Shown here piece by piece: positions 1 through 47,840 of a DNA stretch of 47,840 bases. Position numbers and translations under genes: made by a program. The DNA is from Bryobacterales bacterium. Its GTDB lineage: Bacteria; Acidobacteriota; Terriglobia; Bryobacterales; UBA6623. Position 1 is the first letter of the stretch. The number at the start of each line of letters is the position of its first letter. The notes under the pieces were generated by a model. It had not been told where the DNA came from, did no database searches, and was given only the letters and a program-made list of their open reading frames with translations. The stretch covers positions 152,470 to 200,309 of the forward strand of contig JAPPLB010000069.1 in assembly GCA_028819575.1 (NCBI GenBank). Direction: 5' to 3'.

Positions 1-1444
1 CTGCCGGTACGGGAGGACGCGGCGGCAACCGCAGCGGGCCGAATGCCGGCGCAGCGAGACCTTCCTGATCGACGAGGTTCGCCGCCGGATCCATCCCATA
101 GCCATAGGCCAGAAAGGCGGGATCGGGCGCCTGCTCCCTTCGGATCAGCCAGAGCAGCACTTCGTCCGGTTCGTTGATCTCGGCGCGAAAGACCAATGGC
201 AGGCGATTCTCCTCACTATCCCGGATGTCGAATCCCATAACACGCCCCGGTGCGGCGAGAGTCCCGTTCACGCCGGAGAACTTCACTCGCAAGCGGTGCG
301 GGCCTTCCCAATTCACCCCTTCGAGACGCGGGCCGGGTTCCAGACCGGCACAGCCGCCTTCATTGCCGTAGAGGTCGCGGCAGACACGTTTGGCGAAGCG
401 GACACCAAGGGTCCTGAGCCCTTCCGTATCGACGTGAATCAGATCGACGAGCCCCAAGTCGATCGCTGATACGAGGCCTACATTCTCGATCGTCCTCGCC
501 GCTTGCCGCTGCGCCTCGCGCATGGCGCTCCAGGTGGCGTCGTTGCGATCGCTCGGCGTGACCACGTAGCGCGAAAGCTGTGCGGTGTAGATGGGCAGGT
601 CCGGGCGGCGCAAGTCGGCGCGGATGGCAGCGACAAATTCCCGGAAGCGGTCCAGATACTGCTCGACGCGACCCGGGCGCGTATCCGATTCGCCCTGATA
701 CCAGAGCATGCCCCGCGCCATGCCGCCGGAGGCCTCGAACTGCGCCAGCATGTTGCCGTACAGGGACTCACGCCCCTTCGTCTTCAGCGCCGGGTCCCAT
801 TGCCAGAGCGAAGTCCCTCCCACTGCGGTCGGGATCAACCCGACCGGGACATTCGTCCGCCGCACCATCTCTTTCGCGAACGGCAGCCCGAGTCCCGCGC
901 CAATCACCATGTTGTTGCGTTCACGCCGCTCGTGGAGGGGTTCTTTCGCCTGCGCCCAGCCGCCTTCCGGCCGGAAAACATGCACGAGTTCATGCGGCTT
1001 CTCGACTTTCTCGAGCTCCGCGCGACCGACCATGTTGGACTGGCCGGCAAGTACCCACACGTCGCCGACGAGAACCTGTTCAACGGCATGCGCGGCGAGT
1101 TCCGCCCCGGCATCGTTGACCACGAAGAACCTCAAGCGATAGGGACCGCCTGTGGGCAGTCCTGAAAGCCGGGCGGTCCAGCCTCCCGCCTGGATCCGGG
1201 CAAGCGGTCTGTCCGCGAACCCCGCCAGGCGCAACTGGTGCTTGCCTCTGACGACACTCACCCGCAGCAAACCGGCTCGGCTCGACCGGCCCTTCAGAGT
1301 TACCGAGGCAGTTCCGTCCACGCCGCGCTGCAGGACCTGGTGGCCGGCAATTCCGGAAGTGATCTCGAAAGCCATGAGGGTCGAGCCAAGGCAGGCTATC
1401 GCGAAGCAGATGACCAACCGTGAAATGAAAGAACCCTTGTTCAT
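1..1444 (-). CDS. Secreted sialate O-acetylesterase-like esterase (SASA family), 3' end beyond window
   Basis: This gene encodes a secreted SGNH-type carbohydrate O-acetylesterase that probably removes acetyl groups from sugars or sialic acids outside the cytoplasm. The ATG at 1444 opens a clear signal peptide (residues 1-25, MNKGSFISRLVICFAIACLG). The motif LAGQSNM places the nucleophile serine near residue 136. LWYQGESD follows near residue 250, and DLIHVD supplies the likely catalytic Asp/His near residue 337. This block order is typical of the SASA domain (old DUF303, carbohydrate esterase family 6). The frame stays open to the window edge, so the C-terminus is missing. It is divergent from the esterase at 1551. 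A GGGGG run just before the ATG can serve as ribosome binding site. The true substrate is unknown; family assignment is confident. Confidence 0.88.
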   Translation of the reverse strand, partial: MNKGSFISRLVICFAIACLGSTLMAFEITSGIAGHQVLQRGVDGTASVTLKGRSSRAGLLRVSVVRGKHQLRLAGFADRPLARIQAGGWTARLSGLPTGGPYRLRFFVVNDAGAELAAHAVEQVLVGDVWVLAGQSNMVGRAELEKVEKPHELVHVFRPEGGWAQAKEPLHERRERNNMVIGAGLGLPFAKEMVRRTNVPVGLIPTAVGGTSLWQWDPALKTKGRESLYGNMLAQFEASGGMARGMLWYQGESDTRPGRVEQYLDRFREFVAAIRADLRRPDLPIYTAQLSRYVVTPSDRNDATWSAMREAQRQAARTIENVGLVSAIDLGLVDLIHVDTEGLRTLGVRFAKRVCRDLYGNEGGCAGLEPGPRLEGVNWEGPHRLRVKFSGVNGTLAAPGRVMGFDIRDSEENRLPLVFRAEINEPDEVLLWLIRREQAPDPAFLAYGYGMDPAANLVDQEGLAAPAFGPLRLPPRPPVPA

Positions 1445-1513
1445 GGCAACCCCCGAGTCGGCCTATTGTAAGACAGAGAAGACCCGGGATTGTCCGGAAA
1501 CCGCCGCCGCCGA

Positions 1514-1522
1514 TGCTATCCT
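1514..1522 (+). promoter_or_regulatory. Extended -10 promoter motif before the esterase
   Basis: TGCTATCCT matches the extended -10 pattern TGnTAnnnT seen before several genes here. It lies 28 bases upstream of the ATG at 1551, and AAGGAG lies between them. No convincing -35 box is visible. Confidence 0.4.
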
Positions 1523-1550
1523 GAGCGGGTTTCCCACAAGGAGTGTTGTC

Positions 1551-3632
1551 ATGCATGATCGCGCCGCGTCGCCAACCCGCAGAGACTTGCTGCGCACCGC
1601 CGGAATCTATGGCCTCGGGGTTTCGTCGTTGGGTCCGGCGCTCGTGGAATCGCTTGCCGCCGCTGAAGGCCCCGAGATTCAGCCCTGGAACCGCTTTCCG
1701 CGCATGGTCCACGAGTACTTTGTCGACCGGGTACGCGGGCTCGAGCATCGCTCGCTCCAAGTCAAGAACGGACTGAACAGCAAGGCCGACGCCGAGGCCT
1801 ACGTTCGCGGCGTGCAAGCCAAGATCCGGCAATGCTTCGGTCCCCTGCCCGAGAGGACGCCGCTCAATCCTCGCATCACGGGAGTCCTCGACCGCGATGG
1901 ATACAAGGTAGAGAATCTGATTTTCGAGAGCCGCCCCGGTTTTCTGGTGACCGCCAACCTCTACCTGCCCAAGAATCGCAACGGCCGCCTGCCGGGCGTC
2001 GTCGGGACCTGTGGGCATTCCAGCAACGGAAAGGTGGCCGAAGCATATCAATCCTTCGCGCAAGGCCTGGCGCGCATGGGCTACGTCGTGCTGCTCTACG
2101 ATCCCATCGGGCAAGGCGAACGCATGCAATACACCGATGACGATCTCAAGCCCCGTATCGGCTACGGCACGCGCGAGCATATCTATGCCGGCAATCAGCA
2201 GTTCCTGTTGGGTGAGTTCTTCGGGACCTGGCGCGCATGGGACGGCATCCGCGCGCTCGACTATCTTCTTACGCGCGAAGAAGTCGATTCGAAGCACATC
2301 GGCGTCACGGGCAACTCCGGCGGCGGCACGATGACAACCTGGCTCTGCGGCGTCGAGCAGCGCTGGACGATGGCGGCGCCGAGTTGCTTCATCACCACCT
2401 TCCGCCGCAATCTCGAGAACGAGCTGCCGGCGGATACCGAGCAGTGCCCGCCGCGAGCGCTGGCGCTCGGCCTCGATCAGGAGGACTTTCTCGCGGCCCT
2501 CGCCCCGAAGCCGATCATCGTCCTGGCCAAGGAAAGGGACTATTTCGACGCGCGCGGCAGCCAGGAGGCCTATCTCCGGCTCAAGCGGCTGTACAAACTG
2601 TTGGACGCCGAAGAGAACGTCGGGCTCTTCATCGGCCCCACGTACCACGGCTACTCGCAGGAGAACCGCGAAGCGATGTACCGCTGGTTCAACGGCGTGA
2701 CGAAGATCTCCGACATGCGGAATGAGCCCGCGCTGCGATTGGAAGAAGAAGAAACCCTCTATTGCACGCCCCGCGGACAGGTGGCCGGCATGCAGTCGCG
2801 CCCCATCTATTCGTTCACGATGGCGAGGTCACGGGAGTTGGCGAAGACCCGCAAGAGACTACGCGGCAAAGCGCTCGCGAAGGCTGTGCGCGGCGCCCTC
2901 AACATGCCGGAAGAACGTCGAGTCCCCGAGTATCGTATCCTTCGCACTCGACGAGCGCGCAGTTACCCTACGCCACACTCGATCACCTATGTCGTCGACA
3001 CCGAACCGGGCATTCACGCGCTGGTCTACCGGCTGTCCGACGAGCGAATCTACTCCCGGCCGTTTCTCGGCGCAAAGCGCGCCGTGCTCTATGTATCCCA
3101 CCACTCCGCGGACGCTGAGTTGCGCAAGGAACCTCTGGTCAAGGAACTGGCGGCTGCCGAAACCGACTCGGCTTTCTTCACATGCGACGTCCGGGGAATC
3201 GGCGATTCGCGTCCCGGCACCTGTGGAATCGACAGCTTTCTTCAGCCTTACGGCAGTGACTACTTCTACGCCATCCACTCGATCATGCTCGACTATCCCT
3301 ACATCGGACAGAAGACTTACGATCTGCTGCGCGTGATCGACTGGCTCGGAAGTTTTGGACACACTGAGATTCACCTCGCCGCGAAGGGCTGGGGAACGAT
3401 CCCGGGAACGTTTGCGGCCCTGCTCTCAGACGCTGTCGTGCAGGTCACGCTCAAGAACGCCTTGACCTCATACACTGACGTGGCCGAGTCGGAAGACTAC
3501 AGTTGGCCGTTGTCGGCCCTTCTGCCGGGTGTCCTCACGAGTTTCGACCTGCCCGATTGCTACGACGAGCTCGATAGAAAGGAGCTCAGGCAAATCGACC
3601 CCTGGGGCGCGCAAGAAGGCATGAATATCTGA
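1551..3632 (+). CDS. Secreted alpha/beta-hydrolase, acetyl-xylan-esterase-like
   Basis: This is a 693-residue exported serine hydrolase. The start at 1551 is chosen because AAGGAG precedes it and a twin-arginine signal (RRDLLRTAGIYGLGVSSLG) follows; the frame is open further upstream but overlaps the divergent gene. The N-terminal half carries the alpha/beta-hydrolase core: an oxyanion-region segment GVVGTCGHSSNG, the nucleophile elbow GNSGGG with Ser256, a KERDYFD acid segment and TYHGYS with the likely catalytic His. This resembles the acetyl xylan esterase / peptidase S9-S15-like group. A second, less conserved hydrolase-like half follows (residues 400-690) and may be a degenerate repeat. 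Substrate is not evident. Its TGA stop lies inside an inverted repeat shared with the convergent amidohydrolase gene. Confidence 0.8.
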   Translation: MHDRAASPTRRDLLRTAGIYGLGVSSLGPALVESLAAAEGPEIQPWNRFPRMVHEYFVDRVRGLEHRSLQVKNGLNSKADAEAYVRGVQAKIRQCFGPLPERTPLNPRITGVLDRDGYKVENLIFESRPGFLVTANLYLPKNRNGRLPGVVGTCGHSSNGKVAEAYQSFAQGLARMGYVVLLYDPIGQGERMQYTDDDLKPRIGYGTREHIYAGNQQFLLGEFFGTWRAWDGIRALDYLLTREEVDSKHIGVTGNSGGGTMTTWLCGVEQRWTMAAPSCFITTFRRNLENELPADTEQCPPRALALGLDQEDFLAALAPKPIIVLAKERDYFDARGSQEAYLRLKRLYKLLDAEENVGLFIGPTYHGYSQENREAMYRWFNGVTKISDMRNEPALRLEEEETLYCTPRGQVAGMQSRPIYSFTMARSRELAKTRKRLRGKALAKAVRGALNMPEERRVPEYRILRTRRARSYPTPHSITYVVDTEPGIHALVYRLSDERIYSRPFLGAKRAVLYVSHHSADAELRKEPLVKELAAAETDSAFFTCDVRGIGDSRPGTCGIDSFLQPYGSDYFYAIHSIMLDYPYIGQKTYDLLRVIDWLGSFGHTEIHLAAKGWGTIPGTFAALLSDAVVQVTLKNALTSYTDVAESEDYSWPLSALLPGVLTSFDLPDCYDELDRKELRQIDPWGAQEGMNI

Positions 3633-3689
3633 TGTGAAACATCCTCTTTATCAAACGGGGTTGACACCGGTACGGCTGTTTCACATCAG
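3629..3689. terminator. Inverted repeat between convergent genes, possible bidirectional terminator
   Basis: CTGATGTGAAAC (3629-3640) and GTTTCACATCAG (3678-3689) form a perfect 12-bp inverted repeat around a 37-base spacer. The TGA stops of both convergent genes lie inside the arms, so both end in TGATGTGAAAC. There is no T-tract, so a classical intrinsic terminator is not certain. Confidence 0.45.
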
Positions 3690-5449
3690 TTGGCCGAGTA
3701 GACCAGCTTCCCCCCCAAATAGGTCTGCTCCACCTGAATGCTTTTCACTTGATCGATCGGACAAGTAAGGATGTCCCGGTCGAGGACGATCAGGTCCGCC
3801 AGCTTGCCCTTTTCCAGCGAACCTTTCTCCTTTTCCTGGAACATCAGGTAGGCGTTGTTGATGGTGTAGAGCCGAATGGCCTGCTCCCGCGTGATCCGTT
3901 GTTCCGGGTGCAGTACCTTGTCGGTCCAACGCGGCTGCCGCGTGAGCGTGACCCACATGCCGAAGAAAGGATTGTACGGATTGATCGAGCGCCGCCCTCC
4001 GATCTTTTGCATGTGGTCGGACCCGCCGCCCACGACGACGTTCTTTGCGAAGAGTGACTTGTACGGCTGGAAGAAGTCGAGACGGGCGCTGCCGAAATGT
4101 TTCATGAGAGTGGCGCCGTCACGCTCCAGCCATGCCGGTTGCAGGTCGGCCACGATACCCAGATCGGCCATCCTGTCGATCGCCTCCGGCGTCATGAAAT
4201 TGCAGTGCGTGATGCAAGGACGCCCCTCTCGAACCGGAAACGAGTTGTTGATCTCCTCATAAGCGTCGATCAAGGCATGGACCGCTCCGTCCCCCACCGA
4301 GTGTGAAGTGGGTTGAAGCTTGTGCTCAAGCGCCAGCTTCGCGATCTGGAACAGCTTGCCGGGCTCGATGTAGCGCATCCCTCGGTACTCGGGATCGTCA
4401 ATCGAATATACCTTGCTCACGCCCCATGGCTTGAGCATGTAGGCGCTGCCGGTGAGCATGCCGCCGTCAAGGAAAGTCTTGATGCCCCGCAACCAAAGCA
4501 TGTTGTCGTATTCGTGCAGCGGGTTGCTCGCCGCTGTACGGATACGCGCCTCGATCCTCTCCATCGAGTCCTGGGCGCTCACCGACACGGAGAGAAAGAC
4601 CCGACAGGTGAGCTCATTGCGCTCTTTGAGTTCGCGGTACAGTTCGACGGCGCTGTCACTGGCGTTCCGGTCGGCGACGCTCGTGAGCCCCACCTTGTTG
4701 TAGTCGGCGAGCAGTTCTTTGAGGCGGCGAAGCCGGTCCGCACGGGAAGGTGATTTCTCGCTCGACTCGTACACGACGAAACGGCCCGCGCTGCGAATGA
4801 TGCCCGTGGGCTCGCCTGTCTGCGGATCGCGTTCGATCCGCCCCGGCTTGCCGTCGGTGATCCGGAAGTCCTTGTCGATACCGCTCAGCTTCAAGGCCAG
4901 GGAGTTAAGGGAAGCATCCGGGCCGGTGCTGAAGTAGACCGGGTTCTTCGGAGCGACTCGATCCAGCTCTTCCCTCGTGGGGTAACGCTGATCCCGCAGC
5001 CGAGTGATGAAGACCTGCCGGACTCGGATCCAGTCGCCGTCGTCGAGAACGTCCGCACGGGATTGCACGTAAGCCAGGACATCCTCGATCGTCTCCATTT
5101 CAGGGACCATGTGGTCGAACTCGTACATCGAGGCGCCGGTCGAGTGGACGTGGGAGTCCATGAGGCCCGGCAGCACGGTCTTGCCCCTCAGGTCGATACT
5201 CCGCGTCTCCGGCGAAGCGAGCTCCCTCACTTCGCTGTCGCTCCCGAGGGCGGCGATGCGATCGCCCTTGACCGCTACCGCCTGGACGATCTCGAAGTTG
5301 TCCTGGACGGTGACGATCTTGCCGTTGTAGAGAATCAGATCGGCGCGATTTGCCGTCTGGGCTTCGCCGAGCGGAATCGAGGCGCACAGCAGAGCGATCG
5401 CGGCCGCCGGCCGAACCCTGATCGCCTGCAGGAGTAAAAGTAATCTCAT
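3686..5449 (-). CDS. Exported amidohydrolase, YtcJ-like (amidohydrolase family 3)
   Basis: The 587-residue product belongs to the metal-dependent amidohydrolase superfamily. The composite domain begins with a small beta-sandwich (DLILYNGKIVTV) and continues into the TIM-barrel. The metal ligands are visible in GLMDSHVH (His100 and His102), in HSVGDGAVH and THCNF, and in GGGSDHM. The start at 5449 gives a hydrophobic leader (MRLLLLLQAIRVRPAAAIAL) and lies 16 bases after the stop of the upstream gamma-glutamyltransferase, so the two are very likely co-transcribed. A TTG start further up would overlap that gene and is less likely. YtcJ-like enzymes act on amide or imine bonds of varied small molecules; the substrate here is unknown. 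Its stop lies in the shared inverted repeat at 3629-3689. Confidence 0.85.
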   Translation of the reverse strand: MRLLLLLQAIRVRPAAAIALLCASIPLGEAQTANRADLILYNGKIVTVQDNFEIVQAVAVKGDRIAALGSDSEVRELASPETRSIDLRGKTVLPGLMDSHVHSTGASMYEFDHMVPEMETIEDVLAYVQSRADVLDDGDWIRVRQVFITRLRDQRYPTREELDRVAPKNPVYFSTGPDASLNSLALKLSGIDKDFRITDGKPGRIERDPQTGEPTGIIRSAGRFVVYESSEKSPSRADRLRRLKELLADYNKVGLTSVADRNASDSAVELYRELKERNELTCRVFLSVSVSAQDSMERIEARIRTAASNPLHEYDNMLWLRGIKTFLDGGMLTGSAYMLKPWGVSKVYSIDDPEYRGMRYIEPGKLFQIAKLALEHKLQPTSHSVGDGAVHALIDAYEEINNSFPVREGRPCITHCNFMTPEAIDRMADLGIVADLQPAWLERDGATLMKHFGSARLDFFQPYKSLFAKNVVVGGGSDHMQKIGGRRSINPYNPFFGMWVTLTRQPRWTDKVLHPEQRITREQAIRLYTINNAYLMFQEKEKGSLEKGKLADLIVLDRDILTCPIDQVKSIQVEQTYLGGKLVYSAN

Positions 5450-5465
5450 GGGAAATCCAGACGCC

Positions 5466-7100
5466 TCAACGCCAGACCGCTGCTGTAGCTCCCGACGAGG
5501 GATCAACAGCAGCCGCGCTCATGCGCGCGCTCTGCGAGTCTGACACCTCGTAACCAATTTTGGCGAGGTACTCCTTGCCTTCCTCGCTCCACTTGTCGTC
5601 GCATTGGACGTTGAGCCCGCCTTGCGTCACCATGCGGGGCGCGTCGATCGATTCCTCCATCGTCCGGTCGAGGCCGATGTAGTTCACCAGGACATCGACA
5701 ATCGCGCTGGGGATTCTTCTTCCGCCGCGGCCGCCGACGGCCAGGACGGGCTTGCCGTCTCTCATCACGATCGTCGGGCACATGTTGTGAAGCGGTTTCT
5801 TGCGGGAGCCCGGCGAGTTCGGGTGCCGGGGGTTCGGATCGAAACGAGACATTCCGTGCCCGAGGATCAACCCGAGGCCGTCCACGGTGACGCGTGCGCC
5901 GAAGTTCACTCCGTGCGTCAACGTCATGGCGACCATGTTCCCAGCGGCATCGACGCAACTGATGTGGACCGTCCCGTTCTGCTCCCTCGACTGCGTGGCG
6001 ATCCGCTGAGGCTCTCGACGGTTGATCGCCTGCCGCACGCGTTCCGCCATGCGCTCAGCGTAACTGTCGGACATCAGCCGCCCGAGCGGCACATCCACCT
6101 TGGCCGGATCACCGAACAATGTCAGACGATCGCGCCAGGCTATGCGGAGTGCTTCAAGCCGAGCGTGGTTCTGCTCGTCTTCGTTGCTGAGGTTTTCCCA
6201 ACCGAGCGCCTTGAGGATGTTGACGGCCTCCAGGCTTGTTGCGCCGCCAGCCGTCAGCGGCGCCGTATAGATGTCGTATCCGCGCCACTCGATATGCACT
6301 GGTTCAACTTCGGAGGCTGCATATTCCTCCATGTCGGACGCTGTGAGGATGCCGCCGTTGTCTTGAAACGCCTGAGCGATCTTTTCCCCGATATCTCCGC
6401 GATAGAACGGCTCGACCGAGTTGGCCTCGGCCAGGGTTTCCAGAACGTCGGCCAATTCGGGATTGCGGAAGAGCGCACCGGCGGTGAGCGGCTTGCCGCC
6501 TGGAAACAACAATCTCTGCGAAGCAGGGTCTTTCGTGAGGACCTCCTGTGCGCGCAGGATGTAACCTGCCACGGTCTCGGGGATTTCGAATCCCTCGCGT
6601 GCAGCCTTGATGGCCGGCTGTAGAGCCTCAGTGAAAGTCTTCGTGCCATACTTTTCCAGCGCCAACTGCATGCCGGCAATCGTGCCCGGCACGCCCGCCG
6701 AGAGCCAGCCGTGATCGTGCGCGTCCGGTACGGCGCCGTTCGCATCCGGTGTGAATATGTCTCTCCTCATGGCGGCGGGAGCGACGGAGTTGTAGTCGAT
6801 CGCGGTGATGCGGCCGTCAGCCATGGCGATCACCATATGGCCGCCGTAACCCGCGATTCCGCATGCCGGAAGCTCGGTGACGCCCGCCGTCAGGGCCGTG
6901 GTAACAGCCGTGTCCACGGCGTTGCCGCAACAAAGCGCCGATTCTCCGACGGCAACCGGATACTCGGTTCCCGCTGCGGCAATCGCGCCCGGAACCGAAG
7001 CCCGGTCCGGCTCTTCGGTTGACTCGATCCCGCATGCGCCCGCTGTCAGCGCTCCTCCGGTGACATAGAGCATCCGTCTTCGATTCATCTCAAATGACAT
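5466..7100 (-). CDS. ggt: Gamma-glutamyltransferase family protein
   Basis: This 544-residue protein is a gamma-glutamyltransferase, an N-terminal-nucleophile enzyme that cleaves itself and hydrolyses or transfers gamma-glutamyl groups, for example from glutathione. The nucleophile threonine is visible in NGTVHISCVDAAGN (about residue 376), where self-cleavage creates the small subunit. PGTIAGMQLALEKYG and the late GGRGGRR segment are family blocks. The chosen ATG at 7100 has GGGAG upstream. The N-terminus MNRRRMLYVTGGALTAGACG looks like a twin-arginine or atypical lipoprotein signal, so the enzyme is probably exported. It is followed 16 bases later by an amidohydrolase gene, forming a two-gene operon that may process gamma-glutamyl or cyclic amide compounds. 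The residue after the nucleophile Thr is Val, where many members have Thr. Confidence 0.87.
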   Translation of the reverse strand: MSFEMNRRRMLYVTGGALTAGACGIESTEEPDRASVPGAIAAAGTEYPVAVGESALCCGNAVDTAVTTALTAGVTELPACGIAGYGGHMVIAMADGRITAIDYNSVAPAAMRRDIFTPDANGAVPDAHDHGWLSAGVPGTIAGMQLALEKYGTKTFTEALQPAIKAAREGFEIPETVAGYILRAQEVLTKDPASQRLLFPGGKPLTAGALFRNPELADVLETLAEANSVEPFYRGDIGEKIAQAFQDNGGILTASDMEEYAASEVEPVHIEWRGYDIYTAPLTAGGATSLEAVNILKALGWENLSNEDEQNHARLEALRIAWRDRLTLFGDPAKVDVPLGRLMSDSYAERMAERVRQAINRREPQRIATQSREQNGTVHISCVDAAGNMVAMTLTHGVNFGARVTVDGLGLILGHGMSRFDPNPRHPNSPGSRKKPLHNMCPTIVMRDGKPVLAVGGRGGRRIPSAIVDVLVNYIGLDRTMEESIDAPRMVTQGGLNVQCDDKWSEEGKEYLAKIGYEVSDSQSARMSAAAVDPSSGATAAVWR

Positions 7101-7196
7101 CGCACTCCCTCGATAGACCAGGTGTCTCGTGAAGCACATCCACCGCTTCTGCCATACGCTCGGTCCTCTCAACTCTCCGGCAGGGCCGATTACTGA

Positions 7197-7205
7197 TGAT
7201 AGAAT
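7197..7205 (+). promoter_or_regulatory. Extended -10 promoter motif before PSCyt1 gene
   Basis: TGATAGAAT fits TGnTAnnnT. It lies 56 bases upstream of the start at 7262, in the divergent gap with the gamma-glutamyltransferase gene. No clear -35 box is seen. Confidence 0.35.
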
Positions 7206-7261
7206 GCTGGTGGCGGCGGCTCAGCACGACGCAATCCGTCCCTGCGGCAGTCTTATCTCCC

Positions 7262-10200
7262 ATGGCGGCACGGACTTTCTGGCGCAAAGCCCTCATTATC
7301 CTCGCATGCGGACTACCCGCGATCCTTTGCGCGCAGCAGGACAAAGGCGCTGATTTCTTCGAAAAACAGGTGCGGCCGGTCTTCGCCCGACACTGCTACG
7401 CCTGCCACTCCAGTGCGAGCAATCCGATCATGGGCGGTTTCCGGCTCGACACGGAAGCCTCTTTCCGAAAAGGCGGCACGCGCGGCGCTCCTGTGGACTC
7501 GAAGGCTCCGGCGGACAGTTTGATCCTGAGGGCCGTGGGCCACACGGACCCTCATCTCCGCATGCCGCCTATGGGCAAACTCCCCGACGAGACCATTGCA
7601 ACACTGACAAGATGGGTCCACATGGGAACGCCGTGGGGCGTCGACGCGAGCGAAAAAGCCGCTGGCGGCCCCGCAAGGTTTTGGGCTTTCGACCCGCCGC
7701 GGGAACCTGCTTTCCCTGAGGTCCGCAATGAAGGCTGGGTCCGATCGCCTATCGACCGCTTCATCCTTGCTGGTTTGGAGGAAAAGGGTCTGGAACCGGC
7801 GCCGCCCGCGGACAAGCGAACGCTCCTCCGGCGGGTGACTTTCGATCTCACCGGCCTGCCGCCGACGCGGCAGGAAATCAGCGCGTTCCTGAATGACAAG
7901 TCGCCGCGGGCATTCGAGCGGGTCGTGGATCGTCTGCTGAAATCTCCCCGCTACGGCGAGCGCTGGGGCCGCCATTGGCTCGACGTGGCCCGCTACGCGG
8001 ATTCAAACGGTCTGGATGAGAACCTCGTCTATCGCTATGCGTTTCGCTACCGGGACTACGTAATCCAGGCATTCAATTCCGACAAGCCTTACGACCAGTT
8101 CGTCCAGGAGCAGCTTGCCGGCGACCTGCTGCCTGAACCCGCCGATCTCGAAACCCAATACGAGCGCTGGACAGCCACGGGCTTTCTCTCCCTCGGCGCG
8201 AAGATGTTGGCCGAAGATGATCCGGTCAAGATGCAGATGGACATCGTGGATGAACAGCTCGACACGATAGGGCGGGCCTTCATGGGCCTGACGCTCGGCT
8301 GCGCGCGCTGCCACGATCACAAGTTCGACCCGATCCCTACCGAGGACTACTACTCGCTCGCCGGCATTCTGAAGAGCTCCAAGACCATGGAGGACTTCAA
8401 CGTCGTCGCGACATGGCACGAGTACGTTCTGGCGCCGAAAGATCAACGGGACGCACTCAACGCCCACCTCGCAAAGATCAAATCCAGGAACGACGCGATT
8501 CAAAAGATTGCGAGGGCTGAGAACCACAAGCTCGTTGCCGTGGGGCGGCAGCGGGTCGGCTCCTACCTGTTGGCTGCTACGCACGCGCTGGAAGATGAGG
8601 AGGTCACTCTGCAGCCGGTTTGGATGGAGGACGAGCCGGCGCAGCCCGACTGGGTCTTGCGGGCCGCCGCAAGCTTCGACCGGGGGAACGTCCGTCGCGA
8701 AATTGAAAAAGGCAAAAGGAACATTCCTCCCGCCGGCGCCATGCCGAAAAAAGCTGAAGAGGCCTACTTCGCGGAGTACGATCTCATCGTCCCGTCCGAG
8801 GGCCTCTACCAGGTTGATTTCCTCAACCAGGAGAAGGGCGACGGCACGACAGACATCCATGTCAACGGCGTTCTGATGAAGAGCGGCTTGGAGCCGATCC
8901 GCAATCGTGCTGCGTCGCCCGATGTCGGTGGCTGGTGGGTCACGGGCATCTATCCATTCAAAGCCGGCAACAACGTCCTGCGGCTTGAGCACAAACAGCG
9001 ATTTCCGTACTTCGAAAAGGTGTTGATCGCTCCTAACCCTCTTCCGGATGGGATTCGCCCACCCAAGACGCACGAGCAGCTTGCGCGCGAATACGACGTC
9101 AACCGGAGCTTCCTCAAGCAATGGATCGATCGCCTCCGGCGCAGCCGCAACGCTCCTGCATCCGTTTTCTACGTCTGGCACGCCTTCGGCACGGATGCCT
9201 CTCTTGACGACTGGACGTCACCGGCCGCGAAGTACTTTTCCGACTTCCGCCCGGCCGACCGCCGCACGTTGGCGGCGCATTACGAGAGTCTGTTCCGACA
9301 AGCGGTCTCTCAGTGGCGGGAACGCTATCCCGAAGCGGAAGTCGATTTCAACAAGAGAGAGCGGTACAAGAAGAGCGGCGAGGATAGGAAACTCGAAGAC
9401 GACGGCCTCGAAGCGCTCCGCAAGGTGCTGTACGAAAAGTACGGCCCCTTCCGGCCTCCGGCGGATTCCCGTCAATACTTCTCCGCTGAAGCCCGAGCCG
9501 AGATCAGCCGCATCGAGCAGGAGCGCAAAGTTCTCGAGACGGCCACTCCGGAATATCCGAAAGCCATGGGCGTCACGGAAGGCGAGGAGATCGGCGACAT
9601 ACCGATCCACATTCGCGGAAGCCACTGGACTCTCGGCAACAAGACGCCTCGACGATTCCTGAGAGTGGTCTCTCGGGGTAGGCCGGAACCGATTGCGAGC
9701 AACGAGAGCGGGCGGCTCCAACTGGCCCGCTGGCTGACGCGTGACGATCATCCGCTTACCAGCCGCGTGATGGTCAACCGCCTTTGGCGCTGGCACTTTG
9801 GCCGGGGCATTGTCGGCTCCGTCGACAATTTCGGCAAACTGGGCGACCGTCCTACCAATCAGCCCTTGCTGGACTGGCTGGCGCTGCGGTTCGTCGAGAA
9901 CGGTTGGTCGATCAAGAAGATGAATCGGCTGATCGTGCTTTCAAACACCTACCGTATGAACACCGCCGTCAACGACAAGTCCGTTTCCGTTGACCCCGAA
10001 AACAGGCTTCTCTGGCGAATGCCCCGCCGGCGATTGGAAGCCGAGAGCATTCGTGACGCGATCATGCTGGTCTCTGGAGACCTCGACCTGACCCCCGGCG
10101 GTACTTTGCTGGAGCGGTATAAACCCCGGGAGTATTTCAGCAACACGAAAAAGGGTGGCGAGGTTGACTACGACCGCAACATCCGTGCCGTCTACATGCC

Positions 10201-10591
10201 TGTCGTGCGGAGCACCTTGTACGACTTCTTCCAAGCGTTTGACTTCGCCGATCCCTCCGCGCTGAACGGTGACCGCCAATCGAGCGTCGTCGCACCCCAG
10301 GCGCTTTTTGTCATGAACGGATCCATTCCGTTGAAACACTCCCGCAAATGGGCATCTCGCCTGCTCGGCAGGCGCGACCTGACCGACGCCGGTCGCGTCG
10401 ACGTGGCTTACGAAGAGGCCTTCGCTCGCTTGCCTGATGTAAACGAACGAGATCGCGCTCTCACCTTCATCCACAAGATGGAAGCCACTCTCGAAGAAAG
10501 CGAAGTCGATAGGTCCAAGCCTCGAGAGCGTGCCTGGGAGAGCTTCTGCCGAACCTTGTTCGGATCGAGCGAGTTCATCTACCTCAACTGA
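7262..10591 (+). CDS. Planctomycete-type cytochrome c / DUF1549 / DUF1553 (PSD1) secreted protein
   Basis: This is a large exported haem protein of 1109 residues. The start at 7262 gives a good signal peptide (MAARTFWRKALIILACG); an in-frame ATG at 7196 would add 22 residues without a leader-like sequence. The PSCyt1 haem site is C45YACH49. DUF1549 follows (PIDRFILAGLEEKGL, FDLTGLPPT, GRHWLDVARYADSNG). A second CxxCH (C347ARCH351) belongs to the PSCyt2-like segment. A central beta-rich insert precedes DUF1553 (SRVMVNRLWRWHFG, LLDWLALRF, NRLIVLSNTYRM). Such proteins are abundant in Planctomycetota, Verrucomicrobiota and Solibacter-like Acidobacteria and are suspected to act in polysaccharide or sulfated-glycan use. 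They usually sit beside a DUF1501 gene, which is absent here. Biochemical role unproven. Confidence 0.9.
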   Translation: MAARTFWRKALIILACGLPAILCAQQDKGADFFEKQVRPVFARHCYACHSSASNPIMGGFRLDTEASFRKGGTRGAPVDSKAPADSLILRAVGHTDPHLRMPPMGKLPDETIATLTRWVHMGTPWGVDASEKAAGGPARFWAFDPPREPAFPEVRNEGWVRSPIDRFILAGLEEKGLEPAPPADKRTLLRRVTFDLTGLPPTRQEISAFLNDKSPRAFERVVDRLLKSPRYGERWGRHWLDVARYADSNGLDENLVYRYAFRYRDYVIQAFNSDKPYDQFVQEQLAGDLLPEPADLETQYERWTATGFLSLGAKMLAEDDPVKMQMDIVDEQLDTIGRAFMGLTLGCARCHDHKFDPIPTEDYYSLAGILKSSKTMEDFNVVATWHEYVLAPKDQRDALNAHLAKIKSRNDAIQKIARAENHKLVAVGRQRVGSYLLAATHALEDEEVTLQPVWMEDEPAQPDWVLRAAASFDRGNVRREIEKGKRNIPPAGAMPKKAEEAYFAEYDLIVPSEGLYQVDFLNQEKGDGTTDIHVNGVLMKSGLEPIRNRAASPDVGGWWVTGIYPFKAGNNVLRLEHKQRFPYFEKVLIAPNPLPDGIRPPKTHEQLAREYDVNRSFLKQWIDRLRRSRNAPASVFYVWHAFGTDASLDDWTSPAAKYFSDFRPADRRTLAAHYESLFRQAVSQWRERYPEAEVDFNKRERYKKSGEDRKLEDDGLEALRKVLYEKYGPFRPPADSRQYFSAEARAEISRIEQERKVLETATPEYPKAMGVTEGEEIGDIPIHIRGSHWTLGNKTPRRFLRVVSRGRPEPIASNESGRLQLARWLTRDDHPLTSRVMVNRLWRWHFGRGIVGSVDNFGKLGDRPTNQPLLDWLALRFVENGWSIKKMNRLIVLSNTYRMNTAVNDKSVSVDPENRLLWRMPRRRLEAESIRDAIMLVSGDLDLTPGGTLLERYKPREYFSNTKKGGEVDYDRNIRAVYMPVVRSTLYDFFQAFDFADPSALNGDRQSSVVAPQALFVMNGSIPLKHSRKWASRLLGRRDLTDAGRVDVAYEEAFARLPDVNERDRALTFIHKMEATLEESEVDRSKPRERAWESFCRTLFGSSEFIYLN

Positions 10592-10592
10592 A

Positions 10593-10666
10593 CTGCGTTT
10601 TCACGACTTGGCGCGAGCCCAAGTGAGTGAGAAGGTCGTCAGGAAGCGGTCTGAGTCGCTTGGCGA
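10593..10666 (+). repeat. Degenerate left arm of Family I palindromic repeat
   Basis: The stretch CTGCGTTTTCACGACTTGG, then AAGTGAGTGAGAAGG, TCGTCAGGA and GAGTCGCTTGGCG aligns in order with the left arm of Family I repeats (CTGCATTTCTCACCACATGG, AAGTGCGTGAGAGGG, CCGTCAGGA, GAGCCGCTTGGCG). It begins two bases after the TGA stop of the preceding gene. No right arm was found, so this is a decayed half copy. Confidence 0.5.
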
Positions 10667-11142
10667 CCTCCCTTGTGGGTTCGGAGGAGTCTTTTGTGCT
10701 GCCTCGTGCAATGTTCCGCATCAACGCACATCCTGAGAGTAGTTCCGAATAACTGTCGATATGTAGCTCGATGAATGCGGGAATGTGGATTGGACGATAC
10801 AGACGGCGGCGGACAAATTACGGCTCCTGAGTTAGGCGATAGACAACATGGAGCGGCGCTGGAAGCGATAACCCGTATGCCCCATGTGGGTAATACGACT
10901 GAGTTTCCGCCCAAGTAACCACTCAGCCGCTCAGACCGCCATTACAGGGGGGGCAACTTGCGGCTGAGTCCCGCAGACCATATTGCTGGCTCCAGGACGT
11001 ACAATGTGCATGAGGTCAGATCACCCCGTGGAAGGCTTCGGATACGGGTCGGGGGATGTAGGTGCTCTGACAATCTCCTGCTCGTCGGATTTTCGAACAG
11101 CTGGTTAGTCAAGGCAACGGACACTCATAGGCTCCCCAACAC
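10667..11142. other. Intergenic region with one inverted repeat, no gene recognised
   Basis: About 476 bases before the RND adaptor gene hold no convincing coding frame. A perfect 10-bp inverted repeat, ACTCAGCCGC (10921-10930) and GCGGCTGAGT (10960-10969), encloses a 29-base spacer with a GGGGGGG run. GTACAATG near 11000 resembles a -10 box for the efflux genes. The inverted repeat could be an operator or a remnant of a mobile element end. Confidence 0.4.
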
Positions 11143-12393
11143 ATGTGGATCAAGCGCATCATTTGGATCGTCGTGGGCGCGGGCCTGGTGTTCTTCGCCG
11201 GCATGCGCATCTACGAGATCCAGGAAAAGCAGGCGAATCCGAAAGCGGCCAAGAAAAAAAAGGGGGGCCGCGTCGTCACGGTCGCGGTCACCGAGGCTCG
11301 TACCGGCGAGTTGCGTGACGTGCTGCTGCTGACCGGTGCTCTGAAGCCCAAGGAACAGGTTGATGTAACGGCGAAAGTCACCGGCCGGCTGGAAAACCTT
11401 TACTTTCAGATCGGGGACCCGATTCGCGAGGGCGACCTGATCGCGGAACTCGATGACGACGAAATCCAGCAACAGGTGAACCGTGCAACCGCTTCGATCG
11501 GCGTGGCGCGCGCTTCGATGCAGCAACGCGAAGCCGAATTGCAGAACGCGATGGTTGAACTGAACCGCGCTCAGAGTCTGCTCGACGATGGTCTGATCTC
11601 GCCGCAGGACTTTGCGGCTGCCAAGACACGACTGGATGTCGTGAAGGCGCAAGTCGAATTTGCCCGTGCTCAGACCGAACAGACCGAGGCCGAGCTGCGC
11701 GAATTGAAGATCCGGCTGGAGCAGACAAAGATCTATGCTCCGATGTCCGGTTTCGTCGCCACGCGCTTTGTTGATGTCGGTGCTCTCATCAGCCCCACAA
11801 CGCCGCTGCTGCGAATCGTCAACCTGTCGACCATGGTCACTCTTGCTAACGTGCCGGAGCGCAATATCGGCCGCCTGCGTATCGGCAATCCCGCTGAAAT
11901 CGAGATAGACGCGATTCCCGGCGAGACCTTCACAGGGCGCGTCGCCCGCATTGCTCCGGTGTTGGACGCAGCTACGCGCACGGCGCTCGTAGAGATCGAT
12001 GTCCCGAATCCGGGGAACCTGTTCAAGGCGGAAATGTTCGTTCGCATTCGCCTTGACACGGGCGCTTTGCGGAGTGCGATTCTCATTCCGCGCGAAGGTC
12101 TGGTCTATCGAGGCACGCAGCCGGGTGTGTACGTCGTTGACGGGAATCGGCCCGTCTTCCGGGCCATCGAGACCGGATTGACGCGTGAGCAGAATGTCGA
12201 GGTTCTGGCGAATCTCGAATCAGGCGTCAAGATCGTGGGCCGGGGGGCCACGATCCTTGAAGAGGGCGATCGAATCAATGTAGCGGTGCCGTCCGGCAAT
12301 GAGAAGCCGACTCCGGATCACTCCGGCTCTCCGGCCGAAAAGGGCGAGCGCTCCGCACAGCAGAGCGCCGAGAAAAGACAGTCGACCGAATAG
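11143..12393 (+). CDS. RND efflux periplasmic adaptor (AcrA/MdtA-like)
   Basis: The 416-residue protein is a membrane fusion protein linking an inner-membrane RND pump to an outer-membrane channel. An N-terminal membrane anchor (WIVVGAGLVFFAGM) is followed by a lipoyl half-motif (VTAKVTGRLENLYFQIGDPI), an alpha-helical hairpin rich in Gln/Glu/Ala (residues 100-190), the second lipoyl half (IYAPMSGFVATRFVDVG) and a beta-barrel/MP domain (NIGRLRIGNPAEIEID). The C-terminus is a charged, disordered tail. It lies 17 bases before the RND pump gene and clearly forms an operon with it. The exported compound cannot be told from sequence. Confidence 0.9.
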   Translation: MWIKRIIWIVVGAGLVFFAGMRIYEIQEKQANPKAAKKKKGGRVVTVAVTEARTGELRDVLLLTGALKPKEQVDVTAKVTGRLENLYFQIGDPIREGDLIAELDDDEIQQQVNRATASIGVARASMQQREAELQNAMVELNRAQSLLDDGLISPQDFAAAKTRLDVVKAQVEFARAQTEQTEAELRELKIRLEQTKIYAPMSGFVATRFVDVGALISPTTPLLRIVNLSTMVTLANVPERNIGRLRIGNPAEIEIDAIPGETFTGRVARIAPVLDAATRTALVEIDVPNPGNLFKAEMFVRIRLDTGALRSAILIPREGLVYRGTQPGVYVVDGNRPVFRAIETGLTREQNVEVLANLESGVKIVGRGATILEEGDRINVAVPSGNEKPTPDHSGSPAEKGERSAQQSAEKRQSTE

Positions 12394-12410
12394 CAGGTCT
12401 GAGGTGTCAG

Positions 12411-15400
12411 ATGAGCCTTGCTGAGTTTTCGATCCACAGGCCGGTAACGGTCCTCATGGCGTGCCTGATCGCCATGCTGCTCGGCACGATCTCTTTCATT
12501 CAGATCCCTGTCGATCTGATGCCCGAGATGGAGTACCCGACGATCAGCGTAACCACCGTCTACGAGGGTGGGGCTCCTGAGGAGATGGAAACTCTCATCT
12601 CGCGGCCTCTGGAGCAGTCGCTGGCATCCGCTCCCGGGACCGAGGAGATCACTTCGAGTTCGAGCGAAGGCAATTCGAGGGTTCGCGTCCGATTTGTGTA
12701 CGGCACGAATCTCGACGAAGCCGCCAACGAGTTGCGCGAGCGCATCGACCGACGCCGCAACCTGCTGCCGGAGGACATCGAGCCGCCTGTGATGTACAAG
12801 TTCGATGTCTCACAGTTCCCCATCATGTTCCTCAGTGTTGCTTCCGACACGATGGACGCCAAGCAGCTCCGCCATTACGCAGAAAAAAACTTGCAGTATC
12901 GACTGGAGCGGACACCCGGGGTAGCTCAAACGAGAGTCAGCGGGGGGCTCCGCCGCCAGATCCACGTCTATCTCGATCTCAAGAAGATTCGGGCCCTGAA
13001 CCTCTCCGTCGCGCAAGTTGTCCAGACCTTGCGCCGGGAAAACCTCAACCGCCCCGTCGGTCCTGTTTTCGAAGGCCGGTACGAAGTGCTGCTGCGCACG
13101 CAGGGTGAGTTCGAAAATCTGCAGGACATCTTGAATGTAGCCGTGGCAACTCGCAACGGCGTGCCCGTTTACATCCGGGACATCGCAACGGTTGAAGATT
13201 CACACGAAGACATCCGATATATCGTCCGCGTCAACGGCGAGTCCGCAGTACGGATGTACATCTACAAGCAGTCCGGCGCCAATACGGTCCAGGTTTCCGA
13301 AGGCGTATGGCGAGAGGTCGACAAGATCCACGCCGAAGGTCTTCCCGTTCGCATGGAAAGCACCTGGGACTCTGCAAACTTCATTCGAGCATCAATCAGC
13401 AACGTGAATGATGCAGCCCTCGCCGGGGCCGGATTGGCCATCTTCGTTTTGCTTTTTTTCCTGCGCAGCTTCTCGAGCATGCTCATCATCGGCGTGGCAA
13501 TTCCGATCTCAGTCATTTCGACGTTCGCGCTGATGTACTTCAACGGCTTCACTCTGAACACCGTCTCTTTCGGGGGATTGGCCCTCGGAGTCGGCATGCT
13601 CGTTGATAACGGCATCGTCGTTCTCGAAAACATCTTCCGTCACCGCGAGGGCGGCAAGAACCTCAAGGCTGCCGCGGTTCTCGGGAGCCGCCAGGTCGGC
13701 ATGGCGATCACCGCCTCAACGCTGACTACCATCGCCGTCTTTGTGCCGGTGCTGTTCATGGGAGGTGTATCAGCTCAGCAGTTTCAACAGCTTGCCTGGG
13801 TCGTTTCCTTCGCGCTGCTCTGTTCATTGATCATGGCGCTCACCGTCGTTCCCGTCTTGTGTTCCCGCTTCCTGACGCAAGACCTTTCCAAGGAACGCCG
13901 CGGTCTCGGAGGAGCCTTGTACCGCTGGACAGGGTCGGTTCAGAACCGTTGGATGCACTCCTATACGCGTGCGCTCGAATGGTCCCTTGACCACAGGGTG
14001 ATTGTTGTCGTTCTCGCCGTGGGTTTGTTTACGTCGTCCTACTACCTGATGCCTTTCATCGGCGTGGAATTGCAACCGGAGGTTGACGAAGGCCAAATCC
14101 GTATCGAATTGAAGCTTGAACCGGGCACGCGCGTCGAAGTGACGGACGACACCATGATGCGCATCACGGATATCGTCAACCGGGAAGTCCCCGAGGCCGC
14201 CTACATCATGACCGAGGCGGGTAGCAGCAGCACGTTTCGCTTTCGTGGAGGCAATGAGGGCCGGGCGCGCATCGATCTCGTTGATCAGAGCCAGCGCGAC
14301 CGCTCGGCAGCCGACGTTGCCAACACGCTTCGGCCTCTCCTGAATCTCGAGCCGGGCATGATTGTACGCACACGTGTCAGCAGCGGCCTGTTCCGCCGGC
14401 GGGGCAGCGGTTTCGGCGAGGGTGACGACCGGCTCTCCGTCGAAGTCCGCGGACACGACATCGAGACCATTCGCGAACTTTCCGAGCAGGTGCGGGAGAC
14501 CATGACCTCGATTCCGGGTGTCGTGAGTGCTCAACTCAGCCGTTTGCCGGGCGTGCCGGAGATGCTGATCTCGGTCGACCGCGCCAAGGCCAGCAGCCTC
14601 GGACTTTCCGTTACCGAGGTCGCCGATACGTTGGAGACGGCTATCGGCGGAACCCGTGCTTCCCTTTATCGAGAGGAGGGCGACGAGTACGACATCCTGG
14701 TCCGGTTGCGCGAGGAAGATCGGCTCGAGCTCGGTCAGGTCAACAATATCCCGATCACCCTTCCCGACGGCAGTACTATCCCGATCGAAAGCGTTGTTCG
14801 CATGAAGCGCCAGGAAGGCCCCACTGAGATCACCCGCGCTGACCAGCAACGCATCATCGAGATTACCGGCACCATCGCGGAACGCGACCTCGGCAGCGTC
14901 GTGACGGATCTGCGGGCGGGTCTCGCGCAAATTCCCAGGCCTGCGGACGGCGACTACGAGTTCCGCCTGGGCGGCGAGTACGAGGAACAGCAGGAGGCCT
15001 TCCGGCAACTGACTCTGGCGGCGTTGCTCGCTCTGATCCTGGTCTACATGGTGATGGCCGCGCAGTTTGAGTCGCTGCGGGATCCGTTCATCATCCTGTT
15101 TTCAATCCCGCTCGCGGGGATTGGTGTGGTGTTGATGTTGCTGTTGACCGAGACGACGTTCAACATGCAGGGTTTTCTCGGTGTCATCGTCCTGGTGGGA
15201 ATCGTTGTCAACAACGCCATCGTGTTGGTGGACTATACCAACCTCCTTCGCCGTAAGCATGGCCACTCGCTGCGAGACGCTGTCGTCACCGCCGGCGGGC
15301 GGCGTTTGCGCCCGATTCTCATGACGACGGTCACCACAGTGCTTGGCCTGAGCCCGATGGCTCTCGGCCTCGGTGAAGGCGGTGAGTTGCAAGCACCGAT

Positions 15401-15569
15401 GGCGCGTGTCGTGATTGGCGGCCTGACGACCTCGACGCTCATCACACTCGTGTTCATTCCCGTCATCTACTTCACGCTGGAGAGTTGGTCGGAGAAACTC
15501 CGGGCTCGCCGAACGGCCGCAGTGCCTGCCCCAAGCACACTACACCCGGCCGGTTCCGCCGGAGACTAG
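12411..15569 (+). CDS. RND efflux pump, inner-membrane transporter (HAE1/AcrB-like)
   Basis: At 1052 residues this is a full-length RND proton-antiporter with twelve expected membrane spans and two large periplasmic loops. TM1 begins at [20 protein letters not shown]. The TM4 proton-relay region reads [14 protein letters not shown], with Asp399 followed by Asn400, where AcrB has two aspartates; single-Asp variants are usual in the HAE1 branch. The C-terminal half repeats the fold ([21 protein letters not shown]). The start at 12411 is supported by GAGGTG six bases upstream. The pump would pair with the adaptor encoded just before it and with the TolC-like protein at 20313. Substrates (drugs, solvents, lipids) cannot be inferred. 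Confidence 0.93.
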
Positions 15570-15607
15570 AAGACTCATTCCCTTCCCGGGCAGGACGGAA
15601 AGCGAAG

Positions 15608-15668
15608 TTGTCCCTCACTTTTTCTTGGGAGACAATAACCTTGTGAGTCAGTTAGCGTCTTAACTGAC
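15608..15668 (+). promoter_or_regulatory. Candidate promoter with downstream palindromic operator
   Basis: TTGTCC (15608-15613) and GACAAT (15631-15636) are spaced 17 bases apart and form a plausible -35/-10 pair. Just after the expected start site lies a perfect 8-bp palindrome, GTCAGTTA (15647-15654) and TAACTGAC (15661-15668), with a six-base loop. AGACAA (15630-15635) and TTGTCT (15677-15682) could extend the pairing. This could be an operator, or an mRNA hairpin, controlling the second part of the efflux block. Confidence 0.45.
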
Positions 15669-15750
15669 AACGGGAGTTGTCTTCAGCCGGTCCATGCCCC
15701 GTCCAGGGATCGCCGCTCGAAGACAGTTTCTTCGACCATACCCGCAAGAG

Positions 15751-17013
15751 ATGCCAGAACGAACGTCGAAATCGAGTCATGTAGTGAGATGGATCTTTGT
15801 GCTGGCGGTGCTGGTGGCCATCGCCTACGCCGGCTTGCAGTTCTGGATGCCGACGACGCGGGAGGTTCCCACGGCGCGTGTCGAGCGGAAGGAGTTCGTT
15901 CAGACCGTCCGTACCCGCGGCGAAGTGAAGAGCATGAATACAGTCCCCATTGCGGCGCCCCAAACACCGGATCTTCAGATCGTCTGGCTCGCCGCTGATG
16001 GCAAGCCGATCAAGAGAGGAGATGTTGTCGTTCAGTTCGACCCTGCGGCTCAGGAGGAGCGCTACCTGGAGGAGTCGACCGAGGTTCGGCAGGTTGATAG
16101 CGAGATCGTCAAGGCAAGAGCACAGCATTCCATTGCTGACGAGTTGAACGCAATGCTCGTCATGCGCTCGGGGTACGACCTTGAACGCGCCAAGCTGGAA
16201 GCCAGCAAACAGGAAATCTTGTCGGAAATCGAAGGCCTCAAGAACCGCATCGTCGTCAAGGTTTCCGAAGGCGAACTGTCGAAAGCTCAGACGACCGCAA
16301 GAGCCACGGACATCTCTCAGGAATCCGATATCGTCCAGCTCGAGGAGAAGAAGAACAAGGCCATGCGCGACCTGGAGCGCACCAAAGGCTATCTCGGCAA
16401 CATGGTCCTGCGGGCGCCGGTTGATGGCGTCGTCCAGATTCGTCCGAACCCGCGGGCACAAGGTTCATCCCGACGCAGCCGGCCTCCTTTCCAGGAGGGA
16501 GACTCCGTCTGGGCCGGCGCCGAGATTGTGGATATCCCCGACCTGTCCACTATGGTTGTTGAATTCCGGGTCGAAGAGATCGATCGGGGACGGACCCAAA
16601 TGGGACAGAAAGTCCGTGTCCGCGTTGATGCCGTGGCGGGAGCCGTGTTTGAAGGAACAGTCGAATGGCTCAGCCCGATCGCCACTCTGATCTATCGCCG
16701 TTTTCCACCCGAAAAGAACTTCCCGGCCCGTGCCCGCATCGACAAGATGGATGATCGCCTTCGCCCTGGGATGAGTGCCAGCGTAGAGGTTATTGTCGAG
16801 GAACGGCCCGATGTACTCGTGATCCCCTCGAAAGCCAGCTTTCAGATTGACGGCAGGCCTACCGTCTTCGTCCGCAGCGGAAGCGGCTTCCGCAGACGCG
16901 CGATTGAAGTCCTCGCGCGCAACGCGAACGAGATCGTCGTTTCCGATACGCTGAGCGAGGGAGAAGTGATTGCTCTCGAGAACCCGGAGTTGAACAGCCG
17001 CAAGCAAGGTTGA
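15751..17013 (+). CDS. HlyD-family efflux adaptor (MacA-like)
   Basis: This 420-residue membrane fusion protein has one N-terminal membrane span (WIFVLAVLVAIAYAGLQFW), a lipoyl half-domain, a coiled-coil hairpin (residues 80-200, Glu/Lys-rich) and a second lipoyl half (LRAPVDGVVQIRPN). A beta-barrel with KVRVRVDAVAGAVFEG and a C-terminal MP domain (VEVIVEERPDVLVIP) follow. The ATG at 15751 is chosen because it immediately precedes the anchor; an ATG at 15694 would add 19 residues. It is the first gene of a set running to 21950 and is followed 15 bases later by another adaptor. The context with a MacB-type permease suggests a MacA-like role rather than service to the RND pump. Confidence 0.85.
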   Translation: MPERTSKSSHVVRWIFVLAVLVAIAYAGLQFWMPTTREVPTARVERKEFVQTVRTRGEVKSMNTVPIAAPQTPDLQIVWLAADGKPIKRGDVVVQFDPAAQEERYLEESTEVRQVDSEIVKARAQHSIADELNAMLVMRSGYDLERAKLEASKQEILSEIEGLKNRIVVKVSEGELSKAQTTARATDISQESDIVQLEEKKNKAMRDLERTKGYLGNMVLRAPVDGVVQIRPNPRAQGSSRRSRPPFQEGDSVWAGAEIVDIPDLSTMVVEFRVEEIDRGRTQMGQKVRVRVDAVAGAVFEGTVEWLSPIATLIYRRFPPEKNFPARARIDKMDDRLRPGMSASVEVIVEERPDVLVIPSKASFQIDGRPTVFVRSGSGFRRRAIEVLARNANEIVVSDTLSEGEVIALENPELNSRKQG

Positions 17014-17028
17014 ATTCACGCCCCGTTC

Positions 17029-18975
17029 ATGAAGAAGATTCTCATTAGGCTTTCCGTTCTGCTCCTGCTCCTCGCTGCAGCGGGGGCGGCCTACTTTTTG
17101 TACAACCGCATTCCGGATGAACAGCCAGAGCAGGCCCTGGCCACCGTGCAACGCGGAGATCTTGTTGTCAAGTCGTATCTCCGTGGGACGCTGCAAGCTG
17201 TCCGCTCAACGACACTCGCAGCCCCCAATCTGGGATTGCTTTCCCAGATTACACAGTTGGCTGCTCCGGGGTCGTTGGCAAGACCGAAAGACCTGATTGC
17301 CGAGTTCGACGACTCGGACCGCCGCGTCTTCCTCGCGGATACCCTGCTCGATCTCGAGAAGACCAAACAGGATCTGAAGAAAGGCGAGACCGAGCTGGAG
17401 ATTCTCAAAAGCCAGGATGAAGTCGAGCTCATGAGCTCCAGCTTTGCTGTGCGGCGCGCCGAGCTGGATGTAAGGCAGAACGAATTGATCTCCGCGATCG
17501 ATGCCCGCAAGAACGAGTTGACGCTCGAGGAGGCTAAGCGCCGGCTTCAGAGGCTCGAATCCGACATCGAATCACGCCTGCAGCAGCGAGAGGCCGAGTT
17601 GACGGTTCTTCGGGAAGAGATCCGAAAAGCTGAGCTCGAAGTCGCTCAGGATCGCCGCCGCATCGAAAACGCCCGTGTTCTCACTCCCATGGGAGGGCTC
17701 GTCTCGACTCTCGAGAATCGATCCGGGCGCCGCTCCTTTGGCCAGTCTGCGCCTCCCGTCCAGGAAGGTGACCAGGTTTCGCCTGGCATGTCGATCGTCC
17801 AGATCCTCGATCTTTCTGAAATGGAGCTCGTAGCCAAGGCGGAGGAAGTCGAACGGGCGCGGTTGCGGGAAGGCCAGGAAGCCGTGATCCGTCTGGATGC
17901 CCTCCCGGGACGCCCGGTCCGCGGAAAGATCAAGCGGCTTGGCAGTACAGCCTCCGCTAATTTCTTCAGTGGCGAAGCGACAAAGAAATTCGATTGTGTG
18001 CTCAGTGTGGACATGACGCAGTTGCTGACCCACGTTGGCGCAACACCTGAGCAGATCAAACGCATCTTGGCCGGTGCGGCTTCCATCCCTGCCACGGGCG
18101 AAAAGCAAACGCCTCGGAAGTCGATGGCATCGGCCTCTTCCCGCGCTGGCGACGGGCCATCGAGGTCAATCAGAGAAACATCAACCGCAAGTGCAAAAAA
18201 TGCACAGAGTACAGACAAATCCGACGCGTCGAAATCTCAGCGCAAGGGAGGCCGCCGCAATATGTCGGCTGAGGACCGCCAGCGGGCTCGGAAGATGATG
18301 CAGGAGCTCGCCGGTGGCCGCGACATCCAATCCATGAGCCAGCAAGAGCGTCGCACGCTTTTTCAGCAGATGCGCGCACGCATGGGGGACAGTTCCGGAG
18401 GACGTGGCGGCAGTGGTCGGGGCGCTCAAGACAGCCCAGGCGGAGGCGCACGGGGTGCTCCTGGCGGCGGCGGACCGGAAGCCACTCCGATCCCGATGGT
18501 CCCGCCCTCGCCTGCATCCGGATCCGCCAAGCAGCAGTTCACCGCCGCCGATCGGGAAAACGCCCGGCTCCCGATTCCTCCCAAGGAGGGTTCTGATGTC
18601 GAAGTCCTGCTCCGCCCAGGCCTTCTTGCCGACGCCGAAGTTGTCATCGAGAGAATTCCAGATACACTCCACGTGCCGGTGCAGGCGGTATTCGAATCCG
18701 GCGAAAACAACATCGTCTACATCTTCGACGGCGGCCGCCTCGCGCCGCGCCGTGTCGAAACCGGCCGGCAAACCGAAACTCGAATAGCGATTCTCGAAGG
18801 CCTGCTGGAAGGTGAGACGATTTCATTGCGGCCGCCGCTCGACCAGCGCAAGACCGCGAAGAAAAAGAAAGCGGACCGGGGGAAATCTGCGGGACCCTCC
18901 TTTCCAGGCGCCCGCGGGGGTTCGGGAGCAGGGCCGGAGGGCGCACCGGACAGGTCACGGCGGGGGCCTCGTTAG
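17029..18975 (+). CDS. HlyD-family adaptor with long low-complexity insertion
   Basis: The 648-residue product is a second adaptor in tandem, much longer than the usual 350-450 residues. It has an N-terminal anchor (SVLLLLLAAAGAAYFLYN), a lipoyl half, a long coiled coil (residues 100-220), and a second lipoyl half (RVLTPMGGLVSTLENRSG). The barrel follows (EGQEAVIRLDALPGRPVRGK), then about 190 residues (roughly 335-524) rich in Ser, Gly, Arg and Gln. These include a helical piece (MSAEDRQRARKMMQELAGG) and a glycine-rich tract. The MP domain resumes at EVLLRPGLLADAEVVIE. The tail is Lys/Arg/Gly-rich. The insert sits inside the barrel/MP region facing the transporter. Four bases separate the stop from the permease start, so the genes are tightly coupled. 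Confidence 0.83.
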   Translation: MKKILIRLSVLLLLLAAAGAAYFLYNRIPDEQPEQALATVQRGDLVVKSYLRGTLQAVRSTTLAAPNLGLLSQITQLAAPGSLARPKDLIAEFDDSDRRVFLADTLLDLEKTKQDLKKGETELEILKSQDEVELMSSSFAVRRAELDVRQNELISAIDARKNELTLEEAKRRLQRLESDIESRLQQREAELTVLREEIRKAELEVAQDRRRIENARVLTPMGGLVSTLENRSGRRSFGQSAPPVQEGDQVSPGMSIVQILDLSEMELVAKAEEVERARLREGQEAVIRLDALPGRPVRGKIKRLGSTASANFFSGEATKKFDCVLSVDMTQLLTHVGATPEQIKRILAGAASIPATGEKQTPRKSMASASSRAGDGPSRSIRETSTASAKNAQSTDKSDASKSQRKGGRRNMSAEDRQRARKMMQELAGGRDIQSMSQQERRTLFQQMRARMGDSSGGRGGSGRGAQDSPGGGARGAPGGGGPEATPIPMVPPSPASGSAKQQFTAADRENARLPIPPKEGSDVEVLLRPGLLADAEVVIERIPDTLHVPVQAVFESGENNIVYIFDGGRLAPRRVETGRQTETRIAILEGLLEGETISLRPPLDQRKTAKKKKADRGKSAGPSFPGARGGSGAGPEGAPDRSRRGPR

Positions 18976-18979
18976 CGCA

Positions 18980-20236
18980 ATGCAGGCCGTGCCAACCGTG
19001 TTGCCCGAGCTGTGGATGGGCTTGGGGAGCCTCTTGGCTCACAAGCTTCGTTCCCTGCTCACGATGTTGGGGATGATCTTTGGCGTCGGCGCCGTTGTCG
19101 CGATGCTCTCGATCACCGCGGGAGCGCAGCAGGAAACCCTGCGTCAGATCGATCTCTTGGGCGTCAACAACATCATCGTCGAAGCAATTGAGGCTGTGGA
19201 TCGGGAAACTCTTCTCGCGGTCCGTGAGATATCACCGGGCCTGACCTTTCGCGACTACCGAGCCCTCACCGAGAGCGTCCCGAACGTCGAGGCGATGTCG
19301 CCGCGCAAACAGTTTCATCCTACCTCGGTATTGCCGCGCTCCGAACAGGAGATGCCGACGGTGATCGGCGTTCTCCCCAATTACACCGACATCTATACCG
19401 TCACGTTGCTCGAAGGCAGGTTCTTTACTGCGGAGGAGGATTTGCGGTCTGCTCCCGTCTGTGTTCTCAGCGAACGCGCCAAGATCAGCCTGCTGGGCTA
19501 CGGACCGGCCGTCGGCAAGCACGTGAAGATGGATTCGGTTTGGCTGGAAGTGATCGGAGTCATGGCTCCTCAATCGTCAGCCGAAGCCGACATCGAAGGA
19601 CTCGAGACGGACGACCAGAACAATTTGGTGGTCGCGCCCCTGAATACGGTGATGCGCCGTTTCGACGATACCAACAGTTATCTGAAAGATGAAATTGACG
19701 GAGTCTTTCTTCGCGTGTACCACGATGCCGATCCGATCGAGACGGCCGAGGTCGTGCGAGCGATTCTCACTGCGACGCACAATGACGCCGGCGATTTCGC
19801 GGTCACCGTACCCGCCGGCCTCCTCGCCCAGCGGCAGCGGACGCAGTTCATTTTCGAGGTCGTCATGATTTGCATCGCCGGCATATCGCTGCTCGTCGGG
19901 GGTATCGGGATCATGAATATCATGTTGGCCACCGTGCTCGAGCGCACGCGCGAGATCGGGATTCGTCGTGCGATCGGAGCGAGGCAACGGGATATTGTCC
20001 GCCAGTTCCTGATCGAGGCGGTTCTCATTTCGATCGCTGGCGGTCTGATCGGAATCGGAGCCGGCTTCGGAGGGTCGCTCATTATCGCCAACATCGCCGA
20101 ATGGCCCACTGTCGTAACGGCCACTTCGATCGTTGTGGCTTTTGGAGTGTCGGTGTTTATCGGTTTGTTGTTTGGCATCTACCCGGCGGTGCAGGCCGCG
20201 AAGCTCGACCCCATCGAGGCCATTCGTTACGAGTAA
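18980..20236 (+). CDS. MacB-type ABC transporter permease (ATPase domain absent)
   Basis: This 418-residue protein has the MacB/FtsX permease layout. An N-terminal span (LRSLLTMLGMIFGVGAVVAM) is followed by a large periplasmic MacB_PCD domain (residues 50-285) and three C-terminal spans. The signature ERTREIGIRRAIGARQRDI comes after the second span and DPIEAIRYE ends the protein. The start at 18980 lies four bases after the upstream adaptor stop; the frame is open further upstream but overlaps that gene. E. coli MacB carries an N-terminal ATPase on the same chain. Here there is none, and no separate ATPase gene is in the window, so the energy source must be encoded elsewhere or the system has changed function. 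Confidence 0.88.
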   Translation: MQAVPTVLPELWMGLGSLLAHKLRSLLTMLGMIFGVGAVVAMLSITAGAQQETLRQIDLLGVNNIIVEAIEAVDRETLLAVREISPGLTFRDYRALTESVPNVEAMSPRKQFHPTSVLPRSEQEMPTVIGVLPNYTDIYTVTLLEGRFFTAEEDLRSAPVCVLSERAKISLLGYGPAVGKHVKMDSVWLEVIGVMAPQSSAEADIEGLETDDQNNLVVAPLNTVMRRFDDTNSYLKDEIDGVFLRVYHDADPIETAEVVRAILTATHNDAGDFAVTVPAGLLAQRQRTQFIFEVVMICIAGISLLVGGIGIMNIMLATVLERTREIGIRRAIGARQRDIVRQFLIEAVLISIAGGLIGIGAGFGGSLIIANIAEWPTVVTATSIVVAFGVSVFIGLLFGIYPAVQAAKLDPIEAIRYE

Positions 20237-20312
20237 ACTGTCAGTCCCCGTTGGATTCCCGATTGACTCGGCATGTCTCTGTGCCGGGTTCTTGAACTGA
20301 AATACGACGCAA

Positions 20313-21950
20313 ATGGTTAAGAGACTCATCACGTTGATCCTGGTTGGAGTCCTCTCTCTGACCGCACAATTCAGCACGTTCCCCAGCAAGAGCTACTTTC
20401 GGCAGCAGTGGTCGAAACCGCCGCTCAATGTGGAAATCGAACCCGTCTCGCATCTGCGGGACTTTCTCTACGACTCAAAGATCGAATTGTCGCTACGGGC
20501 CTACCTGGAACTGGTGATGTCGAACAATCCCGACGTCAATCTCCAGAAGCTCGCGATCATCGAACAGCGGAACAACATTCAGCGCGCCTACAGTCCGTTC
20601 GACCCGAACGTCATAGCCGACTTCCGTTCGAACCGCTCCACGACGCCCTCCATTGATCAGCTCCAGGGGGCCGATGTTCGATCGCGACTGAACCAGACTG
20701 GCGGCTTCACCTACAGCCAGAGCCTCGACACCGGCACCGACTACACCATCGGCTACACCGGAGGGAAGTTCGCGGACAACAGCCAGTTCGCCAACTTCAA
20801 TCCCAGCATCACCCAGAGCATGCAGTTCACGGTGAGCCAGAACCTGCTGCGGGGACGCGGGCGCTATGTCCAACGGATTCCGATCATGGTGGCGCAGTCG
20901 AGGTTGGCGCAGACGGAAGAGCAGGTCCGCGAGCGCATATTGACCCTGATCTTTCAGGCCGAGAACGCCTACTGGAACGCGATTAACGCTCGCGAGCGAC
21001 TCAAGGTCGAGGAGAACAACCTTGAAATCTCCCGGGCCTTCCTGGAACAGGAGAAACTGCGCCTGGAACTCGGGGCGATCTCTCCGCTCGATATTTTCCA
21101 GCCCGAGCAGAACTTCGCCAACGCCCAGGTTCGTGTCACCCAGGAGCGCTATCGACTGCAGCAGTTCGAGGACGCCGTCCGGCGCTGGATCGGGGCCGAC
21201 CTCAACCCCGACTTCCGCCACCATCCACTCGAACTGACCGAACCCGTCGAACCCCGCTTCTACATGGAGATCCCGGATCCCGAAGAAGTTGTAGCTCGGG
21301 CGCTCGGTAATCGGCCTGAACTCGCACAGACCCGGCGCGCCTTGGAGATCGACGACCTGAACATCAAAGGCTTCACCAACGACATTCGACCGGACCTTTC
21401 GATCAACGCCAACTATAGTTCGCAAGGCCGCAGCGGCAACTTCTTTGATCGAAGAGGACTTGGGGGCACAATAGCTGAAGTCATTCCCGGAGGCTTTCCC
21501 CAGGCCATCGATCAGCTCTTCCAGTTCCGATATCCGACCTATGGATTCGGACTCGTGTTGCAGCTTCCTCTCCGGAACCGCAGAGCCGCTGCCGATCTTG
21601 CCAATGCCGCGATTCAGAAAAAACGCAACCTCTACAATCTGCGGAGTGATGAGCAAACGGTTCGCCTGGAAGTGCTCCAGGCCATTTCCGGCGTTGAACT
21701 CAGCAAAGCAGCGGTCAACCAGGCCAAGATCGCTCTCGGATTTGCGCAGAAGCGCTTGGATGCGGAACAGAAAAAGTACGACTTGGGGGTCAACACCGCT
21801 TTCTTCGTGCTTCAGGCCCAGAATGATCTGGTGGACGCGCAAGCTCAGGTGCTCGCCCAGGCGATCGCCTACCGCCGTAGTTTGCTCACACTGCTTCAGT
21901 CCACCGGCGAGCTTCTCGGCGCACGCAGTATCGCGCTCGGTTCTCCTTAG
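20313..21950 (+). CDS. TolC-family outer-membrane efflux protein
   Basis: The 545-residue protein is an outer-membrane channel of the TolC/OEP family. It starts with a signal peptide (MVKRLITLILVGVLSLTAQF). Two OEP repeats follow, with long alpha-helical segments (AENAYWNAINARERLKVEEN and later DLANAAIQKKRNLYNLRSDE) that build the periplasmic barrel, and Asn/Gln/Tyr-rich beta stretches near YSQSLDTGTDYTIGYTGG. It is last in the plus-strand efflux block and can serve the RND pump, the MacB-like permease, or both. At 545 residues it is longer than the common 430-490. The TAG stop is directly followed by a Family II repeat. Confidence 0.9.
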   Translation: MVKRLITLILVGVLSLTAQFSTFPSKSYFRQQWSKPPLNVEIEPVSHLRDFLYDSKIELSLRAYLELVMSNNPDVNLQKLAIIEQRNNIQRAYSPFDPNVIADFRSNRSTTPSIDQLQGADVRSRLNQTGGFTYSQSLDTGTDYTIGYTGGKFADNSQFANFNPSITQSMQFTVSQNLLRGRGRYVQRIPIMVAQSRLAQTEEQVRERILTLIFQAENAYWNAINARERLKVEENNLEISRAFLEQEKLRLELGAISPLDIFQPEQNFANAQVRVTQERYRLQQFEDAVRRWIGADLNPDFRHHPLELTEPVEPRFYMEIPDPEEVVARALGNRPELAQTRRALEIDDLNIKGFTNDIRPDLSINANYSSQGRSGNFFDRRGLGGTIAEVIPGGFPQAIDQLFQFRYPTYGFGLVLQLPLRNRRAAADLANAAIQKKRNLYNLRSDEQTVRLEVLQAISGVELSKAAVNQAKIALGFAQKRLDAEQKKYDLGVNTAFFVLQAQNDLVDAQAQVLAQAIAYRRSLLTLLQSTGELLGARSIALGSP

Positions 21951-21954
21951 TAGT

Positions 21955-22213
21955 AGTCCGTGGTAAAAGTCCCGTGGGAGGCGCGGCGGGCTCCTGCTCA
22001 TCCTCGGCGCGGAGTGAGGAGGATCTCCGATCCGGGTGATCTCCTCCGACGAACGACAGAGCTGACGGCCGCAAATGTCCGTCGCCCAAAGGGTTACGCG
22101 CCGCTTCCGCTCGGCTGGGCGGAGAGCGCGGCGCCACGTTCTTGGAACGAACTGGCGTTACGCCATCGGCCCTAGGGTGCGTAACGCCGCCCGCGTGACT
22201 TTTGCCACGGGCT
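21955..22213. repeat. Family II palindromic repeat, complete copy
   Basis: About 259 bases bounded by imperfect terminal inverted repeats: AGTCCGTGGTAAAAGTCCCG on the left, and on the right the reverse complement of AGCCCGTGGCAAAAGTCACG. It starts four bases after the TolC stop and ends 24 bases before the stop of the convergent Gfo/Idh gene. Internal short hairpins are visible (GTTACGC and GCGTAAC segments, GGAGGATC and GATCTCCTCC). GCGCGGCGGGCTCCTGC is shared with the second copy near 37540. No coding frame of note lies inside. Confidence 0.65.
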
Positions 22214-22236
22214 GTTATGGGCTGAACTGCCCTTCC

Positions 22237-23565
22237 CTACCCTGTCGCAGGCGCTTTCTCGACAACCCGCTCCTTTGCAGGATCGAAGTACAGGATCTTC
22301 CCGCGCCGGAAGCTCTCGACGCCCATCGAGATCGTGACTTGCGCCCGGTACGCCGTGTCCGCATCCAGCACCGGTTTCTGACGCGTTCGCATGCACTCGA
22401 AGAAGTTCGACATGTGCGCATCCCGCGGCGTCTCCTCCACGGGGATGTCTACCGACTGATATCCCCACTTCGACACGAACTCTTCCAGATGGGCACGCTC
22501 GGCGGCAACCGTGATGTGGTCCGTCCGGCCTTCGAACTTCCCGTGGTCCACCATCGTGATCGTTCCGTGCTGACCGCGCAGCAGGCCGGGAATGTGGGTC
22601 GAGTTCGCCATCGATGAGCTCAGCACCAGGCTGTGCCCTTTCGCGAAATCCGCAAGCAAGTTGAAGGTGTCGGGCACTTCGCGGTCCTTGAATGCGTAGA
22701 TCCCACCCGTCGCCGCGACTCGGTAGGGAAACTGCGGCTCCTCCCAGCAAATGTTGAGTGGCGCGACGACGTGGTAGAAAAGGTCCGTCGCAATTCCGCC
22801 CGAGTAGTCCCAATACTTGCGGAAGCGGAAGAACCGCTCCGGTTCCCATGACCGCTTCGAAGCCGGGCCGAGCCACGTCTTCCAGTCGATGTAATTGTCG
22901 CCTGTCCCCGCTGGACCTGCGTCCGAGTCGATGTGCCAGTTCCACTCGCCCCGCACCGAGTTGCGGTGATAGGAGCCTTGGCTCAAAAGCAGCGGACCAA
23001 TCATGCCGTCGGCTATCGCTTTGCGGGCTTTCCACCATTGCCGCGACGACGTTGTCTGTGAGCCAACCTGCAAGACGCCTTTCGTCTGCTTCACTTTCTC
23101 GGCAACTCTTCGCGCTTCCTCGATGGTGTGGCACATCGGCTTCTCGAGATACACGTCTTTGCCTTGATCGAGAGCGTCGAGCGCGATCTGCCCATGCCAG
23201 TGGTCAGGGGTCGCAACGACGACTGCATCCACGTCGGGGCGCGCCAGAACCTCGCGATAGTCGAGCGTTGCGAACTCCGCCCCGGAACGCTCCTGAGCGA
23301 GCCTCTTGCGCTTCTGGTAGACATCGCAGACGGCGGTTATATTGATGTCCTCACGCTGCTCGGCCATCCGCGATACCAAACGCATCAAGCTGCTGCCGCG
23401 CCCCCCGACACCGATAAATCCTACGTTGATCCGATCGTTGGCGCCGATGACCCGCTTGGCCGCCGGTCGTGCCGCGCTCGCGCTCGAAGCCATCGCCCCG
23501 GCCGAACTGACTCCAACGGTGCTCGTTACGAACTCCCGGCGGTTCACACCATCTTTTCTGGACAT
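22237..23565 (-). CDS. Twin-arginine Gfo/Idh/MocA-family oxidoreductase
   Basis: This 442-residue protein is an NAD(P)-dependent sugar or polyol oxidoreductase of the Gfo/Idh/MocA family, exported by the Tat route. The ATG at 23565 opens [18 protein letters not shown], with the RREF twin-arginine motif. The Rossmann loop is [12 protein letters not shown], and the family motif YLEKPMCHT appears near residue 140. The C-terminal half contains [14 protein letters not shown] and [13 protein letters not shown], typical of the many secreted paralogues in Acidobacteria, Planctomycetota and Bacteroidota. An upstream extension to 23649 has no matching signal and is not used. It appears to be a single-gene unit, with a promoter motif at 23589-23597. 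The sugar substrate is unknown. Confidence 0.88.
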
Positions 23566-23588
23566 CGCAGGTACTCCCTTCGGGCGCA

Positions 23589-23597
23589 ATTCTAGCA
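23589..23597 (-). promoter_or_regulatory. Extended -10 motif for Gfo/Idh gene
   Basis: On the minus strand TGCTAGAAT fits TGnTAnnnT. TTGGAA lies about 15 bases further upstream as a weak -35. The start codon is 23 bases downstream, with GGGAG between. Confidence 0.42.
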
Positions 23598-23718
23598 GAG
23601 CCAATGCTCTTCCAACTCCGAAACGTTGACGAGCCTTGGAGTAGTCCATCGGCGGCTGTGTTTCCGTAGGGGATACAAGAAGGCCGTCCCGGACTGCACG
23701 GAAGCTGTCCTCCGGCTG

Positions 23719-24237
23719 CTACGAAATTTTTCGGGAAGACTTGGCGCCGGTATCCTTGGAGCGAGGACCGGCAAGGGGTTCGACGCCGCTGCCGCCGCAA
23801 ACAGCGACACCGGTTTCCCGTAGTGCGACAAGCAGGTTATACAGAACTGTATAGACAATCTGTTCGCTGACCTGATCGTGACCGGGAACACGGTACGAGG
23901 CCGGCAATTCTTTCGAAAGGGCAATCCGCAGCCGATGCAGTGCTTGTCCCTCCGCGTCGCGGCAGTTGGCCACCGTCAGAGGAGTCTGTAGGACAGCGCC
24001 TGAAAAACCATCCACGTAAAACCGGCAACGCGAGAACCAACCCAGGTTGGCCGGGTGTATCGCGTCGAAGAGTAGAATCGGATCGTTCGGCGACGTAGGC
24101 GAGACTTCCAGCACGACCTGCCGTCCGCTCTCCTGGATTTCACAATCGAAACCTGCCTGCGAGACGAGATTCTCGAGCACCTCTCGCTCGGGTTCGAGAC
24201 CGAGCAACTGTTGGTCTCCCGCTTGCAGGATCCGCAT
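23719..24237 (-). CDS. Hypothetical protein of 172 residues
   Basis: I do not recognise this protein. It looks real: it fills an otherwise empty gap, has AGGGGG before its ATG, a promoter-like TGATACGAT just upstream, and mixed soluble-protein composition without long low-complexity runs. It has no signal peptide or membrane span. A central hydrophobic/aromatic segment (PANLGWFSRCRFYVDGFSG) suggests a folded alpha/beta domain, and a helical part near VSEQIVYTVLYNLLVALRE follows. The C-terminal 25 residues are polar and probably disordered. It is divergent from glgX and encoded in the same direction as the Gfo/Idh gene, 153 bases upstream of it, so a shared transcript is possible. No function is proposed. 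Confidence 0.6.
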   Translation of the reverse strand: MRILQAGDQQLLGLEPEREVLENLVSQAGFDCEIQESGRQVVLEVSPTSPNDPILLFDAIHPANLGWFSRCRFYVDGFSGAVLQTPLTVANCRDAEGQALHRLRIALSKELPASYRVPGHDQVSEQIVYTVLYNLLVALRETGVAVCGGSGVEPLAGPRSKDTGAKSSRKIS

Positions 24238-24246
24238 AGACCCCCT

Positions 24247-24255
24247 ATCGTATCA
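24247..24255 (-). promoter_or_regulatory. Extended -10 motif very close to a start codon
   Basis: TGATACGAT on the minus strand fits TGnTAnnnT and ends only nine bases before the ATG at 24237. If used, transcription would start within a few bases of the start codon. Confidence 0.35.
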
Positions 24256-24373
24256 CCGGCTTTGTCTGCGCTTCGTGCAAAACCGGACGCGTTCTGCTGC
24301 AAACAGACTTGAAGACGGCTTGGGATCTGGACGAAAACCCTGAAAGCGCATCACCGAACCGCTCGGGACGACA

Positions 24374-26608
24374 ATGGGACACGATACGCTGTTGGATTTG
24401 AGACCCTGCGAAATCGAACGTTTGTTCCAAACGCCAAGTCGCCGCATGTCCTTGAAAACGCAAGGCCCCATGGGCATCCAAACCGGGCGCCCCTACCCCT
24501 TGGGCGCGACCTGGGACGGCCACGGCGTCAACTTCGCGGTCTTTTCTCGTCATGCAACCCGAGTCGATCTGTGTCTGTTTGACAATCCCAAGGACGAAAT
24601 GCACGCCCATCGCGTTCCTCTTCCAGGACACACCGATGACCTGTGGCACGGCTACGTCCCGGGAGTTGCACCGGGGCAACTCTACGGATTCCGTGCCTCC
24701 GGCCCTGACGAACCGCATTGCGGCCACCGATTCAACCCCAGGAAGCTGCTCCTCGATCCCTATGCCAAAGCCGTTGGACGTGATCTGGAGTGGCATGACG
24801 CGCTCTACGGTTATTACCTTGTTGGCGATGGGCCGGATCTTGTCAGCGACCCGTGCGATAGTGCCCCTTTCGCGCCCCTTGGTATTGTTGTTGATCCGTC
24901 GTTCGACTGGCAGCAGGACCGGCCGCCTGATATCTCCTGGTCTCACACGCTTATCTACGAACTACACGTCAAAGGCTTCACGCAGCGGCATCCCGACATT
25001 CCGGAATCGATCCGAGGCACTTACCTCGGGCTATGCTCGGAACCCGCCATCGAGCACCTGAAAAAACTGGGAGTCACGGCTGTCGAACTGCTGCCGGTGC
25101 ACCATCACGTCGACGAACATCGCTTGATCCGGCTCGGCCTGAAGAACTACTGGGGATACAACACTCTCGCCTTTTTTGCGCCGAATCGACGTTATGCAAG
25201 CGACCCCTCGCCTGAGAACGTCGTGCGCGAGTTCAAGACCATGGTGCGCACCCTGCACTCAGCCGGTATCGAGGTACTTTTGGATGTGGTGTACAACCAT
25301 ACGGCGGAAACCGGCGAGACGGGGCCGACCCTGTCTTTGCGAGGGTTGGATAACGCCGTCTATTACCGGCTGGACGCCCATGATCCGCGCCGCTGCGTCG
25401 ACTATACCGACACCGGCAACAGCCTTGATTTGACCGAGCCTCGCGTGCTGCAACTCGTAATGGACAGCCTCCGCTACTGGGTCGAAGAGATGCATGTCGA
25501 CGGCTTCCGCTTCGACCTCGCCTCCTCTCTGGCGCGGTCTCCCGATGCCTTCAACCCCCACTCGGCCTTCTTGGCGGCGGTGCGTCAAGATCCCGTCCTG
25601 TCGCGCGTCAAGCTCATTGCCGAACCCTGGGATGTGGGCCAGGGCGGCTATCAGGTCGGTGCTTTCCCGCCGGGTTGGTCGGAATGGAATGACCGCTTCA
25701 GGGACGATGTTCGACGCTTTTGGAAGGGCGGGTTCGGGGTCGGCGCTTTGGCGACTCGTCTGTCCGGAAGCAGCGATTTGTACTCCCGTGCGCGCCGCGG
25801 AACTCGTGCTTCGATCAACTTCATCACCGCGCACGACGGTTTCACGCTGCATGACCTCGTCAGCTACAACGCGAAACACAACGAATCCAATCACGAACTG
25901 AACCGCGACGGCCACAATGCGAACTACAGTTCGAACCACGGTGTGGAGGGATCCACCGACGACGAGGACATCCGGCAGGTCCGCGAACAGCAAAAACGAA
26001 ACCTGCTGACGACGATGATGCTATCGCTGGGGGTCCCCATGATCACCGCAGGAGACGAGATCGGCCGAACCCAACACGGTAACAACAACGCATATTGCCA
26101 CGACAGCGAGTTGACTTGGCACGACTGGGACTTGGATTCGCGTCAGCAAGATCTGCTCCGGTTCGTGTGCCGTCTTTCGATGCTTCGTCGTCGCCACGCT
26201 GTGCTGCGCCAGGATACATTCCTGGAAGGTAAATCTCCCGGGCCGGGAAAGCCGAAGGATGTTGCCTGGTACTTGCCGTCGGGCCGGGAACTGGAAAAGT
26301 CTGACTGGAGCCGCAATGATGCCCGCTGTCTCGGAATCTGGCGGGCTGCCCCGCACGACGGGTCCGAAACCGAAGACCTCGACCTTTTCTTGGTATTCAA
26401 CGGCGGCGGTCAACCGGTGGATTTTCATCTGCCGTCGACCATGCCGGGAGGCTGCTGGGAATTCGTCCTCGATACGACTGGCCATCGGGATGGTGATAGT
26501 TGCTGCCGGCCCCAGGGCGTTGCATCCCTCATTCCTCCACTAAGCGTCCGCGTTTTCCGACGCTGCCGGCCAAGCCCCGACCGATCGCCTCACTCTGCAG
26601 AAACCTAG
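24374..26608 (+). CDS. glgX: Glycogen debranching enzyme GlgX (isoamylase type)
   Basis: This cytoplasmic GH13 enzyme cleaves alpha-1,6 branches of glycogen or limit dextrin. The N-terminal CBM48-like domain starts at GRPYPLGATWDGHGVNFAVF. The catalytic barrel shows YNHTAETG, the nucleophile Asp in VDGFRFDLAS (about residue 379), the acid Glu in LIAEPWDVG (about 416), and the transition-state Asp in ITAHDGF (about 486). GDEIGRTQHGNNNAYCHD is a GlgX hallmark. The longest frame from 24374 gives 744 residues. Homologues usually begin about 10 residues before the GRPYPLG block, so the true start may be 24446 or 24470 (AAGG upstream of the latter). No other glycogen gene is near. The TAG stop directly abuts a Family I repeat. 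Confidence 0.93.
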   Translation: MGHDTLLDLRPCEIERLFQTPSRRMSLKTQGPMGIQTGRPYPLGATWDGHGVNFAVFSRHATRVDLCLFDNPKDEMHAHRVPLPGHTDDLWHGYVPGVAPGQLYGFRASGPDEPHCGHRFNPRKLLLDPYAKAVGRDLEWHDALYGYYLVGDGPDLVSDPCDSAPFAPLGIVVDPSFDWQQDRPPDISWSHTLIYELHVKGFTQRHPDIPESIRGTYLGLCSEPAIEHLKKLGVTAVELLPVHHHVDEHRLIRLGLKNYWGYNTLAFFAPNRRYASDPSPENVVREFKTMVRTLHSAGIEVLLDVVYNHTAETGETGPTLSLRGLDNAVYYRLDAHDPRRCVDYTDTGNSLDLTEPRVLQLVMDSLRYWVEEMHVDGFRFDLASSLARSPDAFNPHSAFLAAVRQDPVLSRVKLIAEPWDVGQGGYQVGAFPPGWSEWNDRFRDDVRRFWKGGFGVGALATRLSGSSDLYSRARRGTRASINFITAHDGFTLHDLVSYNAKHNESNHELNRDGHNANYSSNHGVEGSTDDEDIRQVREQQKRNLLTTMMLSLGVPMITAGDEIGRTQHGNNNAYCHDSELTWHDWDLDSRQQDLLRFVCRLSMLRRRHAVLRQDTFLEGKSPGPGKPKDVAWYLPSGRELEKSDWSRNDARCLGIWRAAPHDGSETEDLDLFLVFNGGGQPVDFHLPSTMPGGCWEFVLDTTGHRDGDSCCRPQGVASLIPPLSVRVFRRCRPSPDRSPHSAET

Positions 26609-26814
26609 TCTGCATTTCTCAACACGTGACGAGGCGAAGTGCGTGAGAGGGCCGTCAGGACTAGGCGCAAGCCGGGCGGAGGAAAAAGGCGCGAGCCGCT
26701 TGGCGCGCGCAGGCGTACTTGAACAGTACATCGAGCACGGCAAGCAAGCGCAACGAAGTCCTGGCGGTCGTATCGTGTGCTTCGACTGTCGGATGGTGAG
26801 AAATGCAGGTCAGG
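26609..26814. repeat. Family I palindromic repeat, complete copy between convergent stops
   Basis: This copy fills the whole gap between glgX and the convergent metallohydrolase gene. The left end is TCTGCATTTCTCA right after the glgX TAG. The right end is GGTGAGAAATGCAGG followed by a short TCAGG and then the TAG of the minus-strand gene. The arms are imperfect reverse complements over most of their length (CGAAG, CCGYCAGGAC and CGCTTG blocks in the same order). The centre carries GTACT-TGAAC-AGTAC. The open frames across it are not genes. Confidence 0.75.
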
Positions 26815-29076
26815 CTACAACGACGATTCCCTGACCCGCTGCCGATACACCTCGCGGGCGTGATCGTACGCTTTCTGCGCAGCATCTTTCTCCGAGTCGC
26901 GAATACGCGGGGCCTTCTGGCTCCAGCATTGGCTCACTGCCGCCAGGCACCATTCCGCGCTGCGTCGCGATGCGCGAATCGGCTTGCCGTCGACCAGTGC
27001 AAAAATTGGGTTCGTGTGCGAAGACGGCAGGATGCGAAGAGCAATCCAACTGCTCTTGTCGATAGATACGTCGAACACCATCTCGCGCACCTGTCCGTCG
27101 GCAAGAAGGTTCTGACTTGCGACGGCTTCTCCGTTGACGATCAATTCGACCGGAACTTCTCGCGTATTTGGAACGCGCGCCCTCTCAACGTCCCAGTAAG
27201 GCTTCTCCGCATATCCGAGATCGAAGAACGTCGGGTCCGGATAGCGATCGAGGAATGCCGCCGTCTTGGCGGTGACGCGCACTTTCTGCGGCCCTTTGAG
27301 GTGAACCTCGCTGTCGTTCGTTCCAACCTCGACGCCGTTGACTGCGAAGTCCATCAAATGGCTCTTGCCTTCGCTCACATAGCAGCGCCCGTCGCGGACA
27401 CCCTCGATCCACCCTTGGTAGGTCAGCCTGTCGAGCTTGACGTAGCTCCGTCCCAGCCCGACCTTGTCGTCATAAATGCAGGGGAAGTCCGTCTCGCCGC
27501 TTACCCGCGAACGGAAGCCTACGTTCAGTGTGTGATACCAGATGTTGAGTTCCCAGACCGACGGCGTGTCGACGGTCGAGATAAAGTCGACGGCGTCGTG
27601 CGTCACGTCCACAATGAACTCGTTCGCTCCGATCCCGTCAAACCCGGGCATCTCGTAGTTCGGCAGCTTGTCGCTCTTGACCTGCAGCCCCCACCCCGAG
27701 TGCGAGAAGCCCACGATGGCGCCCTGTCTCTGTCCCCATTGGAGGACCGGCAAATCCCAGGACGGCCACTCGTCGACACGCGTCGTACCGGGATAGTCGT
27801 CCTCTTGCAGTCCCAGCAGCACCAGGTGGCCGGCGTGGCTCGACGGAAACCCCGACACCTCGACGTCGTAGTGCATGACTCGCTCCGCCTTGGAAAGCTG
27901 GTGGTCCTTGCTGCTGAAAAACTGCTTTTGGTAGTACCACGACGGACCCCACGTCAGCACCGCGCCGATGTTGAGGTTCTCGCCCAGAATCTGCCGGATC
28001 ATGTCCTCCGGATGTACGCCTTCGGTCGGATTCTTGTAGTGCGAACAGCCCGAAGCGTGGACATGGTGGTCGCCCGACCACCAGCCGTACTTCGACGGAT
28101 CGATCCATCGTTGGAGTTGAAACGAAAGCTCGCGCGGCGCGTTCCCCTCGATGGGCAATTCCTTCGTCCGCCTGTAGAATTCCGGACCGCCCCCATATTC
28201 GATGGAGTAGTAGCCGTCGGGCAACCGAACCTGCTCGCCGTCGGCCCGGTAGACCTGCGGTTGAAACGGGAAGTCCGGGGCGAGCCGTTTCGAAGGGTTC
28301 GGATAGATCCGCCCTTGCAGGTCCTTGATCGTGAAGGACGCGATCGACGGTTCGCCTTTCTCATCGCGGACCCGCAGAGTGATGGGCCGGGCCTGCTCGA
28401 TGTTGAATAGCACCAGGATGTCGTTGCGGAATCCGATGTCTTGCGTTCCCTGCCCTACGTTGAACGCAATCTTCGCCGAGCGCTGACCGTGGTCCCGGCT
28501 GTAGATCTGCAGGATCTGGTACTCGATGCCCAAACCCGAAAGCCTCGGCGCCATCGGCGGATCGTGGTACATCTCGAGATTCGCCCAGCGCTCTTTGACA
28601 TGCTCCTGGGTCAACTCTATTGCCGGTTCCTTCTCGCCCCGAGACCGTAGCGACGTCGGTCCGCTGTTAGGGCTCTCGACTACGAGCGGCGCTGTTACGC
28701 CCGCACCGTTGCTGACCTTCACGAGGAACATCCGTGTCCCTTTTTCCACCAACTCCGGCTTGGCCTTGCCCTGCCGCACCTTGACTCGGCTCTCAGCGTT
28801 GATGTCGACCTCGACCAGGACGTATTGGTCGAGGATCTCCTGTAGCTTCGTAACGGCCTGTGACTCGTCCGTGAGCGCCAAAGCACGGTTGATCGCAGCG
28901 TGGTCCGCCATAGGCAACGGTTGGCCGATGTAGCTGAGCGCGTCCTCCAACCGGCGAACCTGTTGCGCAAACGGCTGCAGCGGTACGGAAGCTGCCGTCG
29001 CCAAACCGGTCCATACGAACGCGGCTACACTGCAAATGACCGAGTAACGAAGAAATTGAAGTGGAGTTGATGACAT
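26815..29076 (-). CDS. Secreted CehA/McbA-type PHP metallohydrolase
   Basis: This 753-residue exported protein has a signal peptide (FLRYSVICSVAAFVWTGLAT) and a long N-terminal region that precedes a PHP-type metallohydrolase domain. The metal site begins with WWSGDHHVHASG (about residue 335), continues with GFSHSGWG and THDAVDF, and includes RVSGETDFPC. This arrangement matches the CehA/McbA group, which includes carbamate-insecticide hydrolases, though the native substrates of most members are unknown. The ATG at 29076 has GGAGG seven bases upstream. The C-terminal 50 residues are polar with Gln/Arg-rich helix. Its TAG stop lies at the end of a Family I repeat. A distant PHP relative is encoded at 32824, with two transporter genes in between. 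Confidence 0.82.
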   Translation of the reverse strand: MSSTPLQFLRYSVICSVAAFVWTGLATAASVPLQPFAQQVRRLEDALSYIGQPLPMADHAAINRALALTDESQAVTKLQEILDQYVLVEVDINAESRVKVRQGKAKPELVEKGTRMFLVKVSNGAGVTAPLVVESPNSGPTSLRSRGEKEPAIELTQEHVKERWANLEMYHDPPMAPRLSGLGIEYQILQIYSRDHGQRSAKIAFNVGQGTQDIGFRNDILVLFNIEQARPITLRVRDEKGEPSIASFTIKDLQGRIYPNPSKRLAPDFPFQPQVYRADGEQVRLPDGYYSIEYGGGPEFYRRTKELPIEGNAPRELSFQLQRWIDPSKYGWWSGDHHVHASGCSHYKNPTEGVHPEDMIRQILGENLNIGAVLTWGPSWYYQKQFFSSKDHQLSKAERVMHYDVEVSGFPSSHAGHLVLLGLQEDDYPGTTRVDEWPSWDLPVLQWGQRQGAIVGFSHSGWGLQVKSDKLPNYEMPGFDGIGANEFIVDVTHDAVDFISTVDTPSVWELNIWYHTLNVGFRSRVSGETDFPCIYDDKVGLGRSYVKLDRLTYQGWIEGVRDGRCYVSEGKSHLMDFAVNGVEVGTNDSEVHLKGPQKVRVTAKTAAFLDRYPDPTFFDLGYAEKPYWDVERARVPNTREVPVELIVNGEAVASQNLLADGQVREMVFDVSIDKSSWIALRILPSSHTNPIFALVDGKPIRASRRSAEWCLAAVSQCWSQKAPRIRDSEKDAAQKAYDHAREVYRQRVRESSL

Positions 29077-29424
29077 AGGAAGCCTCCCGATGCAGAGCGG
29101 CGTAATCCACTCGCCTTGACTCTGTCAAGAATAGGCCAACCATCAGCCATGAGCAATACGGTCAGGATGACAGCGAGCCCAGGAGCCTGCCGCGTCGAGC
29201 CAGACATGACTTCCCTGAAAATCCGCTTCGAAAAGGCAAAAGCTCAAAGTCGTTGATCTGTCCCGCACGATTCCTCGGCGGCTAACAAAGGCGTTTCCTG
29301 GTAGGAGAAAATGATAGATCCCATTATATAGAATAACTTTTATTGAGTAACTTCAAGTTTAGAATGAAGAAAATTATGTGCGGCTTGGAGCGGCTTGGGC
29401 GGCTCGCATAGTATCCTGCCGGAG
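29077..29424. other. AT-rich divergent intergenic region with tiny open frames
   Basis: This 348-base gap is the divergent control region of the metallohydrolase and the MFS transporter. Minus-strand TTGACA (about 29111-29116) is a good -35 candidate for the metallohydrolase. From 29300 to 29380 the sequence turns strikingly AT-rich. There AGGAG precedes a six-codon frame (29311-29331, MIDPII). A second frame of 15 codons starts at 29364 and ends in TAG at 29411. TATCCT at 29412-29417 lies seven bases before the MFS start. No full gene is present. Confidence 0.45.
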
Positions 29425-30675
29425 ATGCCCGCACGGTACAAAGTTCTCGGGTTGATGTTTGCCCTCACGCTGATTACTTACCTCGATCGCGTCTGCATCG
29501 GAGCTACGGCAACTGTCATGTCCGCCGAGTTGGGTCTGAGCAAAGTGCAGATGGGCGAGGTCTTCAGCGCTTTCGTGCTCGGCTACGTTCTGTTCGAAAT
29601 TCCCGGCGGTTGGCTCGCCGATCGATTCGGTGCGCGGGCGCTGCTCACTCGCATCGTGATCTGGTGGTCCGCCTTCACGGCAATCACCGGCCTCGCTTGG
29701 AACTACACCAGTTTGATCGTCGTCCGTTTCCTTTTCGGTTGCGGCGAAGCGGGGGCGTTTCCGGGCTCGGCTTCGGCCATCTCGCGCTGGTTTTCGTTCT
29801 CCGAGCGCGGCCGCGCCCAGGCCGTGATCATGGTCGGCAGCCGCCTCGGAGGCGCTCTCGCGCCGCCGCTGGTCATCGCTTTGATGAGCATCATGGGTTG
29901 GCGCGGCGTTTATTGGGTGTTCGCCGGATTCGGGCTCGTCTGGGCCGTGTTCTGGACTTCGTGGTATCGCAACTCGCCCGAAGAACACCCCTCGGTCGAT
30001 GCTGAAGAATTGGCCTTCATTCAGAAAGGCCGCGCGGCTGCGACGCACTCGCACAAGGTCCCTTGGGCGCTCCTGATCCGTAGTCGCAACGTTTGGGCCT
30101 TGTGCGCAATGTATTCCGGCTACGCTTACGGACTGTACTTCTACCTCACCTGGCTCCCCACCTATCTTGAAGAGGGCCGCGGTGTCACGCTGAGCCACGT
30201 TGGTTACTATGCGATGCTGCCTCTGCTCGCTGGAGCGGCCTGTAACTTTCTGGGCGGCTGGTTGACAGATTACTTGTCCCGCCGCATGCGGCTTCGCTGG
30301 GCCCGCCGCATTCCCTCCATGTCCAGCCTTCTTGTCGCTTCTGTTCTGATCTCGGTCGCCGCAATCGCCGAGAACAACACCATCGCGATCACGTCCCTCG
30401 TGCTCAGCTTCGGCGCCTCCGACCTGATCCTCGCCGTTTGTTGGGCAACCTGCCTGGACATCGGCCGGGAGCACGCCGGCACCGTCTCGGGAGCCATGAA
30501 TTCACTCGGTCAGATCGGAGGGGTGATCGCTCCAGTGGCCTTCGGCTGGCTGGTCGAAACCTACGGTTCCTGGCGGATTCCGCTATTGACCGCCGGGGTC
30601 TACTATGCCGTCAGCGCCCTTTTCTGGTTGGCCATTGATCCTGAAAAACCGCTTCAGCAGCACAGCTCCGCATAG
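29425..30675 (+). CDS. MFS transporter, ACS (anion:cation symporter) type
   Basis: The 416-residue protein is a 12-span major facilitator carrier. TM1 contains LTLITYLDRVCIG, a hallmark of the ACS family (hexuronate, glucarate, phthalate and similar organic anions). The loop 2-3 motif reads GGWLADRFGARALL. GCGEAGAFPGSASAISRWF in TM4 is also ACS-typical. The start at 29425 is preferred over a TTG at 29395 because it directly precedes the conserved N-terminus; GGAG sits immediately before it. It is followed 177 bases later by cstA on the same strand. The likely substrate is a sugar acid or other small carboxylate, by family only. Confidence 0.86.
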   Translation: MPARYKVLGLMFALTLITYLDRVCIGATATVMSAELGLSKVQMGEVFSAFVLGYVLFEIPGGWLADRFGARALLTRIVIWWSAFTAITGLAWNYTSLIVVRFLFGCGEAGAFPGSASAISRWFSFSERGRAQAVIMVGSRLGGALAPPLVIALMSIMGWRGVYWVFAGFGLVWAVFWTSWYRNSPEEHPSVDAEELAFIQKGRAAATHSHKVPWALLIRSRNVWALCAMYSGYAYGLYFYLTWLPTYLEEGRGVTLSHVGYYAMLPLLAGAACNFLGGWLTDYLSRRMRLRWARRIPSMSSLLVASVLISVAAIAENNTIAITSLVLSFGASDLILAVCWATCLDIGREHAGTVSGAMNSLGQIGGVIAPVAFGWLVETYGSWRIPLLTAGVYYAVSALFWLAIDPEKPLQQHSSA

Positions 30676-30782
30676 CGGCCCGTCAGCAAGCAAGCGGGTC
30701 TTGTCACGATTCGATTCGGCCTGTGCAGGCGGTGTGTCCCCGTCACAGCGAAACCGCTTGTGTTCATCAGGGCTGGGTCGTT

Positions 30783-30788
30783 TATGAT
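30783..30788 (+). promoter_or_regulatory. Possible -10 box for cstA
   Basis: TATGAT lies 63 bases upstream of the cstA start. TTGTGT at 30758-30763 could be the -35, but the 19-base spacing is long. Confidence 0.28.
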
Positions 30789-30851
30789 AGGAGCGCCGCT
30801 GCTGAGGGAGGTCGAGTTGCCCTTGGCCGCGGAAGATCAGGGGGATTGTTT

Positions 30852-32528
30852 ATGGAGCCGGTATTCGCTGCGGCGGGTTGCTTCTTGCTTTACTTTGTCG
30901 TCTATCGCTTCTATGCACGGCATCTGGGGGCGCGGATCTTCCAGCTTGATCCGACGAAGAGTACGCCGGCGCACGATATGAACGACGGTGTGGACTACGT
31001 TCCCTGCCGCCGCGCAATCCTTTTCGGACATCACTATGCGTCCATTGCAGGCCTGGCTCCGATGCTCGGTCCTGCGATCGCGGTGATCTGGGGATGGCTG
31101 CCGGGAATGTTGTGGGTGGTGCTGGGGACGCTGTTTATCGGGGCGGTTCACGACTTCGGGGCGCTGGTCGTGTCGATGCGTCACAAGGGCTTGAGCGTCG
31201 GCAAAGTGGCGGAGGACTTGATCGGGCGCCGTGCGAAATCGATCTTCCTGTTGATCATCCTGTTCTTGATCTGCCTGGTGATGGGAGTATTCGTACGCAC
31301 GATAGCGGGACTGTTCACGGCGGCCTTCTATCCCGAGTCGGTCTTTCCGACGTTCTTCCTGATGGGCGTCGCAATGATCATCGGGTGGAGGGTGTACAAG
31401 CACTCGGCGCACATCGGCAAGGCCACGGCAATTGGCTTTGCGCTGATGATGATCTCGATTTGGGTAGGCCTGCAGATCGCGCGGCCGGACTTGACGGCGG
31501 ATTCATGGATTCTGATCCTGCTGGGCTACGCGTTGGCGGCGTCGATTCTGCCGGTCTGGCTGCTGCTGCAGCCTCGGGACTATCTGAATTCACTGCTGCT
31601 GTACCTGGGTTTGGGAACTGCATACTTGGGGTTCTTCCTGCTGATGCCGGACTTCTCGGCGCCGGCGGTGAGCGCGAATCCGGAAGGCGCGCCTCCGATC
31701 TTTCCGTTCGTGTTCATTGTGATTGCGTGCGGGGCGGTGTCGGGATTCCACGGACTCGTCTCGTCGGGGACGACGTCGAAGCAGATCGACAAGGAAACGG
31801 ATGCCGTGTTTGTAGGCTACGGCGGGATGGTCGGCGAATCGCTGCTGGGCCTGTTGGCGGTGTTGGCCTGCACGGCGGGGTTCCGATCGATCGAGGCGTG
31901 GAGTGCGCACTATTCGAGTTGGGATGCTGCGAGCGGGCTGTCGGAGAAGATGCGGGCATTCATCGAAGGAGCAGCGCTGTTCATCACGAAGCTCGGATTG
32001 CCGATGGACTTGGCGCAGGCGTTCATTGCGCTGGTGGCGGTTTCGTTCGCTCTGACTTCCCTGGATTCCGGAACGCGGCTGCTGCGCTACAACATCGGCG
32101 AGATTGCGAACTCGATCGGCATTCCGCAATTGGGCGGACGTTACGTGGCTTCGATCATCGCGGTGGCGCTGATCGGCTTTTTCGCGTTCTACCAGATCGA
32201 CGGCCAACCGGCCGGGTTGGCGCTTTGGGGCTTGTTCGGCAGCACGAATCAGGTCCTCGGCGCGTTGACCCTCCTGACGATCAGCATCTATCTTCGGCAA
32301 CGCGGGCGGAACTATTGGTATACGGCCGTCCCGATGGCCTTCATGATGGTCATGACCGTGACCGCCATGCTGCTCGACCTGAAGAAATACACTTCGGGCG
32401 GGCAGGTGCTGTTGACGTTTGTGGCGCTGTCGATATTTCTTCTCAGCCTTTGGCTGGTCGTCGAGGCCATCCTGCGCTTCCGCAAGGACACAGTGACTTT
32501 GGGCTCGACGATGGCCGAGGGCGATTAG
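30852..32528 (+). CDS. cstA: Carbon starvation protein CstA family transporter
   Basis: This 558-residue multi-span inner-membrane protein belongs to the CstA family, linked in enterobacteria to peptide and pyruvate uptake during carbon limitation. The ATG at 30852 has GGGGA six bases upstream, and the frame upstream of it has no membrane protein character. Conserved blocks are visible: DMNDGVDYVPCRRAILFGHH near the N-terminus, GAVHDFGALVVSMRHKG, FHGLVSSGTTSKQI and a late SLDSGTRLLRYNIGE. It is shorter than E. coli CstA (about 700 residues), as in many non-enteric relatives. Codon choice favours G-ending codons more than its neighbours, but not enough to claim transfer. The ACS-type transporter upstream may be co-regulated. 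Confidence 0.92.
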   Translation: MEPVFAAAGCFLLYFVVYRFYARHLGARIFQLDPTKSTPAHDMNDGVDYVPCRRAILFGHHYASIAGLAPMLGPAIAVIWGWLPGMLWVVLGTLFIGAVHDFGALVVSMRHKGLSVGKVAEDLIGRRAKSIFLLIILFLICLVMGVFVRTIAGLFTAAFYPESVFPTFFLMGVAMIIGWRVYKHSAHIGKATAIGFALMMISIWVGLQIARPDLTADSWILILLGYALAASILPVWLLLQPRDYLNSLLLYLGLGTAYLGFFLLMPDFSAPAVSANPEGAPPIFPFVFIVIACGAVSGFHGLVSSGTTSKQIDKETDAVFVGYGGMVGESLLGLLAVLACTAGFRSIEAWSAHYSSWDAASGLSEKMRAFIEGAALFITKLGLPMDLAQAFIALVAVSFALTSLDSGTRLLRYNIGEIANSIGIPQLGGRYVASIIAVALIGFFAFYQIDGQPAGLALWGLFGSTNQVLGALTLLTISIYLRQRGRNYWYTAVPMAFMMVMTVTAMLLDLKKYTSGGQVLLTFVALSIFLLSLWLVVEAILRFRKDTVTLGSTMAEGD

Positions 32529-32634
32529 CCGGCACAGCCTTCCGAATCACGAAGGATCTGAACTCCGTACCGCCGCAGGCCCCCATCCGCAATGCAGGCT
32601 TGATCTCGCTTCTTCGGTAACTCACCTCCCCTGG

Positions 32635-32795
32635 CCTGCTTTTCTCACTACATGGCGAGGCGAAGTGCGTGAGAGGGCCGTCAGACATTTCCTCTGGAGC
32701 GAACCAGCCCTGCGCCCATGGTTTTCACGAATCACGAAACACGAATCACGGCCTTTTATCGTGTGCTTCGGCCGTCGGGTGGTGAGAAATGCAGG
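32635..32795. repeat. Family I repeat, chimeric copy
   Basis: The left arm (CCTGCTTTTCTCACTACATG, AAGTGCGTGAGAGGGCCGTC) matches the other copies. The middle is replaced by unrelated sequence and a tandem CACGAAW array (32727-32750). The right arm (GTGCTTCGGCCGTCGGGTGG, TGAGAAATGCAGG) is intact. It lies between cstA and the next plus-strand gene, so this copy is not between convergent genes. Confidence 0.65.
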
Positions 32796-32816
32796 TCAGG
32801 TCCAGCCCGGCTTGGT

Positions 32817-32825
32817 TGCTATCAT
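32817..32825 (+). promoter_or_regulatory. Extended -10 motif seven bases before an ATG
   Basis: TGCTATCAT fits TGnTAnnnT and is followed by seven bases and the ATG at 32833. It overlaps the earlier ATG at 32824. If used, the mRNA would be leaderless and the start at 32833 would be right. Confidence 0.38.
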
Positions 32826-35166
32826 GCCCGGCATGACGCAACGCCTTGTTCTGCCGGCCTTCCTCTTCACCTTGGCCATCATCTCGCCCGCGCAGCACCT
32901 CCCCTACGAGATGGTCGTCAATGCCGACCACAACGGACTCGCCCATCAGGGAACATTTGACCTTCACCCCAACGGCCCGATTACCTACGTCTGGAACACC
33001 TACAGGATGCACCACGAGCGGATTTACACCACTCGTTTCGAGAACGCCCGCCGGTCCCACGCGCGGCAACTCACTGCCGGCGTCGGCGTCTACTACCAGC
33101 CCGTCTTCGTTGCGACGGGCGCGCGATCGGGCTGGGCCTTTTGGCAGGTGCAACGAGGCGGTCTCTGGCGAATCGTCGGCAGGCGTCTGAACGATGGTTA
33201 TTGGGAACCCATCGAACCGATCAGCGCCCGAGGTCGGCAGGCTCTCCTGCCTGCGGCGGCGGTTTTTTCAGGCAAGGTCGCCGTCGCATGGGAAGACCAC
33301 TCCGGCGAGCCGCAGCGCATCCGGGTCCGCGTCTGGGACGGTGAGAGTTGGGGACGTGCCGGCACTGTATCTGGGACTGCAAAGACTTCGCACCGGCCCA
33401 CTCTGTCCACCGGTCCGGATGGCGAGCTGTGGGCCTTTTGGGATCGCTATGAGAACCCGGACTACGCGGTATACGCACGCCGCATCACGCCCCAGCCCGG
33501 CCCGATCGAACGTCTGTCGCCACCCGGCAAGAGCTGCCTTAAGCCCACCGCCGTTTACGGTTCGGAGACGGGTCTCGTTGTCGCTTGGGTCGCGAACATC
33601 GATGTCACGGCAGGCGAAGGAGCAATCGATCAATGGAACACCCTGCAGGCGGCGCGCAGGGAGAGCGGTCAGTGGCGGCTCCTGGCCAGAGACGGTAGCA
33701 CCGACATCGCGAACCTGAGCCATGGCCTGCTCTTCCCGATGGAGCCCGAGCCGTCGATCGTCACCGGATATTCCGGCCGCCGTCGCCACCCGATGCTGGT
33801 CGAAGACGCCGGTCATGTCTGGCTTCTTTGGGAGCACAAAATTGTGGTCAACCGTAGCACCGAGCCCGGCGAGTTGTTCGGGTTGCGGTTCGATGGAAAA
33901 GCGTGGTCGCAACCTGTTCGTGTCCACGCTGGCCTCATCAGCTATGAAGTGCCCGCCTCCCGCCGTGCCGACAAAGGCGAGCTGACCTTGCTCGGCATCG
34001 ACGGCATGCACAACTACCGCACCCTCCATGTCGATCTCGCACGCGCCCAGCCGATTCGAATCCCCACCAGCGATGCCGGTTGGAAACCGCAAAGGCTTCC
34101 TCTACGCGACTTCGGCTCACGGCGGTCCATAGAGATCGGCGGTGAAACCCACTATCTCTACTGGGGCGATCTGCACGCTCACAGCGCCTTGACGCAGGAT
34201 GCCGAGGGAGAGCCCGATGAGCTGTTGAACTATGCCCGCGATAAGGCCAGGATCGATGTCATCGTCTTGCAGGAAAACGATGCTTCCTCGTGGCTTAACG
34301 CCAATCCGCAGGGCTCTCTCCGGGGCGGAATGCTCCCGGAATCGACCTATCGTTACGGGGTCTATCTCAGCCGCAGGCACACGGAGCCTGGGAAGTTCAT
34401 TGCCCTGCCCGGCTGGGAGTGGTCCGACCGCACCGATGACAAGCGCCCCAACCACCGGACGGTGATCTTCGCGGGTGACGAGACGCCGCTGATCCGGCAC
34501 GCTGAGAACGGCGGTGACTTCGACGAACTCTGTGACCTCGTCGAAGCCGCCGGCGGGGTGATGAACACGCAGCACCCGCACTTTCGGCTGATTCGGCGTC
34601 CCTGTGAAGGCAATATCGAAGCAGCCTCGGGTTGGGCCGTATTCATGAACAAGCCCGAGAAGATCCACCGCGATTTATCGGCAGGATTCAAGGTGGGCTT
34701 CGTCGCTACCAGCGATGGCCATCGCCGCAGCCCGGGAACGGGCGGCGGTCTTACCGGGATCTATGCCCCCGAGCTGACGCCGGACGCGATCCTCCAAGCC
34801 ATCAAGGACCGCCGGGTTTTCGCGACGAACGGATCACGCATCGAGATCGACGCCCGCGCGAACGGTGTCTTCATGGGACAGGACGTCGAGAGCGACGGGC
34901 CGGTCGAGTTGACACTGGATGTGCACGCGCCGAGGCCGCTCGTGCGGGCGGTCCTCGTTAAAGACGGGGACGAGGTTCTCGTTGTCCCCGGAGGCGGCCG
35001 GATGTCGTTGCGGAAGTCCCATACCGACATGCCGTCGGAGGGCTTTCACTGGTATTACTGGCGCATCGAGATCGAAGGCGTATCGCCCCACTATCCAGGC
35101 AACCTTAAAGTCGCCGAAGGCCACCAGGCCTGGTCGAGTCCACACCGCGTGACGGTCGTACGCTGA
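32824..35166 (+). CDS. Secreted DUF3604/PHP-type protein with N-terminal propeller-like region
   Basis: The product has 780 residues from 32824 or 777 from 32833. A signal peptide (MTQRLVLPAFLFTLAIIS) is followed by about 400 residues of repeated beta-strand pattern with W/G blades (AFWQVQRGGLWRIVG, VAWEDHSGEPQRIRVRVWDG, ELWAFWDRYENPDYAVYARR), likely a beta-propeller. The C-terminal metal domain opens with YWGDLHAHSALTQD (about residue 445) and has NTQHPHF and ATSDGHRRSPGTGGGLTGI, as in DUF3604/PHP proteins. The frame continues upstream into the Family I repeat but shows no signal there. Substrate unknown; a secreted phosphoesterase or related hydrolase is possible. It pairs conceptually with the PHP protein at 26815. 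Confidence 0.8.
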   Translation: MPGMTQRLVLPAFLFTLAIISPAQHLPYEMVVNADHNGLAHQGTFDLHPNGPITYVWNTYRMHHERIYTTRFENARRSHARQLTAGVGVYYQPVFVATGARSGWAFWQVQRGGLWRIVGRRLNDGYWEPIEPISARGRQALLPAAAVFSGKVAVAWEDHSGEPQRIRVRVWDGESWGRAGTVSGTAKTSHRPTLSTGPDGELWAFWDRYENPDYAVYARRITPQPGPIERLSPPGKSCLKPTAVYGSETGLVVAWVANIDVTAGEGAIDQWNTLQAARRESGQWRLLARDGSTDIANLSHGLLFPMEPEPSIVTGYSGRRRHPMLVEDAGHVWLLWEHKIVVNRSTEPGELFGLRFDGKAWSQPVRVHAGLISYEVPASRRADKGELTLLGIDGMHNYRTLHVDLARAQPIRIPTSDAGWKPQRLPLRDFGSRRSIEIGGETHYLYWGDLHAHSALTQDAEGEPDELLNYARDKARIDVIVLQENDASSWLNANPQGSLRGGMLPESTYRYGVYLSRRHTEPGKFIALPGWEWSDRTDDKRPNHRTVIFAGDETPLIRHAENGGDFDELCDLVEAAGGVMNTQHPHFRLIRRPCEGNIEAASGWAVFMNKPEKIHRDLSAGFKVGFVATSDGHRRSPGTGGGLTGIYAPELTPDAILQAIKDRRVFATNGSRIEIDARANGVFMGQDVESDGPVELTLDVHAPRPLVRAVLVKDGDEVLVVPGGGRMSLRKSHTDMPSEGFHWYYWRIEIEGVSPHYPGNLKVAEGHQAWSSPHRVTVVR

Positions 35167-35244
35167 GTAATGGCTGGCGAGGCTACACCTTGACCTGGCG
35201 AGGCGCCGCCTTGAATGATCGGCCAACCGGGCAATTCGCCCCGT

Positions 35245-35253
35245 TGGTAAAAT
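35245..35253 (+). promoter_or_regulatory. Extended -10 promoter motif of the tRNA gene
   Basis: TGGTAAAAT fits TGnTAnnnT and ends 19 bases before the tRNA. This is the best-supported example of the motif because the transcript start of a tRNA gene must lie just here. Confidence 0.55.
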
Positions 35254-35272
35254 ACAGAGGTTCTCGCCTTGG

Positions 35273-35348
35273 GCCACGGTAGCTCAGTTGGTAGAGCAGC
35301 GGTTTCGTAAACCGCAGGTCGTCGGTTCGAGTCCGACCCGTGGCTCCA
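35273..35348 (+). tRNA. tRNA-Thr (anticodon CGU)
   Basis: A full cloverleaf can be drawn by eye. The acceptor stem GCCACGG pairs with CCGTGGC, followed by discriminator T and an encoded CCA. The D-loop is AGCTCAGTTGGTAGAGC. The anticodon stem GCGGT/ACCGC carries the loop TTCGTAA with anticodon CGT at 35306-35308, which reads ACG (Thr). The T-arm is GTCGG-TTCGAGT-CCGAC. Confidence 0.97.
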
Positions 35349-35358
35349 CTTGTTTTCA

Positions 35359-35382
35359 ATAACTTCAATGCCCTGAAGTTAT
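35359..35382 (+). terminator. Hairpin terminator after tRNA-Thr
   Basis: ATAACTTCA (35359-35367) pairs perfectly with TGAAGTTAT (35374-35382) around a six-base loop, starting ten bases after the tRNA. CCTTTACA follows. The stem is AU-rich and the T-tract weak, but the position suits tRNA 3' termination. Confidence 0.55.
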
Positions 35383-35420
35383 CCTTTACATACGTTTTCC
35401 GGGCTCTCTCGCACCCTCAG

Positions 35421-35436
35421 CCGTTCGAAACGCAGG
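35421..35436. repeat. Remnant end of a Family I repeat
   Basis: On the minus strand the TAG stop of the FAD oxidoreductase is directly followed by CCTGCGTTTCGAAC, close to the Family I end CCTGCATTTCTCAC. Only the terminus is left. Confidence 0.35.
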
Positions 35437-36606
35437 CTAGGCCCGGTTGCCGCTGCCCCAGGCGGAGGTAAACAGTTCCCCCTCGATGAAGCGATGGGGC
35501 CGGAAGGCGTGGATATCGATCTCCGGTTCTTGCCCGGCGATCATCTTGCTCAGCGACTCCGCGATCGGCGGTCCCAGCTTGAAGCCGTGCCCGCTGCCCC
35601 CGAACGCCGCATAGTAGCCCTCCAGGCCCGGCTCGGGGCCGATCAGCGGATGCCAGTCATCCGTCACCGTATACATCGAGGCCCAGCCCTTCACGTACTC
35701 CTGCTCCCGCAGCGCCGGCATCCTTTCAAACACCCCCTTCTCGATGCGGCTCCGCTGGGCGTCGTCGATCATCGGATCGTAGTCGTCGATGTCGAGCGGC
35801 TCGATCTCCTTGGGCGGTCCCAGCCCGGCCAGCACCTGGTCGTCGCCGTGCGGCCGCAGGTAGACCTGCAGGTTGGGGTCGGCAATCACCGGGAAGCTGC
35901 CACAGCCCGGTGGCCGCCGCAGGACAAGATCGGTCTCGCGGCTCCAGCGCAATGAATAGTTCAACCCCACCGTCAGCCCCAACTCGCGCCCCCAGCCGCC
36001 CGCGGCGTTGACCGCGACCCCGGTTGCGATCGTCCCCTGATCGGTCTCGACGCCAGTGACCCGCTCTCCCTGCAAACAGATGCGCGTCGCCCGCACGCCC
36101 TCGTAGGCCCGCAGGCCCCAGTCCTTCGCGCGGCCCACCAGGTTCGCCGTGGTCTTGACCGGATTGACGTATCCGGAAAGCGGCTCGTAGATCCCGAACC
36201 GCACGTCGTCGACGTTGAGCAGCGGCGCCAGCTCCTGCACCTGGGCGCGCGTGACCCGCTCCGCCAGCACCCCCGCCGGCCGCTCGATCGCCAGCAACTG
36301 CTCGCCCGTCGCAGCCGCCTTCTCCGCAAAGATGCAGCAATAGCCGGTGCGCCGGAACTCGCAGTCGCCCCCCAACTCCTGCTCGGCGTTCTCGAACATC
36401 TCCCGCGCCCGCAACGCCAGCCGCAAGGTCAGCGGGTTGGAGTAGAACGTTCGCACGATCGCCGCCGAGTGGCCCGTGCTCACCGCCGCCAGCTTGCTCT
36501 TCTCCAGCAGCACCACCTTGCCGAATTGCTGCTTGGCCAGAAAATGGGCCGTGGCGGCCCCCATGATGCCGCCGCCGATCACGACGGCGTCCGCGCTCTT
36601 GTCCAT
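35437..36606 (-). CDS. FAD-dependent amine/amino-acid oxidoreductase (DAO family)
   Basis: This 389-residue flavoenzyme belongs to the DAO family with sarcosine oxidase beta, glycine oxidase and similar enzymes. The FAD-binding GxGxxG is VVIGGGIMGAATAHFLAK at the N-terminus, followed by an acidic-ended strand (VVLLEKSK). The C-terminal signature lies in DDWHPLIGPEPGLEGYYAAF, then GGSGHGFKLGPPIAESL. There is no signal peptide, so it acts in the cytoplasm. The start at 36606 has AAGGAAG upstream, overlapping the stop of the preceding gene, which points to translational coupling. It probably oxidises a secondary or primary amino acid; the substrate cannot be named. Its TAG stop abuts a Family I remnant. 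Confidence 0.85.
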   Translation of the reverse strand: MDKSADAVVIGGGIMGAATAHFLAKQQFGKVVLLEKSKLAAVSTGHSAAIVRTFYSNPLTLRLALRAREMFENAEQELGGDCEFRRTGYCCIFAEKAAATGEQLLAIERPAGVLAERVTRAQVQELAPLLNVDDVRFGIYEPLSGYVNPVKTTANLVGRAKDWGLRAYEGVRATRICLQGERVTGVETDQGTIATGVAVNAAGGWGRELGLTVGLNYSLRWSRETDLVLRRPPGCGSFPVIADPNLQVYLRPHGDDQVLAGLGPPKEIEPLDIDDYDPMIDDAQRSRIEKGVFERMPALREQEYVKGWASMYTVTDDWHPLIGPEPGLEGYYAAFGGSGHGFKLGPPIAESLSKMIAGQEPEIDIHAFRPHRFIEGELFTSAWGSGNRA

Positions 36607-36609
36607 GGC

Positions 36610-37527
36610 TCACTTCCTTTCCGCCGGCCGCCCCGGCGGGGCCGCCAGCTCCGGAGGGGTCAAGTCGGGCCGGTAGCCCAGCTTCGCAAATCGTCGGAAC
36701 AGTTCCGCGACGCTCGACCCGAATAGAATCACGCCGCGGCGCACCCTTGCCTCCCCCGGCGCCAAGTCCCCGAAAAACGGCGCCGAGTGCATGCAGTGGT
36801 GGCTGTCGGAGTTCTGCATCAGCCCGATGGCGTGCTCGTATCCGATGCCGACGGCCCCGCCGCCCCCGGCCGCCTCGGCGGCAACCATCGCCGCCACGGG
36901 CCGCGTGTCGCTGCGGCCCCAGAAGTATTCCCATGTCCGTACCCGCCGCGCCTGGTACCACAGCGGATCAAACACGTACAGCGCCCGGATGCGCTGGGTC
37001 CGATCGGTCTCCGACAAGCGAACCAGTCCGTCGGCAGTGCGGATGAACGTGCGAGAGGCGTCACGGTCGATGAATCGCTCGCTCTGATGCTGCAAGTCGC
37101 CGCCGTCGCTCCACACCTGCCGCAGCGGCGCGGCGCCGAGATTCTCCAACCGCAGCGACAGATCGATCCTGTCGCTCGAGGCGCGCATCCGGGCCCGAAG
37201 AGCGATCCCCGGCTTGAGCGCAAAGCCTCGCAGATTCACCTTCTCCGAGGCCTCGCGAACCCACTCTCCGGAGGCCTGCCAGTCATAGGCAATCGCCCCG
37301 TCAGGCTCGCTCCGCCAGTGTGCCGGGATCGGGTGCCAGACCAGGTGGAAGACGTCCGAGGTCCCGACCGCCTCGGGGAATTGGATCCTCCAGCTCGCCG
37401 CCAACCCAGGGTGCGAGATCGCGACCCACTGATCGGATTGCGTCTGCAGCACCGGTACGTCGGCTGCCAGCAGAGCGGGCGCAAGACAAACAGCGGCGAG
37501 CAGCCGCCTTCGGCTAGCCGTCATCAT
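36610..37527 (-). CDS. Secreted hypothetical protein, coupled to FAD oxidoreductase
   Basis: I do not recognise this 305-residue protein. The tandem ATG at 37527 follows AGGGGGG and opens a signal peptide (ASRRRLLAAVCLAPALLAAD); a longer frame to 37731 runs into repeat sequence and is rejected. The mature part looks beta-rich with many Trp/Tyr (WHPIPAHWRSEPDG, YDWQASGEWVRE, FDPLWYQARRVRTWEYFWG) and ends with MHSAPFFGDLAPGEARVRRG. The pattern recalls galactose-mutarotase-like sandwiches, but I cannot assign a family. The stop lies three bases before the start of the FAD oxidoreductase, so the two form an operon, although one is exported and the other cytoplasmic. Confidence 0.7.
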   Translation of the reverse strand: MMTASRRRLLAAVCLAPALLAADVPVLQTQSDQWVAISHPGLAASWRIQFPEAVGTSDVFHLVWHPIPAHWRSEPDGAIAYDWQASGEWVREASEKVNLRGFALKPGIALRARMRASSDRIDLSLRLENLGAAPLRQVWSDGGDLQHQSERFIDRDASRTFIRTADGLVRLSETDRTQRIRALYVFDPLWYQARRVRTWEYFWGRSDTRPVAAMVAAEAAGGGGAVGIGYEHAIGLMQNSDSHHCMHSAPFFGDLAPGEARVRRGVILFGSSVAELFRRFAKLGYRPDLTPPELAAPPGRPAERK

Positions 37528-37539
37528 GGCCCCCCTGGC

Positions 37540-37645
37540 AGTCCGTGGTAAAAGTCCCGTGGTGCGAAGGAAAAAGCGCGGCGGGCTCCTGCGGTTGCTC
37601 AGCTGTGCTTGGTTGTGCTCCGCCCGCGCCAGGTTGCCACGGCGC
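37540..37645. repeat. Family II palindromic repeat, shorter copy
   Basis: AGTCCGTGGTAAAAGTCCCG is identical to the left end of the copy at 21955. GCGCGGCGGGCTCCTGC follows after 16 bases. GGTTGCCACGG near 37632-37642 is a plausible right end in inverted orientation. It lies just upstream of the secreted hypothetical gene, in its 5' region. Confidence 0.5.
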
Positions 37646-37662
37646 ACGAGACATTGTACACT
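37634..37662 (+). promoter_or_regulatory. Candidate promoter for hyuA
   Basis: TTGCCA (37634-37639) and TACACT (37657-37662) are exactly 17 bases apart. They lie about 190 bases before hyuA. The -35 falls within the end of the Family II repeat, so the repeat may have supplied part of the promoter. Confidence 0.4.
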
Positions 37663-37674
37663 GCCCGCTGATAA

Positions 37675-37848
37675 CGAGCCGGAACAGGGGAATATGGCAC
37701 TGCAAGCAAGCTTCGGGCGCACTTTGATCAATCACCCTCGCATATCTACGCCGGGACCTGGATGGCCCGGAAGCTCGTTCGCGCCGCCGGAATCGATATG
37801 GAGATTCGCTGCAGTGGCTACAGCCCGCCCAGGGAACCGGACGCCTGA
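37675..37848 (+). pseudogene. Possible coding remnant upstream of hyuA
   Basis: A 57-codon open stretch ends in TGA two bases before the hyuA ATG. Its translation looks protein-like (GTWMARKLVRAAGIDMEIRC) but has no suitable start, and the upstream part is cut by stop codons. The segment resembles a helix-strand unit of a small alpha/beta enzyme, perhaps a low-molecular-weight phosphatase, but this is a guess. It could be the 3' remnant of a decayed gene or chance. Confidence 0.25.
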
Positions 37849-37850
37849 AG

Positions 37851-39950
37851 ATGCCTGACTCCTACCGTTTGGGCATCGATGTCGGCGGAACCTTCACCGA
37901 CGCGGTCTTGCTTTCCGAAAAGACGGGCGAACTGCAAATCGCCAAGGTGCCTTCGACCCCCGAGGACCCCTCCGTCGGCTTTATCACAGCCCTCACTCGC
38001 GTATTGGAAAAGACCAACCTCGATCCGGAGAGCATTGCCTATCTGGTGCACGGAACCACAGTCGCTACCAATGCACTCATCGAAGCCAAAACCCCCAAGA
38101 CCGCCTTTATCACCACCGCCGGCTTCGGTGACATGCTCGAAATCGCTCGCCAGGTCAGGCCCTCGCTCTACGATGTGCACTTCACGAAGCCGCGGCCGCT
38201 GGTGCCCCGCAACCTGGCATATGAAGTTCAGGAAAGACTCGATGCCGACGGCCATGTGCTGATTCCTCTTGATGCCGGCTCGGTGATCGAGATCGCCAGG
38301 CAGCTCCAAAAAGAAGCCGTCAGTTCCGTTGCCGTCTGCTTGCTCCACTCCTACCTCAATCCCGATCATGAACGACGCGTTCGGGATATCTTGCTGGAGC
38401 ACATTCCCGGGCTCGTCGTCTCGCTCTCGTCAGACGTTCTGCCCGAGTTCCGGGAGTATTTTCGGGCCAGCACCACTGTCGTAAACGCCTGTTTGCGCCC
38501 GGTCGTTGCCTCCTACCTCAATGGCATCGCGAGCGAATTGACAAACCGGCGGATGCAGGCTGAACTCCTGGTGATGCAATCCAACGGCGGCGTGCTGAGC
38601 TTCGATACGGCCGCGGAGAAACCGGTCTACATGGTCGAATCCGGGCCGGCGGCGGGGGTCATCGCGGCGAACTTTGTCGCCCGCGCCCTGGGGCGCCGGG
38701 ATTTGATCTCACTCGACATGGGCGGGACCACCACCAAGACGGGACTCATCCTCGATGGGCAGCCGAAGGTGACCAAGGAATATGAGGTGGGCAGCGAGGC
38801 GCTTCCCGGAGTCGGTCAGTTGCGGGGAAACGGCTATCCGATTCGTATCCCGGTCATTGATCTGGTCGAGATTGGCGCCGGCGGCGGCAGTATCGCCTGG
38901 GTCGACTCGGGAGGCATTCTGCGGGTAGGACCGCGCAGCGCCGGCGCCGACCCTGGTCCGATCTGCTACGGACAGGGCGGACAGCAACCCACCATCACTG
39001 ACGCCAACCTGGTTCTGGGGCGCATCAACCCTCGCTATTTCCTCGGTGGAGAGATGGAACTGGACGCGGACGCGGCCCATGCGGCGCTGGAGAGTTGTGG
39101 GAAGCCCTTGGGACTGGGCGCGATGGCGACAGCCAACGGCGTCGTGGAAATCGCGAACGCCGCCATGATCAATGCGCTGCGGCTAGTTTCGGTGCGCCGC
39201 GGTTACGATCCGCGTGATCTGGCGATGGTGGCGTTCGGCGGCGCCGCGCCGCTGCATGCCAATCGCCTGCTGGCGGAGATGAAGATCCCGCTGTTGGTGA
39301 TCCCCCCCAGTCCCGGCACGACCTCGGCGCTGGGCCTGCTGGTCAGCGATCTCAAGCATGTCTATTCGCACACCTCCCTCATCACGCCCGAGAACCTCGA
39401 TCTGGAAGAAATCAGCAGCACCTTCACGTCGCTGCAGGACTCAGGGAAGCGCACTCTGGCCCGAGAAGGCATCCTTCCTGAGAAGATGCGCTTCCAGCGG
39501 GAGGTGGAAGCGCGCTACGTAGGTCAGTCTCATGAGATACCGATTCCCTGGCCGGACGGACCACTGAGCCGGAGCACGGTTGATGCCGTCATTGCCGGCT
39601 TCCATCAGGAACATGAACGCGCCTATGGGCATGGCTATCCCGAAGAGAGCGTCGAGTTTGTCAACTTTCGGGTGACCGCAACCGGCCTCCTCACTCGTCC
39701 GAAACTCCGTGAACTCTCCAGCCGGTCCGGCAATCCGGAAGATGCCCTGCGCGAGGTGCGGCAAGTATTCTTCTCCGAGAGCAAAGACTTGCAAAAGACA
39801 GCGGTTTATGACCGCTATCGGTTGAGCCCCGGCCACGCCTTCGCTGGCCCTGCGATTGTCGAGGAGATCGATTCCACCTCATTGATCCATCCCGGATTCC
39901 AGGCCAAGGTCGACCGCTATGGCAATCTACTGGTGACGGCGGCGGTCTGA
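37851..39950 (+). CDS. hyuA: Hydantoinase/oxoprolinase family protein, subunit A (HyuA)
   Basis: This 699-residue cytoplasmic protein is the ATP-binding subunit A of the hydantoinase/oxoprolinase family, which hydrolyses N-substituted hydantoins, 5-oxoproline or similar rings, or carboxylates ketones in acetone carboxylase relatives. The ASKHA fold is clear: RLGIDVGGTFTDAVLL at the N-terminus (Hydant_A_N), VHGTTVATNALIE, VVNACLRPVV, then SLDMGGTTTKTGLI (phosphate 2). GRINPRYFLGGEMELD and AFGGAAPLHANRLL are later family blocks. Enzymes of this family normally need subunit B (HyuB), usually encoded next door, yet the next gene is a convergent aminotransferase. The B subunit must lie elsewhere or be missing. 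Confidence 0.9.
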   Translation: MPDSYRLGIDVGGTFTDAVLLSEKTGELQIAKVPSTPEDPSVGFITALTRVLEKTNLDPESIAYLVHGTTVATNALIEAKTPKTAFITTAGFGDMLEIARQVRPSLYDVHFTKPRPLVPRNLAYEVQERLDADGHVLIPLDAGSVIEIARQLQKEAVSSVAVCLLHSYLNPDHERRVRDILLEHIPGLVVSLSSDVLPEFREYFRASTTVVNACLRPVVASYLNGIASELTNRRMQAELLVMQSNGGVLSFDTAAEKPVYMVESGPAAGVIAANFVARALGRRDLISLDMGGTTTKTGLILDGQPKVTKEYEVGSEALPGVGQLRGNGYPIRIPVIDLVEIGAGGGSIAWVDSGGILRVGPRSAGADPGPICYGQGGQQPTITDANLVLGRINPRYFLGGEMELDADAAHAALESCGKPLGLGAMATANGVVEIANAAMINALRLVSVRRGYDPRDLAMVAFGGAAPLHANRLLAEMKIPLLVIPPSPGTTSALGLLVSDLKHVYSHTSLITPENLDLEEISSTFTSLQDSGKRTLAREGILPEKMRFQREVEARYVGQSHEIPIPWPDGPLSRSTVDAVIAGFHQEHERAYGHGYPEESVEFVNFRVTATGLLTRPKLRELSSRSGNPEDALREVRQVFFSESKDLQKTAVYDRYRLSPGHAFAGPAIVEEIDSTSLIHPGFQAKVDRYGNLLVTAAV

Positions 39951-39959
39951 TCCTCGCCC

Positions 39960-39996
39960 GCACGTACTTCGGCCGTCGGGTGGTGAGAAATGCAGG
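39960..39996. repeat. Family I repeat, right arm only
   Basis: TTCGGCCGTCGGGTGG and TGAGAAATGCAGG match the right arm of other copies. The element ends exactly at the TAA of the minus-strand aminotransferase gene. The gap between the two convergent genes is only 46 bases. Confidence 0.6.
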
Positions 39997-40899
39997 TTAA
40001 ACCTTGCTCAGCCAGTGACGGTACTGCGCCAGTTCCCCATGCACCGCCTTGAGATAGGATTTGCGGATGGCGGTGGTCATTTCCCCGGGTTTTCCGTTGC
40101 TGATCTGATGCCGGTCAATGGAGAGAACGGGAGTGACCTCCAGGCCGCTGCCGCAAATGAAAAGCTCGTCGGCAAGATACAGCTCCGTCCGATCAATGTC
40201 CCGCTCTGCAACGTCCACGCCTTGCTCGTTCCGGAACAACACCATCAGGGTGTCTCGGGTGATGCTTTCGAGGATGTCATTGGTGACCTTGGGAGTAGAG
40301 ACGCGTCCGCCCTTGACCATGAAAACGCATCCCCGGGGCTCCTCGGAGACCTTTCCGAAGCTGTTCAGCACGATGGCTCCTTCATAGCCATCCTCGCGAG
40401 CCTGAAGCAGGGCTAATCGGCCGTTTTGGTAATTGGCGGCGCATTTGACTCTCGGTGGCAGTGAGCTATCACTGATACGCTGCCAGGAGCTGACACAGAC
40501 GTGAATGCCGGCCTCGTCTTCAGAAAACCACCGTCCCTTGGGAATGGCGACCACCGAGTGGCTGACGGGCCCGGTTCCGAACATCTCCCCAGGGCCGTCG
40601 ACATAGACCATCTGGCGGATGTGCGCATCCTGGCGGATTGCGTTCGCCTCGAGGACCCTCAGCACCGCACTGCCGTAGTCCTCGGCCGTCAGCCATGTAT
40701 CCATTCGCATGATTCTGGCGGAGTTCTCCAGACGCCGTGCATGGTCCCCGAGTCTGAAGACGAATAGCTGTTCCTCCATCTCGTTCCAGTAAGCTCGAAT
40801 GCCCTCGAAGACCATTGCCGCGTACTTGAAGGCAACCGTGTCGAGTTGTACCTTCGTCTGATCTTTGGGAATCAGGCGGTCATTGTGAAGGGCCTTCAT
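39997..40899 (-). CDS. ilvE: Branched-chain amino acid aminotransferase (class IV)
   Basis: This 300-residue PLP enzyme transfers amino groups between branched-chain amino acids and 2-oxoglutarate. FEGIRAY near residue 32, VFRLGDHARRLENSARIM and the cofactor lysine in RVKCAANYQNGRLAL (about residue 152) are class IV hallmarks. GSGLEVTPVLSID replaces the usual GTAAxVTPV segment and slightly differs from classical IlvE, so a related class IV role (for example another 2-oxo acid) is possible. The ATG at 40899 has AAGG upstream and a promoter-like TGGTATCAT about 80 bases before it. No other ilv gene is near; the context is amino-acid degradation. Its TAA stop directly abuts a Family I right arm. 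Confidence 0.87.
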   Translation of the reverse strand: MKALHNDRLIPKDQTKVQLDTVAFKYAAMVFEGIRAYWNEMEEQLFVFRLGDHARRLENSARIMRMDTWLTAEDYGSAVLRVLEANAIRQDAHIRQMVYVDGPGEMFGTGPVSHSVVAIPKGRWFSEDEAGIHVCVSSWQRISDSSLPPRVKCAANYQNGRLALLQAREDGYEGAIVLNSFGKVSEEPRGCVFMVKGGRVSTPKVTNDILESITRDTLMVLFRNEQGVDVAERDIDRTELYLADELFICGSGLEVTPVLSIDRHQISNGKPGEMTTAIRKSYLKAVHGELAQYRHWLSKV

Positions 40900-40980
40900 G
40901 GGAGGGCCTTGCCGCCGGCTCGGATCCCTGTCTGTTGGGCCGCCGGCGCTGATACGAGAGTGGGGACAGCGAGGACGAGC

Positions 40981-40989
40981 ATGATACCA
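40981..40989 (-). promoter_or_regulatory. Extended -10 motif upstream of the aminotransferase
   Basis: TGGTATCAT on the minus strand fits TGnTAnnnT and lies 81 bases upstream of the start codon, in the gap after the threonine aldolase gene. Confidence 0.4.
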
Positions 40990-41024
40990 GATCGTCTCAC
41001 AATCGGTGTTCGGTCACTCATTCG

Positions 41025-42110
41025 TCAGAAGTTAAGAGGTTTACTGTCCCTGGAAAGCCTTGGAATTTCTTCCTTCAGGCAATCGATCGCAAAGTCGAGT
41101 TCCTCATCACTGATACTGCCATGCGTGACAAACCGTAATCGTCCGTCTTCGAGGAGATGAACCAGGATTCCCCTTTCCAGCAGACGCTCGCATGCCGCGG
41201 CCCCGTTCAAGTCATCCGCCAAGTTGACAATGACGATATTGGTCACGACGCGCTTCGGGTCCACCACGAAACCGGGGAGCTTCGAAAGAGCCTCGGCCAA
41301 CTTCCTCGCTTTCCGATGATCGTCCCTCAACCGAACGGGGAAGTCTTCCATTCCATGGAGGCAGGCAGCGGCCAGGATGCCTGGTTGATGGATCGCGCCG
41401 CCCAGTAGCTTTCGCACGCTGCGGGCGCGCTCGACCCACCCGGCCGGACCGGCAACGACAGCGCCCGCCGGAGCGCCCAATCCCTTGGCGAAGTCGATCA
41501 TCACCGAGTCGAACCCTGCGGACAGCGTAGCCAGGGAAAGCCCGCTGGCCACCGACGCGTTCATCAGCCGGGCGCCGTCCAGGTGGGTCTTCAATCCGAG
41601 TTCATGGGCACGGGCGCAAAGGTCCCCCACGAGCTCGTTGTCGAGGACCGTTCCTCCGCGGTAGTTGTGCGTGTTTTCCAGGCAGATCAGGCGTGTCTGT
41701 GAGCGGCTGTACACCCGCGGCCGTACTCGCGCTCGTATGTCTCCCCAGCACAGCATGCCATCCTGATCTCCGGGGATCGGCCGCGCCAACAGACCGCAGA
41801 CGGCCGACAACCCGGCCATCTCCGCGTTGTAAAGGTGGCTGTGCTCTTCAAGGATGATCTCCTCACCCGGCTGAGTATGAACCTTTACCGCGACGAGGTT
41901 GCCCATCGTTCCCGTCGGAACGAACAGCGCAGCCTCTTTGCCCAGCAGTTCCGCGGTCCGTTCCTCCAGTTGATTGACGGTCGGGTCTTCATGCAGCCCG
42001 TCTTCGCCGACTTCTGCGACGGCCATTGCCTGACGCATGGCGGGTGAGGGATTTGTTGCCGTATCGCTGCGCAGGTCAATCGGCCTGTTCTTGCGCGGAT
42101 CGTATTCCAT
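41025..42110 (-). CDS. ltaE: Low-specificity L-threonine aldolase (beta-eliminating lyase family)
   Basis: The 361-residue PLP enzyme splits threonine or allo-threonine into glycine and acetaldehyde. The N-terminus IDLRSDTATNPSPAMRQAM, then GEDGLHEDPTVNQLE, FVPTGTMGNLVAV and ENTHNYRGGTVLD follow the family in order. HLDGARLMNA holds the PLP-binding Asp, and FAKGLGAPAGAV holds the cofactor lysine (about residue 207; many members have SKGLGAP). The start at 42110 agrees with family length; no strong ribosome site is visible. It lies upstream of the aminotransferase on the same strand with a 125-base gap containing a separate promoter motif, so they may be transcribed separately. No signal peptide; cytoplasmic. 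Confidence 0.92.
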   Translation of the reverse strand: MEYDPRKNRPIDLRSDTATNPSPAMRQAMAVAEVGEDGLHEDPTVNQLEERTAELLGKEAALFVPTGTMGNLVAVKVHTQPGEEIILEEHSHLYNAEMAGLSAVCGLLARPIPGDQDGMLCWGDIRARVRPRVYSRSQTRLICLENTHNYRGGTVLDNELVGDLCARAHELGLKTHLDGARLMNASVASGLSLATLSAGFDSVMIDFAKGLGAPAGAVVAGPAGWVERARSVRKLLGGAIHQPGILAAACLHGMEDFPVRLRDDHRKARKLAEALSKLPGFVVDPKRVVTNIVIVNLADDLNGAAACERLLERGILVHLLEDGRLRFVTHGSISDEELDFAIDCLKEEIPRLSRDSKPLNF

Positions 42111-42199
42111 ATCGCTTTGTTCTCATTGTCAAAGCCGTCTCATGGAAACGCAAAGCCGGCTAGCCTGCTTTCAGCTCGGAGAGGGAAGAGATTCGGATC

Positions 42200-43981
42200 T
42201 CAAGGGCCGGCCGGGATCACGGGCAGCAGGATGTGCGAGGCGCGCTCGGCGTTGTGATAGATCGTTTGCTTGGCAACTACGATCTCGGGGTCGATTCCCA
42301 ACTTGCCGCCGTTGTTGAGGTTCCTGTTCGACTTGGGGAAGTTGCTGCTGGACACTTCGATGCGAATGCGGTGCCCCGGCAGGAACATGTGGCTGATCAC
42401 CCCGATCTCCACAAAAAACTCATACACCTCTCCCGGATTCATCAGGACCGGGTTCTCGTATTGTCCGGGTGAGGGCAGAGCCGTTCGAATCGCCCGGGGT
42501 TCCCGAAAGCGTGCGCGCAATATTCCGTCGCACAGGTTGATGGCTCTGCCATCCGGAAAGACATCCAACAGCTTCACCGTCCAATCCGTGTCCACTGCCG
42601 AACTGCTCGCATGCAGGATGGCCTGGACGGGTCCGGTGATTTCCAGTCCCGCATCCAGTGGCTCGGTCGTGTAGACCAGCACATCATCTCTGCGCTCGAT
42701 CGGCCGATGGTCCAGTGGATAGATCTGCCCGTTGGGCTCCAGTCCAAGGGAAGGTACTGGGTCGGACGGATCGTACGTATAGGAATCAGGAGGCTGATCC
42801 GCCGCCGGCTTTTCCTTCTTCAGTTCTCCATCGCCGAACAACGAGTTGGCCCGGCCCCCGCTATGCAGGTAATAGGGGGTCCATCTCGTATCCGGCAGCG
42901 GCCACTTCTCGGCGGTCCTCCACTGGTTCTTGCCCATCACGAACAGCTTCAATGGAGGCATGTCCTCAGCGCCGTTGTTGATTCCTTTCAGCCAGCGATC
43001 CATCCAACGGAGCCACAATTCATAAAGATCCATGACCGACTCTTCGCCAAAATCGAGAACTCCGTATTTCTGCTGCGGCTTGTCGGTATGGACCCAGGGG
43101 CCGACGACGACTTTCTGCAACCTGCGGGCGCGTTCGGTTCCATCTTTCTCGATTCCCTCGTAGTTGGCGAACAGCGAGCGGGCATGCCAGTCGAGCCAGC
43201 CGCAGATCTGTAAAATCGGCAAGTCCATCTTTTGAAACTTCCCGTAGTTGCTGATCTTCTTCCAGTAGTCGTCGTAGGAAGAATGGCGAACCCAATCGCG
43301 ATAGAAATCGATCTCACGACCGGTGGCTGCCTTGTCGGCCTCGATAATCGGCAGGTGCTTGAACAGCGCATCCGGGTCGTAAGGGACAAAGGTTTGCATG
43401 GAACGGCTGCTGGTGCGGATGGACCACGGCAGGTTGATGAAATGCGTGAAGACGCCACCGAAATAGTTCATGCCGTAGATGTAGAAGTCCGCGGACGCCA
43501 TCTGGGGAATGATGGCCTTCAGGTAGGGCGAGCCGGTGGGAGCCGCCAGCCACTGCACCAGTCCCATGTACGACATGCCGTTCATGCCGACGTTGCCGTT
43601 GGACCAGGGCTGGGTTCCACACCAGTCGAGGCTGTCGCGTCCGTCGTCGATTTCGTTGAACCAGGGATACCATTTGCCCTCGGAGTCATAGCGGCCGCGG
43701 CAGTCCTGCAAGACGTAGGCATATCCGCGCCTGGCAAAGTAGAGAGCGCGGTTGACGTACCACTCGCCGCTGTTGTCGTAAGGGATTCGTTCCAGGATGA
43801 CCGGCCACTTGCCCTCTTGCTTGGGAAGGTACACGTCCGCCGACAGCTTTACTCCGTCACGCATCGGTACCTTTTGATCGATCAAGGTCGCGGCTTCATG
43901 CTCTTCCTTAGACAGCATGCCCCTCCAATCTTCCGTTTCGCCGAAGAGAAAGCTGCTCCCGGCCAGCAGCAGAAGCGGCAA
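42200..43981 (-). CDS. Secreted CocE/NonD-family hydrolase, 5' end abutting a repeat
   Basis: This roughly 593-residue serine hydrolase has the X-Pro dipeptidyl-peptidase S15-like catalytic domain (cocaine esterase group). The nucleophile elbow is NGMSYMG, with Ser about residue 137. The acid is in GWLDWHA and the His in GPWVHTDK. A C-terminal jelly-roll domain (EITGPVQAILHASSSAVDTD to LPGHRIRIEVSSSNFP) completes it. The start is uncertain. TTG at 43981 gives a leader-like LPLLLLAGSSFLFG but no basic residues; ATG at 43918 would lose the leader; the frame runs on into the adjoining Family I repeat, whose last codons (GGKSR) would supply the basic residues. The signal-peptide start may therefore have been disrupted or rebuilt by the repeat. 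Confidence 0.8.
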   Translation of the reverse strand: MPLLLLAGSSFLFGETEDWRGMLSKEEHEAATLIDQKVPMRDGVKLSADVYLPKQEGKWPVILERIPYDNSGEWYVNRALYFARRGYAYVLQDCRGRYDSEGKWYPWFNEIDDGRDSLDWCGTQPWSNGNVGMNGMSYMGLVQWLAAPTGSPYLKAIIPQMASADFYIYGMNYFGGVFTHFINLPWSIRTSSRSMQTFVPYDPDALFKHLPIIEADKAATGREIDFYRDWVRHSSYDDYWKKISNYGKFQKMDLPILQICGWLDWHARSLFANYEGIEKDGTERARRLQKVVVGPWVHTDKPQQKYGVLDFGEESVMDLYELWLRWMDRWLKGINNGAEDMPPLKLFVMGKNQWRTAEKWPLPDTRWTPYYLHSGGRANSLFGDGELKKEKPAADQPPDSYTYDPSDPVPSLGLEPNGQIYPLDHRPIERRDDVLVYTTEPLDAGLEITGPVQAILHASSSAVDTDWTVKLLDVFPDGRAINLCDGILRARFREPRAIRTALPSPGQYENPVLMNPGEVYEFFVEIGVISHMFLPGHRIRIEVSSSNFPKSNRNLNNGGKLGIDPEIVVAKQTIYHNAERASHILLPVIPAGP

Positions 43982-43982
43982 A

Positions 43983-44177
43983 AGCCTGCTTTTTCCACCC
44001 CACGGAGAGATGAAGTGCCTGAGAAGGCCACCGCCAGGACGAGGCGCGAGTCTCTTGGCGCGCCCAGGCGTACTCTGACCGTACGTCGAGCACGGCAAGC
44101 AAGCGTTGCGAAGGAAAAGCGAAGTCATGGCGGTCCTATCGCTTGCTTCGGTCGCCGGGTGGCGAAAAAGGCGGGCT
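43983..44177. repeat. Family I palindromic repeat, complete diverged copy
   Basis: The ends AGCCTGCTTTTTCCACCC and, inverted, AGCCCGCCTTTTTCGCCACCC bound 195 bases. The interior matches the 26.6-kb copy in order: GAAGTGCCTGAGAAGGCC, CGCCAGGACGAGGCGCGAG, CTTGGCGCGCCCAGGCGTAC and GTCGAGCACGGCAAGCAAGC. The centre GTAC-TCTGACC-GTAC keeps a hairpin although bases differ. It lies directly upstream of, and in part may overlap, the CocE coding frame. Confidence 0.7.
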
Positions 44178-44329
44178 GCTACCATCTCCGTTGATTTCCC
44201 AATCATCGCGGACCTCGCGGACTTGAATTCGCGGTCGCTAGAGACGCCCAAGATTATCCGCCAGCGGACAAGATCGTGTAAAGAAGGATTCCGTCCTGGA
44301 CAGGAAGCGCAAGTCCGGGACTTCCTCGT

Positions 44330-44338
44330 TGGTATAGT
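44330..44338 (+). promoter_or_regulatory. Extended -10 motif eight bases before the CRTAC1 start
   Basis: TGGTATAGT fits TGnTAnnnT and ends eight bases before the ATG at 44347, which predicts a leaderless or nearly leaderless mRNA. The stretch 44178-44329 holds nothing else recognisable. Confidence 0.42.
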
Positions 44339-44346
44339 GTCAGGTC

Positions 44347-46119
44347 ATGTTGTGGTCGCGCCGCAACCTGTTGGCGCTTCTGGGAGCATCGGCGACCCGG
44401 CTATGGTCGCAAGGGGTGGCCACACGAGATGTCAGAGCGCTCCCGCGCGGCAAACCCTCCGGCCTTCCCTTCCAGGCAAGCTTTGTTGATGTTGCAGACA
44501 AAGCCGGCCTTCGTTCACCGGTAATTTACGGTCCCGTTGACCGCAAGGACTATATTCTCGAAACCATCGGATGCGGGGCCGCCTTCCTGGACTACGACAA
44601 CGATGGCTGGCTCGACATCTTTCTGTTGAGCGGTACTCGCCTTGGAGGTGGCCCTGAAGGAGCCACGAATCGACTCTATAGGAACAACCGGGACGGCACC
44701 TTCACCGACGTAACGCGCGAGGCGGGATTAACTCGCACGGGCTGGGCCTCTTCCGTTTGCGTCGGAGACTACCAGAACAACGGACACGAGGACTTGTTTG
44801 TTACCTACTGGGGTCAGAACGTACTGTATCGCAATAACGGCGACGGGACTTTCACCGATGTCACCAGAGAGGCGGGGCTGTTGAAGGAAGAGATGCGCTG
44901 GGGCGCCGGCTGCACTTTCATCGACTACGATCGCGACGGGCTCCTCGACCTTTTTGTTTCGAACTACCTGGTCTTTGACATCGAGAACGTTCCGAAACCG
45001 GGTGAGGGAGGAACCTGCAACTGGAAAGGGATACCCGTGAACTGCGGGCCGCGCGGTCTTCCACCCGGCAGTCATCTTCTCTACCACAACAACGGAGACG
45101 GCACGTTTACGGATGTAAGCGAAGATTCCGGAGTGGCCGCGGCTGAGGGGGGGTACGGCATGACCGCCGTGGCCGCCGACCTCGACGGCGACGGCTGGAC
45201 TGACATCTATGTCGCCTGTGACTCCACCCCCAGTTTCTTTTTTCGCAACAACCATGACGGCACTTTTTCCGAGGAAGGGATGGAGCGCGGAGTCGCCCTC
45301 AATGAAGATGGCATGGAGCAGGCCGGGATGGGTCTGGCCGTGGGCGACTACAATTCGGATGGCAGCCTCGACATCTTCAAGACGCACTTCTCCGACGACA
45401 CCAACGTCCTGTATCGCAACGACGGCCGAGCGCATTTCGACGACGTCACGATAAGAGCGGGTCTCGGTGTCGAGGTCCGTTTCACCGGCTGGGGCGCGGG
45501 GATCGTCGATCTGGATAACAACGGACTGCCGGACATCTTTTTTGTGACCGGCAGCGTCTATCCCGAAGTGGAAAAGGTGCTGCCGAACTATCCTCACAAG
45601 ACGCCCCGCGTGATCTTCCGCAATCTGGGCGGCGGGAAGTTCGAAGAACTGATGGATCTGGGCGGGCCGGCGATTCCGGAGGCGCATAACAGTCGAGGAT
45701 GCGCATTTGGAGACTTCGACAATGACGGTGACATCGACGTCCTGATCGTGAACCTCAATGAACCCCCATCGCTGCTGCGCAACGACGTCGGGAGCGGCCA
45801 TCATTGGTTGAAGGTCAAGCTGATCGGCGTGAAGTCCAACCGCAGCGCCATCGGGGCAACGGTCATCGCCAGCTACGGTGAGCGGATGCAGGCCCAGGCT
45901 GTGACGAGCCAAACCAGCTTCTATTCCGCAAACGACAGCCGTCTGCATTTCGGCCTGGGTCGGGAAACGACGGCCGACTTGGAAATTCGATGGCCGAACG
46001 GTGCGATCGAGAAGGTTCCCGGAGTGGACGCAGACCAGCTCGTCATCCTCAAGGAGGGTTCCGGGGTCTTCCGGAAGCGTAGCCTCGAGAACTCGACTAC
46101 CGGAAGTGGGGCTGGTTAG
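44347..46119 (+). CDS. CRTAC1-family secreted protein (FG-GAP/VCBS repeats + ASPIC/UnbV)
   Basis: This 590-residue exported protein starts with a twin-arginine-like signal (WSRRNLLALLGASA). Seven calcium-binding-type FG-GAP/VCBS repeats are visible, for example FLDYDNDGWLDIF, FIDYDRDGLLDLF, AADLDGDGWTDIY, VGDYNSDGSLDIF and FGDFDNDGDIDVL, which should form a beta-propeller. The C-terminus carries the ASPIC/UnbV module (NRSAIGATVIASYGERMQAQ, DSRLHFGLG, EIRWPNGAIEKV). Such proteins are numerous in Solibacter-like Acidobacteria and Planctomycetota; function is unknown, with adhesion or substrate binding suspected. Its TAG stop is immediately followed by CCTGCC, the end of a Family I copy shared with the convergent aminotransferase. 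Confidence 0.9.
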   Translation: MLWSRRNLLALLGASATRLWSQGVATRDVRALPRGKPSGLPFQASFVDVADKAGLRSPVIYGPVDRKDYILETIGCGAAFLDYDNDGWLDIFLLSGTRLGGGPEGATNRLYRNNRDGTFTDVTREAGLTRTGWASSVCVGDYQNNGHEDLFVTYWGQNVLYRNNGDGTFTDVTREAGLLKEEMRWGAGCTFIDYDRDGLLDLFVSNYLVFDIENVPKPGEGGTCNWKGIPVNCGPRGLPPGSHLLYHNNGDGTFTDVSEDSGVAAAEGGYGMTAVAADLDGDGWTDIYVACDSTPSFFFRNNHDGTFSEEGMERGVALNEDGMEQAGMGLAVGDYNSDGSLDIFKTHFSDDTNVLYRNDGRAHFDDVTIRAGLGVEVRFTGWGAGIVDLDNNGLPDIFFVTGSVYPEVEKVLPNYPHKTPRVIFRNLGGGKFEELMDLGGPAIPEAHNSRGCAFGDFDNDGDIDVLIVNLNEPPSLLRNDVGSGHHWLKVKLIGVKSNRSAIGATVIASYGERMQAQAVTSQTSFYSANDSRLHFGLGRETTADLEIRWPNGAIEKVPGVDADQLVILKEGSGVFRKRSLENSTTGSGAG

Positions 46120-46204
46120 CCTGCCAAAGGTTTTCACAAAACACGAATCACGAAACACGGCCTTTTATCGCGTGCTTCGGCCGTCGGGTGGTGAGAAATG
46201 CAGG
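46120..46204. repeat. Family I repeat, shortened copy between two stops
   Basis: This copy exactly fills the gap from the TAG of the CRTAC1 gene to the TAA of the class III aminotransferase gene. The left arm is reduced to CCTGCC. Tandem CACGAAW units follow (46137-46158), then CACGGCCTTTTATCG and the standard right arm ending GGTGAGAAATGCAGG. It shares the CACGAAW tract with the copy at 32635. Confidence 0.65.
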
Positions 46205-47584
46205 TTAGGAACGCCCTGCAAGCGGGACCGCCACGGATTCACTGTATTCCGTCCGTTCGATGGCGTCCACCAGACTCTTCCGGATGAGCCCGCACAACTC
46301 GTCGATATCCGACTCCTCCACGAGGAGTGCGGGCGAGACGGCGAACCATGTGGGGTCGATGCGCATGATGAGGCCATTCTCGAGCGCCGTACGTTTCAGC
46401 GCGAGTCCGAGCGCGGGATAAGGCTCCATCGTGCGTGTATCCTTCACCAGTTCCACCCCGCGCAGCAATCCTTTGCCGCGGACCTCTCGGACGACACCCA
46501 ACTCCTCGAGGCCCTGGAGCTTGAGGGCAAGGTACTCTCCCAGAACAGCGGCCCTGCGATCAAGCTGCTTGTCGACAATCTCGTCAATCACGGCAATACC
46601 GACCGCGCAGGCCAGCGGGTTGCCCGCATACGTGTGTCCATGTGCGAAGTGAACATCCTCTTCGGCGGCCCCCTCGAACGCCTCTGCCATGTCCTCGCGA
46701 ACGATCATGGCCCCCAATGGAATGGCTCCGCTTGAAAGCCCTTTGCCGCCGCAGATGATGTCCGGAGTGACTTCGTAGGTCTGCGCCGCGAACATCGATC
46801 CTGTCTTGCCGTAGCCGGTGATGATCTCGTCGAAGATCAGTGCGACGTCGTAGCGGTCGCAGATCTCTCGAATCATCTGAAAATATTCGCTGGTCGGCGT
46901 GATCACGCCGCCGGTGTTGCTGACCGGTTCCAGAATGACGCCGGCAACTGTGGACGGATCTTCGTGGACGATGACGTCTTCGATGCTTTGGGCGCTGAAG
47001 CGATTGCACTCCTCCCAGGTGGAAAAACGATCGCGGTAGAAAGTCGGGGGGAACACCTTCAGGAACCCGCTCATCTGCGGTTCGAAGCGGCTCTTGCGGT
47101 TGCCCGTCCCACTGGCCGACATGGCCCCGAACGTGGCCCCGTGATAGGAGAAGTACCTGCTGATGAACTTGTACTTGCCGGGGCGCCCGGTCTGCTTGAA
47201 GTATTGCCTCGTGAACTTGATGGCGGCCTCGATCGACTCTGACCCCCCGCTGAACGGTTTGATGTAGTTCAGGTTTCCCGGTGTGACGCCGCCCAGCTTC
47301 TCCACGAAATCCAGCGTGACATCGGCTGTCCCATGCATCGGAGGCGCGAAACTGAGCTGGCGCATCTGCCGCTCCATGGCCTCCATGATGCGCGGGTGCC
47401 CATGCCCCAGCGTGGCGACGAAAATGCCCCCGATACCGTCGAAGTAGCGTTTCCCCTCCACATCCCAGTAATACAACCCCTCCGCCTTGTTCATGATGAG
47501 CGGATTCTTGAGAAACTCCGAGGTCGCTTGATAGTCCAGAAATGTCCGTCGCAGCAGCTTTTCCTGCCGTTCATTCGTCCGCAT
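46205..47584 (-). CDS. Class III aminotransferase (acetylornithine/omega-aminotransferase group)
   Basis: This 459-residue PLP enzyme has the class III fold. YYWDVEGKRYFDGIGGIFV, GHGHPRIMEAMERQM, FSGGSESIEAAIKFTRQYF and SRYFSYHGATFGAMSASG occur in order. The PLP aspartate is in LIFDEIITGYGKTG and the lysine in CGGKGLSSGAIPLG (about residue 281). The ATG at 47584, preceded by GAGG, is chosen over an upstream one at 47623, which lacks support. The group includes enzymes for omega-amino acids, beta-alanine, taurine and pyruvate; precise substrates cannot be told. It stands alone on the minus strand. Its TAA stop directly abuts a Family I right arm. Confidence 0.87.
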   Translation of the reverse strand: MRTNERQEKLLRRTFLDYQATSEFLKNPLIMNKAEGLYYWDVEGKRYFDGIGGIFVATLGHGHPRIMEAMERQMRQLSFAPPMHGTADVTLDFVEKLGGVTPGNLNYIKPFSGGSESIEAAIKFTRQYFKQTGRPGKYKFISRYFSYHGATFGAMSASGTGNRKSRFEPQMSGFLKVFPPTFYRDRFSTWEECNRFSAQSIEDVIVHEDPSTVAGVILEPVSNTGGVITPTSEYFQMIREICDRYDVALIFDEIITGYGKTGSMFAAQTYEVTPDIICGGKGLSSGAIPLGAMIVREDMAEAFEGAAEEDVHFAHGHTYAGNPLACAVGIAVIDEIVDKQLDRRAAVLGEYLALKLQGLEELGVVREVRGKGLLRGVELVKDTRTMEPYPALGLALKRTALENGLIMRIDPTWFAVSPALLVEESDIDELCGLIRKSLVDAIERTEYSESVAVPLAGRS

Positions 47585-47788
47585 GGTCTGTATCCTCACA
47601 TTGACGTAAGGCCGCCTGGTCAACCCGAACAGGCTTCATTCGTTGACGATTTCGAGTTTCGTTTCGGATTTGATTCTTCGTAAGAAGCGTTCTGCTCCAT
47701 CGGTCCGTCAACCAGTCTACTCCAAGGTCCAAGCAAGTGCGAAAGATCCGATTTCCCATGGATCTGCAGGTAGCGGTTCCTATACTAG

Positions 47789-47840
47789 CCTGCATTTCTC
47801 ACCACATGGCGAGGCGAAGTGCGTGAGAGGGCCGTCAGGA
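47789..47840. repeat. Family I repeat, left arm, cut by window end
   Basis: CTAG at 47785-47788 is followed by CCTGCATTTCTCACCACATG, then AAGTGCGTGAGAGGGCCGTC. This is the best-conserved left arm in the window. No gene on the plus strand ends at this CTAG, so here the element does not mark a recognisable stop codon. Confidence 0.65.

Follow-up and report, generated by a model that had tools for sequence, protein, structure and literature searches.

The window, the whole stretch of 47,840 nucleotides analysed here, carries protein-coding genes, a tRNA gene (35273-35345) and complete or partial copies of a palindromic element (Table 1). The main copy, 201 bp long, begins directly behind an upstream gene. 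To the 177-bp core form it adds a duplication-like insert of 24 bp; it matches positions 1-177 of our covariance model and keeps both inverted ends of 15-17 bp. A preliminary description had extended this copy to 26814; its start stands, but the copy ends at 26809 and the following four bases are the flanking target. At up to 3 mismatches, the end motif CCTGCATTTCTCACCAC matches the window 8 times (0.1 expected), and the repeat is thus real. Among the other copies proposed earlier, those near 32635 and 43983 are, like the main copy, full-length by the covariance model, the start of the latter being corrected to 43985. Those near 46120 and 39960 proved to be right-end fragments, and the one at 47789 is a left part, incomplete because the window ends with its contig (C19, 200309 bases long). 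Near 10593 we found only a weak, decayed left end with no covariance-model match at E<=1, and the copy proposed near 35421 received no support from the model and is a decayed end at most.

Table 1. Copies of the element in the window and the targets flanking the main copy (G001 and G002, genomes of the same genus).
Feature	Positions	Strand	Remarks
Full-length element, main copy	26609..26809	+	End motif; covariance model, 127 bits; empty site in G001, no element in G002
Left flanking target CTAG	26605..26608	.	Holds the TAG stop of the upstream + strand gene (ORF 24374-26608)
Right flanking target TCAG	26810..26813	.	Imperfect duplication; empty site in G001 is GCAG
Complete element, centre replaced by CACGAATCACGAAACACGAATCACGG module	32635..32795	+	161 bp; 59 bits; empty site in G001
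Full-length decayed element	43985..44175	+	90 bits; same place in G001 (query 11102-19585 continuous there)
Internally deleted element / right-end fragment	46120..46204	+	First 5 left-end bases plus right half; TTAG on both flanks; missing from G001
Right-end fragment	39958..39996	+	End-motif match
Left part of element, ends at contig end	47789..47840	+	27 bits
Weak decayed left-end fragment	10592..10645 (approx.)	+	63% to reference copy

Other repeats also lie in the window. A module, CACGAATCACGAAACACGAATCACGGCCTTTT, substitutes for the centre of several copies (32714-32770 and 46123-46180); it also occurs outside element copies in relatives (e.g. L142), and TTAGTGGTTAGTGGCTAGTGG-like runs are similar. 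A second, unrelated palindromic repeat of ~265 bp with ends like AGCCCGTGGCAAAAGTCACGC occupies 21949-22215; it is missing from G001, which has similar insertions of its own (L156, L138). The segment 35432-36812, which adjoins the tRNA gene, has a second copy in the same genome (C154:4815-6195, 98% identical) with element copies nearby. The gene at 44347-46119 contains tandem DYDNDGWLDIF-type repeats (44590-45750) and looks by eye like an ordinary FG-GAP/ASPIC-like gene.

We searched the genome, 5.37 Mb in 200 contigs, with the consensus end GTGAGAAATGCAGG. At up to one mismatch it had 1066 matches, versus 2 when the motif was reversed as a control. Per 998 kb we counted about 164 units that had kept one or both ends in recognisable form, which extrapolates to ~900 copies or fragments in the genome. 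In 1 Mb that we read through, sizes clustered at 176/177 bp and 201 bp, with the remaining copies spanning 161-294 bp, and many one-ended remnants lay alongside full copies. Merged matches made up 2.25% of 1.06 Mb, and the 177-bp copies were ~96% identical to their consensus. A search of plasmids for the element gave no match.

Element ends avoid genes: none of 226 fell inside a gene called by our home-made gene caller, though 75% of the sequence is coding. Convergent genes flanked 19 of 57 elements, versus 17% of gene pairs overall. In tandem settings, 16 elements were sense and 8 antisense to their neighbours; there is no clear orientation bias, and a role as part of host mRNAs is thus not supported. 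Where an end faced the 3' end of a gene, it sat flush with the stop codon in 19 of 62 cases. We do not claim a separate targeting of stop codons because the insertion can itself create the stop, as at 26609, where G001 reads through. Two further candidates were discarded. An open frame runs through the element here, but relatives such as L322 have stop codons in it, which speaks against a small protein; and no T-run lies downstream of the hairpin, as an intrinsic terminator would have.

The element has moved, and recently. Synteny with G001 (Bryobacterales bacterium APA_bin_29, ~94-95% identical, 215 exact end matches) revealed insertions found only in our genome and others found only in G001, and empty sites in G001 face the window copies at 26609 and 32635. 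G002 has one exact end match, but related elements occur in it whose ends (CCCGCATTTCTCACC) differ slightly. It also lacks the element at 26609, and the insertion there is thus a gain. At one site, our genome (C30:17080-17267) and G001 (C3:106670-106867) carry different subfamilies in opposite orientation, which suggests that the site was reused.

We wondered which transposase moves the element, which encodes none: no PF13701 gene lies inside it, and the preliminary description was right to call it a non-autonomous palindromic mobile element. A transposase flanked by the same ends, which that description had proposed to look for, sits elsewhere in the genome, in two intact IS1380-family insertion sequences (C109 and C121; PF13701, open frame of 492 codons) that are 97% identical. 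Their left end CCTGCATTTCTCACCAG equals the element end over 16 bp, with one change in one of the two copies; the left end of L052, CCTGCATTTCTCACC, is identical to it over 16 bp. Beyond ~16 bp, the interiors are unrelated. The resident copies are flanked by CTAA/CTAA and CTAG/CTAG, and the flanks of the element are YTAR on both sides, mostly CTAG. Element ends fixed by the model, with the flanks disregarded, fell beside YTAR in 58 of 74 cases. IS1380 copies with the same end type have perfect YTAR duplications in a genome of the same family (20 of 21) and in Singulisphaera acidiphila (14 of 14), and the combination recurs in Thauera and others.

The ends also follow the host. In ten genomes, element ends were closer to the resident IS1380 than to the IS1380 of other genomes (permutation p = 0.00025), for example CTCAACGGGGT in Acidobacteria B23T1B8 and CTCATCAG.TT in a Chlamydiae MAG. 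Less favourable to IS1380 as the mobiliser, a recognisable PF13701 gene was found in only 13 of 43 element-bearing Acidobacteriota genomes, versus 56 of 297 overall (Fisher p = 0.056). The shared ends and target, the polymorphic empty sites, the abundance, the intergenic placement and the host-specific matching of ends are established by these comparisons; judged from such sequence features, the element is likely mobilised in trans by IS1380-type transposases.

The preliminary description had likened the element to REPINs, doublets of REPs moved by a RAYT (Y1) transposase that acts on single-stranded hairpins. The long hairpin, its strand asymmetry (see below), the intergenic location and the high copy number are all REPIN-like. 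However, the Y1 (HUH) domain PF01797 had 0 matches in our own genome, which this search covered, while 5 of 14 control genomes were positive, and the RAYT/TnpA-REP gene that the description had suggested looking for is thus missing there. The ends CCTGCATTTCTCACC with their CTAG-type target bear no GTAG/CGTC tag, the 4-bp YTAR duplication and the ends are those of the IS1380 family, and ~177 nt compares with 20-40 bp for REPs. We consider that a REPIN can practically be dismissed.

The flanking 4-mers are often unequal: both were identical in only 15 of 71 copies in our genome and in 18 of 37 diverse elements. At none of 9 clean empty sites did both flanks equal the empty-site sequence, which made it attractive to think that 4-nt overhangs are carried over from the donor, as piggyBac-like synthesis-free integration might do. 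We rejected this because autonomous IS1380 copies duplicate their target perfectly. The two flanks correlate with each other at the outer positions (1 and 4), whereas positions 2 and 3 show no correlation. Away from elements, YTAR tetramers were conserved between two species at 51.5%, versus 75.5% for local controls. This fast decay suffices to explain unmatched flanks, and the shortfall of identical ones is thus largely due to rapid YTAR turnover. Coding sequence is depleted of YTAR tetramers, CTAG included, and their turnover between our genome and G001 is about twice that of neighbouring tetramers.

The distribution of the element is wide. Searching 200 genomes from the order at the DNA level, we found homologues in 13 further genomes, with IS1380-type ends, YTAR duplications, a length of 174-177 nt and largely changed arms, around a conserved core, ACGAGGCGCGCG...GGCGTACTTGAACAGTACGTCGAG...GAGCGCAACGAAGTAG. 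The covariance model, whose construction the preliminary description had suggested, detected copies in 43 of 297 Acidobacteriota genomes, representing 30 of 167 genera, and most matches spanned the full model. Homologue length is near constant at 173-178 nt. Among 50 genomes picked for a related IS1380 transposase, 10 have the element. Among these, copies numbered 3 in Pseudomonadales ACE_PRO66, 33 in Gammaproteobacteria 128-326, 6 in Desulfobulbaceae FCS_M, 23 in Chlamydiae NC_groundwater_819 and 4 in the isolate Azoarcus taiwanensis NSC3; matches in Deltaproteobacteria CSP1-8 and Rhodocyclaceae HKST-UBA165 were weaker. The element is thus known from at least four phyla: Acidobacteriota, Pseudomonadota, Desulfobacterota and Chlamydiota. 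It is rare in Pseudomonadota at large (6 of 349 genomes) and enriched in genomes chosen for IS1380 (5 of 17 versus 5 of 348, p = 2.6e-5). Most carriers outside Acidobacteriota are MAGs, so a single cross-phylum case could reflect faulty binning; several genomes, however, have multiple copies and perfect CTAG flanks, which argues against this as a general explanation.

Two Pseudomonadota genomes (G592, G612) carry the same core with other ends (CCCGTCTTATTCATGA) and apparent 5-bp duplications (CCAAG, TTCAG, CTTAC). These elements (L375, L376, L381, L382) have the same fold and hint at another mobiliser. A contig classed as viral (IMGVR_UViG_3300037424_002862; L356) holds a copy at 730-893 (48 bits) and a partial match at 5444-5534.

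We then asked what the palindrome folds into. The consensus of the genus has a full-length fold of -110 kcal/mol (z = -9.2 versus shuffles), and the whole unit thus forms the one long hairpin foreseen in the preliminary description. The opposite strand reaches only -83 kcal/mol, and 60 of 63 copies have the same asymmetry. Within the genus, 8 pairs carried double changes (0 of 500 shuffles). The GTAC..GTAC centre, whose differing bases had been noted before, is a conserved helix with compensatory changes. RNAalifold on a plain MAFFT alignment gave 55 pairs, 33 of them with compensatory double changes; double-changed cells, a count that the relatedness of the sequences inflates, numbered 150 versus 44.5 in shuffles (0 of 500), and the covariation score was 0.443 versus 0.182 in shuffles and at most 0.110 in slid versions. 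A 35-row alignment, which was itself fitted to the covariance model, had double changes in 45 of 55 pairs and 350 such cells versus 99.8 in shuffles (0 of 500). Rfam 15 recognised only a tRNA in the window and matched none of 11 diverse elements at E<=0.05.

The element is short, multi-copy and non-coding, with IS-like inverted ends, a target duplication and insertion polymorphism; the earlier comparison to MITEs is correct in these respects, but the label leaves the cross-phylum, strand-specific fold unexplained. An ordinary lineage-specific IS1380 MITE would be a deleted insertion sequence whose palindrome is merely its leftover ends, with no selected fold. Ends and target common to the element and the resident IS1380, intergenic location and many decayed copies are what such a MITE would display. 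Yet the interior, unlike the insertion sequence beyond ~16 bp, is homologous across families and phyla at constant length, compensatory changes affect 33-45 of 55 pairs, and the cross-phylum alignment contradicts an unselected fold. The differing arms exclude a recent transfer of one sequence. This explanation is quite improbable: rather than a deletion product confined to one lineage, the element is an old family of near-constant length.

Pairing might also be kept by mutation. Template-switch correction is established for imperfect palindromes, and switching between the arms of a quasi-palindrome would yield compensatory changes without selection; the arms do match in every copy. However, this process should erase internal loops, and these stay at the same places across lineages. 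It also predicts no strand preference, yet in 33 of 34 elements the strand defined by the core folds into a more stable hairpin than its complement (p = 4e-9). On that strand we counted 121 G.U versus 16 A.C cells, counts that depend on the structure having been chosen on it. Changes that keep a wobble outnumbered those that break it in both of two species (71:33 and 108:32), versus 19:25 and 29:37 in unpaired columns; counted as unique column events, the ratios are only 27:21 and 40:25 and not significant by themselves. We regard maintenance by mutation as improbable. Across phyla, compensatory change has preserved the hairpin with its internal loops and core, and has done so on one defined strand.

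The fold could instead act as DNA and play no part as RNA, with the transposase recognising a cruciform or a single-strand hairpin. DNA folds too, the ends form the outer part of the hairpin, and other transposases are known for strand-specific recognition of single strands; the strand asymmetry is compatible with single-stranded DNA as well. On the contrary, a cruciform would not distinguish the strands, IS1380/piggyBac-type DDE transposases act on double strands, the conserved core is set back 50-80 nt from the ends, and G.U pairing is characteristic of RNA. Action as DNA thus seems unlikely to us, though a serious contender, and we infer that the strand-specific fold probably acts as RNA, less likely as single-stranded DNA.

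Taken together, our preferred reading, which we hold with good though not full confidence, is that of a non-autonomous element mobilised in trans by IS1380 and endowed with a selected strand-specific fold. The element would be cut and pasted, via the shared ends CCYGSATTTCTCAC, by IS1380-family (DDE) transposases whose genes lie elsewhere in the genome; it would insert into YTAR, mostly CTAG, and give a 4-bp target duplication. As a best guess, the hairpin would be transcribed from flanking genes and bind a protein. The fold may help the element itself to spread or to be tolerated, for two reasons: dispersed copies evolving neutrally would have lost it over such distances, and one core occurs with different ends and target duplications. 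It is tentatively conceivable, though we rather doubt it, that the element represents a separate class of mobile element in which a structured RNA of ~175 nt is itself preserved, crosses phyla by taking on the ends of the resident IS1380-like transposase, or in two Pseudomonadota genomes other ends with an apparent 5-bp duplication, and is needed for amplification or tolerance.

How does the element compare with known systems? We know of no MITE family with a conserved fold that crosses phyla. The IS1380 family (PF13701, DDE_Tnp_1_4) shares the CCYGSATTTCTCAC terminus and the 4-bp YTAR duplication, with ends matching within genomes, but its members are ~1.7 kb long with a transposase gene and an unrelated interior. 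HEARO/omega RNAs are structured RNAs tied to IS200/IS605 relatives. Like the putative RNA described here, they are linked to a mobile element, but they adjoin a nuclease gene, while our fold spans the whole unit including its ends and has no gene attached. IS1380 transposases are regarded as bacterial relatives of piggyBac, for which, to our knowledge, no conserved structured non-autonomous partner of this type has been described. The eukaryotic piggyBac has a similar 4-bp target of TTAA type (PMC7351741). The bacterial MITEs NEMIS/Correia (Neisseria), RUP, ERIC, Nezha and TIMEs, described from narrow lineages, are likewise 70-300 bp, non-coding, intergenic, foldable and mobilised in trans through IS-like inverted ends (PMC3733652, PMC4133298). 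Unlike them, our element has a core, length and loops common to at least four phyla, with compensated arms; our literature search found no paper describing an IS1380-derived MITE. REPINs and GTAG- and CGTC-tagged REPs are also high-copy intergenic palindromes with a strand-specific hairpin (PMC3116915, PMC3733652), but the element is larger, has different ends and a target duplication, and lacks a RAYT.

Non-autonomous bacterial elements are commonly viewed as short-lived debris of local insertion sequences. Here, by contrast, length, loops, core and strand are retained in at least four phyla even as the arms change in sequence and the ends follow the resident transposase; with a fold kept so widely, the element is no ordinary junk repeat. 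If confirmed, a conserved fold can serve as the basis of a bacterial parasitic element, and the question is then how the fold benefits transposition or the host. Because ~2% of the genome consists of it, the element is also a ready marker for IS1380-type activity. By eye, three of the internal loops pair CGAGG with CGCAG(U)AG, and this repeated module may be a candidate binding site.
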